A stretch of DNA of 64,000 bases from assembly GCA_029891385.1 (NCBI GenBank), contig CM057224.1, positions 34,663,005 through 34,727,004 on the forward strand, read 5' to 3'. The notes under the pieces were generated by a model that had not been told where the DNA came from, made no database searches, and worked only from the letters and a program-made list of their open reading frames with translations. Below, piece after piece: positions 1 through 64,000 of this stretch. The number at the start of each line of letters is the position of its first letter. The stretch's first letter is position 1. Origin of the DNA: Erythroxylum novogranatense (lineage: Eukaryota; Streptophyta; Magnoliopsida; Malpighiales; Erythroxylaceae). Both the position numbers and the translations under genes were made by a program.

Positions 1-265
1 TTCTAATTCTTTCACTTAAGCCTTAATGAAATGGGGAAAGACCAAATTACCCCTCCTTGAAAAGCCTTAACCTCTCCAACTTAAGTGATCTTCCCATTTT
101 ACCCTCAAACATTTTTACCCTTTTATTCTCACTTACACCACATTATACTCAAATTAAGTTAAATCATCCACTAATACTTCCAATTTAATCAAACCAAGCC
201 ATAAGTCACACAATAAATATAATTTATGTTTAATAACATCAATTAGAAAAATTTGGAGCCCAACA
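1..265 (-). repeat. Tekay-type LTR, truncated by window edge (3' LTR of element 1)
   Basis: This is the 5'-terminal 265 bp (minus-strand sense) of the LTR, ending in CCCAACA directly against the polypurine tract. It aligns base for base with about 14634-14898, the other LTR of the same element, at roughly 95% identity, with most differences C/T transitions. The rest of this LTR lies left of the window. Confidence 0.9.
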
Positions 266-285
266 TTTCTCCCCCTCTAAAAAAA
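266..285 (-). other. Polypurine tract of element 1
   Basis: On the minus strand this reads as a T-run, then AGAGGGGGAGAAA, abutting the LTR that begins TGTTGGG. It is the plus-strand DNA primer of a Ty3/gypsy element. Element 2 has the same tract at 61950 and the nested 3.2-kb LTR has it at 10235. Confidence 0.88.
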
Positions 286-3200
286 AATTTCGTTCTCGAA
301 ATTATTACCTGGGTCATCGAAGAGTTGCGGATACCTCTCTTTCATGACTTCCAATGGCTCCCAAGTGGCCTCTTCCACCGAATGATTCCTCCATAGGACT
401 TTTACGAGCTGCACTGTCTTATTCTGGAGAACCTTGTCCTTGGTATCCAAAATCTGCACTGGAAGCTCCTCATAGCTCAAATCATCACTCAACTAAACTT
501 CATCAGCTCGGATAACATGAGAAGGATCTGATCGATATCTCCTCAACATAGAAACATGAAACACATCATGAATCTGAGACAATTCTGGAGGTAATGCCAA
601 TCTGTAGGCTAGCGGTCCAATCCTCTCAAGAATTTCATAAGGACCCACATACCTCGGACTCAACTTGCCCTTCTTGTCAAACCTCATCACTCCTTTCCAA
701 GGAGAGGTCTTAAGAAACACTTTCTCACTGACTTCAAACTCCATCTCCTTTCGGTGTGCATCAATGTACCTCTTCATCCTATCCTGTGCTGCCTTAAGTC
801 ACTGCTTAACTAGATTGACTTTATCAACTGTCGTCTGAATCAATTCTGGTCCTACCAGTTTTCTCTCTCCTTCTTCATCCCAACAAAAAGGATTCCTACA
901 TCTCCTTCCATACAAAGCCTCATATGGCGCCATCTGAATGCTCGAATGGTACGAATTATTGTAAGCAAATTCGATCAAAGGCAAGTGCTTATCCCATGCC
1001 CCTCTAAAGTCCATCACACAAGCCCTGAGCATTCCCTCAAGAGTCCGAATGGTCCTCTCAGATTGAACATCGGTCTGAGGATGGAAAGCTGTGCTGAAAC
1101 TCAACTTAGTACCCAAAGCTTCCTGCAAACTACCCCAAAACCTCGAAGTAAACCGAGGGTCTCTATCAGAAACTATGGAGTCTGGAATCCCATGCAATCT
1201 CACTATCTCATCAATGTACTTCTTTTCTAGCACATGCAAAGAATCGGTTTGTTTAATTTCCAAAAAGTGAGCTGACTTCGTCAACCGATCCACAATAACC
1301 CATATGGCATCATGCTTCCTACTGGTCTTGGGCAATCCCATCAGAAAATCCATGGTCACCCTTTGCCACTTCCATTCAGGAATGGGCAATGGCCTTAACT
1401 TGCCTGAAGGTTCCTGGTGTTCAGCCTTGACTGACTGAGACACTAGAAACTTACTCACAAATGCTGCTACATCCCTCTTCATGCCCTTCCACCAAAAATG
1501 CTCTCTCAAATTCCTATACATCCTGGTGCTACCTGGGTGCATGGCATAAGACGCATTGTGTGCCTCATCCAAAATCTCATCCTTTACCTCCTTGACATCT
1601 GGGATACAAAGTCTATTCCCCACTATCATAAGTCCATCATCCCTCACCTCTATTTCAGAAATCTTACCACTCTGAATTTCATCCTGGAGTTTGCTCAATT
1701 CTACATCTTGTGCCTGCAACTCCCTAACCTTCTCCCTGAGTATTGATCTCACTCGAAAGTTAGCTAGAAGGCAATCTGGCTCTTCATGCTTCAAGCTTAT
1801 CTTAAGCTTGGCCATCTCTTCCAATAAAGGCAAGTAAACTGTCCTAACATGAGAAATTGTAGACTTTCTACTCAAAGCATCCGCCACTACATTGGCCTTG
1901 CCTGGATGATACTCGATCAGCAAGTCATAATCCTTAAGCAACTCGATCCACCTTCTCTGTCTCAAATTCAGTTCTTTCTGGCTCAACAAGTACTTGAGAC
2001 TCTTATGATCAGTAAAGATCCTCGTCTGAACTCTATATAGATAATGCCTCCAAATTTTCAAGGAAAAGATCACTGCTGCCAACTCCAAATCATGTGTCGG
2101 ATAATTCAACTCATAAGGCTTCAGTTGCCTTGAAGCATAAGCTATCACCCTGTCTCCCTGCATCAATATACAACCAAGACCCTTCCTCGAAGCATCACTA
2201 TACACGGTATAGCCCTCATCTCCACAAGGTAGAATCAGAATCGGAGCACTTGTCAATCTGTGCTTAAGCTCCTCAAAGCTCTTCTGGAATTCACCACTCT
2301 AAATAAACTTCTAATTCTTCCTCAATAACTTCGTCATCGGAGCAGCTATCATGGAGAATCCCTCCACAAACCTCCTGTAGTAACCTGCCAGACCCAGAAA
2401 ACTTCTCACCTCTACTATGTTCTTCGGTGCTTCCCAATTCACTACAGCTTCTATTTTCTTTGGATCCACATGCACTCCTTGTTCTGAGATTACATGTCCA
2501 AGAAATGCAACTTCTCTTAGCCAAAATTCGCATTTATCGAATTTGGCATACAACTCGTTTTTCTTCAACGTCTCCAAAGTAATCCTCAAATGCTCTTCAT
2601 CACTTGTGGAATAGACCAATATATCATCAATAAAGACAATGATAAATTGGTCCAAGAAAGGCTTAAAGACTCGATTCATCAAATCCATAAAGGCTGCAAG
2701 GGCATTTGTCAATCCAAAGGGCATAACTAAAAACTCAAAATGCCCATACCGTGTTCTGAAAGCAGTCTTTCACACATCAGACTCCTTTATCCTCAACTGA
2801 TGGTAACTCGATCTCAAGTCTATCTTGGAGAAGACTTTTGCCCCTTGCAATTGATCAAACAAATCATCTATGCGTGGGAGCGGATACCTGTTCTTCACAG
2901 TGACTTGATTAAGCTTCCTGTAATCTACACACATCCTCAACGATCCATCTTTCTTCTTCACAAAAAGGATCGGAGCTCCCCAAGGTGAAGAGCTAGGCCT
3001 TATGTACCTTTTCTCCAACATCTCCTCTAATTGTTCCTTAAGCTCCTTCAATTCTGCCGGAGCCATCCGGTAAGGAGGAATTGAGATCGGTGCAGTACCT
3101 GTAAGAAGCTCAATGGGAAACTCAATTTTCCTAGGTGGCAGTAGTCTTGGTAATTCCTCGGGAAAGACATCCAAGAATTCCTTGAATACTGGAATATCCT

Positions 3201-4987
3201 CAAGCTTCCCTCTGTCTGCCCTTGTGTCCACCACATAGGCCAAAAATGCCTCACATCCTTTCCTCATCATCTTCTCTACTGCCAGAGCTGAAACAATTCC
3301 GGGCGGGCTTACTTTTCTTTCCCCAGAAAGCACCACTCTTCTGCCGTTATCCAATTCAAATTTCACTGTCTTCTGCTTACAATCCAGACGGGCATTGTAC
3401 TTCTCTAACGTATCCATACCCAAAATCACATCCAATCCTCCCTTCTTCAATGGCATTAAATCCACGACTAGAAGTCCCCCACCAATACATATTTCACACT
3501 CTTTATACACTTGACTGATAATAATATATTGGCCGATCGGAGTACTCACCATCAGTGGAGTATCCAACGAGCTCAAATTGTTACCACACAAAGTTCTACT
3601 CGATGAAACAAACGAATGAGTAGAACCCGGATCAATCAAAGCAATCACATCATCAACAAATAATTTAACCGTACCAGTAACAACATCTGGGGCGGTCTCT
3701 GCGTCCTCCCGAGTCATTACAAACACCCTAGCTGGCGCCTGTCCCCTTGGTCTCTCTGGAATGTTAACCCTCTTAGCTGCATCAGAACTGCCCACTTCTG
3801 TTGTAGTCTTGTGTCCCACAGTTTCAGACCTCTTGGAAGCTTGCATCTGGCTTCTCTCTTGTCTTGGAGGCTGAGGGCACTCTCTAGCTATGTGCCCCTT
3901 TTCCCCACAGTTGAAGCAAGCTCCTATCAATCTATAGCATTCTCCTCTATGGAGTCTCCCGCAGTGCTCACACCTAGGAATAGATGGCCTATCCCTATCT
4001 TCCCTTCTATTACCGCCCACCGTTGAGGGTTGGTGAGAAACAGTAGAAGTCTTCATAGGTCTAGATCGGCTCGCACCGCTGCTCCTCTCCTCAGACTGCA
4101 CCGGGAAGGTTCTGGCACTCCTCTTAAGCATAGAAGTACCACCTCCCCTCTTGAACTGCTCTCTTCCCTTTCTCTTCCTGTTGACTGCACTCTTGATGTT
4201 CTCGATATTCTCAACCCTCAATGCTGCCTCAACCAACTGCTGGAAGTCACCAAAATTCTGTACTACCACTTTCTCTCTGATGGCTAGGTGAAGACCCGAC
4301 TCAAACCGACGACACTTAGCAGCCTCACTAAACCTCAACTCTGAAGCATATCTCACCAACTGAGTGAACCGACACTCGTACTCACTAACTGTTATCTTCC
4401 TCTGGGTGAGACTGAGGAACTCCCTCTGCTTCTGCTGAATATACACCTCATACAGATATTTATTCTTGTAAGCAGCAAGGAAGTCCTGCCATGCCAACCC
4501 TACTGGTCTCATATAACTCCCTGGCATAGTCTCTCACCAATGAAGAACATCTCCCTGAAGCAGACTTGCAGCATAAACAATTCTCTCATCATCCTCACAC
4601 TCCATCTAATCCAATACTCTCTCGATCTTCCTCAACCAGGTCTCGGCTTCCTCAAGATCAGTGGTCTCGTAGAAGTCCACTGCTCTATACTTCCTCAACT
4701 TGTCAAACCGCTCCCTTCTTAATCAATCAAGGTAAGGTCGTGGCATCCAACCATATCCTGAACAAATGCCTGGGTAAATGCCTGGAACAATCTCGGATCT
4801 AGAGGAGGCACTTGCTCCTGCAAAACCGGCGACTCCTAAGTCTGCGATGGCATGGACTCACTACCTAGCCCTACAGATGTCTCAGCATTTCCTGGGCTAC
4901 CGACTCATCAGTCCTCTCCTCTCTAGTCGAAGAGTCAGGTGCAATAGATCCTTGCAGAACTCCTCATGTTCTTCTACGAGGTGGCAT
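277..4987 (-). pseudogene. Tekay-type Ty3/gypsy gag-pol polyprotein, inactive
   Basis: This is a chromovirus polyprotein in the usual order. Gag starts at 4987 (MPPRRRT). A partial knuckle ([12 protein letters not shown]) precedes a full CCHC knuckle, [14 protein letters not shown], near 3918-3874. The aspartic protease has DPGSTHSF near 3633. Reverse transcriptase follows, with FIDDILVYS near 2630, then RNase H (DASRKGLGC near 2190), integrase, and a C-terminal chromodomain (VKVLWRN ... EEATWEP near 400-330). From about 4527 to 277 everything stays in one frame, broken by in-frame stops near 4533, 2770, 2311, 2296, 799 and 493. The N-terminal gag has further stops and a frame change between 4987 and 4527. 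The integrase zinc region reads FLVSQ where element 2 reads CLVCQ, so two metal-binding cysteines are lost. The element cannot make its own proteins. Confidence 0.95.
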
Positions 4988-5161
4988 CGTACATCTTCAA
5001 ATATAAACAATAAGGATTAGCCACATGTCAATCCTAATTCCTACATGTATGCATGATATGCATGTCACTTAATGAAATCAATCACTTAACAATGCAACAA
5101 ATAATCCTATATCAAACAACTCTTCCTATTATGCATTCTAAGCCGAGGACACATAACCTAA
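4988..5161 (-). other. Leader between primer site and gag of element 1
   Basis: About 170 bp of AT-rich untranslated leader separate the primer binding site from the gag ATG. No other signal was seen. Confidence 0.7.
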
Positions 5162-5174
5162 GGCTCTGATACCA
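5162..5174 (-). other. Primer binding site (tRNA-iMet) of element 1
   Basis: The minus strand reads TGGTATCAGAGCC, complementary to the 3' end of initiator tRNA-Met. It lies four bases from the LTR end and marks 5179 onward as the 5' LTR. Confidence 0.93.
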
Positions 5175-5178
5175 AACA

Positions 5179-6305
5179 TGTTAGGCCCGAGTCCCGAATC
5201 CTATCCCGAGGAGGCGCCCCTCGAGGTCACCGGGTCAGGGGCACGCGAAGGAAGAATCGAAAACGTGCAAAATATCAAGAAACAGCAGCGAAAAAGAGGA
5301 CGGCTCGCCGCGGAAAACACCCAAGGGTTGCACTGCGGCGAAGGACTAGCTCGCCGCGGCGAGCTCCCCAAATTTTTGGACCCGTTCCTAACATCTATGC
5401 AAATGTCAATTCACACAAACATTCTCATACATTCTATCACATACACATTCAATCTAACTATGAACTTCATGCCATTACAATTCAATGAAAGTCAACAAGT
5501 ATTCTTAACATAACATACTACACAACAAGCTTAAATCTAAATACATGAGGATGTTCCATGATGATATGCTTGGAACTAACCCAAAAATACTAACTTAGAA
5601 CAAAAGCTTCTAACTATCTTGGAGTTTCCAATGCCTTGCAAGGATCACCATCTTCTCGTTCTGCACCTGAAGAGTGGGAGATAATAGGGTGAGCTGCGAA
5701 GCTCAGTGGCTTATACATTTATAGTCATTGGCAACGAGCCACACAATCAAGCATATATATACATATACACAAGTATATAGCAAGCCAACACTTAACAATT
5801 TATTCACAGTCTTATTCTCATCACAAGAATATGTCATGAAATCTCTGTTTCCCAACATAACAATTTACTATGCATCATACCTAACAATTCAATCATGAAA
5901 TGCACAACAAATGGCTCGAGAGTTCTGTGGAACAAAACGGATAAACCGAAGTTTAAACCGTGAACGAAACAAGTCCGATATCTCAGGATCTCGTGGCCTC
6001 AAGCGGGTAACTGGGAGAAGGCTATACGTCGACATGCACGTGACTAACGAAACGTTCATCTCTCACCCAAACAAAGCACATAATCATTTGTTTCATATTC
6101 ATATCATTTTATCAAAGCTTTCATACTTTTCATGATCATCATGTTTCTTCATCTTTCCATTCATACAAAATGCCATAATGTTTTACAAGGCAATACATAT
6201 TCATAATCATCATGCATTTAATTTCCATAATTCAAAACAAGAAATGTCACACACACATGCAAGCAAGCAAAACAATTTGCCCATACACACAACAACCATA
6301 AATAT
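5179..6305 (-). repeat. 5' LTR of Tekay element 1, downstream part (R/U5 side)
   Basis: The LTR starts TGTTAGGCCCGAG on the plus strand and aligns with 59747-60750 of element 2's LTR. It contains the candidate intron-2 acceptor (minus ...CTCTTCAG, exon 3 from 5666 down to 5179), the conserved 20-bp block at 6004-6023 and a CACGTG G-box beside it. A small GC-rich stretch with GCTCGCCGCGG motifs lies at about 5300-5365. The nested insertion at 6306 falls inside candidate intron 2. Confidence 0.9.
6301..6305. repeat. Target site duplication AATAT, left copy
   Basis: AATAT immediately precedes TGTTGGGACCC. The same five bases follow CCAACA at 13762-13766, where the host LTR resumes. Confidence 0.85.
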
Positions 6306-6743
6306 TGTTGGGACCCGATCCGAGAACCGGATCCCAACCGGAAAACCGAAAGAACGGAGGAAACGAAACAACCAAAGTGGAATCACAGCAGAAGCAAAGC
6401 GAAGGCGGAAGCGAAAAATAACGAAACGAATCACAACAAACACATCCGATATCCGGAAACAATAATCAAAGAAAACTTATCGAATGAACATAATCGCGTT
6501 GGAAACCCTAAGACGTTCCAAAATCCAGTATAATTTTTTTTTCTTTTTCCTTAAATCACATACCACTCATATCATATCAAAACACTAGATTCATAATTCA
6601 CTGTTTCCACACTTATGGTCGCATATCAATGGTCCATTTCTTAAGTACCCTAATATGGTTCAATCATCGTTTAATCTTTCTCATTATGCCATCATTCTTT
6701 CATCTATATCAATTCATCACAATTTATCAAGAAATTCTAATCT

Positions 6744-8041
6744 TAAGTTCCTCATCACATTCCGAAAACCAATCATATTCTTAACACCCAAATCAAACCA
6801 ATCACTTTAATTCTTCAAATAAGTCATGACAAGTCATGCACATCAATTTCAAATTCCTAAAGACAATTATATTTCTTTCATCAAAATCAAATGATCACTT
6901 AGCACATTCTCATAAATTCACTCTTATCTTTACAAACTCTTATCAATTCCTTATTCATACTCATACGCCCAAGTAAGATCATAGTACTGGGCTCTGATAC
7001 CATAAATGTTGGGACCCGATCCGGGAACCGGATCCCAACCGGAAAAGCGAAAGAACGGAGGAAACGAAACAACCGAAGCGGAATCACAGCAGGCAAAGCG
7101 AAGGCGAAGTTTAAAATAGCGAAACGAATCACAAAGAAACACATCCGACATCCGGAAACAATAATCAAAGAAAACTTATCGAATGAACATAATCGCGTTG
7201 AAAACCCTAAGACGTTCCAAAATTCGGTATTTTTTTTTTTACCTTTTTCAACTCATATCATCAAATTGTGTCATAAATGACACAAGCATATATCCACATA
7301 ATTGCACATAATCAATCTAATGCAATTCACGTAAATCACATATCAATATATGCACTAATTCTTTAAATCATTCAAATCATAAATCACTTTCTAAAACTCA
7401 TTTTACTCCTTTGAAATCATAATTTCAAACATTTACATCCTTTTTCAAACATTTTTATCCATAATAATTTATCAAAAATCAATTTTTTCTTTCTTTAATT
7501 TTCAAAATTTCACATTTAGCTTATAATTCAAAATATAAATATGCTACCCACCTCGAAATGACGCTAGGAATTCGTCCCGATCATCAATTTGACCAACGCT
7601 TCCTTTATTCTTTCAAATTAAAATTGACCTAAGCCATAAAATTCAAATTCCACATCATAAATTGCGAAATTCTCAAAATTAACTATCGGAAATTCATAAA
7701 CATCATACTTCCAAGCTTTCTAAAATCAGAATTTCTAAAATCCTCAATTTCAAAAATTCGACCTAAACTAATACACTCAAATTCAATCTCATAAATAACT
7801 TAATTTTCAAAACTAACTTCACAATTCATCAATTCACACTAATTCCAAAATATCTAGATCCTCAATTTCAAAATTCCCCAAATCTTAAAATTGGCCTAAA
7901 CCAATTTATCCAAATTCAATTCCATAAAATACAATTTCTTCAAAATTAACCTCATATTCTACAAACCCATAACATTATCTATAATTGTACACCAAAATTT
8001 CACAAAATTCTTAATTATAAAATTAAACCTAAACCTTAATC
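6744..8041. repeat. Left arm of a large inverted repeat (partner 10616-13041)
   Basis: Primer-proximal internal sequence plus the first kilobase of LTR recur as the reverse complement at 10616-13041. Pairing is close at 6744-7240 (with about 12555-13041) and at about 7541-8041 (with 10616 to about 11120). Between these blocks the right arm carries about 1.1 kb more, including the conserved 20-bp block, so this LTR copy is internally deleted. Confidence 0.82.
6990..7002 (-). other. Primer binding site (tRNA-iMet), minus-oriented copy
   Basis: The minus strand reads TGGTATCAGAGCC just past the LTR end at 7007. The sequence on its far side (6744-6989) is repeated in inverted form at 12806-13041. 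Confidence 0.88.
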
Positions 8042-10234
8042 AAATTTTCATCCAAAATTAAACCCAACCTAAAACATATATATCAAAATCAACTTCATAA
8101 ATCACAAACCCATATCATTATCTATATTTCTCAATCAAAAACTCAACAAAAACTCATAGTTGAAAATTTTCTCTTACCTCATTTCTCCACCAAATTCGAA
8201 TTTTCTTGGTTCCTTAGGAAGCTCTCATCATTCTCCACTCTTTTCCTTCTTGGAAAGATCCCAAAAGCCTTAAGAATTGAGTAGAAAAATTAAAGCTTAC
8301 CTTTCTCCCTCTTCTTTTCTCCAACACCGAAACTCTTCTCCATTCTTCTTCTTATTTTCTTCTTCCTTTTCTTATGATATTTCCAGCCACTTTTGTGGCT
8401 TTTAATAGCTCAAAACGACAACTCATTCTTGTGTTTCATTAAATGATGGTTAATTGACCATTTTACCCTCCATTCAAAGCTTAAAGTCATGCTTACTTGC
8501 GGGTTGATTCTCACTATCAAGATGAAGGAATTTGTCCAAACTTCCTTCTAGAGAAATGTTCCTCTCAAGCATACGAATCCAACGCCACTGACCGCGCTCA
8601 ATTCAGATCACTATATCAAAAGTTATGCGCAAAACAGTTCAGGTATATCCATATTCTAACACATTTTCCATGTACGATTATTTCCGTCCAAAAGTTTACA
8701 TTCTTAATCCCAGAATTGAGAGTCCATGTCTTCATAACAATTGTAGCCTTATGTCATTAGTTTAATTCAAAATAAGAATCGCCTCATTTCGATTCCCAGA
8801 TCAAAAGTTATGCTTAAAATACTCTCAGGTGTTCCTAATCCAAAATTTACACCCTAATCCGAACTTAAATTCAGAAATTAAAAGTCTTAGGGGCAAAATT
8901 GACATTTCATTTCTTCATATGATTTGTAGCCCCTTCTCTTATCTTTATTTCGCCTCAAGCATCGCTTCAATCGGATCTCTATAGATCCCAAATTTCATAA
9001 AATATTGAACCATGTTTGGAAAATTTCCCGACTCACTTTGATTAAATTAATCACCATTAATTTAATCTCAAAAATTTACAAATTTCCCATGAGGATGTAG
9101 GGAATGCTCTTAGGAATCCAACGCCGTAAGAATCAACTCAATCGGATGTCGGACGGAAAAGATATAAGCAAAATAGTGAACAAAGGTCGGATTGAAGGAG
9201 GATAGTCAAGAAAACCAAAAGGCAAAACGACGTCGTACTGGGGCGGGGCGGGGCGAGGGCGAGGTCGCCCCGGGGGACGTGTCTCCCTAGCGACGCAAGC
9301 CGGACGCTAGCCATCGCTAGGGCGATGCGTCGCCCTAGCGATACGAGCTGAACGCTCGCCATCACTAGGGCGATGAGTCGCCCTAGCGACGAGGATGAAT
9401 CATTTTCCATTTTTTTTTTCACATAAAAAATTCAAAACTTTCAAAATTCATAACTCTTAATCCCGAACTCCAATTTTGACAAACTTAGTCTCTATAGAAA
9501 GCTTGAAGGAAGCTCTACATCTTTCATGAAGGACATAAAAATCAATTTGACTCTTACGGGAGTCCATTTTCCGGTCAAAGATACTATCCTCTAATAATCT
9601 TGCTAAAACCATAATATAAACTTGTAAAAATCATAACTTATTATTCCGAGATCGAAAAATTGCATACTTTATATCGAAATAAAGATCAAAACAAATCCTT
9701 CAACTTTTATGCGGAACATCAAAGCTCAATTTAACCTCTAATTAGGTTAATTTCTCAGTCAAAGTTCCAACCATAATAAAAGTCAAACCCTATCAAACAT
9801 AAACTTTAACTGATCATAACTTTCACTCCCGATATCGAAAAATTGCAAACTTTATGGCTACAGAAAGCTCTTAACATAATCTACAAGTTTCTAGAAGACC
9901 ATTTTATCCAATTTTGCCTAAATCGAAAGTCAACTCTCAAAGTCAAACATTCTCTCTCCAAAAAGTCAAACTTTCTAAATTCTTCAAATTTTTACACTTT
10001 TTCTTTTTAATTCTTGCTATTTAACTTCATTTCAATCAACTCATCCACTTTCCTCTCATAATCCATAAAAATTCATTCAAATATCAAATTCCTCTAACCG
10101 AAACAATTCTTTTCTCCTACATTTTTCTTAAGTTCATCAAATTTCCTTAAATTCATTCTCATTCTCACCAATTCTTTCTCCATTTAAATTCATTTTAATA
10201 TTTCTAATTTTCATCAAAAGTTTGGGGTCCAACA
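7007..10234 (-). repeat. Long gypsy LTR (3.2 kb), minus orientation
   Basis: The LTR is bounded by TGTTGGGACCC on the left and GGTCCAACA on the right. Unusually, it is flanked by a primer site (6990-7002) on one side and a polypurine tract (10235-) on the other, so it sits between two internal regions as in a tandem or recombined element. On the minus strand a TATTAAAAG box lies near 8405. GTAAG donors are at 8300 and near 8177, and a GTGGGT donor is near 7550. A GC-rich block (9232-9400) lies upstream of the promoter, unlike in the other LTRs, where it lies downstream of it. Confidence 0.85.
9232..9400. repeat. GC-rich block with G-quadruplex motif and hairpins
   Basis: A sharply GC-rich island in AT-rich DNA. 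At 9240-9259 runs GGGG, GGGG, GGGG and GGG are separated by 1-3 bases, a textbook quadruplex pattern. Several TCGCCCTAGCGA-type units follow in both orientations. One pair forms a perfect 13-bp inverted repeat (9313-9325 with 9330-9342, 4-base loop); another with at least 9-bp arms lies near 9365-9387. Confidence 0.85.
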
Positions 10235-10548
10235 TTTCTCCCCCTCTTAAAAGAATTTCGTCCTCGAAATTCACACTTACTTAAACTCCAAGTAACTCAT
10301 TCTTGCATAAATTTTTTTCTAAACAAAGATCATTAAGCACTTTCTTACCACTTTCTTTCCAAAACTCATAAGCAATCATTTTTTTCTTACCTAATGTTTT
10401 CATCATACATATTCTTAATCTTTCCCCAAAATTCTCAATTCTTGATTCACATACCAGCCATATCATATATTCCTATCATCAAATTCATCTTTCCAATATT
10501 TCTCAGTATCAAAATCAATCATCCTAATTCATCATGCATTTCAAATCT
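10235..10548 (-). other. Polypurine tract and 3' internal fragment of nested element
   Basis: TTTCTCCCCCTCTTAAAAG followed by the CGTCCTCGAAA sequence also seen at 270-300 and 61965-61985. On the minus strand this is the 3' end of a gypsy internal region and its polypurine tract. No reading frame remains. Confidence 0.75.
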
Positions 10549-10615
10549 TAAGTTCATCAAATTTTCTTAAATTCATTCTCATTCTCACCAATTCTTTCTC
10601 CATTTAAATTCATTT

Positions 10616-13041
10616 GATTAAGGTTTAGGCTTAATTTTATAATTAAGAATTTTGTGAAATTTTGGTGTAGAATTATAGATAATGTTATGGGTTTGTAGAA
10701 TATGAGGTTAATTTTGAAGAAATTGTATTTTATGGTATTGAATTTGGATAAATTGGTTTAGGCCAATTTTAAGATTTGAGGAATTTTGAAATTGAGGATC
10801 TAGATATGTTAGAATTAGTGTGAATTGATGAATTGTGAAGTTAGTTTTGAAAATTAAGTTATTTATGAGATTGAATTTGAGTGTATTGGTTTAAGTCGAA
10901 TTTTTGAAATTGGGGATTTTAGAAATACTGATTTTAGAAAGCTTGGAGGTATGATATTTATGAATTTCCGATAGTTAATTTTGGGAATTTCGCAATTTAT
11001 GATGTGGAATTTGGATTTTATGGCGTAGGTCAATTTTAATTTGGAAGAATAAAGGAAGCGTTGGTCAAATTGATGATAGGGACGAATTCCTAGCGTCATT
11101 TCGAGGTGGGTAGCATATTTATATTTTGATTTATAGGCAATATACGAATTTTCAAAAATGAAAGAAAGCAAAAGTTTGGATTTTGATAAATTATTGTTTT
11201 GTAAATGTTTGAAAATAAGAATTGATTAAAAGTTTGAAATTTTGATTTCCGAAGGTTTTCTGAAAAATTATTATAAGCTGATTTGATAAATTGATAGAAA
11301 TTTTTGAAAATGCATTTGTTGTGTATGCATTGACAAATTATGCGAATTGTTGCATTGATTGATTGAATAAATTAAATTGTATGAAGTATTTGAATTGTGA
11401 GTTTGTTAGTATTCGATGAAATAAAGTTAGAAAGGCAAGATTTTGAAAAGTGCCTTCGGGCATTCTGAAATTTCGTTTTTGATTATGTGTTATGTGAGTT
11501 TGGTAGGTCCTTTGTGAGTCAGCGCTGTCTCTATTTGTATAGCCTTCTCCCGGCTGCCCGCTAGTGGCACGGAGCTCCGATTTCGGACTCCCTCCACGGC
11601 TACACTGGACCGCTGTGCAGACCTGATTTGTGTTGGATGCCGCGGTATAACCCGCAAACACACGCTGGGTGGGAAATGCTAGCCCAGGTGTGGGGTCCAA
11701 CATTAAGAAAGTGTAGTACGTTCTGTTTGGACCAAGCCAGACCATTATGACATGTTATGTGTTTTTTATTTGTTTCTATGTTCTGCATTCATGTTCACAA
11801 ATTGAGGAATAAAAAGTGAATTTTGTTATGAAAAGTTTGAAAAATTGAAAAGCTTGAGAAAACCGTTTGAAAAGTTACAAAGTTTTGAAAATTAGCCCTT
11901 TTGGCAAAAAGCTTATGAAAAATTGATTTCTGCTTATTTGTCATTTTATAAATGTGTTATCCACGAGCTTCCGAGCTCACCCCCCTTTCATCCCCATCTT
12001 CAGGTTTCGAGCAGGAGATCGGATGAAAGAATGTGAAGACGTTAGTTTCGACATTTGTATAAGTTAGATTTTGAGAAATTTGGATTTTAGTATGAATTTG
12101 TATATGGCTTAAGATAAGTTTGGAAAAGTGTACGTGCGTATAAGGTTGAGTTTTGTGTATGGTTTTGGAATTTGTATATGAAATTGAGTATGAATTTGGA
12201 AATGAGATTGAGTTATGAGATCAAGATATTGAATTGCAAATATGAGAATGTTTTAGAATTAGGTTTGCATTTGTGTGTCTCGAGATCCCGACGAGGTCCG
12301 TTGATTCGATATCGTGTGATTGATTCGATTTTATAGAAGTGTATTTTGAACACTTTGCGTTTGGGTTAAGATAAAGGCACCGTTATCTTTTGAAATTTGA
12401 TAGATAATAAGTGAAAAGAAAAATAAATAAGAAGTAGTTGATTTCGGATGAGACTTATGATTTGTATGAAAGATGGCTAAAGTGTGTAAGAATTTTGGCA
12501 TAAGAGAAAAAAAAAGAAAGAAATTGAGTAAAAATGGTTATAAGGAAAAGGAAAAAAAAATTATACTGGATTTTGGAACGTCTTAGGGTTTTTAACGCGA
12601 TTATGTTCATTCGATAAGTTTTCTTTGATTATTGTTTCCGGATGTCGGATGTGTTTGCTGTGATTCGTTTCGCTATTTTTCGCTTCCGCCTCCGCTTTGC
12701 TTCTGCTGTGATTCCGCTTCGGTTGTTTCGTTTCCTCCGTTCTTTCGTTTTTCCGGTTGGGATCCGGTTCCCAGATCGGGTCCCAACATTTATGGTATCA
12801 GAGCCCAGTACTATGATCTTACTTGGGCGTATGAGTATGAATAAGGAATTGATAAGAGTTTGTAAAGATAAGAGTGAATTTATGAGAATGTGCTAAGTGA
12901 TCATTTGATTTTGATGAAAGAAATATGATTGTCTTTAGGAATTTGAAATTGATGTGCAAGACTTGTCATGACTTATTTGAAGAATTAAAGTGATTGGTTT
13001 GATTTGGGTGTTAAGAATATGATTGGTTTTCGGAATGTGAT
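10616..13041 (+). repeat. Right arm: LTR segment, primer site and internal sequence, plus orientation
   Basis: 10616-12788 is LTR in plus orientation, ending GGTCCCAACA, followed by a tRNA-iMet primer site (TGGTATCAGAGCC, 12793-12805) and about 240 bp of internal sequence. This arm keeps what the left arm lost: the conserved 20-bp block (11542-11561), a candidate exon-2 donor CGAG|GTGGGT near 11104, and a pyrimidine-rich CAG acceptor with exon 3 from 12004 to 12788. Confidence 0.83.
12793..12805 (+). other. Primer binding site (tRNA-iMet), plus-oriented copy
   Basis: TGGTATCAGAGCC follows the LTR end at 12788. It is the mirror copy of the site at 6990-7002. Confidence 0.88.
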
Positions 13042-13217
13042 GAGGAACTTATTTCAAATCTCAATTTCATGAACTCTTTCCTTAAATTGCTTAAAATTCT
13101 TATCATCTTCATCAAATAATCACTTTTATTCATCACATAATTCATGACAAATCATTCATATCAATTTCACATTCCTAAAGTCATTCATACTTATTGCCAT
13201 CGAAATCAAACGATCAC

Positions 13218-13761
13218 TTCAAATCCTTCAACTTTTATGAGGAACATCAAAGCTCAATTTAACCTCTAATTAGGTTAATTTCTCAGTCAAAGTTCCAACC
13301 ATAATAAAAGTCAAATCTATCAAACATAAACTTTGACTGATCATAACTTTCACTCCCGATATCAAAAAATTGCAAACTTTATGGCTACAGAAAGCTCTTA
13401 ACATAATCTACAAGTTTTCAGAAGACCATTTTATCCAATTTTGCCTAAATCGAAAGTCAACTCTCAAAGTCAAACATTCTCTCTCCAAAAAGTCAAACTT
13501 TCTAAATTCTTCAAATTTTCACACTTTTTCTTTTTAATTCATGCTATTTAACTTCATTTCAATCAACTCATCCACTTTCCTCTCATAATCCATAAAAATT
13601 CATTCAAATATCAAATTCCTCTAACCGAAATAATTCTTTTCTCCTACATTTTTCTTAAGTTCATCAAATTTCCTTAAATTCATTCTCATTCTCACCAATT
13701 CTTTCTCCATTTAAATTCATTTTAATATTTTTAATTTTCATCAAAAGTTTGGGGTCCAACA
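13218..13761 (-). repeat. LTR-start fragment closing the nested element
   Basis: The sequence matches 9694-10234 at about 98% by eye and ends in GGTCCAACA. It is the 5'-terminal 540 bp of the minus-oriented LTR. It is joined at 13217 directly to primer-proximal internal sequence, so the rest of this LTR was deleted. Confidence 0.83.
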
Positions 13762-13766
13762 AATAT
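13762..13766. repeat. Target site duplication AATAT, right copy
   Basis: The partner of 6301-6305. The interrupted Tekay LTR resumes here with ATTACCCACC, the same sequence as near 60756 in the uninterrupted LTR. Confidence 0.85.
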
Positions 13767-14898
13767 ATTACCCACCTACTATCGCTTGAGGATCCAAACT
13801 CACTGTTGCCCTTCCTCTTATGATTGGATCAGGTCGGCTTGGTTTCCTATAACAAACCAAGTTCCCATTCAAACAACATTCAAAGGAAATTCAATAAAGC
13901 ATGAAAATCAAAAGTGCTAACACTAAAGTCTATACTCGACTTCCATCCAAATTCTAGATCCTTAGAGACTAACTCCAAACTTCCTCTCTTCGTACAACTT
14001 GTAGCCCTATTGCTCTAGTTCACAACAAATCCAAACTCACCTCATTTGGACATCTACAGCCAAAGTTATGCCCAAAATACCAAAACATCTCTTCGCTGGA
14101 AGCTAGAACTCGCCACGACGAAGGCTACGCTCACCGCGACGAACGGCCCGTGCACGCCGCAGCGCGCACGCCTGCGTGCGCCTCGAGGTACAGCTCTCAC
14201 GCACGCCGCAGCGTGCACACCTTTACACGCCACGACGTGCGGGTCTGGGAACCCCTCCCGAACTCGATTTTCCAGCTTTTTCATCCACAAATCCTAGCAT
14301 TTAGCAAATGCAACACATCTGAACCTTGATTCAAGTCCTAAGCTTCAGTTCTAACTCATAATAACCTTAAAATCAGTTACAAACACACCAAGATCATCAA
14401 CCCAAAAGAATCTTACCTATTTTTCCTAAACTCTTCACACCATCGGTTCTAACTCAAGCTAAGCTAGTTTAGGGTTTAATCTAACCAAAACAAGAGGAAA
14501 AGAACTTGAACTTACCAGGAATTTGCTTCAATCTGTCGAAATCCTCAAGAATTGCAAAGCCCTAATCTCTCTTCTTCTCCTTTTGCTTTACGACACTCTC
14601 CCTCTTCTCTTCTTACTCTTTTTCTTCTTTTTCTTCTAATTCTTTCACTTAAGCCTTAATGAAATGAGCAAAGACCAAATTACCCCTCCTTGAAAAGCCT
14701 TAACCTCTCTAACTTAAGTGATCTTCCCATTTTACCCTCAAACATTTTTACCCTTTTATTCTCACTTACACCACATTATACTCAAATTAAGCTAAATCAT
14801 ACTCTAATACTTCCAATTTAATCAGACCAAGCCATAAGTCACACAATCAACACAATTTATGCTTAATAACGTCAATTAGAAAAATTTGGGGCCCAACA
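13767..14898 (-). repeat. 5' LTR of Tekay element 1, upstream part (U3 side)
   Basis: This resumes the split LTR (total about 2,259 bp without the insertion) and ends GGGGCCCAACA. Candidate splice signals on the minus strand are: donor CTG|GTAAGT at 14515, acceptor TTATAG with exon 2 at 13846-13776 (71 nt), then donor GTAG|GTGGGT at 13775. A GC-rich block of CACGCCGC/CGACG units lies in candidate intron 1 at about 14095-14240. The element's right flank, 14899-14903 (AGCTT), should be duplicated left of the window. Confidence 0.9.
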
Positions 14899-15205
14899 AG
14901 CTTGGTCGGACATTGGAGAAGCTCGTATGCTCTATAATGTGTCCAATATGCCTGCTCCAACTCAGCTGCAATATCCTCCAACTCTTCTTGCAATTCTTTC
15001 CCTAACTCTTCGATCATTCCTTGTGCTTCTCCTTCCAATAAATCTACACAAAAAGTAGAAGAATCTTTAGCATAAGAAGAATAAATATCAATAAAATGGA
15101 AAGAGTCAAGAGTAGAAGGATGCTTCATATCATTGAACATATCAAACACTAGTTCTTCATCTTGAAGTCTTAAGATGAGTTTTCCACGTTGCACATCGAT
15201 GATGG
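14899..15205 (-). pseudogene. Athila-like polyprotein fragment downstream of the protease
   Basis: The minus strand encodes IDVQRGKLILRLQDEELVFD and onward, the stretch that follows the protease active domain in Athila/Tat gypsy polyproteins, then an acidic linker. It belongs to the same frame as 17131-19293, from which it is separated by the solo LTR at 15206-17130. It is cut off at 14899 by Tekay element 1, so reverse transcriptase and everything beyond lie outside the window or are lost. Confidence 0.85.
15201..15205. repeat. Target site duplication GATGG of solo LTR, left copy
   Basis: GATGG precedes TGTTGGGCCC. The same five bases follow TCTAACA at 17131-17135. Confidence 0.9.
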
Positions 15206-17130
15206 TGTTGGGCCCGAGCCCCATAACTCGAATCCCGAGGCGACCCCTCGAGCTGTGCCCCAACGGGCGACCCGAACCGTCGGACCCGATCCCAACATTT
15301 GCACAACAATCGATTCGAACATACAATTTATAACAAAATCATTCGCATAATCATTTAAATAAACACCCCATAATCCGGGGCTAAAAGTCATATCAATCCA
15401 AAAATGAAATTCAACAATTATTGTCATAACACCATACTAAATCAAAAGGAAATCCAAAATACGAGATATATGCTCCATGATAACATGCTCAGTGGGCCAA
15501 CTAAAATACTAACTTAATGAAATAGTCTTTAACTACTACGGAGTTCTTCGAAGTCTGGCGAGAATCACCCGAGGTCTTGAGTTGCACCCGAGGAGGGAAA
15601 GATAATGGGTTGAGCTACATTTCGATGGCTAATATAATTATAGCCATCGACAATTAGCACAAAATCAAGCATATGTATAAATATATATTATACTAATATA
15701 CTTGTAACGGTTCTAGTGTTCACATGCACATCAAGCAATACGAAAATTCACCACATGTCACGATATATGCTTCATCAAGCGCAATTCAAATATGCAATTA
15801 CAAAATAATGGCTCGAGGGTCCATGGAATCAAAAGGAAGAAACCGAAGTTTGCATCACGAAACAAAAGGAAGAAACCAAGTTTACATCTGAATCGAAATG
15901 AGTCCATTCGAGCTCATAGGCCACAAGTGGGCAGCCGGAGAAGGCTTTTGTCGACGTGCACGTGACTAACGAAATGGTTCCACTCTCGCCCAAACAAAAC
16001 ACATACTCATATTCGTAATCATTTCATCAAAATGCCGTGACCGAGGTCCCGACATAACATGCTCAGAATCATAATTCATGCTTATTTCATGACATAAGAA
16101 ATCCATATCATTTATTATACATGCATATTAGACAACATATACTCATGCATAGTCAAGAAATTGCCTAATCACACAATAACTATAAGTATATCACCCACCT
16201 AGAATCGCACGAGAATCCGACTCATCGATGACCGCCCTCTTGCGATGGAAACCGATCCGCTTGTTGCCTATATTAAACCAAGTCTTAAATCAAATAATAA
16301 TCAAAGAAAATTAATAAAAAAGCTTCGGAAATCAAATAAGCAAATTTCTGGAAAAGGGGAGTTCGTCACCATGGCGGACGCCAAGACGTTAAGACGCACG
16401 CGCATGCGTCGTGCGCCATGACGCTGAAGTCCTTGCACGCCGCAACGAGCACGCGGCGTGCACAAAATTTGACGTGCGGATCGGGATTTCATTCTCGAAC
16501 CACAAAATCTCCAGATTTTCAACTCCCAATCTTTCCAAACTCAGATGTAATACTCCCAAGCCATAGATCCAACCTTCTACCGCAGTTTTAACCCATTCTC
16601 TGCTTCCAATTCGTCCTAAAATCATCAATCTAAGGATTTTTCCCAATTTCTCATCCTAAAACCCTAATCATCGTTTTCTCTTAATCCCAACAATCTCAAT
16701 GCTTAATCCATTTAGAAATAAGATAGAAAGGTCATAGACTTACCGACTGAAGCACTAAATCCTTCGAAATCGACCGAAGTCGCGAATCCTTCTCTTCCTC
16801 TCTTCTCCTCACCGACGGCAACCTCTCTTCTTCTTTCCTTTCTATTTCTATTTTCTTTCTTCTTTTCTTTTCCTTTTTATATCTAGGTCTTTTAAAACCT
16901 AGGGATGGTCAAAGACCAACCTACCCCTCCTTTTAAGCCTAACTCCAATTCAACTTAAGTGAACTTCCCGAAATACCCTGACACAATTTAATCCTCTAAT
17001 TTATTAATTAAACATCGATTATACTCCAATTAATCAATATCAAGCCCAATTAAATCAAACTAAACTATAAACTCATAATCATCAACAATGCATGTTTAAT
17101 CATCAAAAGAAAAATATTCGGGGTCTAACA
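15206..17130 (-). mobile_element. Solo Tekay-type LTR (1,925 bp) inside the Athila-like protease
   Basis: A complete LTR, TGTTGGGCCC...TCTAACA, with a perfect GATGG duplication and no internal region, so a product of LTR-LTR recombination. On the minus strand a TATA box (GATATAAAAAGG) lies at 16874-16885. A candidate donor TCG|GTAAGT is at 16743, an acceptor ATATAG opens exon 2 (16267-16199, 69 nt), and a donor CTAG|GTGGGT follows at 16198. The expected intron-2 acceptor near 15598 reads CGG, so it is damaged. A GC-rich block (16370-16485) sits in candidate intron 1 and the conserved block is at 15927-15946. Confidence 0.92.
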
Positions 17131-19293
17131 GATGGTCCGTGCAGTGGCCATGAAAGGTCTCCCAAGAATGATGGGGATGTCTATATCTTCCTCCATATCA
17201 AGAACTAAGAAATCCACCGAGAAGATGAACTTCTCAACCTTGACCAGAGCATCCTCAATGACTCCCCTCGGGTAGGTGATTGACCTATCTGCCAGCTGAA
17301 GAGAAATAGTTTTGGGTTTGGGCTTCGCCAATCCTAATTTCCTGAAAACATAAAGAGGCATTAAATTAATACTCGCACCTAAATCCATTAAAGCCTTATC
17401 TATATGTAAATCACCAATAACACAAGGAATAGTAAAACTCCCTAGATCCTTAAGCTTCGGTGGTAGCTTTCTAGACAATATGACCGAACACTCCTCATTA
17501 AGCTTCACCGTGGCATACTCCTCAAGCCTCCTCTTATTAGACAAAATTTCTTTCAAAAATTTAGCAGAAGAAGGCATCTGCGCTATGGCCTCAACAAAAG
17601 GAATGTTTATATGCAATTTTTTAAATATCTCAAGAAAACGACCAAATTGCTTATCTAATTGTGTACCTTTCAATCTTTGAGGATATGGAATCCGAGGTCT
17701 TACTGGATGTGTGATGGGATCAGCAAATACCCTTGGATGGTCCTCCTTTTTAGCTGGTGCTTCTGTGGCCTCCTTGCCACTTTCCTGAATCTCATCTTCT
17801 TCTCTCTTTTCCACTTCTTTATCCTTCTGCTTCTCATGAACTTCTTCAAGTTTTTTTCCACTCCTCAATAAAATAACCTTTGCATGTTCTCTTGGGTTGG
17901 CCTCGGTAGTGCTAGGCAATGAACCCAAAGGTCTTTCCTTCAACAAACTTACAATCTGGCTCATCTGAGTCTCCAAGTGCCTGATAGAAGACTCTTGGTT
18001 TTGCATCCTAACCTCAGTAGTAGAAATGTACTTCGAGAGTAACTCTTCGAGATTAGATTTCTCTAGTGGTGCAGGATTAGGAGCCTTGAAACCTGGGGGT
18101 GGCTGTCTCTGAACATTGGATGACTGTGGTTGTGCCACTTGATCGTTCCGCCAAGAGAAATTTGGATGATTCCTCCACCCTAGGTTGTAGGTATTAGAAT
18201 ATGGGTCATCTCGCTGTCTGTTATAATTGCCTACATAATGGCCCTCTTCTGTCTCTTGAGCAAAAGGATTCTCGACTTGACATGCAGAAGATGCATGGGA
18301 ATCTCCACCACAATGCTCACAAACAGCACAACTCCTTAATGAAGAGTTAGCTCCTCCTCTCACTCTATGCATCAAATTATCCATCTTCTTTGTCAAAACA
18401 TCCATCTGAGCAAATAAAACCACTGTATTGTCTACTACATAAGCTCCTGTAGGTCGTTTGGGATGCCTTTCTATATGATATTGAAAACTGCTAGTAGCCA
18501 TCTCATCAATCAACCTGTAGGCTTGATCTGGTGTTTTTTTCATTAAACTACCTCTTGCAGCAGCATCTATGGTACTCTTGATTGATGGGTCCATTCCTAT
18601 ATAAAAACTATTGACCTGTTGCCATGTGGATAACCCATGACTAAGACATTGTGTCAACATATCCCGAATTCGCTCCCAAGCTTTATATAAACTTTCATTT
18701 TCATATTGAGTGAAGGAAGTGATCTCGTTCTTCATTTTTGTAACCTTGGCAGGAGGGAAAAATTTTGTCAAAAATAATCTCATCATCTCATCCCATGTAG
18801 TAATCGATCCCGACTGCAAACTAGCCAACCATGCTCTGGCCTTATCCCTTAGAGAAAATGGGAATAACCTTAATCTCGCTGCGTCTTCCGATACTCCATT
18901 CTGCTTGAACAAATCAAAAATATCTAAAAATGTCTCCAAATGAGTGTTCGGATCCTCCAAAGGCAATCCTCCAAATTGAGATGCCCTCACCATGTATGTA
19001 ATGCTGTGAGGAATCTCAAAACTCGTAGCTGTGATCATCGGCCTTATAATGGGAGGCATGGGTCTATTGTTGTGCCCCATTGTTAAATCCATCATAGTTA
19101 ACTCCCTTCTCTCTTCAGTATGTGGCATCAACCTCTTTTCGTGTTGTTCCATCTTTGAAAACTGCTCTTCTCTAGTCCTTTCTGATGAAGTACTATTCCG
19201 AGCTAATCTGGTTTCCTTACGCAACCTGCGAGTAGATTTTTCAATTTCAGTATCTAATAACAAATTGTTGGGCTTTTGACCACGAGTGAGCAT
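17131..19293 (-). pseudogene. Athila-like gag-protease open frame (about 719 codons)
   Basis: A long uninterrupted frame starting at the ATG at 19293 (MLTRGQKPNN); the codons upstream of it in the same frame have no ATG. The gag core (LRLFPFSLRDKARAWL near 18870) is characteristic of Athila-type gypsy elements. A CCHC knuckle, CEHCGGDSHASSAC, lies near 18300. The aspartic protease follows, with DLGASINLMP near 17370 and ILGRPFMATA near 17165. The frame is cut inside the protease by the solo LTR at 17130 and continues in phase beyond it (14899-15205). The element has lost its downstream genes, but this part has no stop codon, so it is less decayed than Tekay element 1. Confidence 0.93.
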
Positions 19294-19523
19294 AAAAAAA
19301 TTGAATAAATAAAATGGAAATAATAACAAAGCTAAGAATAAAAAATAATAATAAAACACACCAAAATAAATAAATAAAACACACCGATGTAAAGTAGTCA
19401 AGCAAACAACAACAAAAAATTCAAATAAACAACGAAGAAAAAATTAAATTTGAGACAATTAACACCGTTTAATCTAATGACTCACAATAAGAAATTTATT
19501 CCCTGGCAAAAGCGTCATAAACT
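19294..19523 (-). other. Leader and degraded primer site of the Athila-like element
   Basis: AT-rich leader of about 200 bp. At about 19500-19517 the minus strand reads TGACGCTTTTGCCAGGG, a degraded version of the tRNA-Asp-type primer site TGGCGCCGTTGCCGGGG used by Athila/Tat elements. It lies next to the LTR end. Confidence 0.7.
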
Positions 19524-21848
19524 TGTTGCGGTCGAAACAAAGCGATATAAATTGAATTCTAACTAGACCAATTAAAGGCAAGTGCACCCCGTCAATAAGT
19601 AATATAAAACGTTGAGAACCGGATATCGTACCTAAGGGAAAATTTTTCAATACGTAAGACACTTAATTTAAATGATAAAAATTTACTCAGACGATTTAAA
19701 ATTGATTGATTTGAAAATAAAATAAAGTAAAGTAAGAAAATTAAGAAAATATGAAAAATGCAAAGTGTGAATTAAAACGACTAGATTTAATCAAATGATA
19801 AAAACCGGTTAAGGTATTAGATTTCAATTGGATTAGACACTAAAAATAAAATTGTAACAGTAGATTGATTTAGGAAATACTTCACTTAAGCATGTCAAAC
19901 CTAATGTTCATGGTGTTCCCTTCTCTTTTAAATCCGAGTCACTACTTGGTCCATAGATAATTCGGAATAAAAGACGTTAAATACAAGAAGCCTAAAATTA
20001 AGTTCCTTAATTCTAGGTATCCTCACACAAGATCCTAAGGTTGGTCTGCACTGTAGTCTCAAGTATGTCGATTGATTAATTTTCCAACAAATTAAATCTC
20101 ACTGGTTGTGACATTCAATCATCTAAGGTCTTTAATATAGGTGATCAAGCTAAATTAAGACTAAATATGTGTTTAATCAAACGAAAATCAATACCACAAA
20201 AATTATCCTAATCCAATATCAATCTTAACCTTAACCGAAAAGAAAAATTTACTCACACATATTTATCAATGTAACATAAATTATAGTCATAATAAATGTT
20301 TGCATTGATTAAATCCACACAATTAAAATAAATACTGAATTAAAAATAAATTAAAACGCCTCTTTATTTTTTGCGGCTGTATTTTCTCCAGCTCTCCACG
20401 TTGCTTTTTCTTCAATATCTTCATCAACGTGTTCATTCCAACAGCTACTTAGTGGAGAGTATGAAATGTTTTTCCAAGTGTTTGGTCTACCCTTAATCAC
20501 GTTACTTATGCACTTCCTTCCTTTCTAACCCGCTGCCAACTTATGAGTGTTAACGCCACCTCCTGCTTCTTTTGTTCAGCCCTTTTAACGCCCCCTCCTT
20601 CTTGCCTTCAACGTAAGTGATGGAGAGTCTGCACCAGCAGCTTACAATGTTCATCAAGCCACCAGCTAACTTGGTTATCTTCACTCCAACAGCAACGTCC
20701 TTGAGTTGTTTCCCCAGCTATTCACGTCTTCACCAAGCCACCAGTTGCTACTTCATCTACCAACAATTCAACGTCTTGCTCAATATTTTCGGCTGTAACG
20801 TTATGTTCTTCAACTCCAACTCAACGTGTATTTTATCTCCACTACCACGTTCTCTCCTCAATTAACAGCTGCGTTTTGTTTCTTAGTCAGTAGCTGTGGC
20901 TTTGTTCACATCACCAGCTACTTCATGTGTGAGTGCCACTAGCTACTTCCTTCTTCTCACACACCCACACTGCCTCAACTCTCACACACTCATGTCCTCA
21001 CGTTAGTTGGTGGAAGGTCTCCAAATTCTTTCAATGTAGCTGCTCAATTTGTCTCCACCCAACCAGCTGCCTTCTTCGTTATTCTCGGAGAGTTTTTGGC
21101 CACCTTTCACGCCCATGTTGTTGACTTCATTTTTCTCTTTTCACGCCCACCGACTTCTCCTTATTTCATGCTAACTATTTATTCATTGATGGGACAATTA
21201 AAGGTGAAGGCTTTTATCCACTTTCACTGTTCACATGCACACTCAATCTTCATGTATGCTGCCGCCCACTCTCATTTTGTCTCTATGTATTTGCTGTCTT
21301 CCTCTTGCTTCAACGTTGCTGCTTTGTTGTCTTCATGTGACATAAAAATAATTGTTTATGGGCCACCTTATTCATGCCCATTACTCTCCAACGCCACTTG
21401 CTTTCTTTTTCTATTTTTCAAAGATTTTTAGTCCAACGCAAATTTATGCTCTTTGTCCCTCTCTGCGCTGCCAGCTGCCTTCTTTTTTCTCTTTGTTTAT
21501 ATTTTTCTTCTATTCTGTCCACACAGCCCACGCCTCCAGCTACCAAATCTTAGGCTACTATCTCTTTCTTCTTCTCTTTGATGTGACAAATTAAGTGTGG
21601 TCCACTATGCACTCCAAAACCTTGCAAAACTCATGAATGCCTCTTCATTTTGCTTGGCCAAAATATTTCTTTTTAAATATCCTTTCTTCCTTTGAGATCT
21701 TTCCCTTGCTTTAGGATTTTAAAAATTCCAAATCCAATATGTGTCTAAAATTCAAACAAATAACATTTAATTAGTGCAATGTAAACGTTAAATGGACAAG
21801 AGTTTAATAAATTATGTATCTAAAATTAATATAAAATGTCCATTAACA
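19524..21848 (-). repeat. 5' LTR of the Athila-like element
   Basis: The left end is placed at TGTTGCGG after the primer site, and the right end at ATGTCCATTAACA, which on the minus strand gives the TGTTAATGGACAT start expected for these LTRs. The length is about 2.3 kb. Between about 20390 and 21600 the sequence is pyrimidine-rich with many degenerate CCACCAGCTACTT/CAACGT-like repeats. Open frames there are incidental. The partner LTR is outside the window. Confidence 0.65.
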
Positions 21849-23607
21849 GGATGTGAATATATTAGCATGGATTGTTTGAGGAAAATAGGGAGACAAGTAG
21901 AAATGATGAGATTAAAGTGTACAAGTAGAATGTAAGGAAAACATAAATTGTTGTGATCTTGAGAAGATGAAATTAGAACCTAAGTGGTTGTTTGATTAAT
22001 ATGACAAAACTTATGATCCTCCATAAGAAAGTGTTAGTGGAATTGAGATCAGAATTTTATGATGATTATACATCTATAATTTTGAATCAATGGCGAATAT
22101 ACATATGTAAGATGTAATGTGAAGGATAATTGGAAAATGAGATGAATGTAGCGATATATATACAAGTTCAAAACGTGAAGTTGAATTGTTATTGTGAGTA
22201 CCTATCTAATAATGAGATGATATAGGAAGTAATCTATGACTTAGTGGATATTTGTTAGTCAGAGTTCCCATAGTTTAAAGTCTAAGAGGAACTAGAGTAA
22301 CGCATAAAAGTGCTTATAATGATTAAACGGGGATAGATTGAGATTGTTGATGATGTTATAATGAGTAATGAATTCGAAGATAAAGAGAAGAATATCGTCT
22401 AAGATTAATGGAGATCAAAGTATTAGTCATGTAAGATATAAATTTGTGAATTGTTGGAGATAAATATGTGGACAGAATGGGATGAATTTGATGATGCCTA
22501 CCCATGCATATGCTACAGTAATTACGTTCATTACTCTATTGAGTTTTGGTGATTATGACATTATGACCTTGTAAGAATGATAGAAATCGGTCCTCTTGAG
22601 GTATTAAGGATAGCTGATAAAGTGATGATGATAACAGATGATTGGTAAAGATTGTATGAATAGTATAGATGATAGTAGCAAGAAATTCTCTTTCTAATAA
22701 GAATTTCACTAAATTAGATTAAGCAAATCAGATAGTTTATATTAAGTGTGATCAATGAAAGAATAAATCAGAAATGATATTGGAATCCTAATCTTGATGG
22801 AGACTCAAACATAAGATATAGAATATGTTACTGGGAGTATATGCATTTCTTGATGTAAAGAATCCAACTATGTGATTGAATTCTAGAAATTGAGGTGGCA
22901 TTATTGCTAATATGAGGAGTATATAGGAATGTGTTCGGAAGATACAAATTTGACCTAATGAAGGTATTAGAAACATTGGAAGTTAAGATTGAAAATAAAT
23001 TGAAATGTGTGGAGAAATTAGTATGAATGAGTAGACAATACAATAATTCAGTGTGAAATTAGAGGAAATCGAATGAATTGAGAAAATCATTCAAGAAAGG
23101 AAGTTAATTGGGAAATTGAAAATAACGTGAGACAATGCTACCTCATTGAGGAATTAGTTATTTAAAGAATTATGGGAACTAATCATGGGTATATAGAGTT
23201 TGATAATAATTGTTTAAGGTTAGCAATTGCCCCGACAGTACTATGGTATTGAAGATTAAAGTAATCCAAGCAAAAATTTGATGATGTTTTAAAGGTATTC
23301 GAAAAGTTGAGAAGAATAGTTTGAATACTTGAAGAAAAAAAACATGTAAATTGTATGAGTAATGAAAGTAAAGAGAATTTTGAGGAATTATATTGATATT
23401 AATTATATCATACAGATTTGGAGATTTATAGCAAACAATGATGTTGTGTAAGAGATTTAGATAAAATCCAATGCAACATAATAAAGTAATTTTACATGTA
23501 TGGAGACAACTAAAAGTCCTATGAGTTGATTATTCGATACATGATTTAGAGTTACTATACTAGTAATTGCTCTGAAAGTTTGGAGACAGTATATATAGGA
23601 ACATCTT

Positions 23608-23648
<41 letters not shown>

Positions 23649-24857
23649 AAGGAAGTTATTGAGTTGAGAAAATTGAATACAAGACTGAGAAAATTGATAT
23701 AAGTACTGAAAGACTATGATTGTACAAATGAGTATTTCCAAGTTAGTGTTATATCTGATACATTAAGCAGAAATTTGATATTGAGGTTATCAGATCTAGT
23801 GCAAAAAGGAGCATAGAATGTGGAGTTAAATTTTGGGCAAATCAAAGTACTATTTGCTATGGAATTAAAGATCAGTTTCACATGAAAGGATTAACCAAAA
23901 CCAAATTAAGGATTCAGAAATTGTGAATCTTATTGAGAGATTGAAAATAGATCTGAATTTTGGGATCAAATAGGAAGAATGATACATTGTGATTGAAATA
24001 AGAAGTATATGTACCGATAAAGATGATTGAGCAAAGAGATTGTTAGAAAAGTAAAAATGGTAACGTAAGTTATGCATCCTAGTAGGAATACGCCAGGACA
24101 TCATTTAGCGACTAGGAATGTCGAATCAAGTGAGTGAATGTTTGAATTGGCGACGGTCTTAACTGTCAGAGATAAGCTTAAGGCTTATAGTTTGAAGTTC
24201 ATAGGAACATGAGATCCATTTATAACTCTATTCAACTTTAAGCATCGTAATCATTATCATGGTGATTTCATTGGAATACTGTATAAGGAGTTAGATGATA
24301 AAAAGAGTCATCTTCCTCTTTATTCGGATGAATAGGGACAAGGATGGTCGAAAATAAGAATTGATTGGAGATATTACTGATAGATGAAATTGATCAATAT
24401 TAGAAATTAAGTGATTCAAAAAAGATGAATGATTTAGGTGGATCAACGCCAAAGGCATGGAATACAGTAAGATAGACATAAGAGTTAAGTGTACTGACGC
24501 TATAGTGATGTGAATTATTAAGTGAAAGATGAATTAGCTCTGAGAGTATCACCTTGTCAAGGTGTGCTCACGTTAGGAAAAAGGATTAGCTAAGCCTGAC
24601 ATGAATAGGTCTATATGAAATAGTTATGAGGAGTGCTATTAATGGAAGATGTCTTACATTCATAATGTGATATATATGAGTATGTTAAGAAATATTGATA
24701 TGATATGATATTGATGTTATCCCCACAGGAAATGGAAAATTGAGAGTAATCCGAAATATATTGAGGGAACGGAGAAGCACAAGAGGAAGCATACCCTTGC
24801 CCCTAGATCAGTTAGGTAAGAATTTTGATGATGAAATTCTTTTAGGGGGAGAATTAT
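21849..24857 (+). pseudogene. Decayed internal region of a plus-strand gypsy element
   Basis: No open frame survives, yet pol ancestry is visible. At about 23540-23800 the DNA still resembles the gypsy RNase H segment, including CTGAAAGACTATGATTGTAC (23705-) where intact elements encode LLKDYDC, and a GATTTAGAG and CTGAAAGTTTGGAGACA run before it. The segment aligns patchily along its length with the internal region of the 46847-56305 element; for example AAAGTGCTTATAATGATT near 22308 matches about 50548. A polypurine tract, TTTTAGGGGGAGAATT (24839-24855), closes it. A TA microsatellite interrupts it at 23611-23644. Confidence 0.72.
23611..23644. repeat. (TA)n microsatellite
   Basis: About 17 uninterrupted TA units within the RNase H relic of the decayed gypsy internal region. 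Confidence 0.95.
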
Positions 24858-25756
24858 TGAACCTCGAATTTTTTTCAATTATTGTTGATTTATTTGTTTT
24901 ATTATTTTTGAATTGAGTCATTAATTTGATGGGCATAAATAGAGATTTGAAATTAGATGGAAATATTTGAATTAAGTTAAAGTTAATATGGTGTTTAAGA
25001 AGATTAAAGGAGTTAGGAGGTAAATGAAAGAAGGGGAAAAATGGGAAGACCAAAGGAGAGGAGGGGTATTTTTGGAAGGACAAGACCAAAATGAGGTCTT
25101 ATTTAAGAAGAAGAAGAAAAACGTGAATTGGGACAGAAGAAGAGAAATAAGAAAGAGAAAGAAGAGAGATTTCGGTGGTTGAGAGAAATGAAGAGAAAAC
25201 AAGCTAGGGTTTCAATTTTTTTGGCCTTCAAGAGAGATTTTGAGTTTGTTCAAGAAGAGAAAAAGGTAGAGGAAGAGAAGAGCTTCCATTTGAGCCAAAG
25301 ATCTATTCATTTGGTGAAGAACCAAGGGGATCAAAGAGGCAAGAGGAACAAGAGAAGAGGCATTTTGAGCAAGTCTTTAAGGAAGAAAATCAAGGTGGGT
25401 GACATGTTTATAATAGAGTTATGGGCCATTAACGTTTTTACAAATCAAGAAAGTAAAATGATTTCAACTACTTCATAAATGTTGTTTTTAATTCTTTTGA
25501 GTGATTTGAGAAATTGCCACATGTTGATGTATGAATTTTGATTATAAAATGGAAAATGGTTTTGAAATATTCATGTTATGCCTTGAAACATGTCATGGCA
25601 TTTTGTATGAATGAAAAGATGTGAAAGCATGAAAGTATGAGCATATGAGAAAACAATTATGTGCTTTTTTTTGGGCGAGAGTGAAGCCATTTTGTTCATC
25701 ACGTGCACGTTGATAAGTGCCTTCTCCCGACTGCCCGCTTGTGACATATAAGCTCC
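24858..25756 (+). repeat. Gypsy LTR A, 5' part, lacking the first intron
   Basis: The LTR begins TGAACCTCG after the polypurine tract. A TTATTTAAG promoter-like box lies near 25100, then a purine-rich exon 1. At 25326|25327 the exon-1 end (GAACCAAG) runs straight into the exon-2 start (GGGATCAAAG), whereas LTR B has a 126-bp GTAAG...CAAG segment at the same point. Exon 2 ends at 25394 with donor CAAG|GTGGGT. The conserved 20-bp block is at 25719-25738 beside a CACGTG box. Homology stops near 25756, where the 18-bp array begins. Confidence 0.7.
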
Positions 25757-25768
25757 AAAAAGTGGACT

Positions 25769-26010
25769 CATTCGTCTGGTGAGGACGTATCGTCTGGAGA
25801 AGGCGTATCGTCTGGTGAGGATGCTTTGTCTGGTGAGGACGTATCATCTAGTGAGGCGCTTCGTCTGATGAGGACGTATCGTCTGGTGAGGGCGCTTCGT
25901 CTGATGAGGACGTATCGTCTGGTGAGGATGCTTCATCTGGTGAGGACGTATCGTCTAGTGAGGATGCTTCGTCTGGAGATGACGTATTGTCTGGTGACAT
26001 CATATCGTTT
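25769..26010. repeat. 18-bp tandem array (CGTCTGGTGAGGACGTAT-type)
   Basis: About 13 units of 18 bp. Alternate units end in GACGTA or GATGCT/GCGCT, giving a 36-bp higher-order period. The unit length is a multiple of three, so both strands show open frames of six-residue repeats; these are a by-product. Confidence 0.9.
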
Positions 26011-26028
26011 GGTGCACTATTCATTTGA

Positions 26029-26545
26029 TCCTATCATCTGGTCCCTGACCCTGTAGATGATCGAATTTGTCTTTAAGTTCTTCATGAAAGTTGTAGATCT
26101 TGAAGTTCCTTTTGAACCATCTAAAGAACACCTCAATCTGAGTTCTTTAGAGAAAGTTATGATAATTTTTTCTAATTCATCTAACCCTTCACCTGGGTTC
26201 ATCTGATCCTATCATCTAGTCCCACTTTTGACCCTGTAGATGATAGAATTTGTCTTCAAAGTATCATGAAGGATGTAGATCTTGAAGTCACCTTTGGAAC
26301 CATCTAAAGAACTACTTAATCCAATATCTTTAGAGAAAGCTATGCCAATTGCAAGATATCTTATGTGTGCTATTCATAACCTTCTTCTTATCACTGTTCA
26401 ACTTGTATCGTCTGGTCCAACTCTGATCCTTTTGATGACAAAATCTCACTTCAATGTCTGCATAAAAGATGTAGATATTGAAGTCCTCTTTTTAACCTTT
26501 TAAGAATGACCTTGATCTGATATCGCTAGAGTAAGTTATGACATT
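26029..26545. repeat. Three diverged tandem copies of a 150-200-bp unit
   Basis: Copies start near 26029, 26208 and 26405. Each has a CATCTGGTCC- or CGTCTGGTCC-like start, TGTAGATGATAGAATTTGTC-like sequence, a CATGAAAG...GATGTAGAT stretch and CTTTAGAGAAAG-like sequence. Related TGAAGTTGTAGAGCTT-like sequence flanks the arrays at 31900 and 38880, so this is LTR-type sequence amplified locally. Confidence 0.75.
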
Positions 26546-27025
26546 TTCCCGAACCAGGTCCATTATGATTGAGGACATAACCTTATTTGATTCATTCGGC
26601 CCAATCTTTGTTATTTGACCTCTAAACGAAGTGATCCTTGAGACAAAAGATTTCTCACACATTGTGTTATCTCTCCAAAAAAATTGGTAGCATTCCAAAT
26701 TGATTGAAAAAAGTTTTTGATTAAAGGAAAGTAAAGGAATCTGTTGGAATAGTATGAACTTATGTTATTTTACTAAACATACTTCGACATTTTAAATATA
26801 TCTGGATCTGTAGGGTTCCGACTAAGATGATTTCTAATGTGGAGTAAACTAGAGACATAGGTTTACAAATTATATGAAGAGGTCAAATTCTAATTCAGCT
26901 TTTAAGATGTTCACTATCTAGATGGAAGTTAAGTATAGAATATTTACTTCAGTATAAGAATGATTCAAAAAATAGGGCCTGACGCTTACAGTATTAGAGA
27001 ATGAAGATGAACCGAGGATGACTAA
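26546..27025 (+). repeat. Decayed LTR-type sequence between LTR A and LTR B
   Basis: No gene. The segment near 26820-26900 (GATGATTTCTAATG...CTAGAGACATAGG) matches similar stretches near 27245, 30300 and 32395, all within gypsy LTR sequence. Confidence 0.55.
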
Positions 27026-29134
27026 TGTAGGACCCCGAACCTTTCTATTAAATGAGAAATTGTTGGCGATTATTCATTTGTAGAAAAAAGGAAAATTTTT
27101 TAACTTGAAATGAAACAGAAAAGATGGATTAGACACAAGATGGGTTATATGTGATATGTTGGAAGTTAAAAGCTGAAAAATGTATATGTTCATTGAGTAT
27201 GCTTCGGTGTTCTAGCCCTAACTTTTGCTGTAGTTATCCAAATGAGATGATTCTTAATTTAGATTAAACTAGAGAGATAAGGCTACAAATTTTCTGATGA
27301 AATTGAGTTTTGGTTCAGTCTATAGGAATATCAATTTTTGAATGGAAGTTGAGAACATAATATTATTTCAGATATGAATAGTCCGAAAATGGTTGATGTA
27401 TAAATTTTAGACTATGGAACCAAATTGAATGTTTTTGATGTCATTAGAAAAGTGAGACAATGAAGAACATTTTTTTTTAAAGGAAGTGTTACCAAATTCC
27501 TTCAATTGCATCATTAGAATAAGGTCTTGATTTTTGGAAGGAGTTAAGCATGATTTGAAATAATTTTGAGGTTTTGCAAGATTAATTATTTTATTTGGAG
27601 TTAATTATTGTGTTAATGTTAGTTGGATTTTAAGATATGGTTTGGTTGAATTAAATAGCTAGAGTATTTATGTATGAAGACATTTTAGGAAGAACACTAA
27701 GCCATATAAGTTACAAGGCTTATATGTAAGGGCAAAGTGGTCATTGCTCACTCATTAATGGCATTATTGTAAATAGAAGTGTAGGTTGGCTTTTAAGGAA
27801 GGAGCATGCACGAAATTGTAAAGAAAAGAACCAAAGAAAAGAGAGAAGAGGGAGAGAGTCGGGGGAGAAGAGGAGAAAGAAGAAAGAAAATGCTATGTTT
27901 TGATTTTTCTTGGTTTTTAAGAGTGATTTTGATGTTTATTCATGAAGGAAAAAGGAAGAGGAGAATGAGAGCTTCCATTCAAGTCAATAAACTCCTCATT
28001 TGGTGAAGGATCAAGGTAAGAGTATGTTTGATTTGTTGGAATTTTAGAGATATTTTGGTTTCTAAGATCAATTTTGTAATTTTGGGTTATAGGTTTCTCA
28101 ATTAGAATGTCCATTGATTTGGGATTTTGCCATTGTTCAAGGAAATCAAAGAAGACAAGAAAAGGCAAGAGTAGAGGCTTTGGATAAGTATTAAGCAAGG
28201 AATTAAGGTGGGTTTCATGTTTATAATTTTAATAATGAGCCACTAATATGTTTTCAAAAATCAAGAAGATAAAATTATTTCAAATTCATTGTTTTTGAAA
28301 GCTTTGAGAAATTGCTACAATTGTTGCATTCATTGTTTTTTAATGATTCGAGAAATTGCTATGTGAATTTGGTTAACAAATTATGAAATGATGATGGAAA
28401 TGTGTTTGAAATATTACATGCTTATGAAAACTAAGTTTTTGAAATGTGCCTTTGGGCAATCCATTTTTAAGTTATGAAATGCATGTTATGTGGGTTTGGT
28501 TAGGTCCCTTAAATAAGTCAAGTACACTTGTCTAAAGGCTTCTCCCGCTTGCCCGCTAGTGACATGGAGCTCCTTCAAAGACTCCCCTAAGTTCACAGCT
28601 ATACAAGACCGCTATGTGGAAATATGTAGTGCGTTCTATTTTTGGACCAACCCAAACTATTATGATGTGTTATATGTTCATGGTATGTTGACAAGATTGA
28701 AGCATACATAGTTTGTTATTATGAATTTGGTTGAAAACTTTAAGAACCATGTGTTTTATGATTCGATAAGAATTTTTCTATGTCAATGATCTTTTTAAAT
28801 GGTTTTGTTTGTTATTTGTTATAAACTTGTTACCCACGAGCATTAAGCTCACCCCCCTTTCATCCCTATCTCCAAGTGATGAGAAAGAGATCGGATGAAA
28901 GAAAATCAAGGCATTTGTTTGATTATGCATATGTTGCATTTTAAGTTGGATATATGTAAAAATAAGAATTTAAACATATGTTAAGAATTATGAGATTTGG
29001 TACCTTTTGTTGTATTTTGGAATTTTGAGATTGATAATATAATTTGGGTTGGAAATGCCATTTATGTTTGTAAAATCCTTAATTTATGATGTAAATTAAA
29101 TATGAGTTTGTGTATGATGATGTGGGTTGAAATT

Positions 29135-29211
<77 letters not shown>

Positions 29212-29400
29212 TGAGAACCTATGGAAAGAAAGATAGAAATGTTATGAATGATGAGTTGTGGTTAAATATGAAGAGTAAAATAAATTGAAGATGATGATTT
29301 GATGAATTCCAATTGGTTGTTGAATTGATAAGAATGTGTTGCTTTAGTTAAGGAAGTGAAGTTGAGATGAATTTCAAGTTTTCACAGGGATAAGATTTGT
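27026..29400 (+). repeat. Gypsy LTR B
   Basis: The LTR starts TGTAGGACCCCGAACC. A GGCTTTTAAGG promoter-like box lies near 27789, then a purine-rich exon 1 ending GATCAAG|GTAAGAG at 28016. Candidate intron 1 is only 126 bp and T-rich, ending TTGTTCAAG. Exon 2 is 28142-28207 (66 nt) with donor TTAAG|GTGGGT. The intron-2 acceptor is at 28876 and the conserved block at 28537-28556. An AT microsatellite lies near the right side. The true 3' end is displaced or lost because solo LTR C is inserted at 29401. Confidence 0.7.
29136..29209. repeat. (AT)n microsatellite
   Basis: About 37 uninterrupted AT units within LTR B. Confidence 0.97.
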
Positions 29401-31700
29401 TGTTGGGCCCCAAATTTTTGTTTTCTTGAAGTTATTAAGTATGGATTTATATTGATTTATGATTTATGGTATAGTTTGAGTTTTATTGAAAGTATTAGTG
29501 GAAATTAGAATTATTGAATTTAGTAGGGAATAAGTGTTTATGAAAGAGTAGAAATGGTTGAGGGCAAAATGGACAAGCCACCAAAGGGTAAGAGGTTTTA
29601 GGCTTAACTTGAAGGGCATTTTAGTTATTGCTTTTTCTTGTAGGTTAAAGGAGTTAAAAGATAGAAAAGAAAAGAAGAAAAGAAAGGGAAAATAGAAAGA
29701 AGAGAAGAGAAGAGCATCGTCGGCGGCCGTGAGAGGAAAGAAGAAGAGAAGAAGAGGAAGTTAGTTCCAGGTGGTTTTCCGACAGATTTCAAGCTTCCTT
29801 AAGGTAAGTTATACTCTTCTACTCTTGTTTAGGTTGAATCTAAGCTTAGTATTGTTTGGTTTGAGTAGAAATCGATGGTTTAGGGTTTGGGGTGAACTTT
29901 GGTAGATTTGCTTGGATTTTGTGTTTATGTTGATGATTGTGAGTTAGAATGAGGTTAGAATGACAGAATATGACTTGATTCATGAGTTAGATGTGTTGTA
30001 GTTGAGAAATGGAAGGATTTAAGGTTTGAAAATGGCGGCGGTTCGAGACGAAGCTCACCGCACGCGTCGCGACGAGCTTGAAGCGCCGCCCTGTGACGTC
30101 AGAAGGCCGCACGTCGCGACGTGCGTTCGAATTTAGAATAAATCGCCGCGACGTGCATGCGTTTTAAGGGCGCGTGCACAAGCGTGCCGATCACTTCGTC
30201 AAGGCGAGCGCAGCTCTCGTCATGGCGAATAATTTTTCCAGCAAGTTGATTTTTAGTGTTTTGTTCATATCTTTTGGTACAGAAGTCCTTTTGGGGTGAT
30301 TTTAGAGGCGTAGTGAACTAGAGAAATAGATCTACAAGTGTTGTGAAGAGATGAATTGATGAATCAATTCCTAAGAATATGAAAATTGAGACGGAAGTTA
30401 GGAATGACATTATGGTTTCAGCATGAGTTTTTGAATAAGATTTTGGTTCTTATTTTAGGAGATCAAGAGAGGCAAGAGGATCAAGAGGCTCTAGAGGAAA
30501 CTCATTCCTAGGCAAGAACAAGCAAGGAAATCAGGTGGGTTCATGTTTATAATAAAGTAATTAAGTACTCATTGTTTAGTTCAAATCAAGCAAGATCTCA
30601 TGCATATACATTACATCATCCACGATCGCATTGCATACTATCATGAATGATTATATTCTGCATTGTGATTTGCATTCATGATTATTATCAAGATTTTCAC
30701 AAAGGAGTGTTCTCCTTTTACGAATACAAGTGCATGAAATCAAGTTTTACGAAACACATGACAAGTAAGATTACAAGCAAGTTTACAAGCAAGTGACATT
30801 TTGGCAACAAGTTTATAAGAACATGCTTATGTGGGTTTGTGGTGTCCCTCACGATAGTCAAGTGCACATTGACTCATGAAAAGGCTTCTCCCGCCTGCCC
30901 GACTGTGGCACTGGGTTTCCCACAAGGATTCCCCTCACGAAACTACGTCTACACATCAACATTTCGATGGCATGTGTAGTACGTCACGAACCCGGGACAC
31001 CCAAACCATCATTTTATGTGTTATGTGTTATGTGTTATTATGTGACATGCATCATGATTTATTCAAGAATCAAGCATTTTCAAGAAATGATACATGCACG
31101 TTCAATTGATATGATTTCAATAAGTATCACAACAATGAGATATTTTGAATAATTTTGCTTATTACTATATTATAGATATGTTCCCACGAGCTTTATAGCT
31201 CACCCCCTCTAATCTCCCCCATTCAGGTGACGAGCCAGAGATCGAGTAAATCACGAGTACGGTAGCACTTCAGTTTCTTTTGTTTATTTTCAATGTTATA
31301 TTGTTGAATGGCAAGACTTTGATTACATTTCAAGTATTATGGGTTCAAGAGTGTTTTGTATTTTTTGGCTCTTGAACTCATGGATTGTATTTGGGTTGTG
31401 ATATTCTAAAAGCTTTATGAAACTCATCTTTTGGAGCATGAATTATGGTTATGTTTGTTTTAAGAGCATGAAAGTTTCACGATGGGTCCGTTGAACTTCC
31501 GATGGGTTGAAAACTCATCTTTTGATTAATGAATTATGAATGTGTTGGTTTTCACTTCAATGAAAGCAAGTTTCAAGTTTGTTTTCCAGCAGGCCCATTA
31601 ACTTTTCGCGGGCTTTTCTTTTTCTTTTAAATGTATGAATCTCACGTTTTCCCGCCACGCTCTCATGTCAGACGTTGGGCTCCGGCAGCGGGGTCCAACA
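29401..31700 (+). mobile_element. Solo Tekay-type LTR C (2,300 bp), plus orientation
   Basis: TGTTGGGCCCC...GGTCCAACA with no internal region. The flanks TTTGT (29396-29400) and TTTTT (31701-31705) match at four of five bases, so a mutated duplication is likely. All candidate splice signals are strong: donor TTAAG|GTAAGT at 29804, acceptor TTATTTTAG opening exon 2 (30459-30534, 76 nt), donor TCAG|GTGGGT at 30535, and acceptor CCCCCATTCAG opening exon 3 at 31227. A GC-rich block (30040-30230) lies in candidate intron 1. The conserved block is at 30883-30902. Confidence 0.88.
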
Positions 31701-32703
31701 TTTTTTTTCTGACTTCCATGAAAGACCTTCATGAAAGTTGTAGCTCGTCCTTATAGCTTTCCAACGATGTATGATATTCCATTTTTGGGCAATGGAGTTG
31801 AAAGATATGATTTTTAGAAGTTATGTTACTATTTTAGGAGGTCATTAATTAGACAGCCACCTAGAGGTGGACTTTGACTCCTTTAGAGTCCAAATTGATT
31901 TTTAAGTCCTTCATGGAAGTTGTAGAGCTTCCTTTTAGCTTTCCATTGATATCAAATTTGTAAATTTTGGAGTTCTGGATCAAAATTTATGAATTGCGGA
32001 AGTTGGGATGTCGGAAAAAGAAAGACCAAGAGTTTCCAATTGATCATTATAGGATTAGTCGACTAATAGTCTTCGACCAGTCGACTAATCGTCTTGTTTT
32101 TACTTGTATTAGTCGACTAATAGTCTTCGACTAGTCAACTATTGTCATGTTTTTCCCCCTGACCTGACCTCTCTCCATTCTTTTACTTATAACTTTTCCG
32201 TCCGACCTCCGATTGACCTGATTTTTGAAGCATTGGATTCTTAAGACATTCATCTGCCTCTCCATAAAAAGCTATAATTTTTTAGATTGATTCAAAAAAG
32301 ATGAATTGAATCAAAGTGAGAGGATCGGTTGAAAAATTCTGAACATGCTTCCATATTGTGATGATATCTCGACCTATAGAGGTCTAAATGAGGTGATTCT
32401 TGGTTTTGAACAAGCTAGAGACATGGAATTATAACATATTTGAAGGAATCAATTCTCAATTTAGGACCCACTACTTTTAAATTTTCCAATCTGTTCGGAA
32501 GTAAGTGTTTTGGGTGCTTTTTGGGTGAGGTTTAGTTTGGTGTGGAATTTCCTCCCTTGTGGGATGCACGTATAGATGCCACATAGGACGTCGGGCTCGT
32601 GACTCACAGGCTCTAAAGAGGAATCAGTGATGTTTAAAGAATTTCCATAGTTTTAAGCTCACGTTAATGATCCGAAGTTGGGCTCCGCAAGCGGGGTACA
32701 ACA
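31701..32703 (+). repeat. Gypsy LTR fragment D with AGTCGACT-type repeats
   Basis: LTR-type sequence ending GGGCTCCGCAAGCGGGGTACAACA, like the end of LTR C. At about 32052-32145 the palindromic motif ATTAGTCGACTAATAGTCTT is repeated with variants. It is followed by ACTTATAACTTTTCCGTCCG, which also abuts the arrays near 9165 and 38630 (reverse complement). It may be the continuation of LTR B beyond solo LTR C. Confidence 0.6.
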
Positions 32704-32936
32704 ACTAATGAGGGCTAATTGGAACAAGCCCTAACTCTTAGAATTCTAAACCACATCGAATGATTTTGGTGTCATTAGAAACTTAAGACAATGGGGGACA
32801 AAGGTTTTGAAGAAGTCAAATTGTGATTCCAGTTTGAGGTTTCCCAAAATCTATTCTGAAATTGAAGAAATGTGTTTGTTCACATTCTATGATTCAGTCC
32901 AGAACACGTTTTATGACTCCGAAAGTTGGGCTCCAG
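32704..32936 (+). repeat. Further decayed LTR-type sequence
   Basis: Resembles 27395-27540 (TTTTGGTGTCATTAGAAA-type) and ends with another GTTGGGCTCC-like LTR end near 32925. No coding content seen. Confidence 0.45.
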
Positions 32937-34040
32937 AAGAAACATTTTGACATAATACCTGCTCATCATTCCCATCCTTATCATCTTGATATAGACCCAT
33001 TAGTTCTATATAACTCCCTTTCTTGAAGATTTTCCTAGTTGGTATCCACCTTTTGCCCTGTAGCTTCAAAGAAGGCTTCCAATGGTAGTCCATTGTTACA
33101 GTATCTTCATCTAATGTTCCACTTAAGCCTAAACTCAAAATAGGAACTTGGTTTGGTAAATTCTTAGAGATTCCATAGTAATACATAGTCGAGCATAACC
33201 TAATCTTTTCCTTTTTGTTGTATTTTCATCCATTCATAAAAGTTGCCCTAAATAACTTGCAATCATACTAAGGCCCTTGGTAGTCCAATATTCCAACAGA
33301 ACATTATACAACTTAACCCATAAAGGAACTGACTTTAACTTTTCTGTTTTAGGTTGGAACCCTAACTGCCAGCTTTGTAGAAATAAGGGTAGGTTCATCA
33401 CATGCCAATGTCCTTCTTATATGACTTTAAGAGCATGAGCTTTGGAGGAAAAGGTAAATAACAATAAATTTTTCTCAACTACCAGTACCTCTAACAAACC
33501 TTTGTTCTTTCAAGTAATGTTTGCCCACTTTTGTAGCGCCAGATATGGGGGCCTTTTCTCTAAAAAGAACCCACCAGTAAAGAGGAACCCTTTTTAGGTA
33601 GCTTGGAAGCAATCAAGGTATGGGAGGGTAACAAGGGAAAATCAAAGGGAGCATATGCATAAAAGGTAAGAGGTTTAGGTGTAGGCATGGTTGACAAACA
33701 AGAGAATGGAATACAATGCACAGACAGGGAAAAGATTTCAAAAAATGGTTACCAAGTGAAGAAATACAGTCAAATCATATTGCAAGGAAAGACAAAAAAG
33801 GCCCCTGACAGCTAAAGAGGGACTCAATAAGAACGAGTTTTTGGGAAGGGAGAGAAGGCAGATGTTTGTAAAGAAGATGAAGCAAGTGTTTGAGGATTGA
33901 AGGGAAGAGGAAAATGCAAATAGAGAGTTGGAGGTTAGAGGGGCTGGAGGCTGGGGGAAGAGAGACCGATTAACAGATCTCATCTCTAGAGAATAAAGAA
34001 GAATAGGGAAGAAGGATCCAGAGCAAAGCCATTGTTTTCA
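32937..34040 (-). pseudogene. LINE (L1-type) ORF1 relic
   Basis: Translating the minus strand with frame changes gives pieces of a plant L1 ORF1 of the DUF4283 type, including SVGILDYQGP near 33290 and, at 33186-32913, a frame containing GTLDEDTVTMDYHWKPS before the expected zinc-knuckle region. The 5' part (33983 downward) is Ser/Pro/Leu-rich like the other LINE here. Several stops and shifts are present and the relic ends at 32937, where LTR-type sequence begins. No reverse transcriptase follows, so it is a fragment. Confidence 0.68.
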
Positions 34041-34162
34041 CAAATCTCCCCCCGGGAGGTTATATTTGCAATCAAATGATTAGCCCTTTTCATGAATACC
34101 TATGGGCCGAAACAAGAAGTGAAGCACACATACACCCTTTCAGACATTTGATAGACCTTACT

Positions 34163-35040
34163 AGTGTGAATGTTAATGGTATATATTTGCATGTTTAAAC
34201 TTAAAATTTTACTATAGAAATTATTTAATTATATTTTAATTTTCACTTAAATTTAAAGTCTAAGTTAGATTTCAAAAGTGATAATTATATTTTACTCACT
34301 AAAATAATTGAAAGGTTAATTTTGAAAATCTAAGAAAACCAACAAAAATAAATATAGAAGAAGATTAGGAATGTATCAGTCAATGAAATTAATCATTGTC
34401 TCCTTTATTTTTATTTATGTTTGCTTCAAAATTCATCTCATCTTAATCTATATAAATCAACTAAAAGTAATCACCTTAGTCAAATTATCTTTTTATAATT
34501 AAGAGCTAATTATATAATTATTTTTAGTGATTATATCATCAGTATTAAATAAAGATAAAAATATTTTATTTTATAAAAATATTTGTACTATTTATAATCG
34601 TAATAGCGTGAATATTATTGGTGTTTATATATGCAAATTCAAACTTAAAATTTTATTTTAAAATTATTTAAGTAAATTTCATTTTTTCTTAACATGACGT
34701 TAGATTTTAAAGTGATAATTATATTTCATTCACTAAAATAATTAAAAGGTTAACTTTGAAAGTCTAAGAAGACCGATAAAATTAAATATGAGCATGATAG
34801 ATTACACAAAAGAAAAAGTAACGGGGAAATAGGAAAATTAGGAAAGTAATACCAAATGAAATTGATCACTTTTTCTTTATTCATATTTCTCATTTCATCT
34901 GAATTTATATAACTCACATAAAAACAGTCATTTTAATCAAATTACTTTTTTATATAACTAAGGACCAATAATATATAACTAAACTAAGTGCAGTCATCAA
35001 CTTTATGATTATTATGCAGTGTCTTATCATCATTATTAAA
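34163..35040. repeat. Diverged tandem duplication, unit about 440 bp
   Basis: 34163 to about 34605 and about 34606-35040 align throughout. Anchors include AAACTTAAAATTTTA, AGTGATAATTATATTT, CACTAAAATAATT, AAAGGTTAA and ATGAAATT(A/G)ATCA, in the same order and spacing. The copies are clearly diverged, so the event is old. Confidence 0.78.
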
Positions 35041-35175
35041 TAAGAATTTTTAATTTTATAAAATAATATTTTATTATTTATAATATTAATAATTATGGAT
35101 TTTTGTAAGTAGTTGATGGCGAAATTTTTGTGTTGTTTTAATGGTAGAATCAAAGCGAACTTGAAGTCTTACTGA

Positions 35176-35520
35176 TCACTAGTTAGATCGATTTGACCAG
35201 TTTGATCACTGGTCAAATCGGTGTGACGTTATAGTAACGCAATAATTATATTTAATTATATATAATATTAATAATATTAAAAAAATAAAATATACCAAAT
35301 AATATAAATAAATATAAATAAAATATTTATTTGACCGGTTCAAATAATATAAATAAAAAATGTGATGCGTTTTAATAAGAATTTTTTTTTAAAAAAAATT
35401 ATTGAACCAGTGGCCAACCGGTTTGACCAGTCCCGATTTAACTGGTCAATTGACCGACTCTCACTGGTTTGCGCTGGTCCAATTAAAGACTGATTTTTGG
35501 GGGTCACTCGGACCGAATAA
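35176..35520. repeat. CCGGTTTGACC-type dispersed repeat
   Basis: Clusters of GACCAGTTTGATC, GACCGGTTCAAA and CAACCGGTTTGACCAGTC in both orientations around an AT-rich middle. The inverted pairs suggest a non-autonomous DNA transposon or similar fold-back repeat. Ends and target duplication could not be fixed. Confidence 0.4.
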
Positions 35521-36082
35521 CCTACCGATGAACTCACATGTAAAGGAGACAATATAAAAACAATATAAAAATTATAATAGCTAGCCATCACTTTTATGAG
35601 AAATAAACTTTTAAAAGCAAAACAACAACGATGAGAGGCAACTTGGATTAAAGTGAACGTCATTAACTTTCTAAGGATTTGGTAGTGTTTAAATAATTTT
35701 TAGTACATAAAATGGGATTTAAGATGATGATTCTGCATATGTTCGTATTACAATGACTTGTACAATCAGTTGAAGCTTATTAGGCACATTAGAATAAGAG
35801 CATGTACCACTCTGCGAGTCGAAAAACTTAGCCAGTGTCACAATATGTCAGGTATCATTTTGTCAGTCAAGTAAATTAGTTTACGCTAGATTAAGGTAGA
35901 CGTTAATCCATTAATCGATTCAAATTAGTCGATGCTAAAATGGAATAGGTACTATTTTATTGGCCAAGAAGAATTAGTTAACGTGTACTTTCAATAAATA
36001 TAAGACTTTGTATATTAGTTGGCAGCACATAATTGCATTCAAAATGATTATGTTTTACGAAGTTTCTAATAAACATGCATCA

Positions 36083-36087
36083 TGAAT
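36083..36087. repeat. Target site duplication TGAAT of copia element, left copy
   Basis: TGAAT precedes TGTTAGGAATTT. The same bases follow CCTCAACA at 42319-42323. Confidence 0.92.
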
Positions 36088-36489
36088 TGTTAGGAATTTA
36101 GACCTCTTGAACCCACACCCAAAGATATATAATAAACAAAAATATCAAAAAATAACAACACAAGAGAATTTACGTGGAAACTCCCAAACCGGAGAAAAAC
36201 CAAGAGCAACGAGAAGAAAATTCACTATGTGAAAATTCTTACAATCACACAATTTTTCCTCTCACCCAATCCCTCAATACACCAACACACTCACAAAGAA
36301 ATACACAAGACAAACTCTCCAACTCTCACCTCAAAAGAGGAATTTAACTAGAGTCAAATTTGTCATACAAATCTTTGACTTTGTTTGGTGCACTAGACAA
36401 GGAGGTAGCTACCTCCTTATATAGGTAAGAGTCTTGCCTCAATTGTTGTCCCCAACCAATATGGGACAACAACGAAGCCAACCTCAACA
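36088..36489 (-). repeat. 3' LTR of the copia element
   Basis: TGTTAGGAATTT...CCTCAACA. Near-identical to 41916-42318, including ACAATTTTTCCTCTCACCC and the promoter-side sequence. Confidence 0.93.
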
Positions 36490-36502
36490 ATCTCCACCTT
36501 GG
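36490..36502 (-). other. Polypurine tract of the copia element
   Basis: The minus strand reads CCAAGGTGGAGAT directly before the LTR start TGTTGAGG, a common form in plant copia elements. Confidence 0.85.
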
Positions 36503-36890
36503 CAACTTTGGTTGATCCCACGACCACACTCCACCTCAATAAAGATCTCCTGAAAATAACATAACTCTCAATGCAAAGAATTATCATGCTTCATAGCATC
36601 ATGCTCCGCCATAAAAGCATACCCACTTAGAATAAACCAATTCTAAGCCTTTTACTTCGGCACATGTCGAAAATAACCTTGCTGAAAAATTATTGTGCAA
36701 CTCCCATGTTTGGCTTTCCTGGAAGTTCATCAGCTATCGACATAAATTCCACCACACACTTTGCATTAATGTCAAACCAATGCCTGTGTGCAAACCTGTG
36801 GACCCGCTAACAGTAACACATCCTCTTTCATGGCAACTTTGGGATTAGTGGCATGCCATGAGGATGTACATGCCCCCTTTTTAGAGAGCA
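36503..36890 (-). other. Non-coding 3' internal region of the copia element
   Basis: Follows the gag stop at 36891-36893. No protease, integrase or reverse transcriptase motif is recognisable on either strand, so pol has been deleted between gag and the polypurine tract. Confidence 0.75.
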
Positions 36891-36976
36891 AGATCATCAT
36901 CCATGGCGACAAAGTTAGCGACATTGTTAGTCTCTCCATTAACTGACCCAGAGCCTCTTGCCAAACCCGTTCTTCC
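36891..36976 (-). pseudogene. C-terminal end of the copia gag frame
   Basis: The gag frame interrupted at 40907 continues in phase on this side of the solo LTR, with an Asn- and Asp-rich tail (TNNVANFVAMDDDLAL) ending in TAA at 36891-36893. The duplication bases 36972-36976 (CTTCC on the plus strand) belong to the nested LTR's target site. Confidence 0.8.
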
Positions 36977-37930
36977 TGTAACACTCCACTCCTACGTGAC
37001 CCGAACCCGATATCGTTGGTGATATCCGAGTCCATGCCCCGTGAGGGTGGCGTACTACATCAGTCGGTAAATCTCAGTAAAAATCCCTTTTTATTTTTTT
37101 TCTCAAACATTCATTCCATCAGAGCCATTTACCTTTTTTTTATTACACTCATGTGCGCTGAAAACAGTAGACAATTTGCATCCACGTGCATAGATAAACA
37201 TTTTCAGTTAATACAAATGGTCAACAATAAATTACAATAACCATTTCATGTACAAAACAGAACCACATTGGCCCATTACAAATACAAATAATCATTTTGG
37301 AATACAATTCTATTGGACACTAATGCAGACGCAAACTGATCCCGACCTTTATCCTTCACTTGCCTACAGTAGACATACTCCCGTGTCAAACGGGATATTC
37401 TTCAAGACCTAAAAAATAGATGCAAAATTTTGGTGAGTTTTTGCGAACTCAGTGAGGAACCATCATCGATGGTTAACCCAATTCATGCATATCGCAAGCA
37501 ATTCATAATTTCAGTCAAGTGTCCTTTCAGTATTAACATATAACAATTTACAGAACCCATGCAATTTCGTAAATCAGTTATCACATTTGTATGCAATGCA
37601 CATGTGACTCTTTTCCAGTTTAGTACAGTGTTGTGACCGAGCGCTTAACAGTGATCAGTATTCAGTAGACGCGTCTAGAGAGTATGAGAGCCCTCTGGGT
37701 ATGCACTAACTCCCCTTGAGCTCGAGCCTCGGTTCAGTAACAGTGAGTAACAGTGGCGACTCAGGTCACAACTATCATTATTACCAGTTTATGCATTGAT
37801 GTATGCTATGCATATGCCTAATTTAACGATCGAGATAAAGCATGATGCGCTTGATGAGGCGTCGAAATGCGATGACAGTGTAGCAAGCAATGGATCACAG
37901 ATAGCCATTGATCACCGTATAACCAAAGAG

Positions 37931-37980
37931 ATCACAATATATCACAATGGATCACAAGACATCACAATTGATCACAATGA
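37931..37980. repeat. Five exact-length 10-bp units, ATCACAATNN
   Basis: Five consecutive decamers: ATCACAATAT, ATCACAATGG, ATCACAAGAC, ATCACAATTG, ATCACAATGA. Further ATCAC copies lie just upstream (37894-37915). They fall in candidate intron 2 of the solo LTR. Confidence 0.9.
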
Positions 37981-38664
37981 TTAAGCGATAGCAGTGACAA
38001 TCAAATTATGTATCACAGTGTCACACAGTGGAAGTCAGTCAGTTCATAGAATCACAAACAGACATACTTCTATGTCAGATCTTCCAATTCATCGGACCCT
38101 CCGTCCGGAATCCAGAGGCAGTAAACAATCGCAATTCTGATCCCACCATTATTCTCCACAGAGTTATAAGTGCAGAATTATAAACACTTACTAATCGAGA
38201 AACCATCTAGGTTACTCACCTGTACTTCCAAGCTAATACCTGGAAGTCTCAGTGACATCGGTGGACCGACGCTCCAAATGTACCTCTAAAACAGTTACAG
38301 TATATAAACATTACCAACTACTCAATCAGAACTATTTAATAATGCACATGTAACAATTTGCAGGTGCACAATGCATGTTCATGATATTCCCGACCTTAAT
38401 CCAATATTTTTTCCATCAGAAAAATCCGTTTTTAAAAAATTAGAAATCCAATGGCGCTGACGGTGCTCAATTTGGATCCCTATAGGTCCTCAATTAAATA
38501 AAACAGTGGATAAAGAACCATTATCTGGACACCCATCAATTTCCCGTCCAAAAATTTCCAATTTCCCATGAAATGAAATTAAACCTTTCACGAATCCGAT
38601 GCCTCAAGAATCAGGTCAATCGGACGTCGGACAGACAAGTTATAAGCAAAAGAATGGAAAAAGG

Positions 38665-38760
38665 TCAGTACAAGTCAACTTATCTGAGAATACAAGTCGA
38701 CTTACTCTCATCACAGATGAATAAGTCGACTTCTTCAAGATCTGAAGTCGACTTACATTA
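38665..38760. repeat. AAGTCGACTTA-type palindromic array
   Basis: At least five AAGTCGACTT-like palindromes (some degenerate) spaced by 10-25 bp, flanked by TTATAAGCAAAAGAATGG. It occupies the place in candidate intron 1 where the related LTRs at 47601 and 54069 carry CGCCGCGACG units. Confidence 0.85.
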
Positions 38761-40906
38761 CTCCCATAACAGATCTGGAAAACTTTCTCCAACATGCCAA
38801 CTTCCACAGGGCATAATTCCTTACTCTGAACTCCAAATTAAGCAAACTTGGTGTCTATTTCATAGAGAAAAGAAAGATATACAATGTTCATGAAGGACAA
38901 AAAAGCCAATTTCACCTCTAAGGGTGTCAAAAATAAAATCAAAGTTACTTCCCATTCAATGAGTTCTAAAACAGTACAGTATCTTGTAAATTCAATAACT
39001 TCTCATTTCCTTTGTCAAAAATTACACAATAAATATGCTCAGAAATATGCCAATGTGATCTATAACTTTCATGAACAATATGAAATCAAATTCAATGGTT
39101 AACTGGGTCAAACAATTCAGTGAATGTTGGTGCCCCTGCAAGTACTCAATCTGAACAATAATGTTCTAAACAGTATATCTCCTTGCACAAATGTCAAATA
39201 AATGCATACTTTATACCTATGGAAAGATAAAACACAATGTTACACTTCCCATGAAGGGCTTCAAAACCAATTCCATCTCTAACTAGCTTAAAACGTTCAT
39301 GCAAGTTATTGATCAGGGAAGCAGTCAACAACCTCATGCAGGTACAGATTTTGAAAATTCATTACTCCCACATCTGATCTCCAACGATTACATGCTATAT
39401 ACCATTTTCAAGATCAATGTTTCCTCTACAACTCTTCAGAATATCACTCAAGCCAATTCAATTCACAAAAATTGCTAAAATTTCTTTCAAATCAGAATGC
39501 TCACAAAACTGACATTTCAGCTAGGTTTCACTAAAATGCATTTTACCAGCCAATAGTCATCAATGCATATCTCCCAATATACATATCGAAAAATTGAAAA
39601 ATCAGTGGAATTGGAAAGCTAACAATACAGGATTCAACTTTCATTTAGACCATTTTCCCTAATTCCTTCTCAAATAATTTAGAAAAATCATCAACACAAT
39701 CAGGTCATCAATCCGGATACTGTTCACATAAGTCCCAGTAGTAACTTTCCAAGCCAAATTTCAACCTCTTAATGCTAAAATAGACAACACCTATTTCACA
39801 CAAAATTGTAGCCAACAAACCAAAGTTTCATTTGGCACAAACCTCACCTCATTTGCATAACCACCCAAGTAGTTATGCTCAAATCAATGTACTAGGTCAA
39901 AAGTCAATTTTTCAGCTTTCATCCTCAACTTACATACTATCACTTCTAACACCAATTCCACATGCATAAGCATCCTAATAACACAAGAATTGAGCCAATA
40001 GGTCATCAAGACCTTCATGTCAATATATATACCTAAATTTCAGTACCTATTTTCAATCATTTTCTTATGAATTCATGCATTAAAACCATAAGTAAAACAT
40101 AAATCTTACCTAAAGCTTCCAACTCCACCTCTTTAAGCCTTTAATTTTCCAACTACCTTACTTCTTCTCCATCCCATGCATGGTTATCATTAAGATAAGA
40201 GGGTAGAAGGTGTAAGTTTGCAAGCTTGTAAGGAAGGCTCTCAAGGAGGAAGGAAGAAACTTAAAGAAGAAGAAGAAAAATCGATGGAGATGAAAGAAAT
40301 GAGGATTTTCGGATGGTGAAGTGAAATGAGCCATAACTCTTTCTTTTTTTCATCCCTTTAATGTGAACCACCAAAAGCACAAGGAGAGAAGAAGACAAAA
40401 GCATTTACTCACTTAGGACACTTGGCCAATTGAACTAAAAGGCAAAATAGAAATAAAACAAAATGATGGATAGGATTTAGAAATCCTACTAAAATTTGAC
40501 ACATTCTAGTCCAATGAGCCTAATTTCAATTCCAAAATAATATACCCAAAATGACAGTGCCATTGGGTAGCAATTTTTGCTACCGAAAATCAACTGGTTC
40601 ACCACTTGGCGATTTTTCCGGTCCGGGAATTTTCTCCGGAAAATTCCATAAAAATTTCTTAAAATATAAAACAGTCAATGGCTCACTCAGAATAAATTTT
40701 CAAACCCAATAGCTACGTTAATCACAATAAAATTGCCTTAGGCATAAAAACCGGGAATGTCATGTATGCAAGTACCGAACTTTGCATGTGCACAATTTCA
40801 CTGTGTACCAATACGAGTATGCATGAACAATACTAATTAATCCCTATCAATCTCATCCTATGACAATTTACTATTTTATCCTTCCTGTCAGGGGTGGGAT
40901 GTTACA

Positions 40907-41649
40907 CTACCTCTCGGACAATTTTTCTTCACATGCCCAGATTGTTCACAATTCCAGCATACTACATTTTTCTTCATGGAGTTCTTCTTCCGATATCCAG
41001 CTACCATCAAAACTGAGTTTTTAGGAACATTTCCACCACCCAATCTTCTCTCTTCTGAAAAGAGTTTTCCGGCGACTTCAGAAAAAAAAACTATCTTCTC
41101 CTTCCCATGAATCAAAATCGGTTCCATATGTTCATATGAAGGTGGAAGAGACCAGATGAGTCTCAAAGCTTGATCCCCATCATCTATATGAACTCCAATT
41201 GCCTCTAGTTCAGAGACGATCCCATTGAGAACACTTAAATGATCTGAAATTGTAGTACCTTCCCTCATCCGCAGTATATGAAACTGCTTCTTTAGGTACA
41301 CCCGATTTGAGACACCCTTTGTTTGATACAACTCCTCGAGCTTTTCCCAGAGCTCTTTTGCTGTAGACATTCCATGCACATTCGCAAGGACATTCTTAGC
41401 CAAACACAATCGTATCCCACTTGCTGCTCTCAAATCCAGATCCTCCCAATCTTCATCGCTCATACTAGATTTGCCTGTACTGCTATCAGGGATTTGCTTG
41501 CCTTTCAATGCCTTGTGTAACCCCGACTGAATCAAAATATCCTTGACTTATACTTGCCACAAGCCAAAATTGATTTTTCCGTCGAATTTCTCCACCTCAA
41601 ATCTAAGAGGATTCAAAGCCTTATTTCCTGATATTTTTCTTGTGCTCAT
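40907..41649 (-). pseudogene. Ty1/copia gag, interrupted
   Basis: Gag of the UBN2 type with a C-terminal knuckle CWNCEQSGHVKKNC near 40960-40918. The true start is the ATG at 41649 (MSTRKISGNK...). An in-frame TAA at 41548-41550, after 33 codons, breaks the N-terminal part; the remainder is open from there down to the solo LTR at 40906. The core contains HGMSTAKELWEKLEELYQTK and LSVLNGIVSELEAIG, typical of plant copia gag. The frame resumes in phase at 36971. No pol follows. Confidence 0.92.
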
Positions 41650-41900
41650 CTGCCTTAATGAATTTTACCGTAGAATGAATAGTACACCAGGAAAGTTTTC
41701 AGGAAAGAGAGGTGGGTCACAACGGACACTCTTAAATACCAAATCTTTCCTTAGCCAAAACTTTCCTAGACATGTACTACCACACCAAACCTCCACCGCA
41801 CTTAATAAACCTTTCTCAAGAAAATCTTTTCTGATATGAAAGATCAGTCAAAACTGTGAACACAGAGCATACTTAGAATTTTCAAGAAAAAACACACCTT

Positions 41901-41913
41901 GTCTCTAATACCA
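41901..41913 (-). other. Primer binding site of the copia element
   Basis: The minus strand reads TGGTATTAGAGAC two bases from the LTR end, a tRNA-iMet-type site with changes from TGGTATCAGAGC. Confidence 0.85.
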
Positions 41914-41915
41914 CT

Positions 41916-42318
41916 TGTTAGGAATTTAGACCTCCTGAACCCACACCCAAGGATATATAATAGACAAAAATATCAGAAAATAACAACACAAGAGAATTTA
42001 CGTGGAAACTCCCAAACCGGAGAAAAACCACGGGCACCGAGAAGAAAATTCACTATGTGAAAAATTCTTACAATCACACAATTTTTCCTCTCACCCAATC
42101 CCTCAATACACCAACACATTCACAAAGAAATACACAAGACAAACTCTCCAACTCTCACCTCAAAAGAGGAATTTAACTAGAGTCAAATTTGTCATACAAA
42201 TCTTTGACTTTGTTTGGTGCACTAGACAAGGAGGTAGCCACCTCCTTATATAGGTAAGAGTCTTGCCTCAATTGTTGTCCCCAACCAATATCGGACAACA
42301 AAGAAGCCAACCTCAACA
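41916..42318 (-). repeat. 5' LTR of the copia element
   Basis: 403 bp, near-identical to 36088-36489. The right end CCTCAACA abuts the TGAAT duplication at 42319-42323. Confidence 0.93.
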
Positions 42319-45300
42319 TGAATCTCTTTGACAAATATTCTACCACATAGATTACATTCATAGATATTAATTTGAGACATAAAGAATAGAAGGTGAATAA
42401 CTTTATATTTCTCTTATTATAACTTTCACTTAATTGGTATGGATTATCTGATTTTCTTTTCAGAATTAGAATGTACAACTTAAGTATAGGGATCTAGATA
42501 GATTTTAAGCATAATTTTATAAAGTTGGATTAAAAAAACTAAATAGAAAAAATAATGATATTCATTAAATTATTTCCTTTTTTGGTAAATCAGTAAAAAT
42601 TTATAAATAATAAAAAGTTATGTACAACTAGAGGTTGGCCAAGCTGCAATCTCTTTTCCAAACCATAACTCACAAAAAAAACATCAAAAGCTCTATAAAG
42701 TTTCTCATCATCTTGCAAACCACCATATCAAGCCAAGCGAAGACTACACTATGATGGTCATAGCAGGACCCTCTTGCCAGTAGCTTCCTTTCATGCAACA
42801 AATACGTTTATCCCATCTACCAACCCAACCTCCCTACTGATCCTTAACTTGAGAAGCAATACATCATAATTTAATTCTTCACGTTTCAATGCAGAATTTT
42901 TTTAGTGGATTTCGATCTGAACTTCCTTGTTTACAAGGAAAAACCGTGGGTGAGGGGTCTTGGAATCCCCTTTTAGCTTTAGTCACCATATTTCCATAAT
43001 CAAAGTTTGGTGGAGTTTGGGGCTTGCCCTTCATCTTATGGTTCTCCTTTTGTAGCATTCAAATAGGGGTTGGGATTGCCCTTTCTTTTCTGGAACCTAG
43101 ACCTGGAGTCAAACCTACAGATATTTCATTAGAAATATTAAAAAAACATACATTTAACCTTCTCTCAATGTTTAAGTTGAGGTGTTCCATAACTTGAAAG
43201 ATCACTCTCATGTTGAAACTCCCAACATCCAAGGCTTCATCTTTAAAGGTTCACAAGTTTCTTTCAGTCCACAGGTTATAAACAATAACAGAAAGGATAA
43301 TGAAGAAGGTATATATATCACAGGTTTTGAAGGTAGTTGACTGGTTAACCTATATTAAAATGGATTGAAGAGTGGTTAGGTGAGGTAGGTGGATTTGGAA
43401 GTGGTTTAGACTTTTAAACCAAACTGTTTTAGAGAAAGGACATTCAAAGAATAAATGTTCAATAGTCTCCATGTCCAAAACACATAAAGAGCACTGATTT
43501 GGGGTGTGAAGGTAAAGAAGTTTGTACCTTGTCTGCAATTTATTTAGGAAAGCTAACCATAAGATGAAGGGACGCCTAGGACTATTCCTTTTATGCCATA
43601 CAATTTTATACCAAGGAACTATCTGATTTGGAGGTCTCATGAAGGTGTATACAGAAGCCTTTATATACTACTTCGAAGAGCTAGCTAGCCATTTAAAACT
43701 ATCCTCTCTTGAAGAATATGGATAGTATTGTAAAGGTTCTAGGTTACTAATAGTCCTAACTATTGACTCTTGCTAGCACCATTCATTATTCCTGATTACG
43801 TCAGGCACTCTTGCAATCATAGGAAGTTCTGACCCATTGATCACCGTAGGTGTAAAGTGAGCCATCAAGATACCTCTTCGATGCCAAGGATCTTGTCATA
43901 AGAAAGTAGAGTTTCTATATCCAATTCTAAATCTGAATTAGTTCCCAATTGGTCCCTAACATACAAAATCTTCCTCCAACTCCACGAACTACAATTGGTA
44001 GGAGAGGTATTCCAGAAAATTTTCCTTTTCAGAATAATAGTATGAACCCACCTAAGCCACAAAACTTCCCTATCATTAAACAAAAACTAAATTCTTTTCC
44101 CTAACAACACATTATTCCAAGTAGACAAGTGTTTAATACCTAGACCTCCCTATTTTTTGATCTACAAATGTCATTCCATTTTACCTTAGCGTAAGCTTTT
44201 GTTTCCACCTTCTCCGACCATAAAAAAATCCTAAGTGTTGTCTCTATTTCCTTAATAATAGAAGTGGGGAGGATGAAGTGGCTAGACCAATAAACCTGAA
44301 AAGTGGAAAGGACCGAGATAACTAATTGCAATCTACCAGCATAAGAGAGATATTTATAGGTCCATTTGTTGACTCTAGAGTCAATTTTTTCTAGTAAAGG
44401 TAAACAATCCCTCCTAGACAACCGACCTGTTAAAAGAGGAACTCCCAGGTATCAAATGGGAAGTTGACCTCTTTTAAGACCTGACATGATTTCTATTTGG
44501 TGGTCCATTTGATCCATATCTAGAGAAGCAAAGAAATGACTCTTGGATAGGTTTATTACCATACCAGAAAATTTGGAAATGGTTCTTAAACAATCAAGTA
44601 AGGTATGGGCCGAGGCCAAATCACCATGACGAAACATTAGGAGGTCATTAGCAAACAAAAGATGGGTGAGTTTGAGGGCTTTATATCTCTAGTGGTATAT
44701 AAAGGAATTACTTGATTTTATGCAAGCATTGAGGCTCTTTGAGAAAACCTCCATACAGATAATAAAGAGTAAAGGAGATAAAGGATCCCTTTGTCTTAGA
44801 TCTAACTTACTTGTAAAGAATTTTGTGAGGGATCCATTGATCAAGATAGTATATGCAAGAGAGGTAATACACTCTCTTATCCAATCAATGAACTTGAGAG
44901 GACAACCTACAACTACTAGCACATTCAATAGGAAATCCCAATGGATCAAATCATATGATTTTTGTAAGTCTACTTTGAAAGCACATCTCCTATGGTTATT
45001 TGCAAGATAGTAATTCTTGAAGATCTCTTAGGCCAACAAGATATTATCCCCAATTCGACGCTTTTTAATGAATGCGCTTTAGTTTAGGCTGATGATGTAA
45101 GGGAGTACTTCTCTAAGCCTATTAGCCATGATTTTTGAAATCACCTTGTAGATAAAGTTACAGCATGCGATAGGCCTATAGTCAACTACTATGGAAGGAT
45201 TATCTTTTTTAGGAACAAGAGTGATGAAAGCAGAATTGATCTCTTTGAGAAGTCTCCCATGATGGAAAAAATCTTGGATAGCCCTAGTGATATCCTCTCC

Positions 45301-46456
45301 TACTATATGCCAATTATGTTTAAAGAAAACCCCATTAAACTCATTTGGCCCAGGAGCCTTATTAGGATTAAAGGAATTGAGAACATCCTTAATCTCCTAT
45401 GTTGAAACTTTATCAATGAGTTTACTTTTGAGAGTATCAAAAATCCTATTAGGGAAACAATTTTCCACAAACTCTTTAAAGGGAGGAAGGTCCTTGCTAG
45501 TCCCAATAGTGCTTCTAAAGAAACCTAAGAACTAGTTTTGAATCTCTTCTACTTCAACAATTCTAATGCCATTTTCTCCTAGGAGAGAGTGAATGTTGTT
45601 TCTATTCTTACTTGCCAAGATAGAATTGTGAAAAAATTTGGTGTTTCTATCCCTCTCTTTGATCCACTTGATACGGGAAGATTGTTTTTAGAATGACTCC
45701 TGACATCTAAGGCTCTAATCAAGTTATTTATGGCCTTAGTTTCCTTGTTAACCAGCAAGGGGCTACTAAGAAAATGTCTCTTTTGGTCTTGTATATGGTT
45801 AAGAGTTGTTTGGCAATGCTCAACTCTGGCATTCACATCTCCTACTTGACTAAAATTAGGCATTTTGAGAGCATTTCTCACTAGTTTAAATTGGTCACAA
45901 GACAAAACATAGGGGTTCCTTGGATTTGAGTATTCCAGGTCTTTTATACTATCTAGAGAAAGTTTCGTTATGAAACTAGGAAGTTTGCAAACCTAAAAGG
46001 GGAAGGTCTCTTCGACTTATCTGTTGAGGACCTAATCACTATGGGGGAATGATCTGAAATATTGGGATTAGGATAACCTTATAAGATCTAGGAAACCTAG
46101 AACTCCAGGCAGCATTAACAAAGGCTCTATCTAACTTCCTAGCAATAAAAAGCTCACCACTTTGTTTGTTGGTCCATGTGAAATTAGGACCATTAGAATT
46201 AAGATCATACAAAGTACAATCCTCAACACATTGCCTAAAATCACTCATGCCAAAAATAGATGAGGGATTGATAGGCTCAGCCTTATGTGAGAATAGAACA
46301 ACATTTAAATCCCACTTAATAATCTAAGGATGGTTTCCTATGGAGTATTTAAGATTTGACAGGGTAGACCAGAGATTTTTCCTATGATTGCAATTGTTTG
46401 ACCCATACACATAAGTTACAAAGAAGACTAAAGAGCTATTTATAGAAGTAACCTCC

Positions 46457-46514
46457 AAGTGAACCAATTGATCACTAGTGCATGTAAGTGAACCAATTGA
46501 TCACTAGTGCATGT
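46457..46514. repeat. 29-bp tandem duplication within LINE endonuclease
   Basis: Two exact copies of a 29-bp unit beginning AAGTGAACCAATTGATCACT (46457-46485 and 46486-46514). Because 29 is not a multiple of three, it shifts the endonuclease frame. Confidence 0.95.
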
Positions 46515-46841
46515 AGGAACACACAGCAAACAGTCCGGCTTCTAAGCTATCACTAACCTAGCATCAAAACCTTGCTTTAAGTTACTATAAGAAAGCCATC
46601 TAGGAAATGATGAAGAGAACACAATATTTAAAAAGTGGAGTGACTTACTCCGAGACTCAATCAAGCACATAAAAGAAACTGACAATTTTTTAAGCACAAC
46701 ATTCACAACTAATTGTTTTTCAAAGTTATTAAGACCCCGAACATTTCAAAAAACTAAATCCATAATAGTAAAAGTCACAACATAACCATTACTTTTATTG
46801 CCTCATAGATTTCCTATTCTTTCTAACAGTGAAGTCCCCCT

Positions 46842-46846
46842 CTGCC
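46842..46846. repeat. Target site duplication CTGCC, left copy
   Basis: CTGCC precedes TGTAACATCCCG; the same bases follow GGTGCTACA at 56306-56310. Confidence 0.95.
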
Positions 46847-47864
46847 TGTAACATCCCGTTACCGGAGTGACGGGTATGTCAGTAATTTGGATCGGGTTAG
46901 AATTGGGTACAGGCAAATGTGACATTGTGCATGCATTATTGTTTTATAGATATCGGTAATGATTATTATTCGCACAAGTATATATATATATGTACATACA
47001 TGTATGACAATTCCCGAATTGATTGTGTATCGAAAATTGGTTATAATTGGTCCGATGAGAATTGGCTTAATTGTGCAATTGGGAATTTATCAAAATTGTA
47101 CATATGAGAATTGGTTTGTGAAAATTGGATATTTAGTAAGTGTATAATTGGTTTTGAATATGAAATTGGAATGAAATGGATTATAGAAAGGGAATTGGAA
47201 ATTGAGTATAGGAATGAGCATTTCCTAATTTTGTGAATTTATGAGAATTTTTCCGGAATTTTTAGAGTTTTGGATCCGAACTGGAAAATTTGGCTAAGGG
47301 ACTGATTAATGTGATTCCGGGTCCGAGATTGATTGACAAATAATATGAAATAAATTGAATTATGATTTTGGGAATTTTTGGTTATGAGTAGCGCGAAATT
47401 GTGGGAGTAAAATAGAATAAGAATCGGACGTGTTAGACCCTAAGAATTGGACATGAAGTGGAGAATCTCATATATATATATGTATAAGCTTAAGGTAAGC
47501 TTATTTCTTCATTTCTCTTCGCCTTCATCGACGGTCGTGGGTGAGCATCTTGCGATTTGGAGGTTTTGGAAGATTTTCGAAGGTTGCTAGCTTGAATCAA
47601 GTAAGTTTCTATGTGTTTATGCCTTAAATCGTTTCATTTGATCATTGATTTGAGTAATAAATTGGTTAGAAATTTGGAAAGTTGCGATGATAGGGTTTTC
47701 GTTGGTTTTGATTTGGGTTTTTGATAAAAGATGAGTTAAATGATGATTTAAGGTTAGAAATAAGTTGGGTTTAATGTTTAAAAGTGATTGAGGGTGTTTA
47801 GAATGGATTTGGATGAATTAGAATCAGAAAATCTGGGAATTTCTGGGTTTCGGATGCGAAACTG

Positions 47865-48105
47865 GGTTCGCACACCGCGACGTGTGATGAACACGCCGCG
47901 GCGAGATACCCCCAGTCTGCACACCGCGAGGTGGGCGATGCTCACCGCGGCGAGTGAAATCCTTCTGCACGCCGCGACAAGCAAGGACGCACGCCGCGGC
48001 GAGCAGACGAAGTCACGCCGCGGAGAGAAGGTCGCACGCACGCCGCGTCATGACGAGGTGTTCTCGCCGTGGCGAGCGATCTCACGCCGCGACGAGGACA
48101 CTAAT
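47865..48105. repeat. GC-rich block of degenerate CGCCGCGACG units
   Basis: About 12 degenerate copies of CACGCCGCGRCGAGC-like units in otherwise AT-rich LTR. CpG density is far above the surroundings. The copy in the other LTR is at 54335-54565. Confidence 0.88.
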
Positions 48106-49040
48106 GAAGGCCGATGGTAATTCTTTTAATTGGAGAAATTTGAGTTCAACTTTGAATTGGTTCGATTAATGGTAATTTTGAGGATTAATCTCTTATGAGT
48201 TTGGCTATTGGATCAATTGAATTTCTGAGACTAGAAATTGCAATTCCGAAGAAATGAAATCAGATGATTATGAGGTGATTGTTACAAGTAATGGGTTTGA
48301 GGTTTTGATTTCAAATGAATTGATTCCTTAATGATTAATCGAAAAATTTGAGACTAAGAATATTGAATAAATGAGATGGAAATTCGGAATTTGAATTTGA
48401 AGATTATCGGAATTGTAATTGAGTGACAAGGAATAGTGATTGTGATTTTAATTGGAGTGTGACTTTAGAGAATCTGGATCGTAGTCAATTGAATTTAGAT
48501 ATTTGGAATTGTTATGATTTAGAGTGAAAGTTATTAATTGAGAAAATTCGGGAATAGGATCGGAATTATCATAACATGTATTGTACGCAATCTATTCGAT
48601 TTATGTGCATGTTTTGATCATTGAATTGGTGCAATGAGTGATATTCGATTATTCTGATTATTTTAGAGGCACCGATGGAGCCATTCTACGGGCATTGCTG
48701 AGACTTCCAGGCTGTAGCTCGGAAGTGCAGGTGAGTAACCTAGTTGGTTTCTCAACCTATATGTGTTTAATTTACTGTACAGATGCCATGTGGACTAAGG
48801 ATGGATAGATGTGTGATTGATTTGATTGATTTCGGACCATGGGTGTTCGAAATATTTGATTGTGATATTGAAGTGCAAAGATGAGTAAATATGTATGAAT
48901 GCATGAATGAATTAAATTGTAAATGCATTAGCGAAAATGATTGGAACTGTAAATGACTAAAATTGGGAAGTGACACATGCATTCATGCATCACTGAATGA
49001 TCAGATAATGGTAGTTGTGACCGGTGGTACTAACGTATGC

Positions 49041-49216
49041 GAGCCACAGAGCTCAATGCATTTGCTGCGCCATCCTTTGGGCTTATCGAGGCGAATAACG
49101 CCCAACGTATATGAGAGCTTTAAGCTCAACGCACAGGACCTCAGGTCCAACGATTGATAGAGCCTCAGGCTCACCGCAGGGCATATCATGCCCAACGATT
49201 TCAGAGCCATTGGCTC
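49041..49216. repeat. Array of seven short hairpins, left LTR
   Basis: Successive inverted repeats with 4-6-bp stems: 49041-49054, GGCG/CGCC 49090-49102, GAGCTT/AAGCTC 49115-49127, GGACC/GGTCC 49136-49148, GAGCC/GGCTC 49160-49172, GGGCAT/ATGCCC 49179-49193, GAGCC/GGCTC 49204-49216. Most are followed by CAACG. The stem sequence differs from one to the next while pairing is kept. Confidence 0.88.
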
Positions 49217-49851
49217 AACGTAAATGATTGCAGGCGCACGGTCACAACAACGAAAAGAAAATTGAAAGTGTCTCATGGGCATTGCATATGTATATGACTG
49301 ACTGAAAATGTAAATTGACTATGAATGACTGTGAAATGTGAATAAGGAAATTGCATGTGATATTACTGTAAGTGCTACTGTGTGTTATGTGTATATGATT
49401 ATGAATGCATGAGTTGGGTGAACCATCGATGATGGTTTCTCACTGAGTTCGCAAACTCACCCAACATTGCATCTATTTTTCAGAAGTGAAGAGTACCCGT
49501 TAGACACACGGAGTATGTCTCTTGCTAGCAAGGCGTGTATCGGGTCGGGATCGGTGCCATCACATCGCATTAGAGTAGTGAATTGTTTGATGGGCCCTTT
49601 TGATTTATGTGTACTTGTATGGTATAACTGAAATTGGTTTATAATTGAAATTGTTTTGTAATTGCAAATGTTTTGTTATAATTGGGCCAAATCATTATTG
49701 TTTTCATGACTCAACTGTTTTAAGAAAAGAAAATGTCATATCGAGTTTTAAAAGTAGTATCGTTCTAATACGCCACCATCGCGAGTCACGGGCTCGGATA
49801 TCACCGTCGATATCGGGTTCGGGTCTCGTCGGGGGTGGGGTGCTACATTTG

Positions 49852-49864
49852 TGGTATCAGAGCC
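49852..49864 (+). other. Primer binding site (tRNA-iMet) of LARD-like element
   Basis: TGGTATCAGAGCC four bases after the LTR end at 49847. Confidence 0.95.
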
Positions 49865-52800
49865 AGGTTGTACAATCTTACATGGGCGTTCTGAGAAAAT
49901 GTATCAAAGTGCATGCATATAAGTCATGTCTCGGCAGACAGTGATGACTGATCCCCAGTATAGCATATGAGTCTCATACATGAGCCTGTACTAGTGATTT
50001 AAGTGGTTAGAAATAGTGAGGAAAAGATGATATGGGAAAATGTGATAAATGAAAATTGTAAAAATCAAAGAAAAAGAATAAGTATACGGTGCGATATGAT
50101 GATTGGAGATTTAGTGTATTGGTATTGATAGGCGTATTATGAAATATGACATTAGAGTGATATTGGAACAATCTGTGAACGTGAAATAGATGTGAATATG
50201 TATAGAGGAAATATAGAGATATATGAGAAATGGCAAGATTGAAAGTATATAAGTAAAGTAAATGGAAATAAAATGTTTTGTGATTAGAGTTGCGCAGCGA
50301 AAGCGTGACGAGAGTTGTGATTGTTTTGATATGGATTTAAGTGTGACTGCGTGAAACGAAACTATGAAAAGATCGAAAGGTAAGAAAATGGTATTGATAG
50401 ATGAAAAAGCTGAACAGTTGTTAAGGTCAGTGGATTTGTCTATGCGAATGCACACTTGATAATGGAAATGATATCAGAAATCAATTGGTGTGTTAGTGGA
50501 TAACCGCCAAGTCTTATAGTTAAAAATTCATGTGAGTTAGAGTAAGAAATGAAAGTGCTTATAGTGATTGAATTGGGAATGAATTGAGATTGTAATTAGG
50601 ATATTGGTATGGTAAAATCCTCATGATCGAGGATAGGTGCAAAAAGGAAAAACGTGGTCAAAACTTTAATGAGATTGAGGTATCCTAAGCATAAGTGACT
50701 AATTGGTATATTGATGTAATAATTTTAAATGGTATGTACCCCAATGAACGGTATTAAAAAGGATGCTCTGGTTATGTGGATTATGGCATAGATTGATCTT
50801 CACGAGATAGCGTGAATAGTTGAAATTGATTTCCTAAGGTATTGAGAATAATCGATAAGAAATATGACCACTGTTGATGATTAGGAATTGAAAGAAGAAT
50901 TTCCCTGAATTGGATTTCGATTGGATGATGAGAATTGAAAAGTTTAGCAATGAAAGGACAAATTGGAGATAAATGTTAAATGAATGAAAATTCGTTATTG
51001 GGAGTGTAAAAGATAGAATAAGTTATTAAGAAGGTATGTGTTACGATAATGTAAAGACTTCGATTGTGTAATAGGATTATTGAACAGTAAAAAGATATTA
51101 GTTTTGATTTGAGGAGAATAACGATGCTGGTATATTTTGTGTGAATATTGTAAAGGATAAAGTGGAATTGATAATAGTATTATTAACCCAGTTTGACATG
51201 ATAGTGAATAAATCGCAATATGTGGAGAATCTAGTGTAAAGGAACGTGTGTCGAAATACATTTGATGAAATTGAGTAAGTTATGAGAAAATTGTTCCTCA
51301 TTGGAGATGTATGATATGTAAAAGTTATGCAAATTGATCATAGGTGTAAGGAGTTCATTATATTATTGAAGAGTGAAATGTAGATTGAGTTTAAAGTGGA
51401 TAGTGACTCGATCATCGATGATCGATAGAATACATTTGAATAGTGAAGAAAATAAATTGGCATAGTTGAGGAAATTGTATAGTATGCAAGTTTTATAAGA
51501 GTGAATTTGATCTTGATTGAATAAGTAATGGATGAATTATTATTTGAACATGGTATTGGGAGATTAAAATGTAAATAGAGGTATTGATAAATGTGAAATT
51601 GTAAAGGACAGTGCGTAAGGAATTTGAGTTATTTTTCCAATATACAATCAATCCTAAAATGTGTGGAGTGTATGATTGTATCTTGGATATGTCCGAAATT
51701 GTTAAATGTTTTCGATCTTAGTCCACGATGATAATGTTTGAGGAAAAATGTGTGAATTGTATGACTAATGATTGTAAAAAGAGACACTTGGAGAAATTTT
51801 CAATTCGAGTATTGATCGTGTTATTTTAAATTTTGAGGTGTTATAATAGGAAATGAATCGTAAAGATTATAATGCGATCTATTGAAATAGAGTAAAGAGA
51901 TTCTATGTGTATGGAGATCAGTATAATCTGATGGGCAGTATTGGTATTTGATAACTTGATAATTTTAGTGTATTAGAAAGTGTTGTAAAGTTTGGAGATT
52001 CTATTCGTACAGAAATTGTTTTGGATGTATATACGTTTATAAGGCAATAATGATTAAGTTATATGAGTGAATGGAAAAATGACTATGCATTTGAGTGTTT
52101 CAGAATTTCGTTATTGAAACAAGTAGTGAGGCGATAAGATTATGATACCTAATGTAAGAATGAGTGTAAACTGTCGAGTTAGTAAAGCGCAAAAAGAACG
52201 TATTAGCGATTGGAATTCCAAGTCAAATGTGCAGGTGTGTATTGAAAGCATGGCCAAAATCCGAATTGAGAATCTTGAATAGTGGACCGTATTGAGAAAT
52301 TGTGAATAGTTTAGCTATAAAGAAAATGAGTAATGTGAATGGATTAAGAAGTATGAGTAAAATTCATTAAGGGAATCGTTAGTGAAAAAAAAAATCAAGG
52401 AATAATAATAAGAGGGTATTAGAAGAGTAATAGGAAGTAGAGTGTGACATTGAGTGTAGGTCTGACCTACAGGACTGATTGCTGATGTTAAATGTGAAAC
52501 TAATATGTTCTTTGGAATCCATAGGGTTATGAGATTGATGTATGGATCAGAGTGATTGTAAAAATATAGATTGTTAAATTGGTGATAACAAAATTCAAAT
52601 TGATGAGAATGAATCAGATCGATGATTATCGAGATTATTGAAACTTTACGAGATTAGTAATTGGCATTGGAGAGATGCAATATGATAAGTGATACATGAT
52701 ATATTTCTAAATGTGTCACCTCGGCCAATCTATGTATTGATTGATATCATAGGAAAAAGGGAAATTAAATTCGTTATTAGTGGCCTTGATGTGACCGTGT

Positions 52801-53294
52801 TGTGAATCGATTTATGGATTGGCAAGTCAGTAAAATCCTAAAAGATGAAATGGGTTCGTAAAGTACTATATAGACAGAAATAGGAAATATTGATATGATC
52901 GGATATGTATATTATTGGTGGTGGATATAAAGAATTATGAGTAATCGAAAAGAAATCGTTAAAATAGTATAAAGTTTGAGAAAGGAAAAAGAGGTAAGTA
53001 AGTGATTGTAGTGTGATTAAATTTGGCAAGTTCGTCTAAAATCCTAAAAGATGATTCGGATCCAAAGTGTTACAAAGACTGAATTAGAAAATATTGTTAG
53101 GATCCGAAACATGTGTTATCAATATTGGAAGTGATGAATTGTGAGTAAAAGGCAATGTAGAGTTAAGAAAGATTTGGCAGAAATTATGCGTATGCGTATA
53201 GGGAAATAAGTGGAAATCAGAGAATCAATGATTGTAAAGACTCCCCTATCATCTTGACAAATCGTACATGAAATTTCGAGGACGAAATTTTTAT
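49865..53294 (+). pseudogene. Non-coding internal region of the LARD-like element with RNase H relic
   Basis: No frame longer than about 115 codons on either strand and none resembling a known protein. At about 51960-52070 the DNA shows faint RNase H-type similarity (TTGTAAAGTTTGGAGATTCT and GAAATTGTTTTGGATGTATATAC), paralleling the clearer relic at 23540-23800. The two internal regions align in patches from end to end, so the non-coding internal sequence was already present in an older copy. Confidence 0.72.
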
Positions 53295-53308
53295 AAGGAG
53301 GGGAGAAT
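53295..53308 (+). other. Polypurine tract of LARD-like element
   Basis: AAGGAGGGGAGAAT directly before the 3' LTR at 53309, preceded by the GAGGACGAAATTT sequence shared with the coding Tekay elements. Confidence 0.92.
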
Positions 53309-56305
53309 TGTAACATCCCGTTACCGGAGTGACGGGTATGTCAGTAATTTGGATCGGGTTAGAATTGGGTACAGGCAAATGTGACATTGTGCATGCATTA
53401 TTGTTTTTATAGATATCGGTAACAGATTATTGACTGCACAAGTATATATATATATGTACATACATGTATGACAATTCCCGAATTGATTGTGTATCGGAAA
53501 TTGGTTATAATTGGTCCGATGAGAATTGGCTTAATTGTGCAATTGGGAATTTATCAAAATTGTACATATGAGAATTGGTTTGTGAAAATTGGATATTTAG
53601 TAAGTGTATAATTGGTTTTTGAATATGAAATTGGAATGAAATGGATTATAGAGAAAGGGGAATTGGAAATTGAGTATAGGAATGAGCATTTCCTAATTTT
53701 GTGAATTTATGAGAATTTTTCTGGAATTTTTAGAGTTTTGGATCCGGACCGGAAAATTTGGCTAAGGGACTGATTAATGTGATTCCGGGTCCGAGATTGA
53801 TTGACAAATAATATGAAATAAATTGAATTATGATTTTGGGAATTTTTGGTTATGAGTAGCGCGAAATTGTGGGAGTAAAATAGAATAAGAATCGGACGTG
53901 TTAGACCCTAAGAATTGGACATGAAGTGGAGAATCTCAGATATATATATGTATAAGCTTAAGGTAAGCTTATTTCTTCATTTCTCTTCGCCTTCATCGAC
54001 GGTCGTGGGTGAGCATCTTGCGATTTGGAGTTTTTGGAAGATTTTCGAAGGTTGCTAGCTTGAATCAAGTAAGTTTCTATGTGTTTATGCCTTAAATCGT
54101 TTCATTTGATCATTGATTTGAGTAAGAAATTGGTTAGAAATTTGGAAAGTTGCGATGATAGGGTTTTCGTTGGTTTTGATTTGGGTTTTTGATAAAAGAT
54201 GAGTTAAATGATGATCTGAGGTTAGAAATAAGTTGGGTTTAATGTTTAAAAGTGATTGAGGGTGTTTAGAATGGATTTGGATGAATTAGAATCAGAAAAT
54301 CTGGGAATTTCTGGGTTTCGGATGCGAAACTGGGTTCGCACGTCGCGACGTGTGATGAACACGCCGCGGCGAGATACCCCCAGTCTGCACACCGCGAGGT
54401 GGGCGATGCTCACCGCGGCGAGTGAAATCCTTCCGCACGCCGCGACAAGCAAGGACGCACGCCGCGGCGAGCAGACGAAGTCACGCCGCGGGGAGAAGGT
54501 CACACGCACGCCGCGTCATGGCGAGGTGGTCTCCCCGTGGCGAGCGATCTCACGCCGCGGCGAGGACACTAATGAAGGCCGATGGTAATTCTTTTAATTG
54601 GAGAAATTTGAGTTCAACTTTGAATTGGTTCGATTAATGGTAATTTTGAGGATTAATCTCTTATGAGTTTGGCTATTGGATCAATTGAATTTCTGAGACT
54701 AGAAATTGCAATTCCGAAGAAATGAAATCAGATGATTATGAGGTGATTGTTACAAGTAATGGGTTTGAGGTTTTGATTTCAAATGAATTGATTCCTTAAT
54801 GATTAATCGAAAAATTTGAGACTAAGAATATTGAATAAATGAGATGGAAATTCGGAATTTGAATTTGAAGATTATCGGAATTGTAATTGAGTGACAAGGA
54901 ATAGTGATTGTGATTTTAATTGGAGTGTGACTTTAGAGAATCTGGATCGTAGTCAATTGAATTTAGATATTTGGAATTGTTATGATTTAGAGTGAAAGTT
55001 ATTAATTGAGAAAATTCGGAATAGGATCGAATTGTCATAACATGTATTGTACGTAATCTATTCGATTTATGTGCATGTTTTGATCATTGAATTGGTGCAA
55101 TGAGTGATATTCGATTATTCTGATTATTTTAGAGGCACCGATGGAGCCATTCTACGGGCATTGCTGAGACTTCCAGGCTGTAGCTCGGAAGTGCAGGTGA
55201 GTAACCTAGTTGGTTTCTCAACCTATATGTGTTTAATTTACTGTACAGATGCCATGTGGAGTAAGGATGGATAGATGTGTGATTGATTTGATTGATTTCG
55301 GACCATGGGTGTTCGAAATATTTGATTGTGATATTGAAGTGCAAAGATGAGTAAATATGTATGAATGCATGAATGAATTAAATTGTAAATGCATTAGCGA
55401 AAATGATTGGAACTGTAAATGACTGAAATTGGGAAGTGACACATACATTCATGCATCACTGAATGATCATATAATGGTAGTTGTGACCGGTGGTACCAAC
55501 GTATGCAGAGCCACAGGCTCAATGCATCGCGTGCCGATCCTTCGGGCTTATCGAGGCGAATAACGCCTAACGATATGAGAGCTTTAAGCTCAACGCCTTG
55601 CGGACCTCGGGTCCAACGATTGATAGAGCCTCGGGCTCACCGCAGGCATATCATGCCCAACGATTTCAGCCATTGGCTCAGCGTAAATGATTGCAAAGCA
55701 TCGGTCACAACAACAACGAAACGAAAATTGAAAGTGTCTCATGGGCATTGCATATGTATATGATTGAAAATGTAAATTGACCGTGAAATGTGAATAAGGA
55801 AATTGCATGTGATATTACTTGTAAGTGCTACTGTGTGTTATGTGTATATGATTGTGAATGCATGAGTTGGGTGAACCATCGATGATGGTTTCTCACCGAG
55901 TTCGCAAACTCACCCAACATTGCATCTATTTTTCAGAAGTGAAGAGTACCCGTTAGACACACGGAGTATGTCTACCGCCAGCAAGCGTAGTATCGGTCGG
56001 GATCGGTGTAGTCACATCTGCATTAGAGTAGTGAATTGTTTCAGTGGGCCCCTTTTAATTTATGTGTACTTGTATGGTATAACTGAAATTGGTTTATAAT
56101 TGAAATTGTTTTGTAATTGCAAATGTTTTGTTATAATTGGGCCAAATCATTATTGTTTTCATGACTCAACTATTTTAAGAAAAGAAAAATGTCATATCGA
56201 GTTTTAAAAAGTAGTGACTGTTCTAGTACACCACCATCGCGAGTCACGGGCTCGGATATCACCGTCGATATCGGGTTCGGGTCTCGTCGGGGGTGGGGTG
56301 CTACA
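53309..56305 (+). repeat. 3' LTR of the LARD-like element
   Basis: Matches the 5' LTR along its length. Equivalent candidate splice signals: donor at 54069, exon 2 at 55133-55196 (64 nt), donor at 55197, exon 3 from 55937. The hairpin array is at 55508-55678 with changed loops (TCG for TCA) but intact stems, and the first hairpin here has a full 5-bp GAGCC/GGCTC stem. Confidence 0.92.
55508..55678. repeat. Array of seven short hairpins, right LTR
   Basis: Stems at 55508-55520, 55555-55567, 55579-55591, 55602-55614, 55626-55638, 55645-55657 and 55668-55678. Same order and spacing as in the left LTR. Confidence 0.88.
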
Positions 56306-56310
56306 CTGCC
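56306..56310. repeat. Target site duplication CTGCC, right copy
   Basis: Partner of 46842-46846; the LINE resumes after it. Confidence 0.95.
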
Positions 56311-57601
56311 CCTTCCATAATCCCCAGATTATGATCAGGAACCAATTCAGATTTAGAAGGTGAAAGGTGATTACCTGCTTGGGTTATGTCCAGGAGATCA
56401 GCATCCTCAAGGTTTCCTTTTAGACGACCTAGCTTCTATTGATCCTCGCATTATGCAATTAAACTTCTAGAAGAACTACTCTCCTTGTCACTCGCCATTG
56501 ACATTTCATAAGGTTGGTTCCTTTTCCCTCCCTTTATTTAATTTAGGTTCCAGAGGCCATACTCTCCTTGTGAATTGGTTGTGACTATTCAAAAACAATC
56601 ACCTTTCCATTCTTATGCTGCTGATTTAAACTTGTTTGTATGGGTTCCTTCCCCTTTTCTGATTCTTGTTGTAAACCCATCTTAAAAAGTCTTCAAGTAG
56701 GAGCCCATTATTCTTCTTCTTCTTCTTTTTTGTATCTGGTTATCTGGCCTCCATTCATATTCAATATGTATTTCCTTGAAATTTATTTTCCCCTCTTCAT
56801 TATAAGTAGCTAACTAGAAGGAAGACGGCCAACTCTTTCCCAACTCCACCTCCACACACATTCTAGCATAAACAAATTGGGACATCTTGGCAATCTGTGT
56901 ATCCAATTGCATTAGCTATTCTTCCAAGCCCCTCATTATTCTAGTATTCCATTGGAATATTATGAAACTTAATCCAAAATGGAGCAACTCCGACTTCTTC
57001 ATGTTCCCCGCGATTCAAACTCCATCTCTGTAGGAAAAGGGGTTTTCCTTGGATATGCCAAAGCCCTTTTTCTAGTACAGAATTCATCCCATCATTCGAA
57101 TCAAATTTAAACAAGAAATTATTCGCACTAGTAATTAGAGTTTTGTTCAATCCAAAAGCCAACCAAGATTTGGTTAATGCTCTTTGAACCACTGGATATG
57201 CGAGGCATTTGCCTAAAAAGAACCTGATGAGAGCATGTCGAAAGTGAACTACAACTTTTTTCGTTAATTCTGGTGGTGGGATGACAATGATTTGGTCATC
57301 CTTAATCTCCGGAGGGTAATATGTCAATGCCTTCGCCATTGATGGTTCCTCCTCTACATCAGCAACCACTGACTTCTAGGATCTAGGTTTTGTGGAATGG
57401 GGGTTGTGGGACGATTCTGGCTCCAAAGAGGCATTTTTTGTTGGAGAAAGAGGATGAGGAATGTTGGGTTTTTTGTTTTGGGTTCCAAGAGTAGGGATTT
57501 TTGTAGGGGCAATTGAGAAATGTTAGGTCTAGGAGAAGAAGAAATATAAATTGGGGCTAGGGGCGGTAAGAAGAGGAAGAAGAAGAAGAAGAAGAAGCCA
57601 T
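56311..57601 (-). pseudogene. L1-type LINE ORF1 (DUF4283 type), decayed
   Basis: Starts at the ATG at 57601 with a run of serines, usual for plant L1 ORF1. The DUF4283-like region is visible at about 57370-56941 (FRHALIRFFLGKCLAYPVVQ, then GLWHIQGKPLFLQRW and PFWIKFHNIPMEY). The C-terminal part continues to the LARD insertion at 56310. An early in-frame TAG and later frame changes inactivate it. ORF1 protein normally binds LINE RNA. ORF2 of the same element lies beyond the LARD insertion at 42573-46846. Confidence 0.85.
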
Positions 57602-57934
57602 GAGGATAGAGGGATTTCACGTTGGTGATCTAGGAAGTTATGGGTCACTCTCCGCTAATCACTTGCTCGCATCAGTCATTATATCTTTTTTTGACAATTT
57701 CTTTTGAATTATATGATTTTAACATGTTTTAAATCTTAATTCGATAATAAGACTTAAGTGATTTGGTATTTTAATTAAGTGGTTGTCAATAGATATTTAA
57801 TTAAATTGACTCTAATTTAGGTCGTTGAATCTATAATATTTGACCCTTTCTTTTTTTCTAATTTTACACAATGTATGAAAAGAAGTAATTACAAACAATT
57901 CTAGTAATGATAATGTTAAACATATGTAATTACA

Positions 57935-58046
<112 letters not shown>

Positions 58047-58644
58047 CCACCTTAATAAATAAGATAATTTAATAGTTAATTAATCCTTATATTTTAACTT
58101 TGCAATTCTTAACCATTAAATTTCAAAATAACAATCAAACAAAAAGCCTTATCTTTATTTAAATTTAGTATATGCTACCTTAAAATATATTAAAAGGTGA
58201 AAATAGTCAATATTCAAAGCATCTTGACTACTATTCTCTTCCTATTTTATAGGTATGTTTGGTTCTCGAGAAATCAAAATTAATGAAATTGAATTATAAA
58301 CAGAGGCCAATTAATGAAAACAATACCTCTTTTAGAGAAACAATGAGAATTTTATTAAGGGAAGAAGTTTCCCCAATTTATTTATCGAATGCTCCTTATA
58401 GATTAGTTACATAAACATCTTTTTGAGCCATTTTATTTTAAAGAAGGAAGCAGAGCCTTCAATTTCAACTCGAGGTAGGAAGATAAAGAAAACTAAACTT
58501 TTATTAGGAGCTTGCAATTAACTCCGTTGAAACTAATACTCTATCCATTGTATAAATACTACTTAATTTTGTGATATGATATGAAGGGGGAATGTATTAA
58601 GAAAAGAAAAAGTAGAATGTTAGTAATAGGATTGTTCCCAATAT

Positions 58645-58840
58645 TTTATAAGCCCTGGGCAAAGTAAAAAAATAGGTCCCTATTTTTGTCTATTTTTAGG
58701 CTCTTATAAAGAATAAAAAGAAGCAGAATATGGGTCTTTTGTTGTTTTTTATAAAGTCAAAAGTAGGTTTTATTTAATTGTTTATGAGGATGGGCCCTAG
58801 CGGGTGCCTAGGTTGCCCTTACCCAAGGCAGCCCTGGTTA
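58645..58840. repeat. Possible non-autonomous mobile element
   Basis: Contains AAGCCCTGGGCAAAG at the left and GGGCCCTAGCGGGTGCCTAG with GGCAGCCCTGG at the right, sequences of a kind seen in dispersed plant repeats. The ends and target duplication are not clear. Confidence 0.3.
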
Positions 58841-59113
58841 GTAAGAGGAAAGATAGAATGTCTAAGAATACAATGTTGTTTCAATAATCATAAGAAGAGA
58901 TAAGAGAGAATTAGCAAAAGATATGTGGAGAATGGGGATGCATTGTAACTTATAACCAATGGCTAGTATAGTTGTTATTTACTTGCAACAAACTCAACAA
59001 AATAACGAATAATCATCTGATATTTTCTTTTAACTCTTATTGCATTTCCAACTTATAACAACTACCTGAACCCTAATTCATTTATAAGTTGCCTCTGGCA
59101 AAGCAAAAACTAA

Positions 59114-59469
59114 GGTTATTTTTAGTTGGATTTAAGATTTTTAATATAATGGAATGGTTTATAATGGAATGGAATGTAAATAGATTTAATATTATTAAAT
59201 TTTTGTTTAGGAGGGATGGAAGGGTTCATAATGTAATATAGTAAAATGTTGCTTGGAAGAAGAGTTTATAATGTAATATAGCGAAAAGTTGTTTATCATT
59301 TTACATTCCATCTTAAACCTCCAAATCGAAAGTTTCTCATTTTTATTGTTTAGGATGGAATGAGATGTAATATAAAGCCATCCTCTTCTATCCCATTCCA
59401 TTATAAACCCTCCTCCAAAAGACAAAATAATATTACATTCCATTAATAAACTCCTAATCAAACATAGCC
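59114..59469. mobile_element. Tourist-like MITE (PIF/Harbinger type)
   Basis: 356 bp with imperfect terminal inverted repeats (GGTTATTTTTAGTTGG at the left; the right end, reversed, is GGCTATGTTTGATTAGG), flanked on both sides by TAA (59111-59113 and 59470-59472). Subterminal GGTTTATAATGGAATGG pairs with CCATTCCATTATAAACC on the other side. No coding capacity, as expected for a MITE. Confidence 0.78.
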
Positions 59470-59746
59470 TAAAAGAACTCTATTAAAACGGTATCAATGC
59501 ATACAATCTTCATCAGAGAAAGAAGCAAGTGATGGTGAATGGCATAAGAGGCCAAAATGGCAACAATTTATCAACCATGTTAGGAATCAAAAACAAAACC
59601 TAGAAAAATAAATATGAAAGAAGCATATAGGAACTTAAAGCTTAGATTTCACAATTACATAAGCAATTGGGATCAAAGAGTACACAATCAAATGAGGGAA
59701 ACAAGAGAGAACCCAAAGTGCAGATGGAGGACATTTAGGTCATTAT

Positions 59747-61949
59747 TGTTGGGCCCGGGTCCCGGATCCCTATTCCCGAAGTGGCCCCTCGTGTTGCGCC
59801 AGCGACGGGCTCCCAAACATATCGGACCTGATCCCAACATCCATACATAATTCGATTCGCACATGCATTTACATAACATTCACACAACCATTCTAACTAT
59901 GAATTAAACATCCCATAAACCAAGGGGCTTCATGCCATTACAATCCAAAGGAAATTCAACAAGTATTCTCAAAATAGCATAATACAAAATAACGTTTAAA
60001 TCCCAAAATACATGAATATGCTCCATGATGATATGCTTGGCGGGCTAACCAAAAATACTAACTTAATACAAAGCTCCTAACTAACTTGAAGTTTCTGATG
60101 CCTTGCAAGATCAGCGATAGTCTCGTTCTGCACCTGAGGAGGGGAGATAATGGGGTGAGCTGCGAAGCTCAGTGGCATATATATTTATAGCCATTGGCAA
60201 CGAGCGACACATTCAAGCATATACATATATATGTACAAGTATAGCAAGTCAACACTTAGCAATTGATTCACATTCATTAAACCATCAAGAGAATATGTCA
60301 TGCGATTCCTACTTCACAACATAACAATTATTATGCATCATTTCTAACAAATCAATCATGCAATGCACAACAAATGGCTTGAGAGTTCCGAAAAATTATC
60401 CGGATAAACCGAAGTTTATATCGTAAACAAAACGAGTCTGATTTCTCAAGGATCTCGTGGCCTCAAGCGGGCAGCCGGGAGAAGGCTATACGTCAACGTG
60501 CACGTGACTATCCATCTGTTACTCTCTCACCCAAACAAAGCACATAACAATTCGTTTCATGCTCAAAGCATTTTATCAAAGCTTTCATACTTTTCATTCT
60601 TTTCATTCTTACACAATGCCATAACGCCTATCAAGGCAGAACATAATCATAATCACCATGCATTTCCAATATTTCTTCTCATTCAACACAAACAATGTCA
60701 CACACATGCAAGCATGCATACATATATTGCCTATACACACAATAACCATAAACATATTACCCACCTAATATTGCTCGAGAATCCAACTCACTGTGGTCCT
60801 TCCTCTTGCGATTGGATCAGGTCGGCTTGGTTTCCTATAATAAACCAAGTTCCCATTCAATTAACATTCAAAAAAAATATTCAAGAAGCTCGAAAAGTAA
60901 AAGCACTAGCGTTAAAAGTCTACATTCGACTTCCATTTAAATTCCCGAACCCTTAGAGGCTAATTCCGAACTTCCTTTTTTCATACAACTTGTATCCCTC
61001 ATTCTCTAGATCACAACGAATCCAAAATCACCTCAATTGGACATCTACACCAAAAGATGTGCCCAAAAGACTAAGATTCATCGCTGTTGAAAACAGGGGC
61101 TCGCCGAGGCGAAGCCCCGCTCGTCATGGCGAACGCCAGCGCTCACCGCGGCGTGCACCATCTTCTCGCACATCGCGACGTGCTCCTCACGCTCGTCGCA
61201 ACATTGCCCTTCTCACACGTCACGGCGAACCTAAAATTTGCACGTCGCGACAAACTCGCACGTCGCGGCGTGTTCATACGCACGTTGCGACGTGCGGGCC
61301 TGAAGAACGAGTCTGAACCTGATTTTCCAGCATTTTCACACTTTAATCCTTCCCCAAACACAAATGTAACACACTTAAACCTTGATTCAAGTCTCATGCT
61401 ACATTTCTAACCCAATCAAACCTTAAAAACCGTCACAAACTCATCAACCCAAGGATTTTCCCCTAATTTTTCCCAAAAAACCCTAAACCACCGATTCTAA
61501 TTCATACAAATCGATTCTAGAGTTTAATCTAACTAAAACAAGATGAAAAGAAGCTAACTTACCCGGAATGAGCTTCAAATCTGTCGGAAATCACAAAGAT
61601 CACAAACTCTCTTTTTCTTCTCCTTCCGCCTCACCCACGACACTTCCCTCTTCTCTTCTCCTCTTCTTTTTCTTTTTCCTTCTTTTCTCCTATAAGTCAC
61701 TTATATCTAAAGGAGATGGGTAAAGACCATTTTACCCCCTCCTTCAAAGCCTTAACTTAATCCAACCTAAACAATCTTCCCAAAATACCCTTATACACTC
61801 TTACCCTTTAATTCCTATTTAAATCACATTAAACTCAAATAAATCTCAATTATCCCCTAACACTCTCAATTTCTTCAAACTAAGGCATAATCACATAATT
61901 AACACAATTCAGGCTTAATGACATCATAAAAAAAATTCGGGGTCCAACA
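59747..61949 (-). repeat. 3' LTR of Tekay element 2 (2,203 bp)
   Basis: TGTTGGGCCCGGG...GGTCCAACA, adjoining a polypurine tract on the right, so this is the downstream LTR of a minus-strand element; the other LTR is outside the window. Candidate splice signals on the minus strand: donor CCGG|GTAAGT at 61562, acceptor TTATTATAG opening exon 2 (60834-60765, 70 nt), donor TTAG|GTGGGT at 60764, and acceptor CCCTCCTCAG opening exon 3 at 60133. A GC-rich block of CACGTCGCGACG units (61090-61310) is in candidate intron 1. The conserved block is at 60467-60486 with CACGTG beside it. Confidence 0.93.
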
Positions 61950-64000
61950 TTTCTCCCCCTCTTAAAAGAAATTTTGTCCTCGAAATTATTACCTGAGTCA
62001 TCGAAGAGATACGGATACTTTTCCTTCATGGCTTCCAATGGCTCCCAAGTAGCCTCCTCTACCGAATGATTCCTCCACAGGACTTTGACTAGCTGAATCG
62101 TTTTGTTCCTGAGGACTTTTCCCTTGGTATCCAAAATCTCCACTGGAAGCTCTTCATAACTCAGATCATCCCGCAAGTGAACCTCACTAGTCTGAATAAT
62201 ATGAGAAGGATCCGATCTATACCTCCTCAACATAGAAACATGGAAAACATCATGAATCTGAGACAATTCCGGAGGTAACGCCAACCTGTAAGCGAGTGGT
62301 CCAATCCTCTCAAGGATCTCATAAGGACCCACATACCTCAGACTCAACTTACCCTTCTTGCCAAATCTCATTACTCCTTTCCAAGGAGATGTCTTAAGGA
62401 ACAATTTCTCACCGACTTCAAACTCCATCTCCTTTCGGTGTGCATCAATGTAACTCTTCATTCTATCCTGAGCTGCCTTAAGTTGCTGCTTAACCAGATT
62501 GACATTCTCAACTGTCGTCTGAATCAATTCTGGTCCTACCAGTTTCCTCTCTCCTTCTTCATCCCAACATATCGGAGTCCTACATCTTCTCCCATACAAA
62601 GCCTCATATGGAGCCATCTGAATACTCGAATGGTACGAATTGTTATAAGCAAATTCGACCAATGGCAAATGCTCATCCCAAGCTCCTTGAAAATCCATCA
62701 CACAAGCCCTAAGCATTCCCTCAAGAGTCCGAATGGTCCTCTCAGATTGACCATCCGTCTGAGGGTGAAAGTCGTACTAAAATTTAGCTTAGTACCCAAA
62801 GCTTCCTGCAAACTTCCCCAAAACCTCGAAGTAAACCAAGGGTCTCTGTCAGAAACAATTGAATCCGGAATCCTATGCAATCTCACTACCTCATCAATAT
62901 ACTTCTTTGCTAACACATGCAAAGAATCAGTCTGCTTAATCGCCAAAAAGTAAGCTAACTTAGTCAACCGATCCGCAATAACCCAAATGGCATCATGCTT
63001 CCTACTGGTCTTAGGCAAACCTATAAAAAAATCCATGGTCACCCTTTGCCACTTCCATTCCGGAATAGGCAACGGCCTCAACTTGCCTGAAGGTGCCTGA
63101 TGTTCAGCTTTGACTTGCTGACACACTAGACACTTTCTGACATACTCTGCTACATCCCTCTTCATGTCTTTCCACCAAAAATGCTCTCTCAAATCCCTGT
63201 ACATCCTGGTACTACCTGGGTGCATGGCATAAGGCGCATTGTGTGCCTCATCCATAATCTCATCCTTAACCTCCTGCACATCTGGAATACATAGCCTGTT
63301 CCCCACTGTCATAAGTCCATCATCCCTTACTACTACTTCAGAAATCTTACCATTCTGAATTTCATCTCAAAGCTTGCTCAAATCTGCATCTTGTGCCTGC
63401 AATTCTCTAACTTTCTCCCTAAGTACCGGTCTCACTCGGAAGTTAGCTAGAAGACAATCTGGCTCCTCCTGCTTCATGTTTATCTTAAGCTTAGCCATCT
63501 CTTCCAATAGAGGAAGATAAATTGTCCGAACATGAGCAATCGAAGATTTCCTACTCAAAGCATCTGCCACTACATTGGCCTTGCCCGGATGATACTCAAT
63601 CAGTAAGTCATAATCCTTAAGACTCTTATGATCAGTAAAGATCCTCGTCTGAACTTCATACAGATAATGCCTCCAAATTTTCAAGGCAAAGATCACTGCC
63701 GTCAACTCCAAATCATGCGTCGGATAGTTCAACTCATAAGGCTTCAACTGCCTCGAAGCATAAGCAATCACCCTGTCTCCCTGCATCAATACACAACCAA
63801 GACCCTTCCTCGAAGCATCACTATACACGGTATAACCCTCATCACCCGATGGCAAAATCAGAATCGGAGCACTCGTCAATCGACACTTGAGCTCCTCAAA
63901 ACTCTTCCGTCATTCATCACTCCAGATAAACTTCTGATTCTTCCTCAACAACTTCGTCATCGGAGCGGCTATCATGGAGAATCCCTCGACAAACCTCCAG
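61880..64000 (-). pseudogene. Tekay element 2 pol: RNase H, integrase, chromodomain (partial)
   Basis: Continues from beyond the window. The RT/RNase H junction begins near 63990, with a stop near 63922. RNase H is at about 63830-63500 (DASRKGLGC). Integrase has an intact HHCC zinc region (CLVCQQVKAEHQ near 63120) and core residues in MDFFIGLP and SDRDPWFTS. The chromodomain is near 62110-62025 (VKVLWRNHSVEEATWEP). Damage: a 60-bp in-frame deletion in RNase H near 63621, a stop at 63367, and a one-base frameshift near 62775. The last frame (62716-61880) has no stop before the polypurine tract and continues about 70 bp into the LTR. It is better preserved than element 1 but not functional. Confidence 0.93.
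61950..61966 (-). other. Polypurine tract of Tekay element 2
   Basis: The minus strand reads CTTTTAAGAGGGGGAGAAA next to the LTR start TGTTGGACC. The pol frame runs through it. Confidence 0.9.

Follow-up and report, generated by a model that had tools for sequence, protein, structure and literature searches.

The long terminal repeats (LTRs) of a group of gypsy-type and related elements in Erythroxylum novogranatense are best interpreted, with a probability that we put at about 0.7, as small transcription units with spliceosomal introns, in which an upstream promoter would yield a spliced mRNA while the RNA that replicates would keep the second intron. The window, that is, the whole 64,000-nt stretch of DNA analyzed, contains nine such LTRs from eight insertions, which are arranged as follows.

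59747..61949, minus strand: LTR D, which forms the 3' end of a gypsy element and has TGTTGG...CCAACA ends and a pol frame upstream
61563..61672, minus strand: last 110 nt of D exon 1, a purine-rich leader before donor 1
60835..61562, minus strand: D intron 1, 728 nt, GTAAGT...TATAG, present in D and in 27 aligned D-type copies
60765..60834, minus strand: D exon 2, 70 nt, the best conserved LTR segment (0.971 in the D-type alignment)
60134..60764, minus strand: D intron 2, 631 nt, GTGGGT...CAG, predicted from its sites, containing a repeat with TATAAA and, near its end, a GAGCT-AGCTC hairpin; no copy without it was found among the scored genome places
59747..60133, minus strand: D exon 3 to the LTR end
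46847..49847, plus strand: LTR C1, the 5' LTR of an element that lacks long reading frames, with the primer-binding site (PBS) TGGTATCAGAGCC next to it
47601..48666, plus strand: C1 intron 1, 1066 nt
48667..48730, plus strand: C1 exon 2
48731..49483, plus strand: C1 intron 2, GTGAGT...TTTTTCAG
53309..56305, plus strand: LTR C2, partner of C1 and 96% identical to it, exon 2 at 55133-55196
24856..25760, plus strand: LTR F, head part, exon 1/exon 2 junction at 25326/25327, exon 2 25327-25394, no intron 1
27500..29375, plus strand: LTR G (ends approximate), intron 1 28016-28141 (126 nt), exon 2 28142-28207, intron 2 28208-28876
29401..31700, plus strand: LTR E, intron 1 29804-30458, exon 2 30459-30534, intron 2 30535-31226
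36977..40906, minus strand: LTR H (end taken as 36985 or 36970 in computations), intron 1 40109-38286, exon 2 38285-38220, intron 2 38219-37409
15206..17130, minus strand: LTR B, a solo LTR with target-site duplication (TSD) CCATC, intron 1 16743-16268, exon 2 16267-16199, donor 2 at 16198, acceptor 2 mutated (CGG instead of CAG)
13762..14898, minus strand: LTR A, head, intron 1 14515-13847, exon 2 13846-13776, donor 2 at 13775
5179..6305, minus strand: LTR A, tail (end taken as 5330 in computations), past the nested insertion that divides this LTR at about 6306-13760, acceptor 2 at 5667, PBS TGGTATCAGAGCC adjoining its end

All nine exon-2 intervals given in the initial annotation have correct coordinates, each with AG before it and GTGGGT or GTGAGT after it, and the junctions proposed there for D (61563/60834 and 60765/60133) and E (29803/30459 and 30534/31227) are those found here. 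The series of ordered signals that it regarded as common to these LTRs is complete, with all four signals, in seven of the nine (A, C1, C2, D, E, G and H), or six of the eight insertions, the exceptions being F and B. LTR F, included in the same list, lacks both donor 1 and intron 1, its exon 1 being contiguous with exon 2, and the exons at 48667 and 55133 are those of the two LTRs of a single insertion flanked by the TSD CTGCC at 46842-46846 and 56306-56310. Profile matches in element A follow the gag, protease, reverse transcriptase, RNase H, integrase order of Ty3/gypsy (Retrotrans_gag, RVP_2, RVT_1, RT_RNaseH, Integrase_H2C2 and rve, the last below the cut-off). The elements may be chromoviruses of the Tekay/Del type, a name suggested by sequence features; element D has a weak match to Chromo PF00385 (21.5 bits against a cut-off of 25.1). 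The element between C1 and C2 contains no frame of more than 120 amino acids wholly between its LTRs and is classed only as an element with similar LTRs. ARAGORN detected no tRNA, and a search of IMG/VR found no plant relatives. Four survey matches to exon 2 (two in L029, L039 +1025 and L048 +6081) were discarded as false, as they match the start of the nested insertion.

The exact natural loss of an intron is a stronger test than conservation of its sites, and such losses were sought with junction probes for the D, C and F families in the genome from which the window derives, 40 places being scored in each search. The exon 1/exon 2 probe matched contiguously at five of the 40 places for the D family, at 19 of 40 for the C family and at all 40, F itself included, for the type represented by F (25327). 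Of the 12 D- and C-type junctions that were read, 11 are exact and the other falls short by 2 nt. Each probe was designed from the predicted junction, which biases this proportion toward exact joins; the exact ones comprise all five of the D type (L049-L053) and six of the seven of the C type. Relative to C1, the breakpoints are unambiguous, with no bases shared between the ends (GAATCAA/AGG). Four pairs of intron-less C-type places lie 5.2-5.5 kb apart on the same strand, in the manner of LTR pairs. In the pair on genome contig C2 (L055 and L056), both LTRs were read and both lack intron 1, and the spacing of 5403 is within 3 bp of that of the window element after subtraction of the intron (6466 - 1066 = 5400), which points to removal of the intron in RNA. 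The trees require three changes of state in intron-1 presence among the D types and three among the F/G types, at least two of which are forced by well-supported branches in each case; in the D-type tree, the intron-less L053 and its neighbor B are on long branches and were flagged as unsure. A further probable loss, in L039 (plus strand, 2940-3330), was recognized by eye, the automatic alignment having put no gap there, and in the two F-type copies of L038 and L039 the usual intron 1 is gone and about 70 nt of other sequence occupy the junction, so that the join is not exact. What was found in inserted copies, the exact loss of a GT-AG segment, corresponds to the hallmark of the spliced L1 copies (SpIREs) discussed below; intron 1 is almost certainly a real intron, and the copies that lack it exactly at the predicted sites appear to be a fossil record of splicing.

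Exon 1 and exon 2 were both locatable in 21 LTRs, of which 17 have intron 1 (eight of nine in the window and nine of 12 in the survey), so that the RNA copied into DNA usually keeps it. This makes the earlier proposal that spliced leader RNA and unspliced genome RNA exist as separate species a sound inference. Each transposition regenerates the LTR from RNA, so an intron located wholly within it should vanish the first time that a spliced RNA is copied; the persistence of these introns at such frequency in diverged families suggests a separation between spliced RNA and the RNA that replicates. The amplification of the F lineage without intron 1 indicates that this intron is dispensable.

The splice sites were ranked within their own LTR stretches (905-3922 nt) using approximate dicot matrices, and because the sites had first been chosen by eye the ranks are flattering: donor 1 is at rank 1-5 in all eight copies scored, donor 2 at 1-8 in all nine, acceptor 1 at 1-9 in seven of nine (37 in H and 23 in F) and acceptor 2 at 1-11 in six of seven (84 in G). 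The expectation that the sites would be more conserved than their flanks was examined in a MAFFT alignment of D with 27 other D-type copies (28 in all; L001, being D itself, was excluded). Read directly in the aligned block, donor 1 is GT in 27 of the 28 copies and GTAAG in 24, and it is flanked on either side by base differences and indels; in the raw MAFFT columns it is displaced by one base (20 rows TA, eight GT) and hence scores poorly. In the seven window copies, shuffled 60-mers contain GTAAG anywhere 6% of the time, and donor 1, where sites were chosen by motif, fits the plant consensus in families with widely different surroundings. The AG of acceptor 1 and the GT of donor 2 are kept in all 28 copies, a perfect score shared by 16% of the dinucleotides in the alignment, whereas the AG of acceptor 2, kept in 19 of the 21 rows with letters, scores about average, being equaled by 45% of the dinucleotides. 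Conservation of sites in diverged copies, as expected of spliceosomal introns, is accordingly seen at both ends of intron 1 and at donor 2, and is weaker at acceptor 2. Exon 2 has a T content of 11-25%, compared to 29-46% in the introns (seven LTRs).

The initial annotation envisaged two introns within the LTR. For the first, exact losses in the D, C and F families bear this out; the second has conserved sites, and natural loss was not found. No contiguous exon 2/exon 3 match was detected among the 40 scored places in any of the three genome searches, those for the D and C families included, a count that poorly matching copies without intron 2 could escape, and the 13 survey copies with both blocks all keep 430-756 nt between exon 2 and exon 3. 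A candidate junction of this kind at C8:11260881 was rejected, the sequence (L054) retaining donor 2 and what comes after it. At another C-type place, C5:36558399, the match stops 7 nt past exon 2. That acceptor 2 is a mere coincidence of a pyrimidine-rich stretch is made less plausible by its rank of 1 in C1, C2 and H, but may hold in the D types, where a core promoter may occupy the same place. On balance, intron 2 is likely to be spliced.

Intron 2 also contains a candidate promoter. TATAWA is present within it in 21 of 23 D-type rows, and absent from the upstream place in all 28, although some of these read TATAAG, so that the upstream promoter is itself putative. C1 and H have no TATA at the intron-2 place, which counts against the model that we favor. 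A hairpin sequence before acceptor 2 is kept in seven of the eight window LTRs that have that stretch, B being the one in which it is disrupted, and in the majority of 20 survey blocks; the hairpin does not appear in every minimum-energy fold.

The favored model runs as follows. Its best supported part is that intron 1, which ranges from 126 nt to 1.8 kb, has been removed from RNA at the predicted GT and AG and that RNA of this kind was reverse-transcribed and inserted time and again, leaving exact junctions in D and C and a native junction in F. Transcription from a promoter upstream of exon 1 would produce an RNA spliced as exon 1-2-3, to be translated in the families that encode proteins. 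The replicated RNA would retain intron 2, most simply by starting inside it, where the TATA box precedes acceptor 2 by about 55 nt and the hairpin precedes it by about 20-40 nt, and where the U3/R border would then fall; alternatively, intron 2 might carry a signal that the replicating RNA needs. Intron 1 would belong to U3, be copied from the RNA's 3' LTR portion and sometimes be spliced out of it, giving intron-less daughters. Under this model intron 2 is never lost because its loss would remove the start of R. The existence of two RNA pools seems somewhat better supported than not, a start of the replicating RNA within intron 2 is tentative, and the full nested arrangement is rather doubtful; in that arrangement, common to coding and non-coding families, the spliced mRNA would lose the start and never be replicated, the replicating RNA would be unsplicable at its 5' end, and intron 1 would record spliced 3' ends. 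If true, the geometry of the LTR would itself act to sort RNA. The splicing of intron 2, both promoters and the role in gag expression are all parts of the model that we infer. The suggestion that splicing lets gag mRNA be translated efficiently is not supported here: exon 3 is rich in ATG (37.5 per kb in six LTRs) and thus poorly suited as an efficient leader, and the C element shares the architecture with no frame above 120 amino acids, which makes a gag mRNA an unlikely purpose there.

The same retention of introns, and the hairpin sequence, could also be explained by a single upstream promoter of the retroviral kind, with unspliced genomic RNA starting at exon 1, the introns carrying a packaging signal and spliced RNA being mostly excluded. 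Losses of intron 1 would then be copied from the 5' leader of spliced RNA that had leaked into packaging. We consider both this scheme and its account of the losses unlikely: full splicing should frequently remove the two introns together, a state seen at none of the scored places, the R region would have to extend well beyond 1 kb with introns at both of its ends, and the D types have no upstream TATAWA. Promoter-proximal introns are known to boost transcription. That the LTR introns serve expression rather than RNA sorting, by such enhancement or by shielding from silencing, would be compatible with either the favored model or a single promoter, and it agrees with the position of intron 1 directly behind the upstream leader, where enhancing introns act, and with a donor 1 that is kept while the sequence and length of the intron vary freely. 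This possibility is nonetheless distinctly unlikely given a lineage of at least 40 F-type copies without intron 1 and many such copies in C, and the titles and abstract openings searched yielded no paper linking intron-mediated enhancement to LTRs.

Two further explanations dispense with a function for the introns. The sites might be incidental, yielding a harmful by-product and persisting by overlap with needed signals, as proposed for human L1, the SpIREs of which arise in this way from splice sites possibly embedded in needed sequence (PMC5860796); the recurrent loss of intron 1 is in line with this. It appears improbable, however, because donor 1 matches the plant consensus across very different surroundings, which makes overlap with one signal hard to envisage, and because intron-less lineages were amplified. 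Finally, splicing might not occur at all, with chance signals and with intron-less copies produced by microhomology-mediated DNA deletion. Short shared bases at the ends in D (GG) and in F/G (CAAG), and the bias of the probes, could be taken that way, but the ends in C1 share no bases and six of seven junctions are exact all the same, both LTRs of the pair that was read are intron-less and three more pairs of places are alike, and identical ends recur in several lineages; this explanation is scarcely credible.

The literature searched, mostly without subscription papers, did not describe any intron contained entirely in a gypsy LTR. In HTLV-1 and foamy viruses, the leader has a splice donor in the R region of the LTR and the acceptor is in the body of the genome; the likeness is the donor in the LTR, and the difference is that here the acceptors are in the LTR as well. 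The intron-less copies described here allow leaks between RNA pools to be sought in genome sequence alone, so that a long-standing question, the division of a retroelement's RNA between translation and replication, becomes testable in any assembled plant genome. A solo LTR may also serve as a promoter that comes already equipped with splice sites. The closest parallels are the following. In human L1, splicing in the non-coding 5' region leaves exact GT-AG genomic losses that were likewise found by a junction probe, the commonest SpIRE amounting to about 1.8% of full-length insertions and having a weakened promoter (PMC5860796); L1 has no LTR and these copies are rare, whereas here the sites are in the LTR and intron-less lineages were amplified. 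Penelope-like elements also keep introns, a property tied to their mode of replication (PMC3846280), but are not LTR retrotransposons. EVADE and Ogre, exceptions among the mostly intron-free plant LTR elements, have functional introns that produce separate RNAs, and these are not placed in the LTR in the text consulted (PMC12786077). The barley element BARE provides the precedent for two RNA pools, one replicated and the other capped and spliced for translation, and its LTR has two TATA boxes (PMC3735527); BARE is a copia element with its intron in the coding region rather than in the LTR.

The LTRs of the gypsy elements in the window are designated A to H, C1 and C2 being the two LTRs of one element, C; their ends were derived from self-comparison and reading of the window:

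14898 to 13762, then 6305 to 5179, minus strand: LTR A, split by a nested insertion
17130-15206, minus strand: LTR B, a solo LTR with the TSD CCATC
From about 24856, plus strand: LTR F
About 27500-29375, plus strand: LTR G
29401-31700, plus strand: LTR E
40906-36977, minus strand: LTR H
46847-49847 and 53309-56305, plus strand: LTRs C1 and C2 of one element, 96% identical, with the TSD CTGCC
61949-59747, minus strand: LTR D, the 3' LTR of an element that extends beyond the window

Element A encodes gag, protease, RT, RNase H and integrase in the gypsy order, and the coding end of element D is an integrase with a chromodomain match that scores below the cut-off; the clade of these elements is presumably Tekay. 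The primer site TGGTATCAGAGCC is located behind C1. Element C (46847-56305) combines 3-kb LTRs and an intact TSD with a 3.5-kb internal region, and a reading-frame scan detected no frame of more than 120 aa wholly between its LTRs; it is a fairly recent and probably non-autonomous element with intron-bearing LTRs. The nested insertion in LTR A (6306-13760) contains several internal direct and inverted repeats, and the sequence surrounding solo LTR B (15206-17130), read by eye, resembles the protease frame of another gypsy element.

The initial annotation assigned to each LTR three exons separated by two introns and listed nine intervals for exon 2, all of which have correct coordinates. The GTAAG donors and pyrimidine-rich acceptors described around exon 2 are borne out in seven of the nine LTRs, where all four sites are canonical; the exceptions are B, in which acceptor 2 reads CGG, and F, in which donor 1 is absent and, as aligned with G, exon 1 continues straight into exon 2 (25327-25394). 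The stretch missing from F is the 126-nt intron 1 of G, apart from the ambiguity due to the CAAG common to both ends. Under approximate dicot matrices, most sites, picked by eye beforehand, rank near the top within their LTR, the exceptions being acceptor 1, which is 37th in H and 23rd in F, and acceptor 2, which is 84th in G. Because of this choice by eye, tests less dependent on it were sought.

All searches were run against a single genome, that of the window itself (1.3 Gb, 267 contigs). The search with the region around exon 2 of D (exon 2 itself at 60765-60834, minus strand) yielded 3241 first-look candidates, of which 40, including D, were scored and listed; 28 of these places were aligned, with D replacing its identical locus. 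Intron 1 is present in all 28 copies, a set biased towards intron-bearing copies because the query contained the last part of intron 1. The AG of acceptor 1 and the GT of donor 2 are both invariant (28/28), and at acceptor 2, where 21 rows have letters, AG is found in 19. Donor 1, read in the aligned block, is GT in 27 and GTAAG in 24 of the 28 copies; its raw alignment columns are shifted by one base, hence the poor apparent conservation, and the adjacent last bases of exon 1 and first bases of intron 1 are variable, with indels. Mean conservation is highest in exon 2 (0.971), followed by intron 2 (0.934), intron 1 without its repeats (0.886) and exon 1 (0.749). The conservation of the acceptor 2 dinucleotide is about average, with 45% of dinucleotides scoring equally well, so that this is the weakest of the four sites.

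A survey of 200 kb beside the window (L029-L048) revealed 18 further exon-2 blocks; four hits were discarded as false. The group alignments combine 8 LTRs of the window with 17 blocks of the survey (25 rows in total); C2 and one survey block split by a fetch boundary were omitted. Among the D types, AG precedes exon 2 in 10/10 copies as read (the minus-strand copy of L041 is aligned one base off) and donor 2 is GTGGGT in 9/10 (ATGGGT in L046). The C/H types have TAG/AGG in 7/7 and GTGAGT in 6/7 (GTGATT in L042), and the F/G/E types are looser, with GTGGGT in 6/8 and ATGGGT in L038 and the plus-strand copy of L041. Most C/H types carry a stem, ACTTCC...GGAAGT with variants, right before donor 2 (48667-48730; 38285-38220; L030; L035). 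In fifteen diverged copies with sites selected by motif, the information at donor 1 exceeds 1 bit only at -1 to +5, which is the plant 5' site. Among LTRs with identifiable positions for both exon 1 and exon 2, intron 1 is present in 8/9 from the window and 9/12 from the survey. In F-type copies of L038:5001-10000 and L039:1-400 (minus strand), about 70 nt of other sequence, containing CAG twice, lies between exons 1 and 2 and may represent an additional exon or an insertion.

Several LTR families have, within intron 1, variable runs of degenerate short repeats, often palindromic, at which D-type matches frequently break:

61100-61330, minus strand: intron-1 repeat run
47870-48100: intron-1 repeat run
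30040-30220: intron-1 repeat run
25771-26000: short-repeat run
32040-32160: short-repeat run
38670-38760, minus strand: intron-1 repeat run

The repeats of A, B, C, D and E resemble CGCCGCGACGTGCG, those of H and of the run at 32 kb resemble AGTCGACT, and those behind F resemble CGTCTGGTGAGGACG.

Splicing of intron 1, followed by reverse transcription of the spliced RNA, must leave genome copies with an exact exon 1-exon 2 junction. Junction probes rank intron-less copies first, and only 40 places were scored per search; the following counts are accordingly lower bounds and give no estimate of frequency. The native F junction region (241 nt; 4624 first-look candidates) matches without a large gap at 40/40 scored places, F itself at 100% and 39 others at 86-95%; F is an amplified lineage without intron 1. 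With a probe made of the three exons of D, 70 nt each, exon 1-exon 2 was matched through at 5 of the 40 places scored among 4095 candidates (81-88%). All five junctions (L049-L053) are exact, ...CTG or ...CGG (one ...TGG) being joined to GAAACC, with a position ambiguous by one or two bases due to shared Gs; an LTR-start motif is found upstream in four, and all five retain donor 2 together with the beginning of intron 2. The C1 three-exon probe was matched through at 19/40 scored places, plus one partial match (4098 candidates); six of the seven junctions read are exact (GAATCAA/AGG) and one is 2 nt short. No bases are shared at the ends of the C1 intron, which places the breakpoints unambiguously at GT and AG.

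Deletion at the DNA level could also produce intron-less copies but is a poor account of those found. The C-type places without intron 1 include four pairs whose members share a strand and are 5.2-5.5 kb apart, spaced like LTR pairs. In the pair on genome contig C2 (distinct from LTR C2), both members were read and both lack intron 1, and the spacing is 5403 versus an expected 5400 (the window element, 6466, minus its 1066-nt intron 1); for each of the remaining three pairs, no more than one member was read. The lack of intron 1 in both LTRs of a pair fits loss before insertion. In trees built from exon 2 and intron 2, the 32 D-type rows require three changes of intron state, two of them forced by well-supported branches, although the branches of L053 and B are flagged as long; the 11 F/G-type rows also require three, two of them so forced, three of the four intron-less rows being inexact or by-eye cases. 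These changes in each tree suggest that losses of intron 1 probably recurred.

Of the two introns claimed per LTR, intron 1 is thus corroborated by exact natural losses, whereas for intron 2 read-through from exon 2 to exon 3 was found at 0/40 scored places each with the D probe, the C probe and a dedicated D exon 2-exon 3 probe. One D place matched 17 nt past exon 2 and, when read, did not have exons 2 and 3 joined; at one C place, known from the match alone, the match extends 7 nt past exon 2. The gap between exons 2 and 3 is 430-756 nt in 13/13 survey copies with both blocks. Intron 2 would be either unspliced in the replicating RNA or lethal when lost. Directly before acceptor 2, there is a hairpin sequence that reads GAGCT-AGCTC in A, D, E and numerous copies of the survey; the C/H types have GAGTT-AACTC, with one compensated pair. 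The hairpin is followed by CACC; G has a shorter form, in B it is broken, and a number of survey copies have an irregular one. In the D types, CTATAAAT lies upstream of the hairpin, within a GGCTA...-like repeat, and TATAWA is found upstream of the hairpin in 21/23 rows with letters; at the place upstream of exon 1, TATAWA occurs in 0/28 D-type rows, some of which read TATAAG. TATAAA is also present at -56 to -55 of acceptor 2 in A and G, with TATATT at -60 in E and TATAAT at -52 in B; the comparison of TATA positions across LTRs revealed none at the corresponding intron-2 place in C1 and H.

From these sequence patterns, we favor the existence of two RNAs, one spliced and one replicating; the main rival is a single promoter combined with a packaging signal. 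Under the two-RNA scheme, RNA from upstream of exon 1 would be spliced and act as mRNA, and the replicating RNA would retain intron 2, most simply by starting inside it. U3 would then include exon 1, intron 1 and exon 2; these would be copied from the 3' LTR portion of the RNA, where intron 1 would occasionally be spliced out; intron 2 could not be lost because its removal would take the start of R. The retention of intron 1 in 17/21 judgeable LTRs implies that the RNA that becomes LTR is mostly unspliced there. The proposal that the spliced leader serves a gag mRNA is disfavored by the ATG-rich exon 3 (37.5 ATG per kb, against 10.6 in exon 1 and 7.3 in exon 2, in six LTRs) and by the C family, which seems non-coding, yet has the intron architecture.

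A literature search covering few subscription papers brought up no description of introns lying entirely within gypsy LTRs. A 2025 review describes plant LTR elements as generally lacking introns, with Ogre and EVADE as the named exceptions (PMC12786077), the terms "intron" and "splic" are absent from a paper on plant centromeric retrotransposons (PMC3059260), direct RNA sequencing in sunflower detected spliced isoforms of LTR elements in which Gag is truncated (PMC7730604), and Penelope-like elements are reported to retain introns (PMC3846280). The barley element BARE offers a precedent for separate RNA pools with two TATA boxes, although its intron lies within the coding region, in contrast to the introns in the LTR described here (PMC3735527). 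For the genomic footprint seen here, the SpIREs of human L1 are the closest precedent (PMC5860796).
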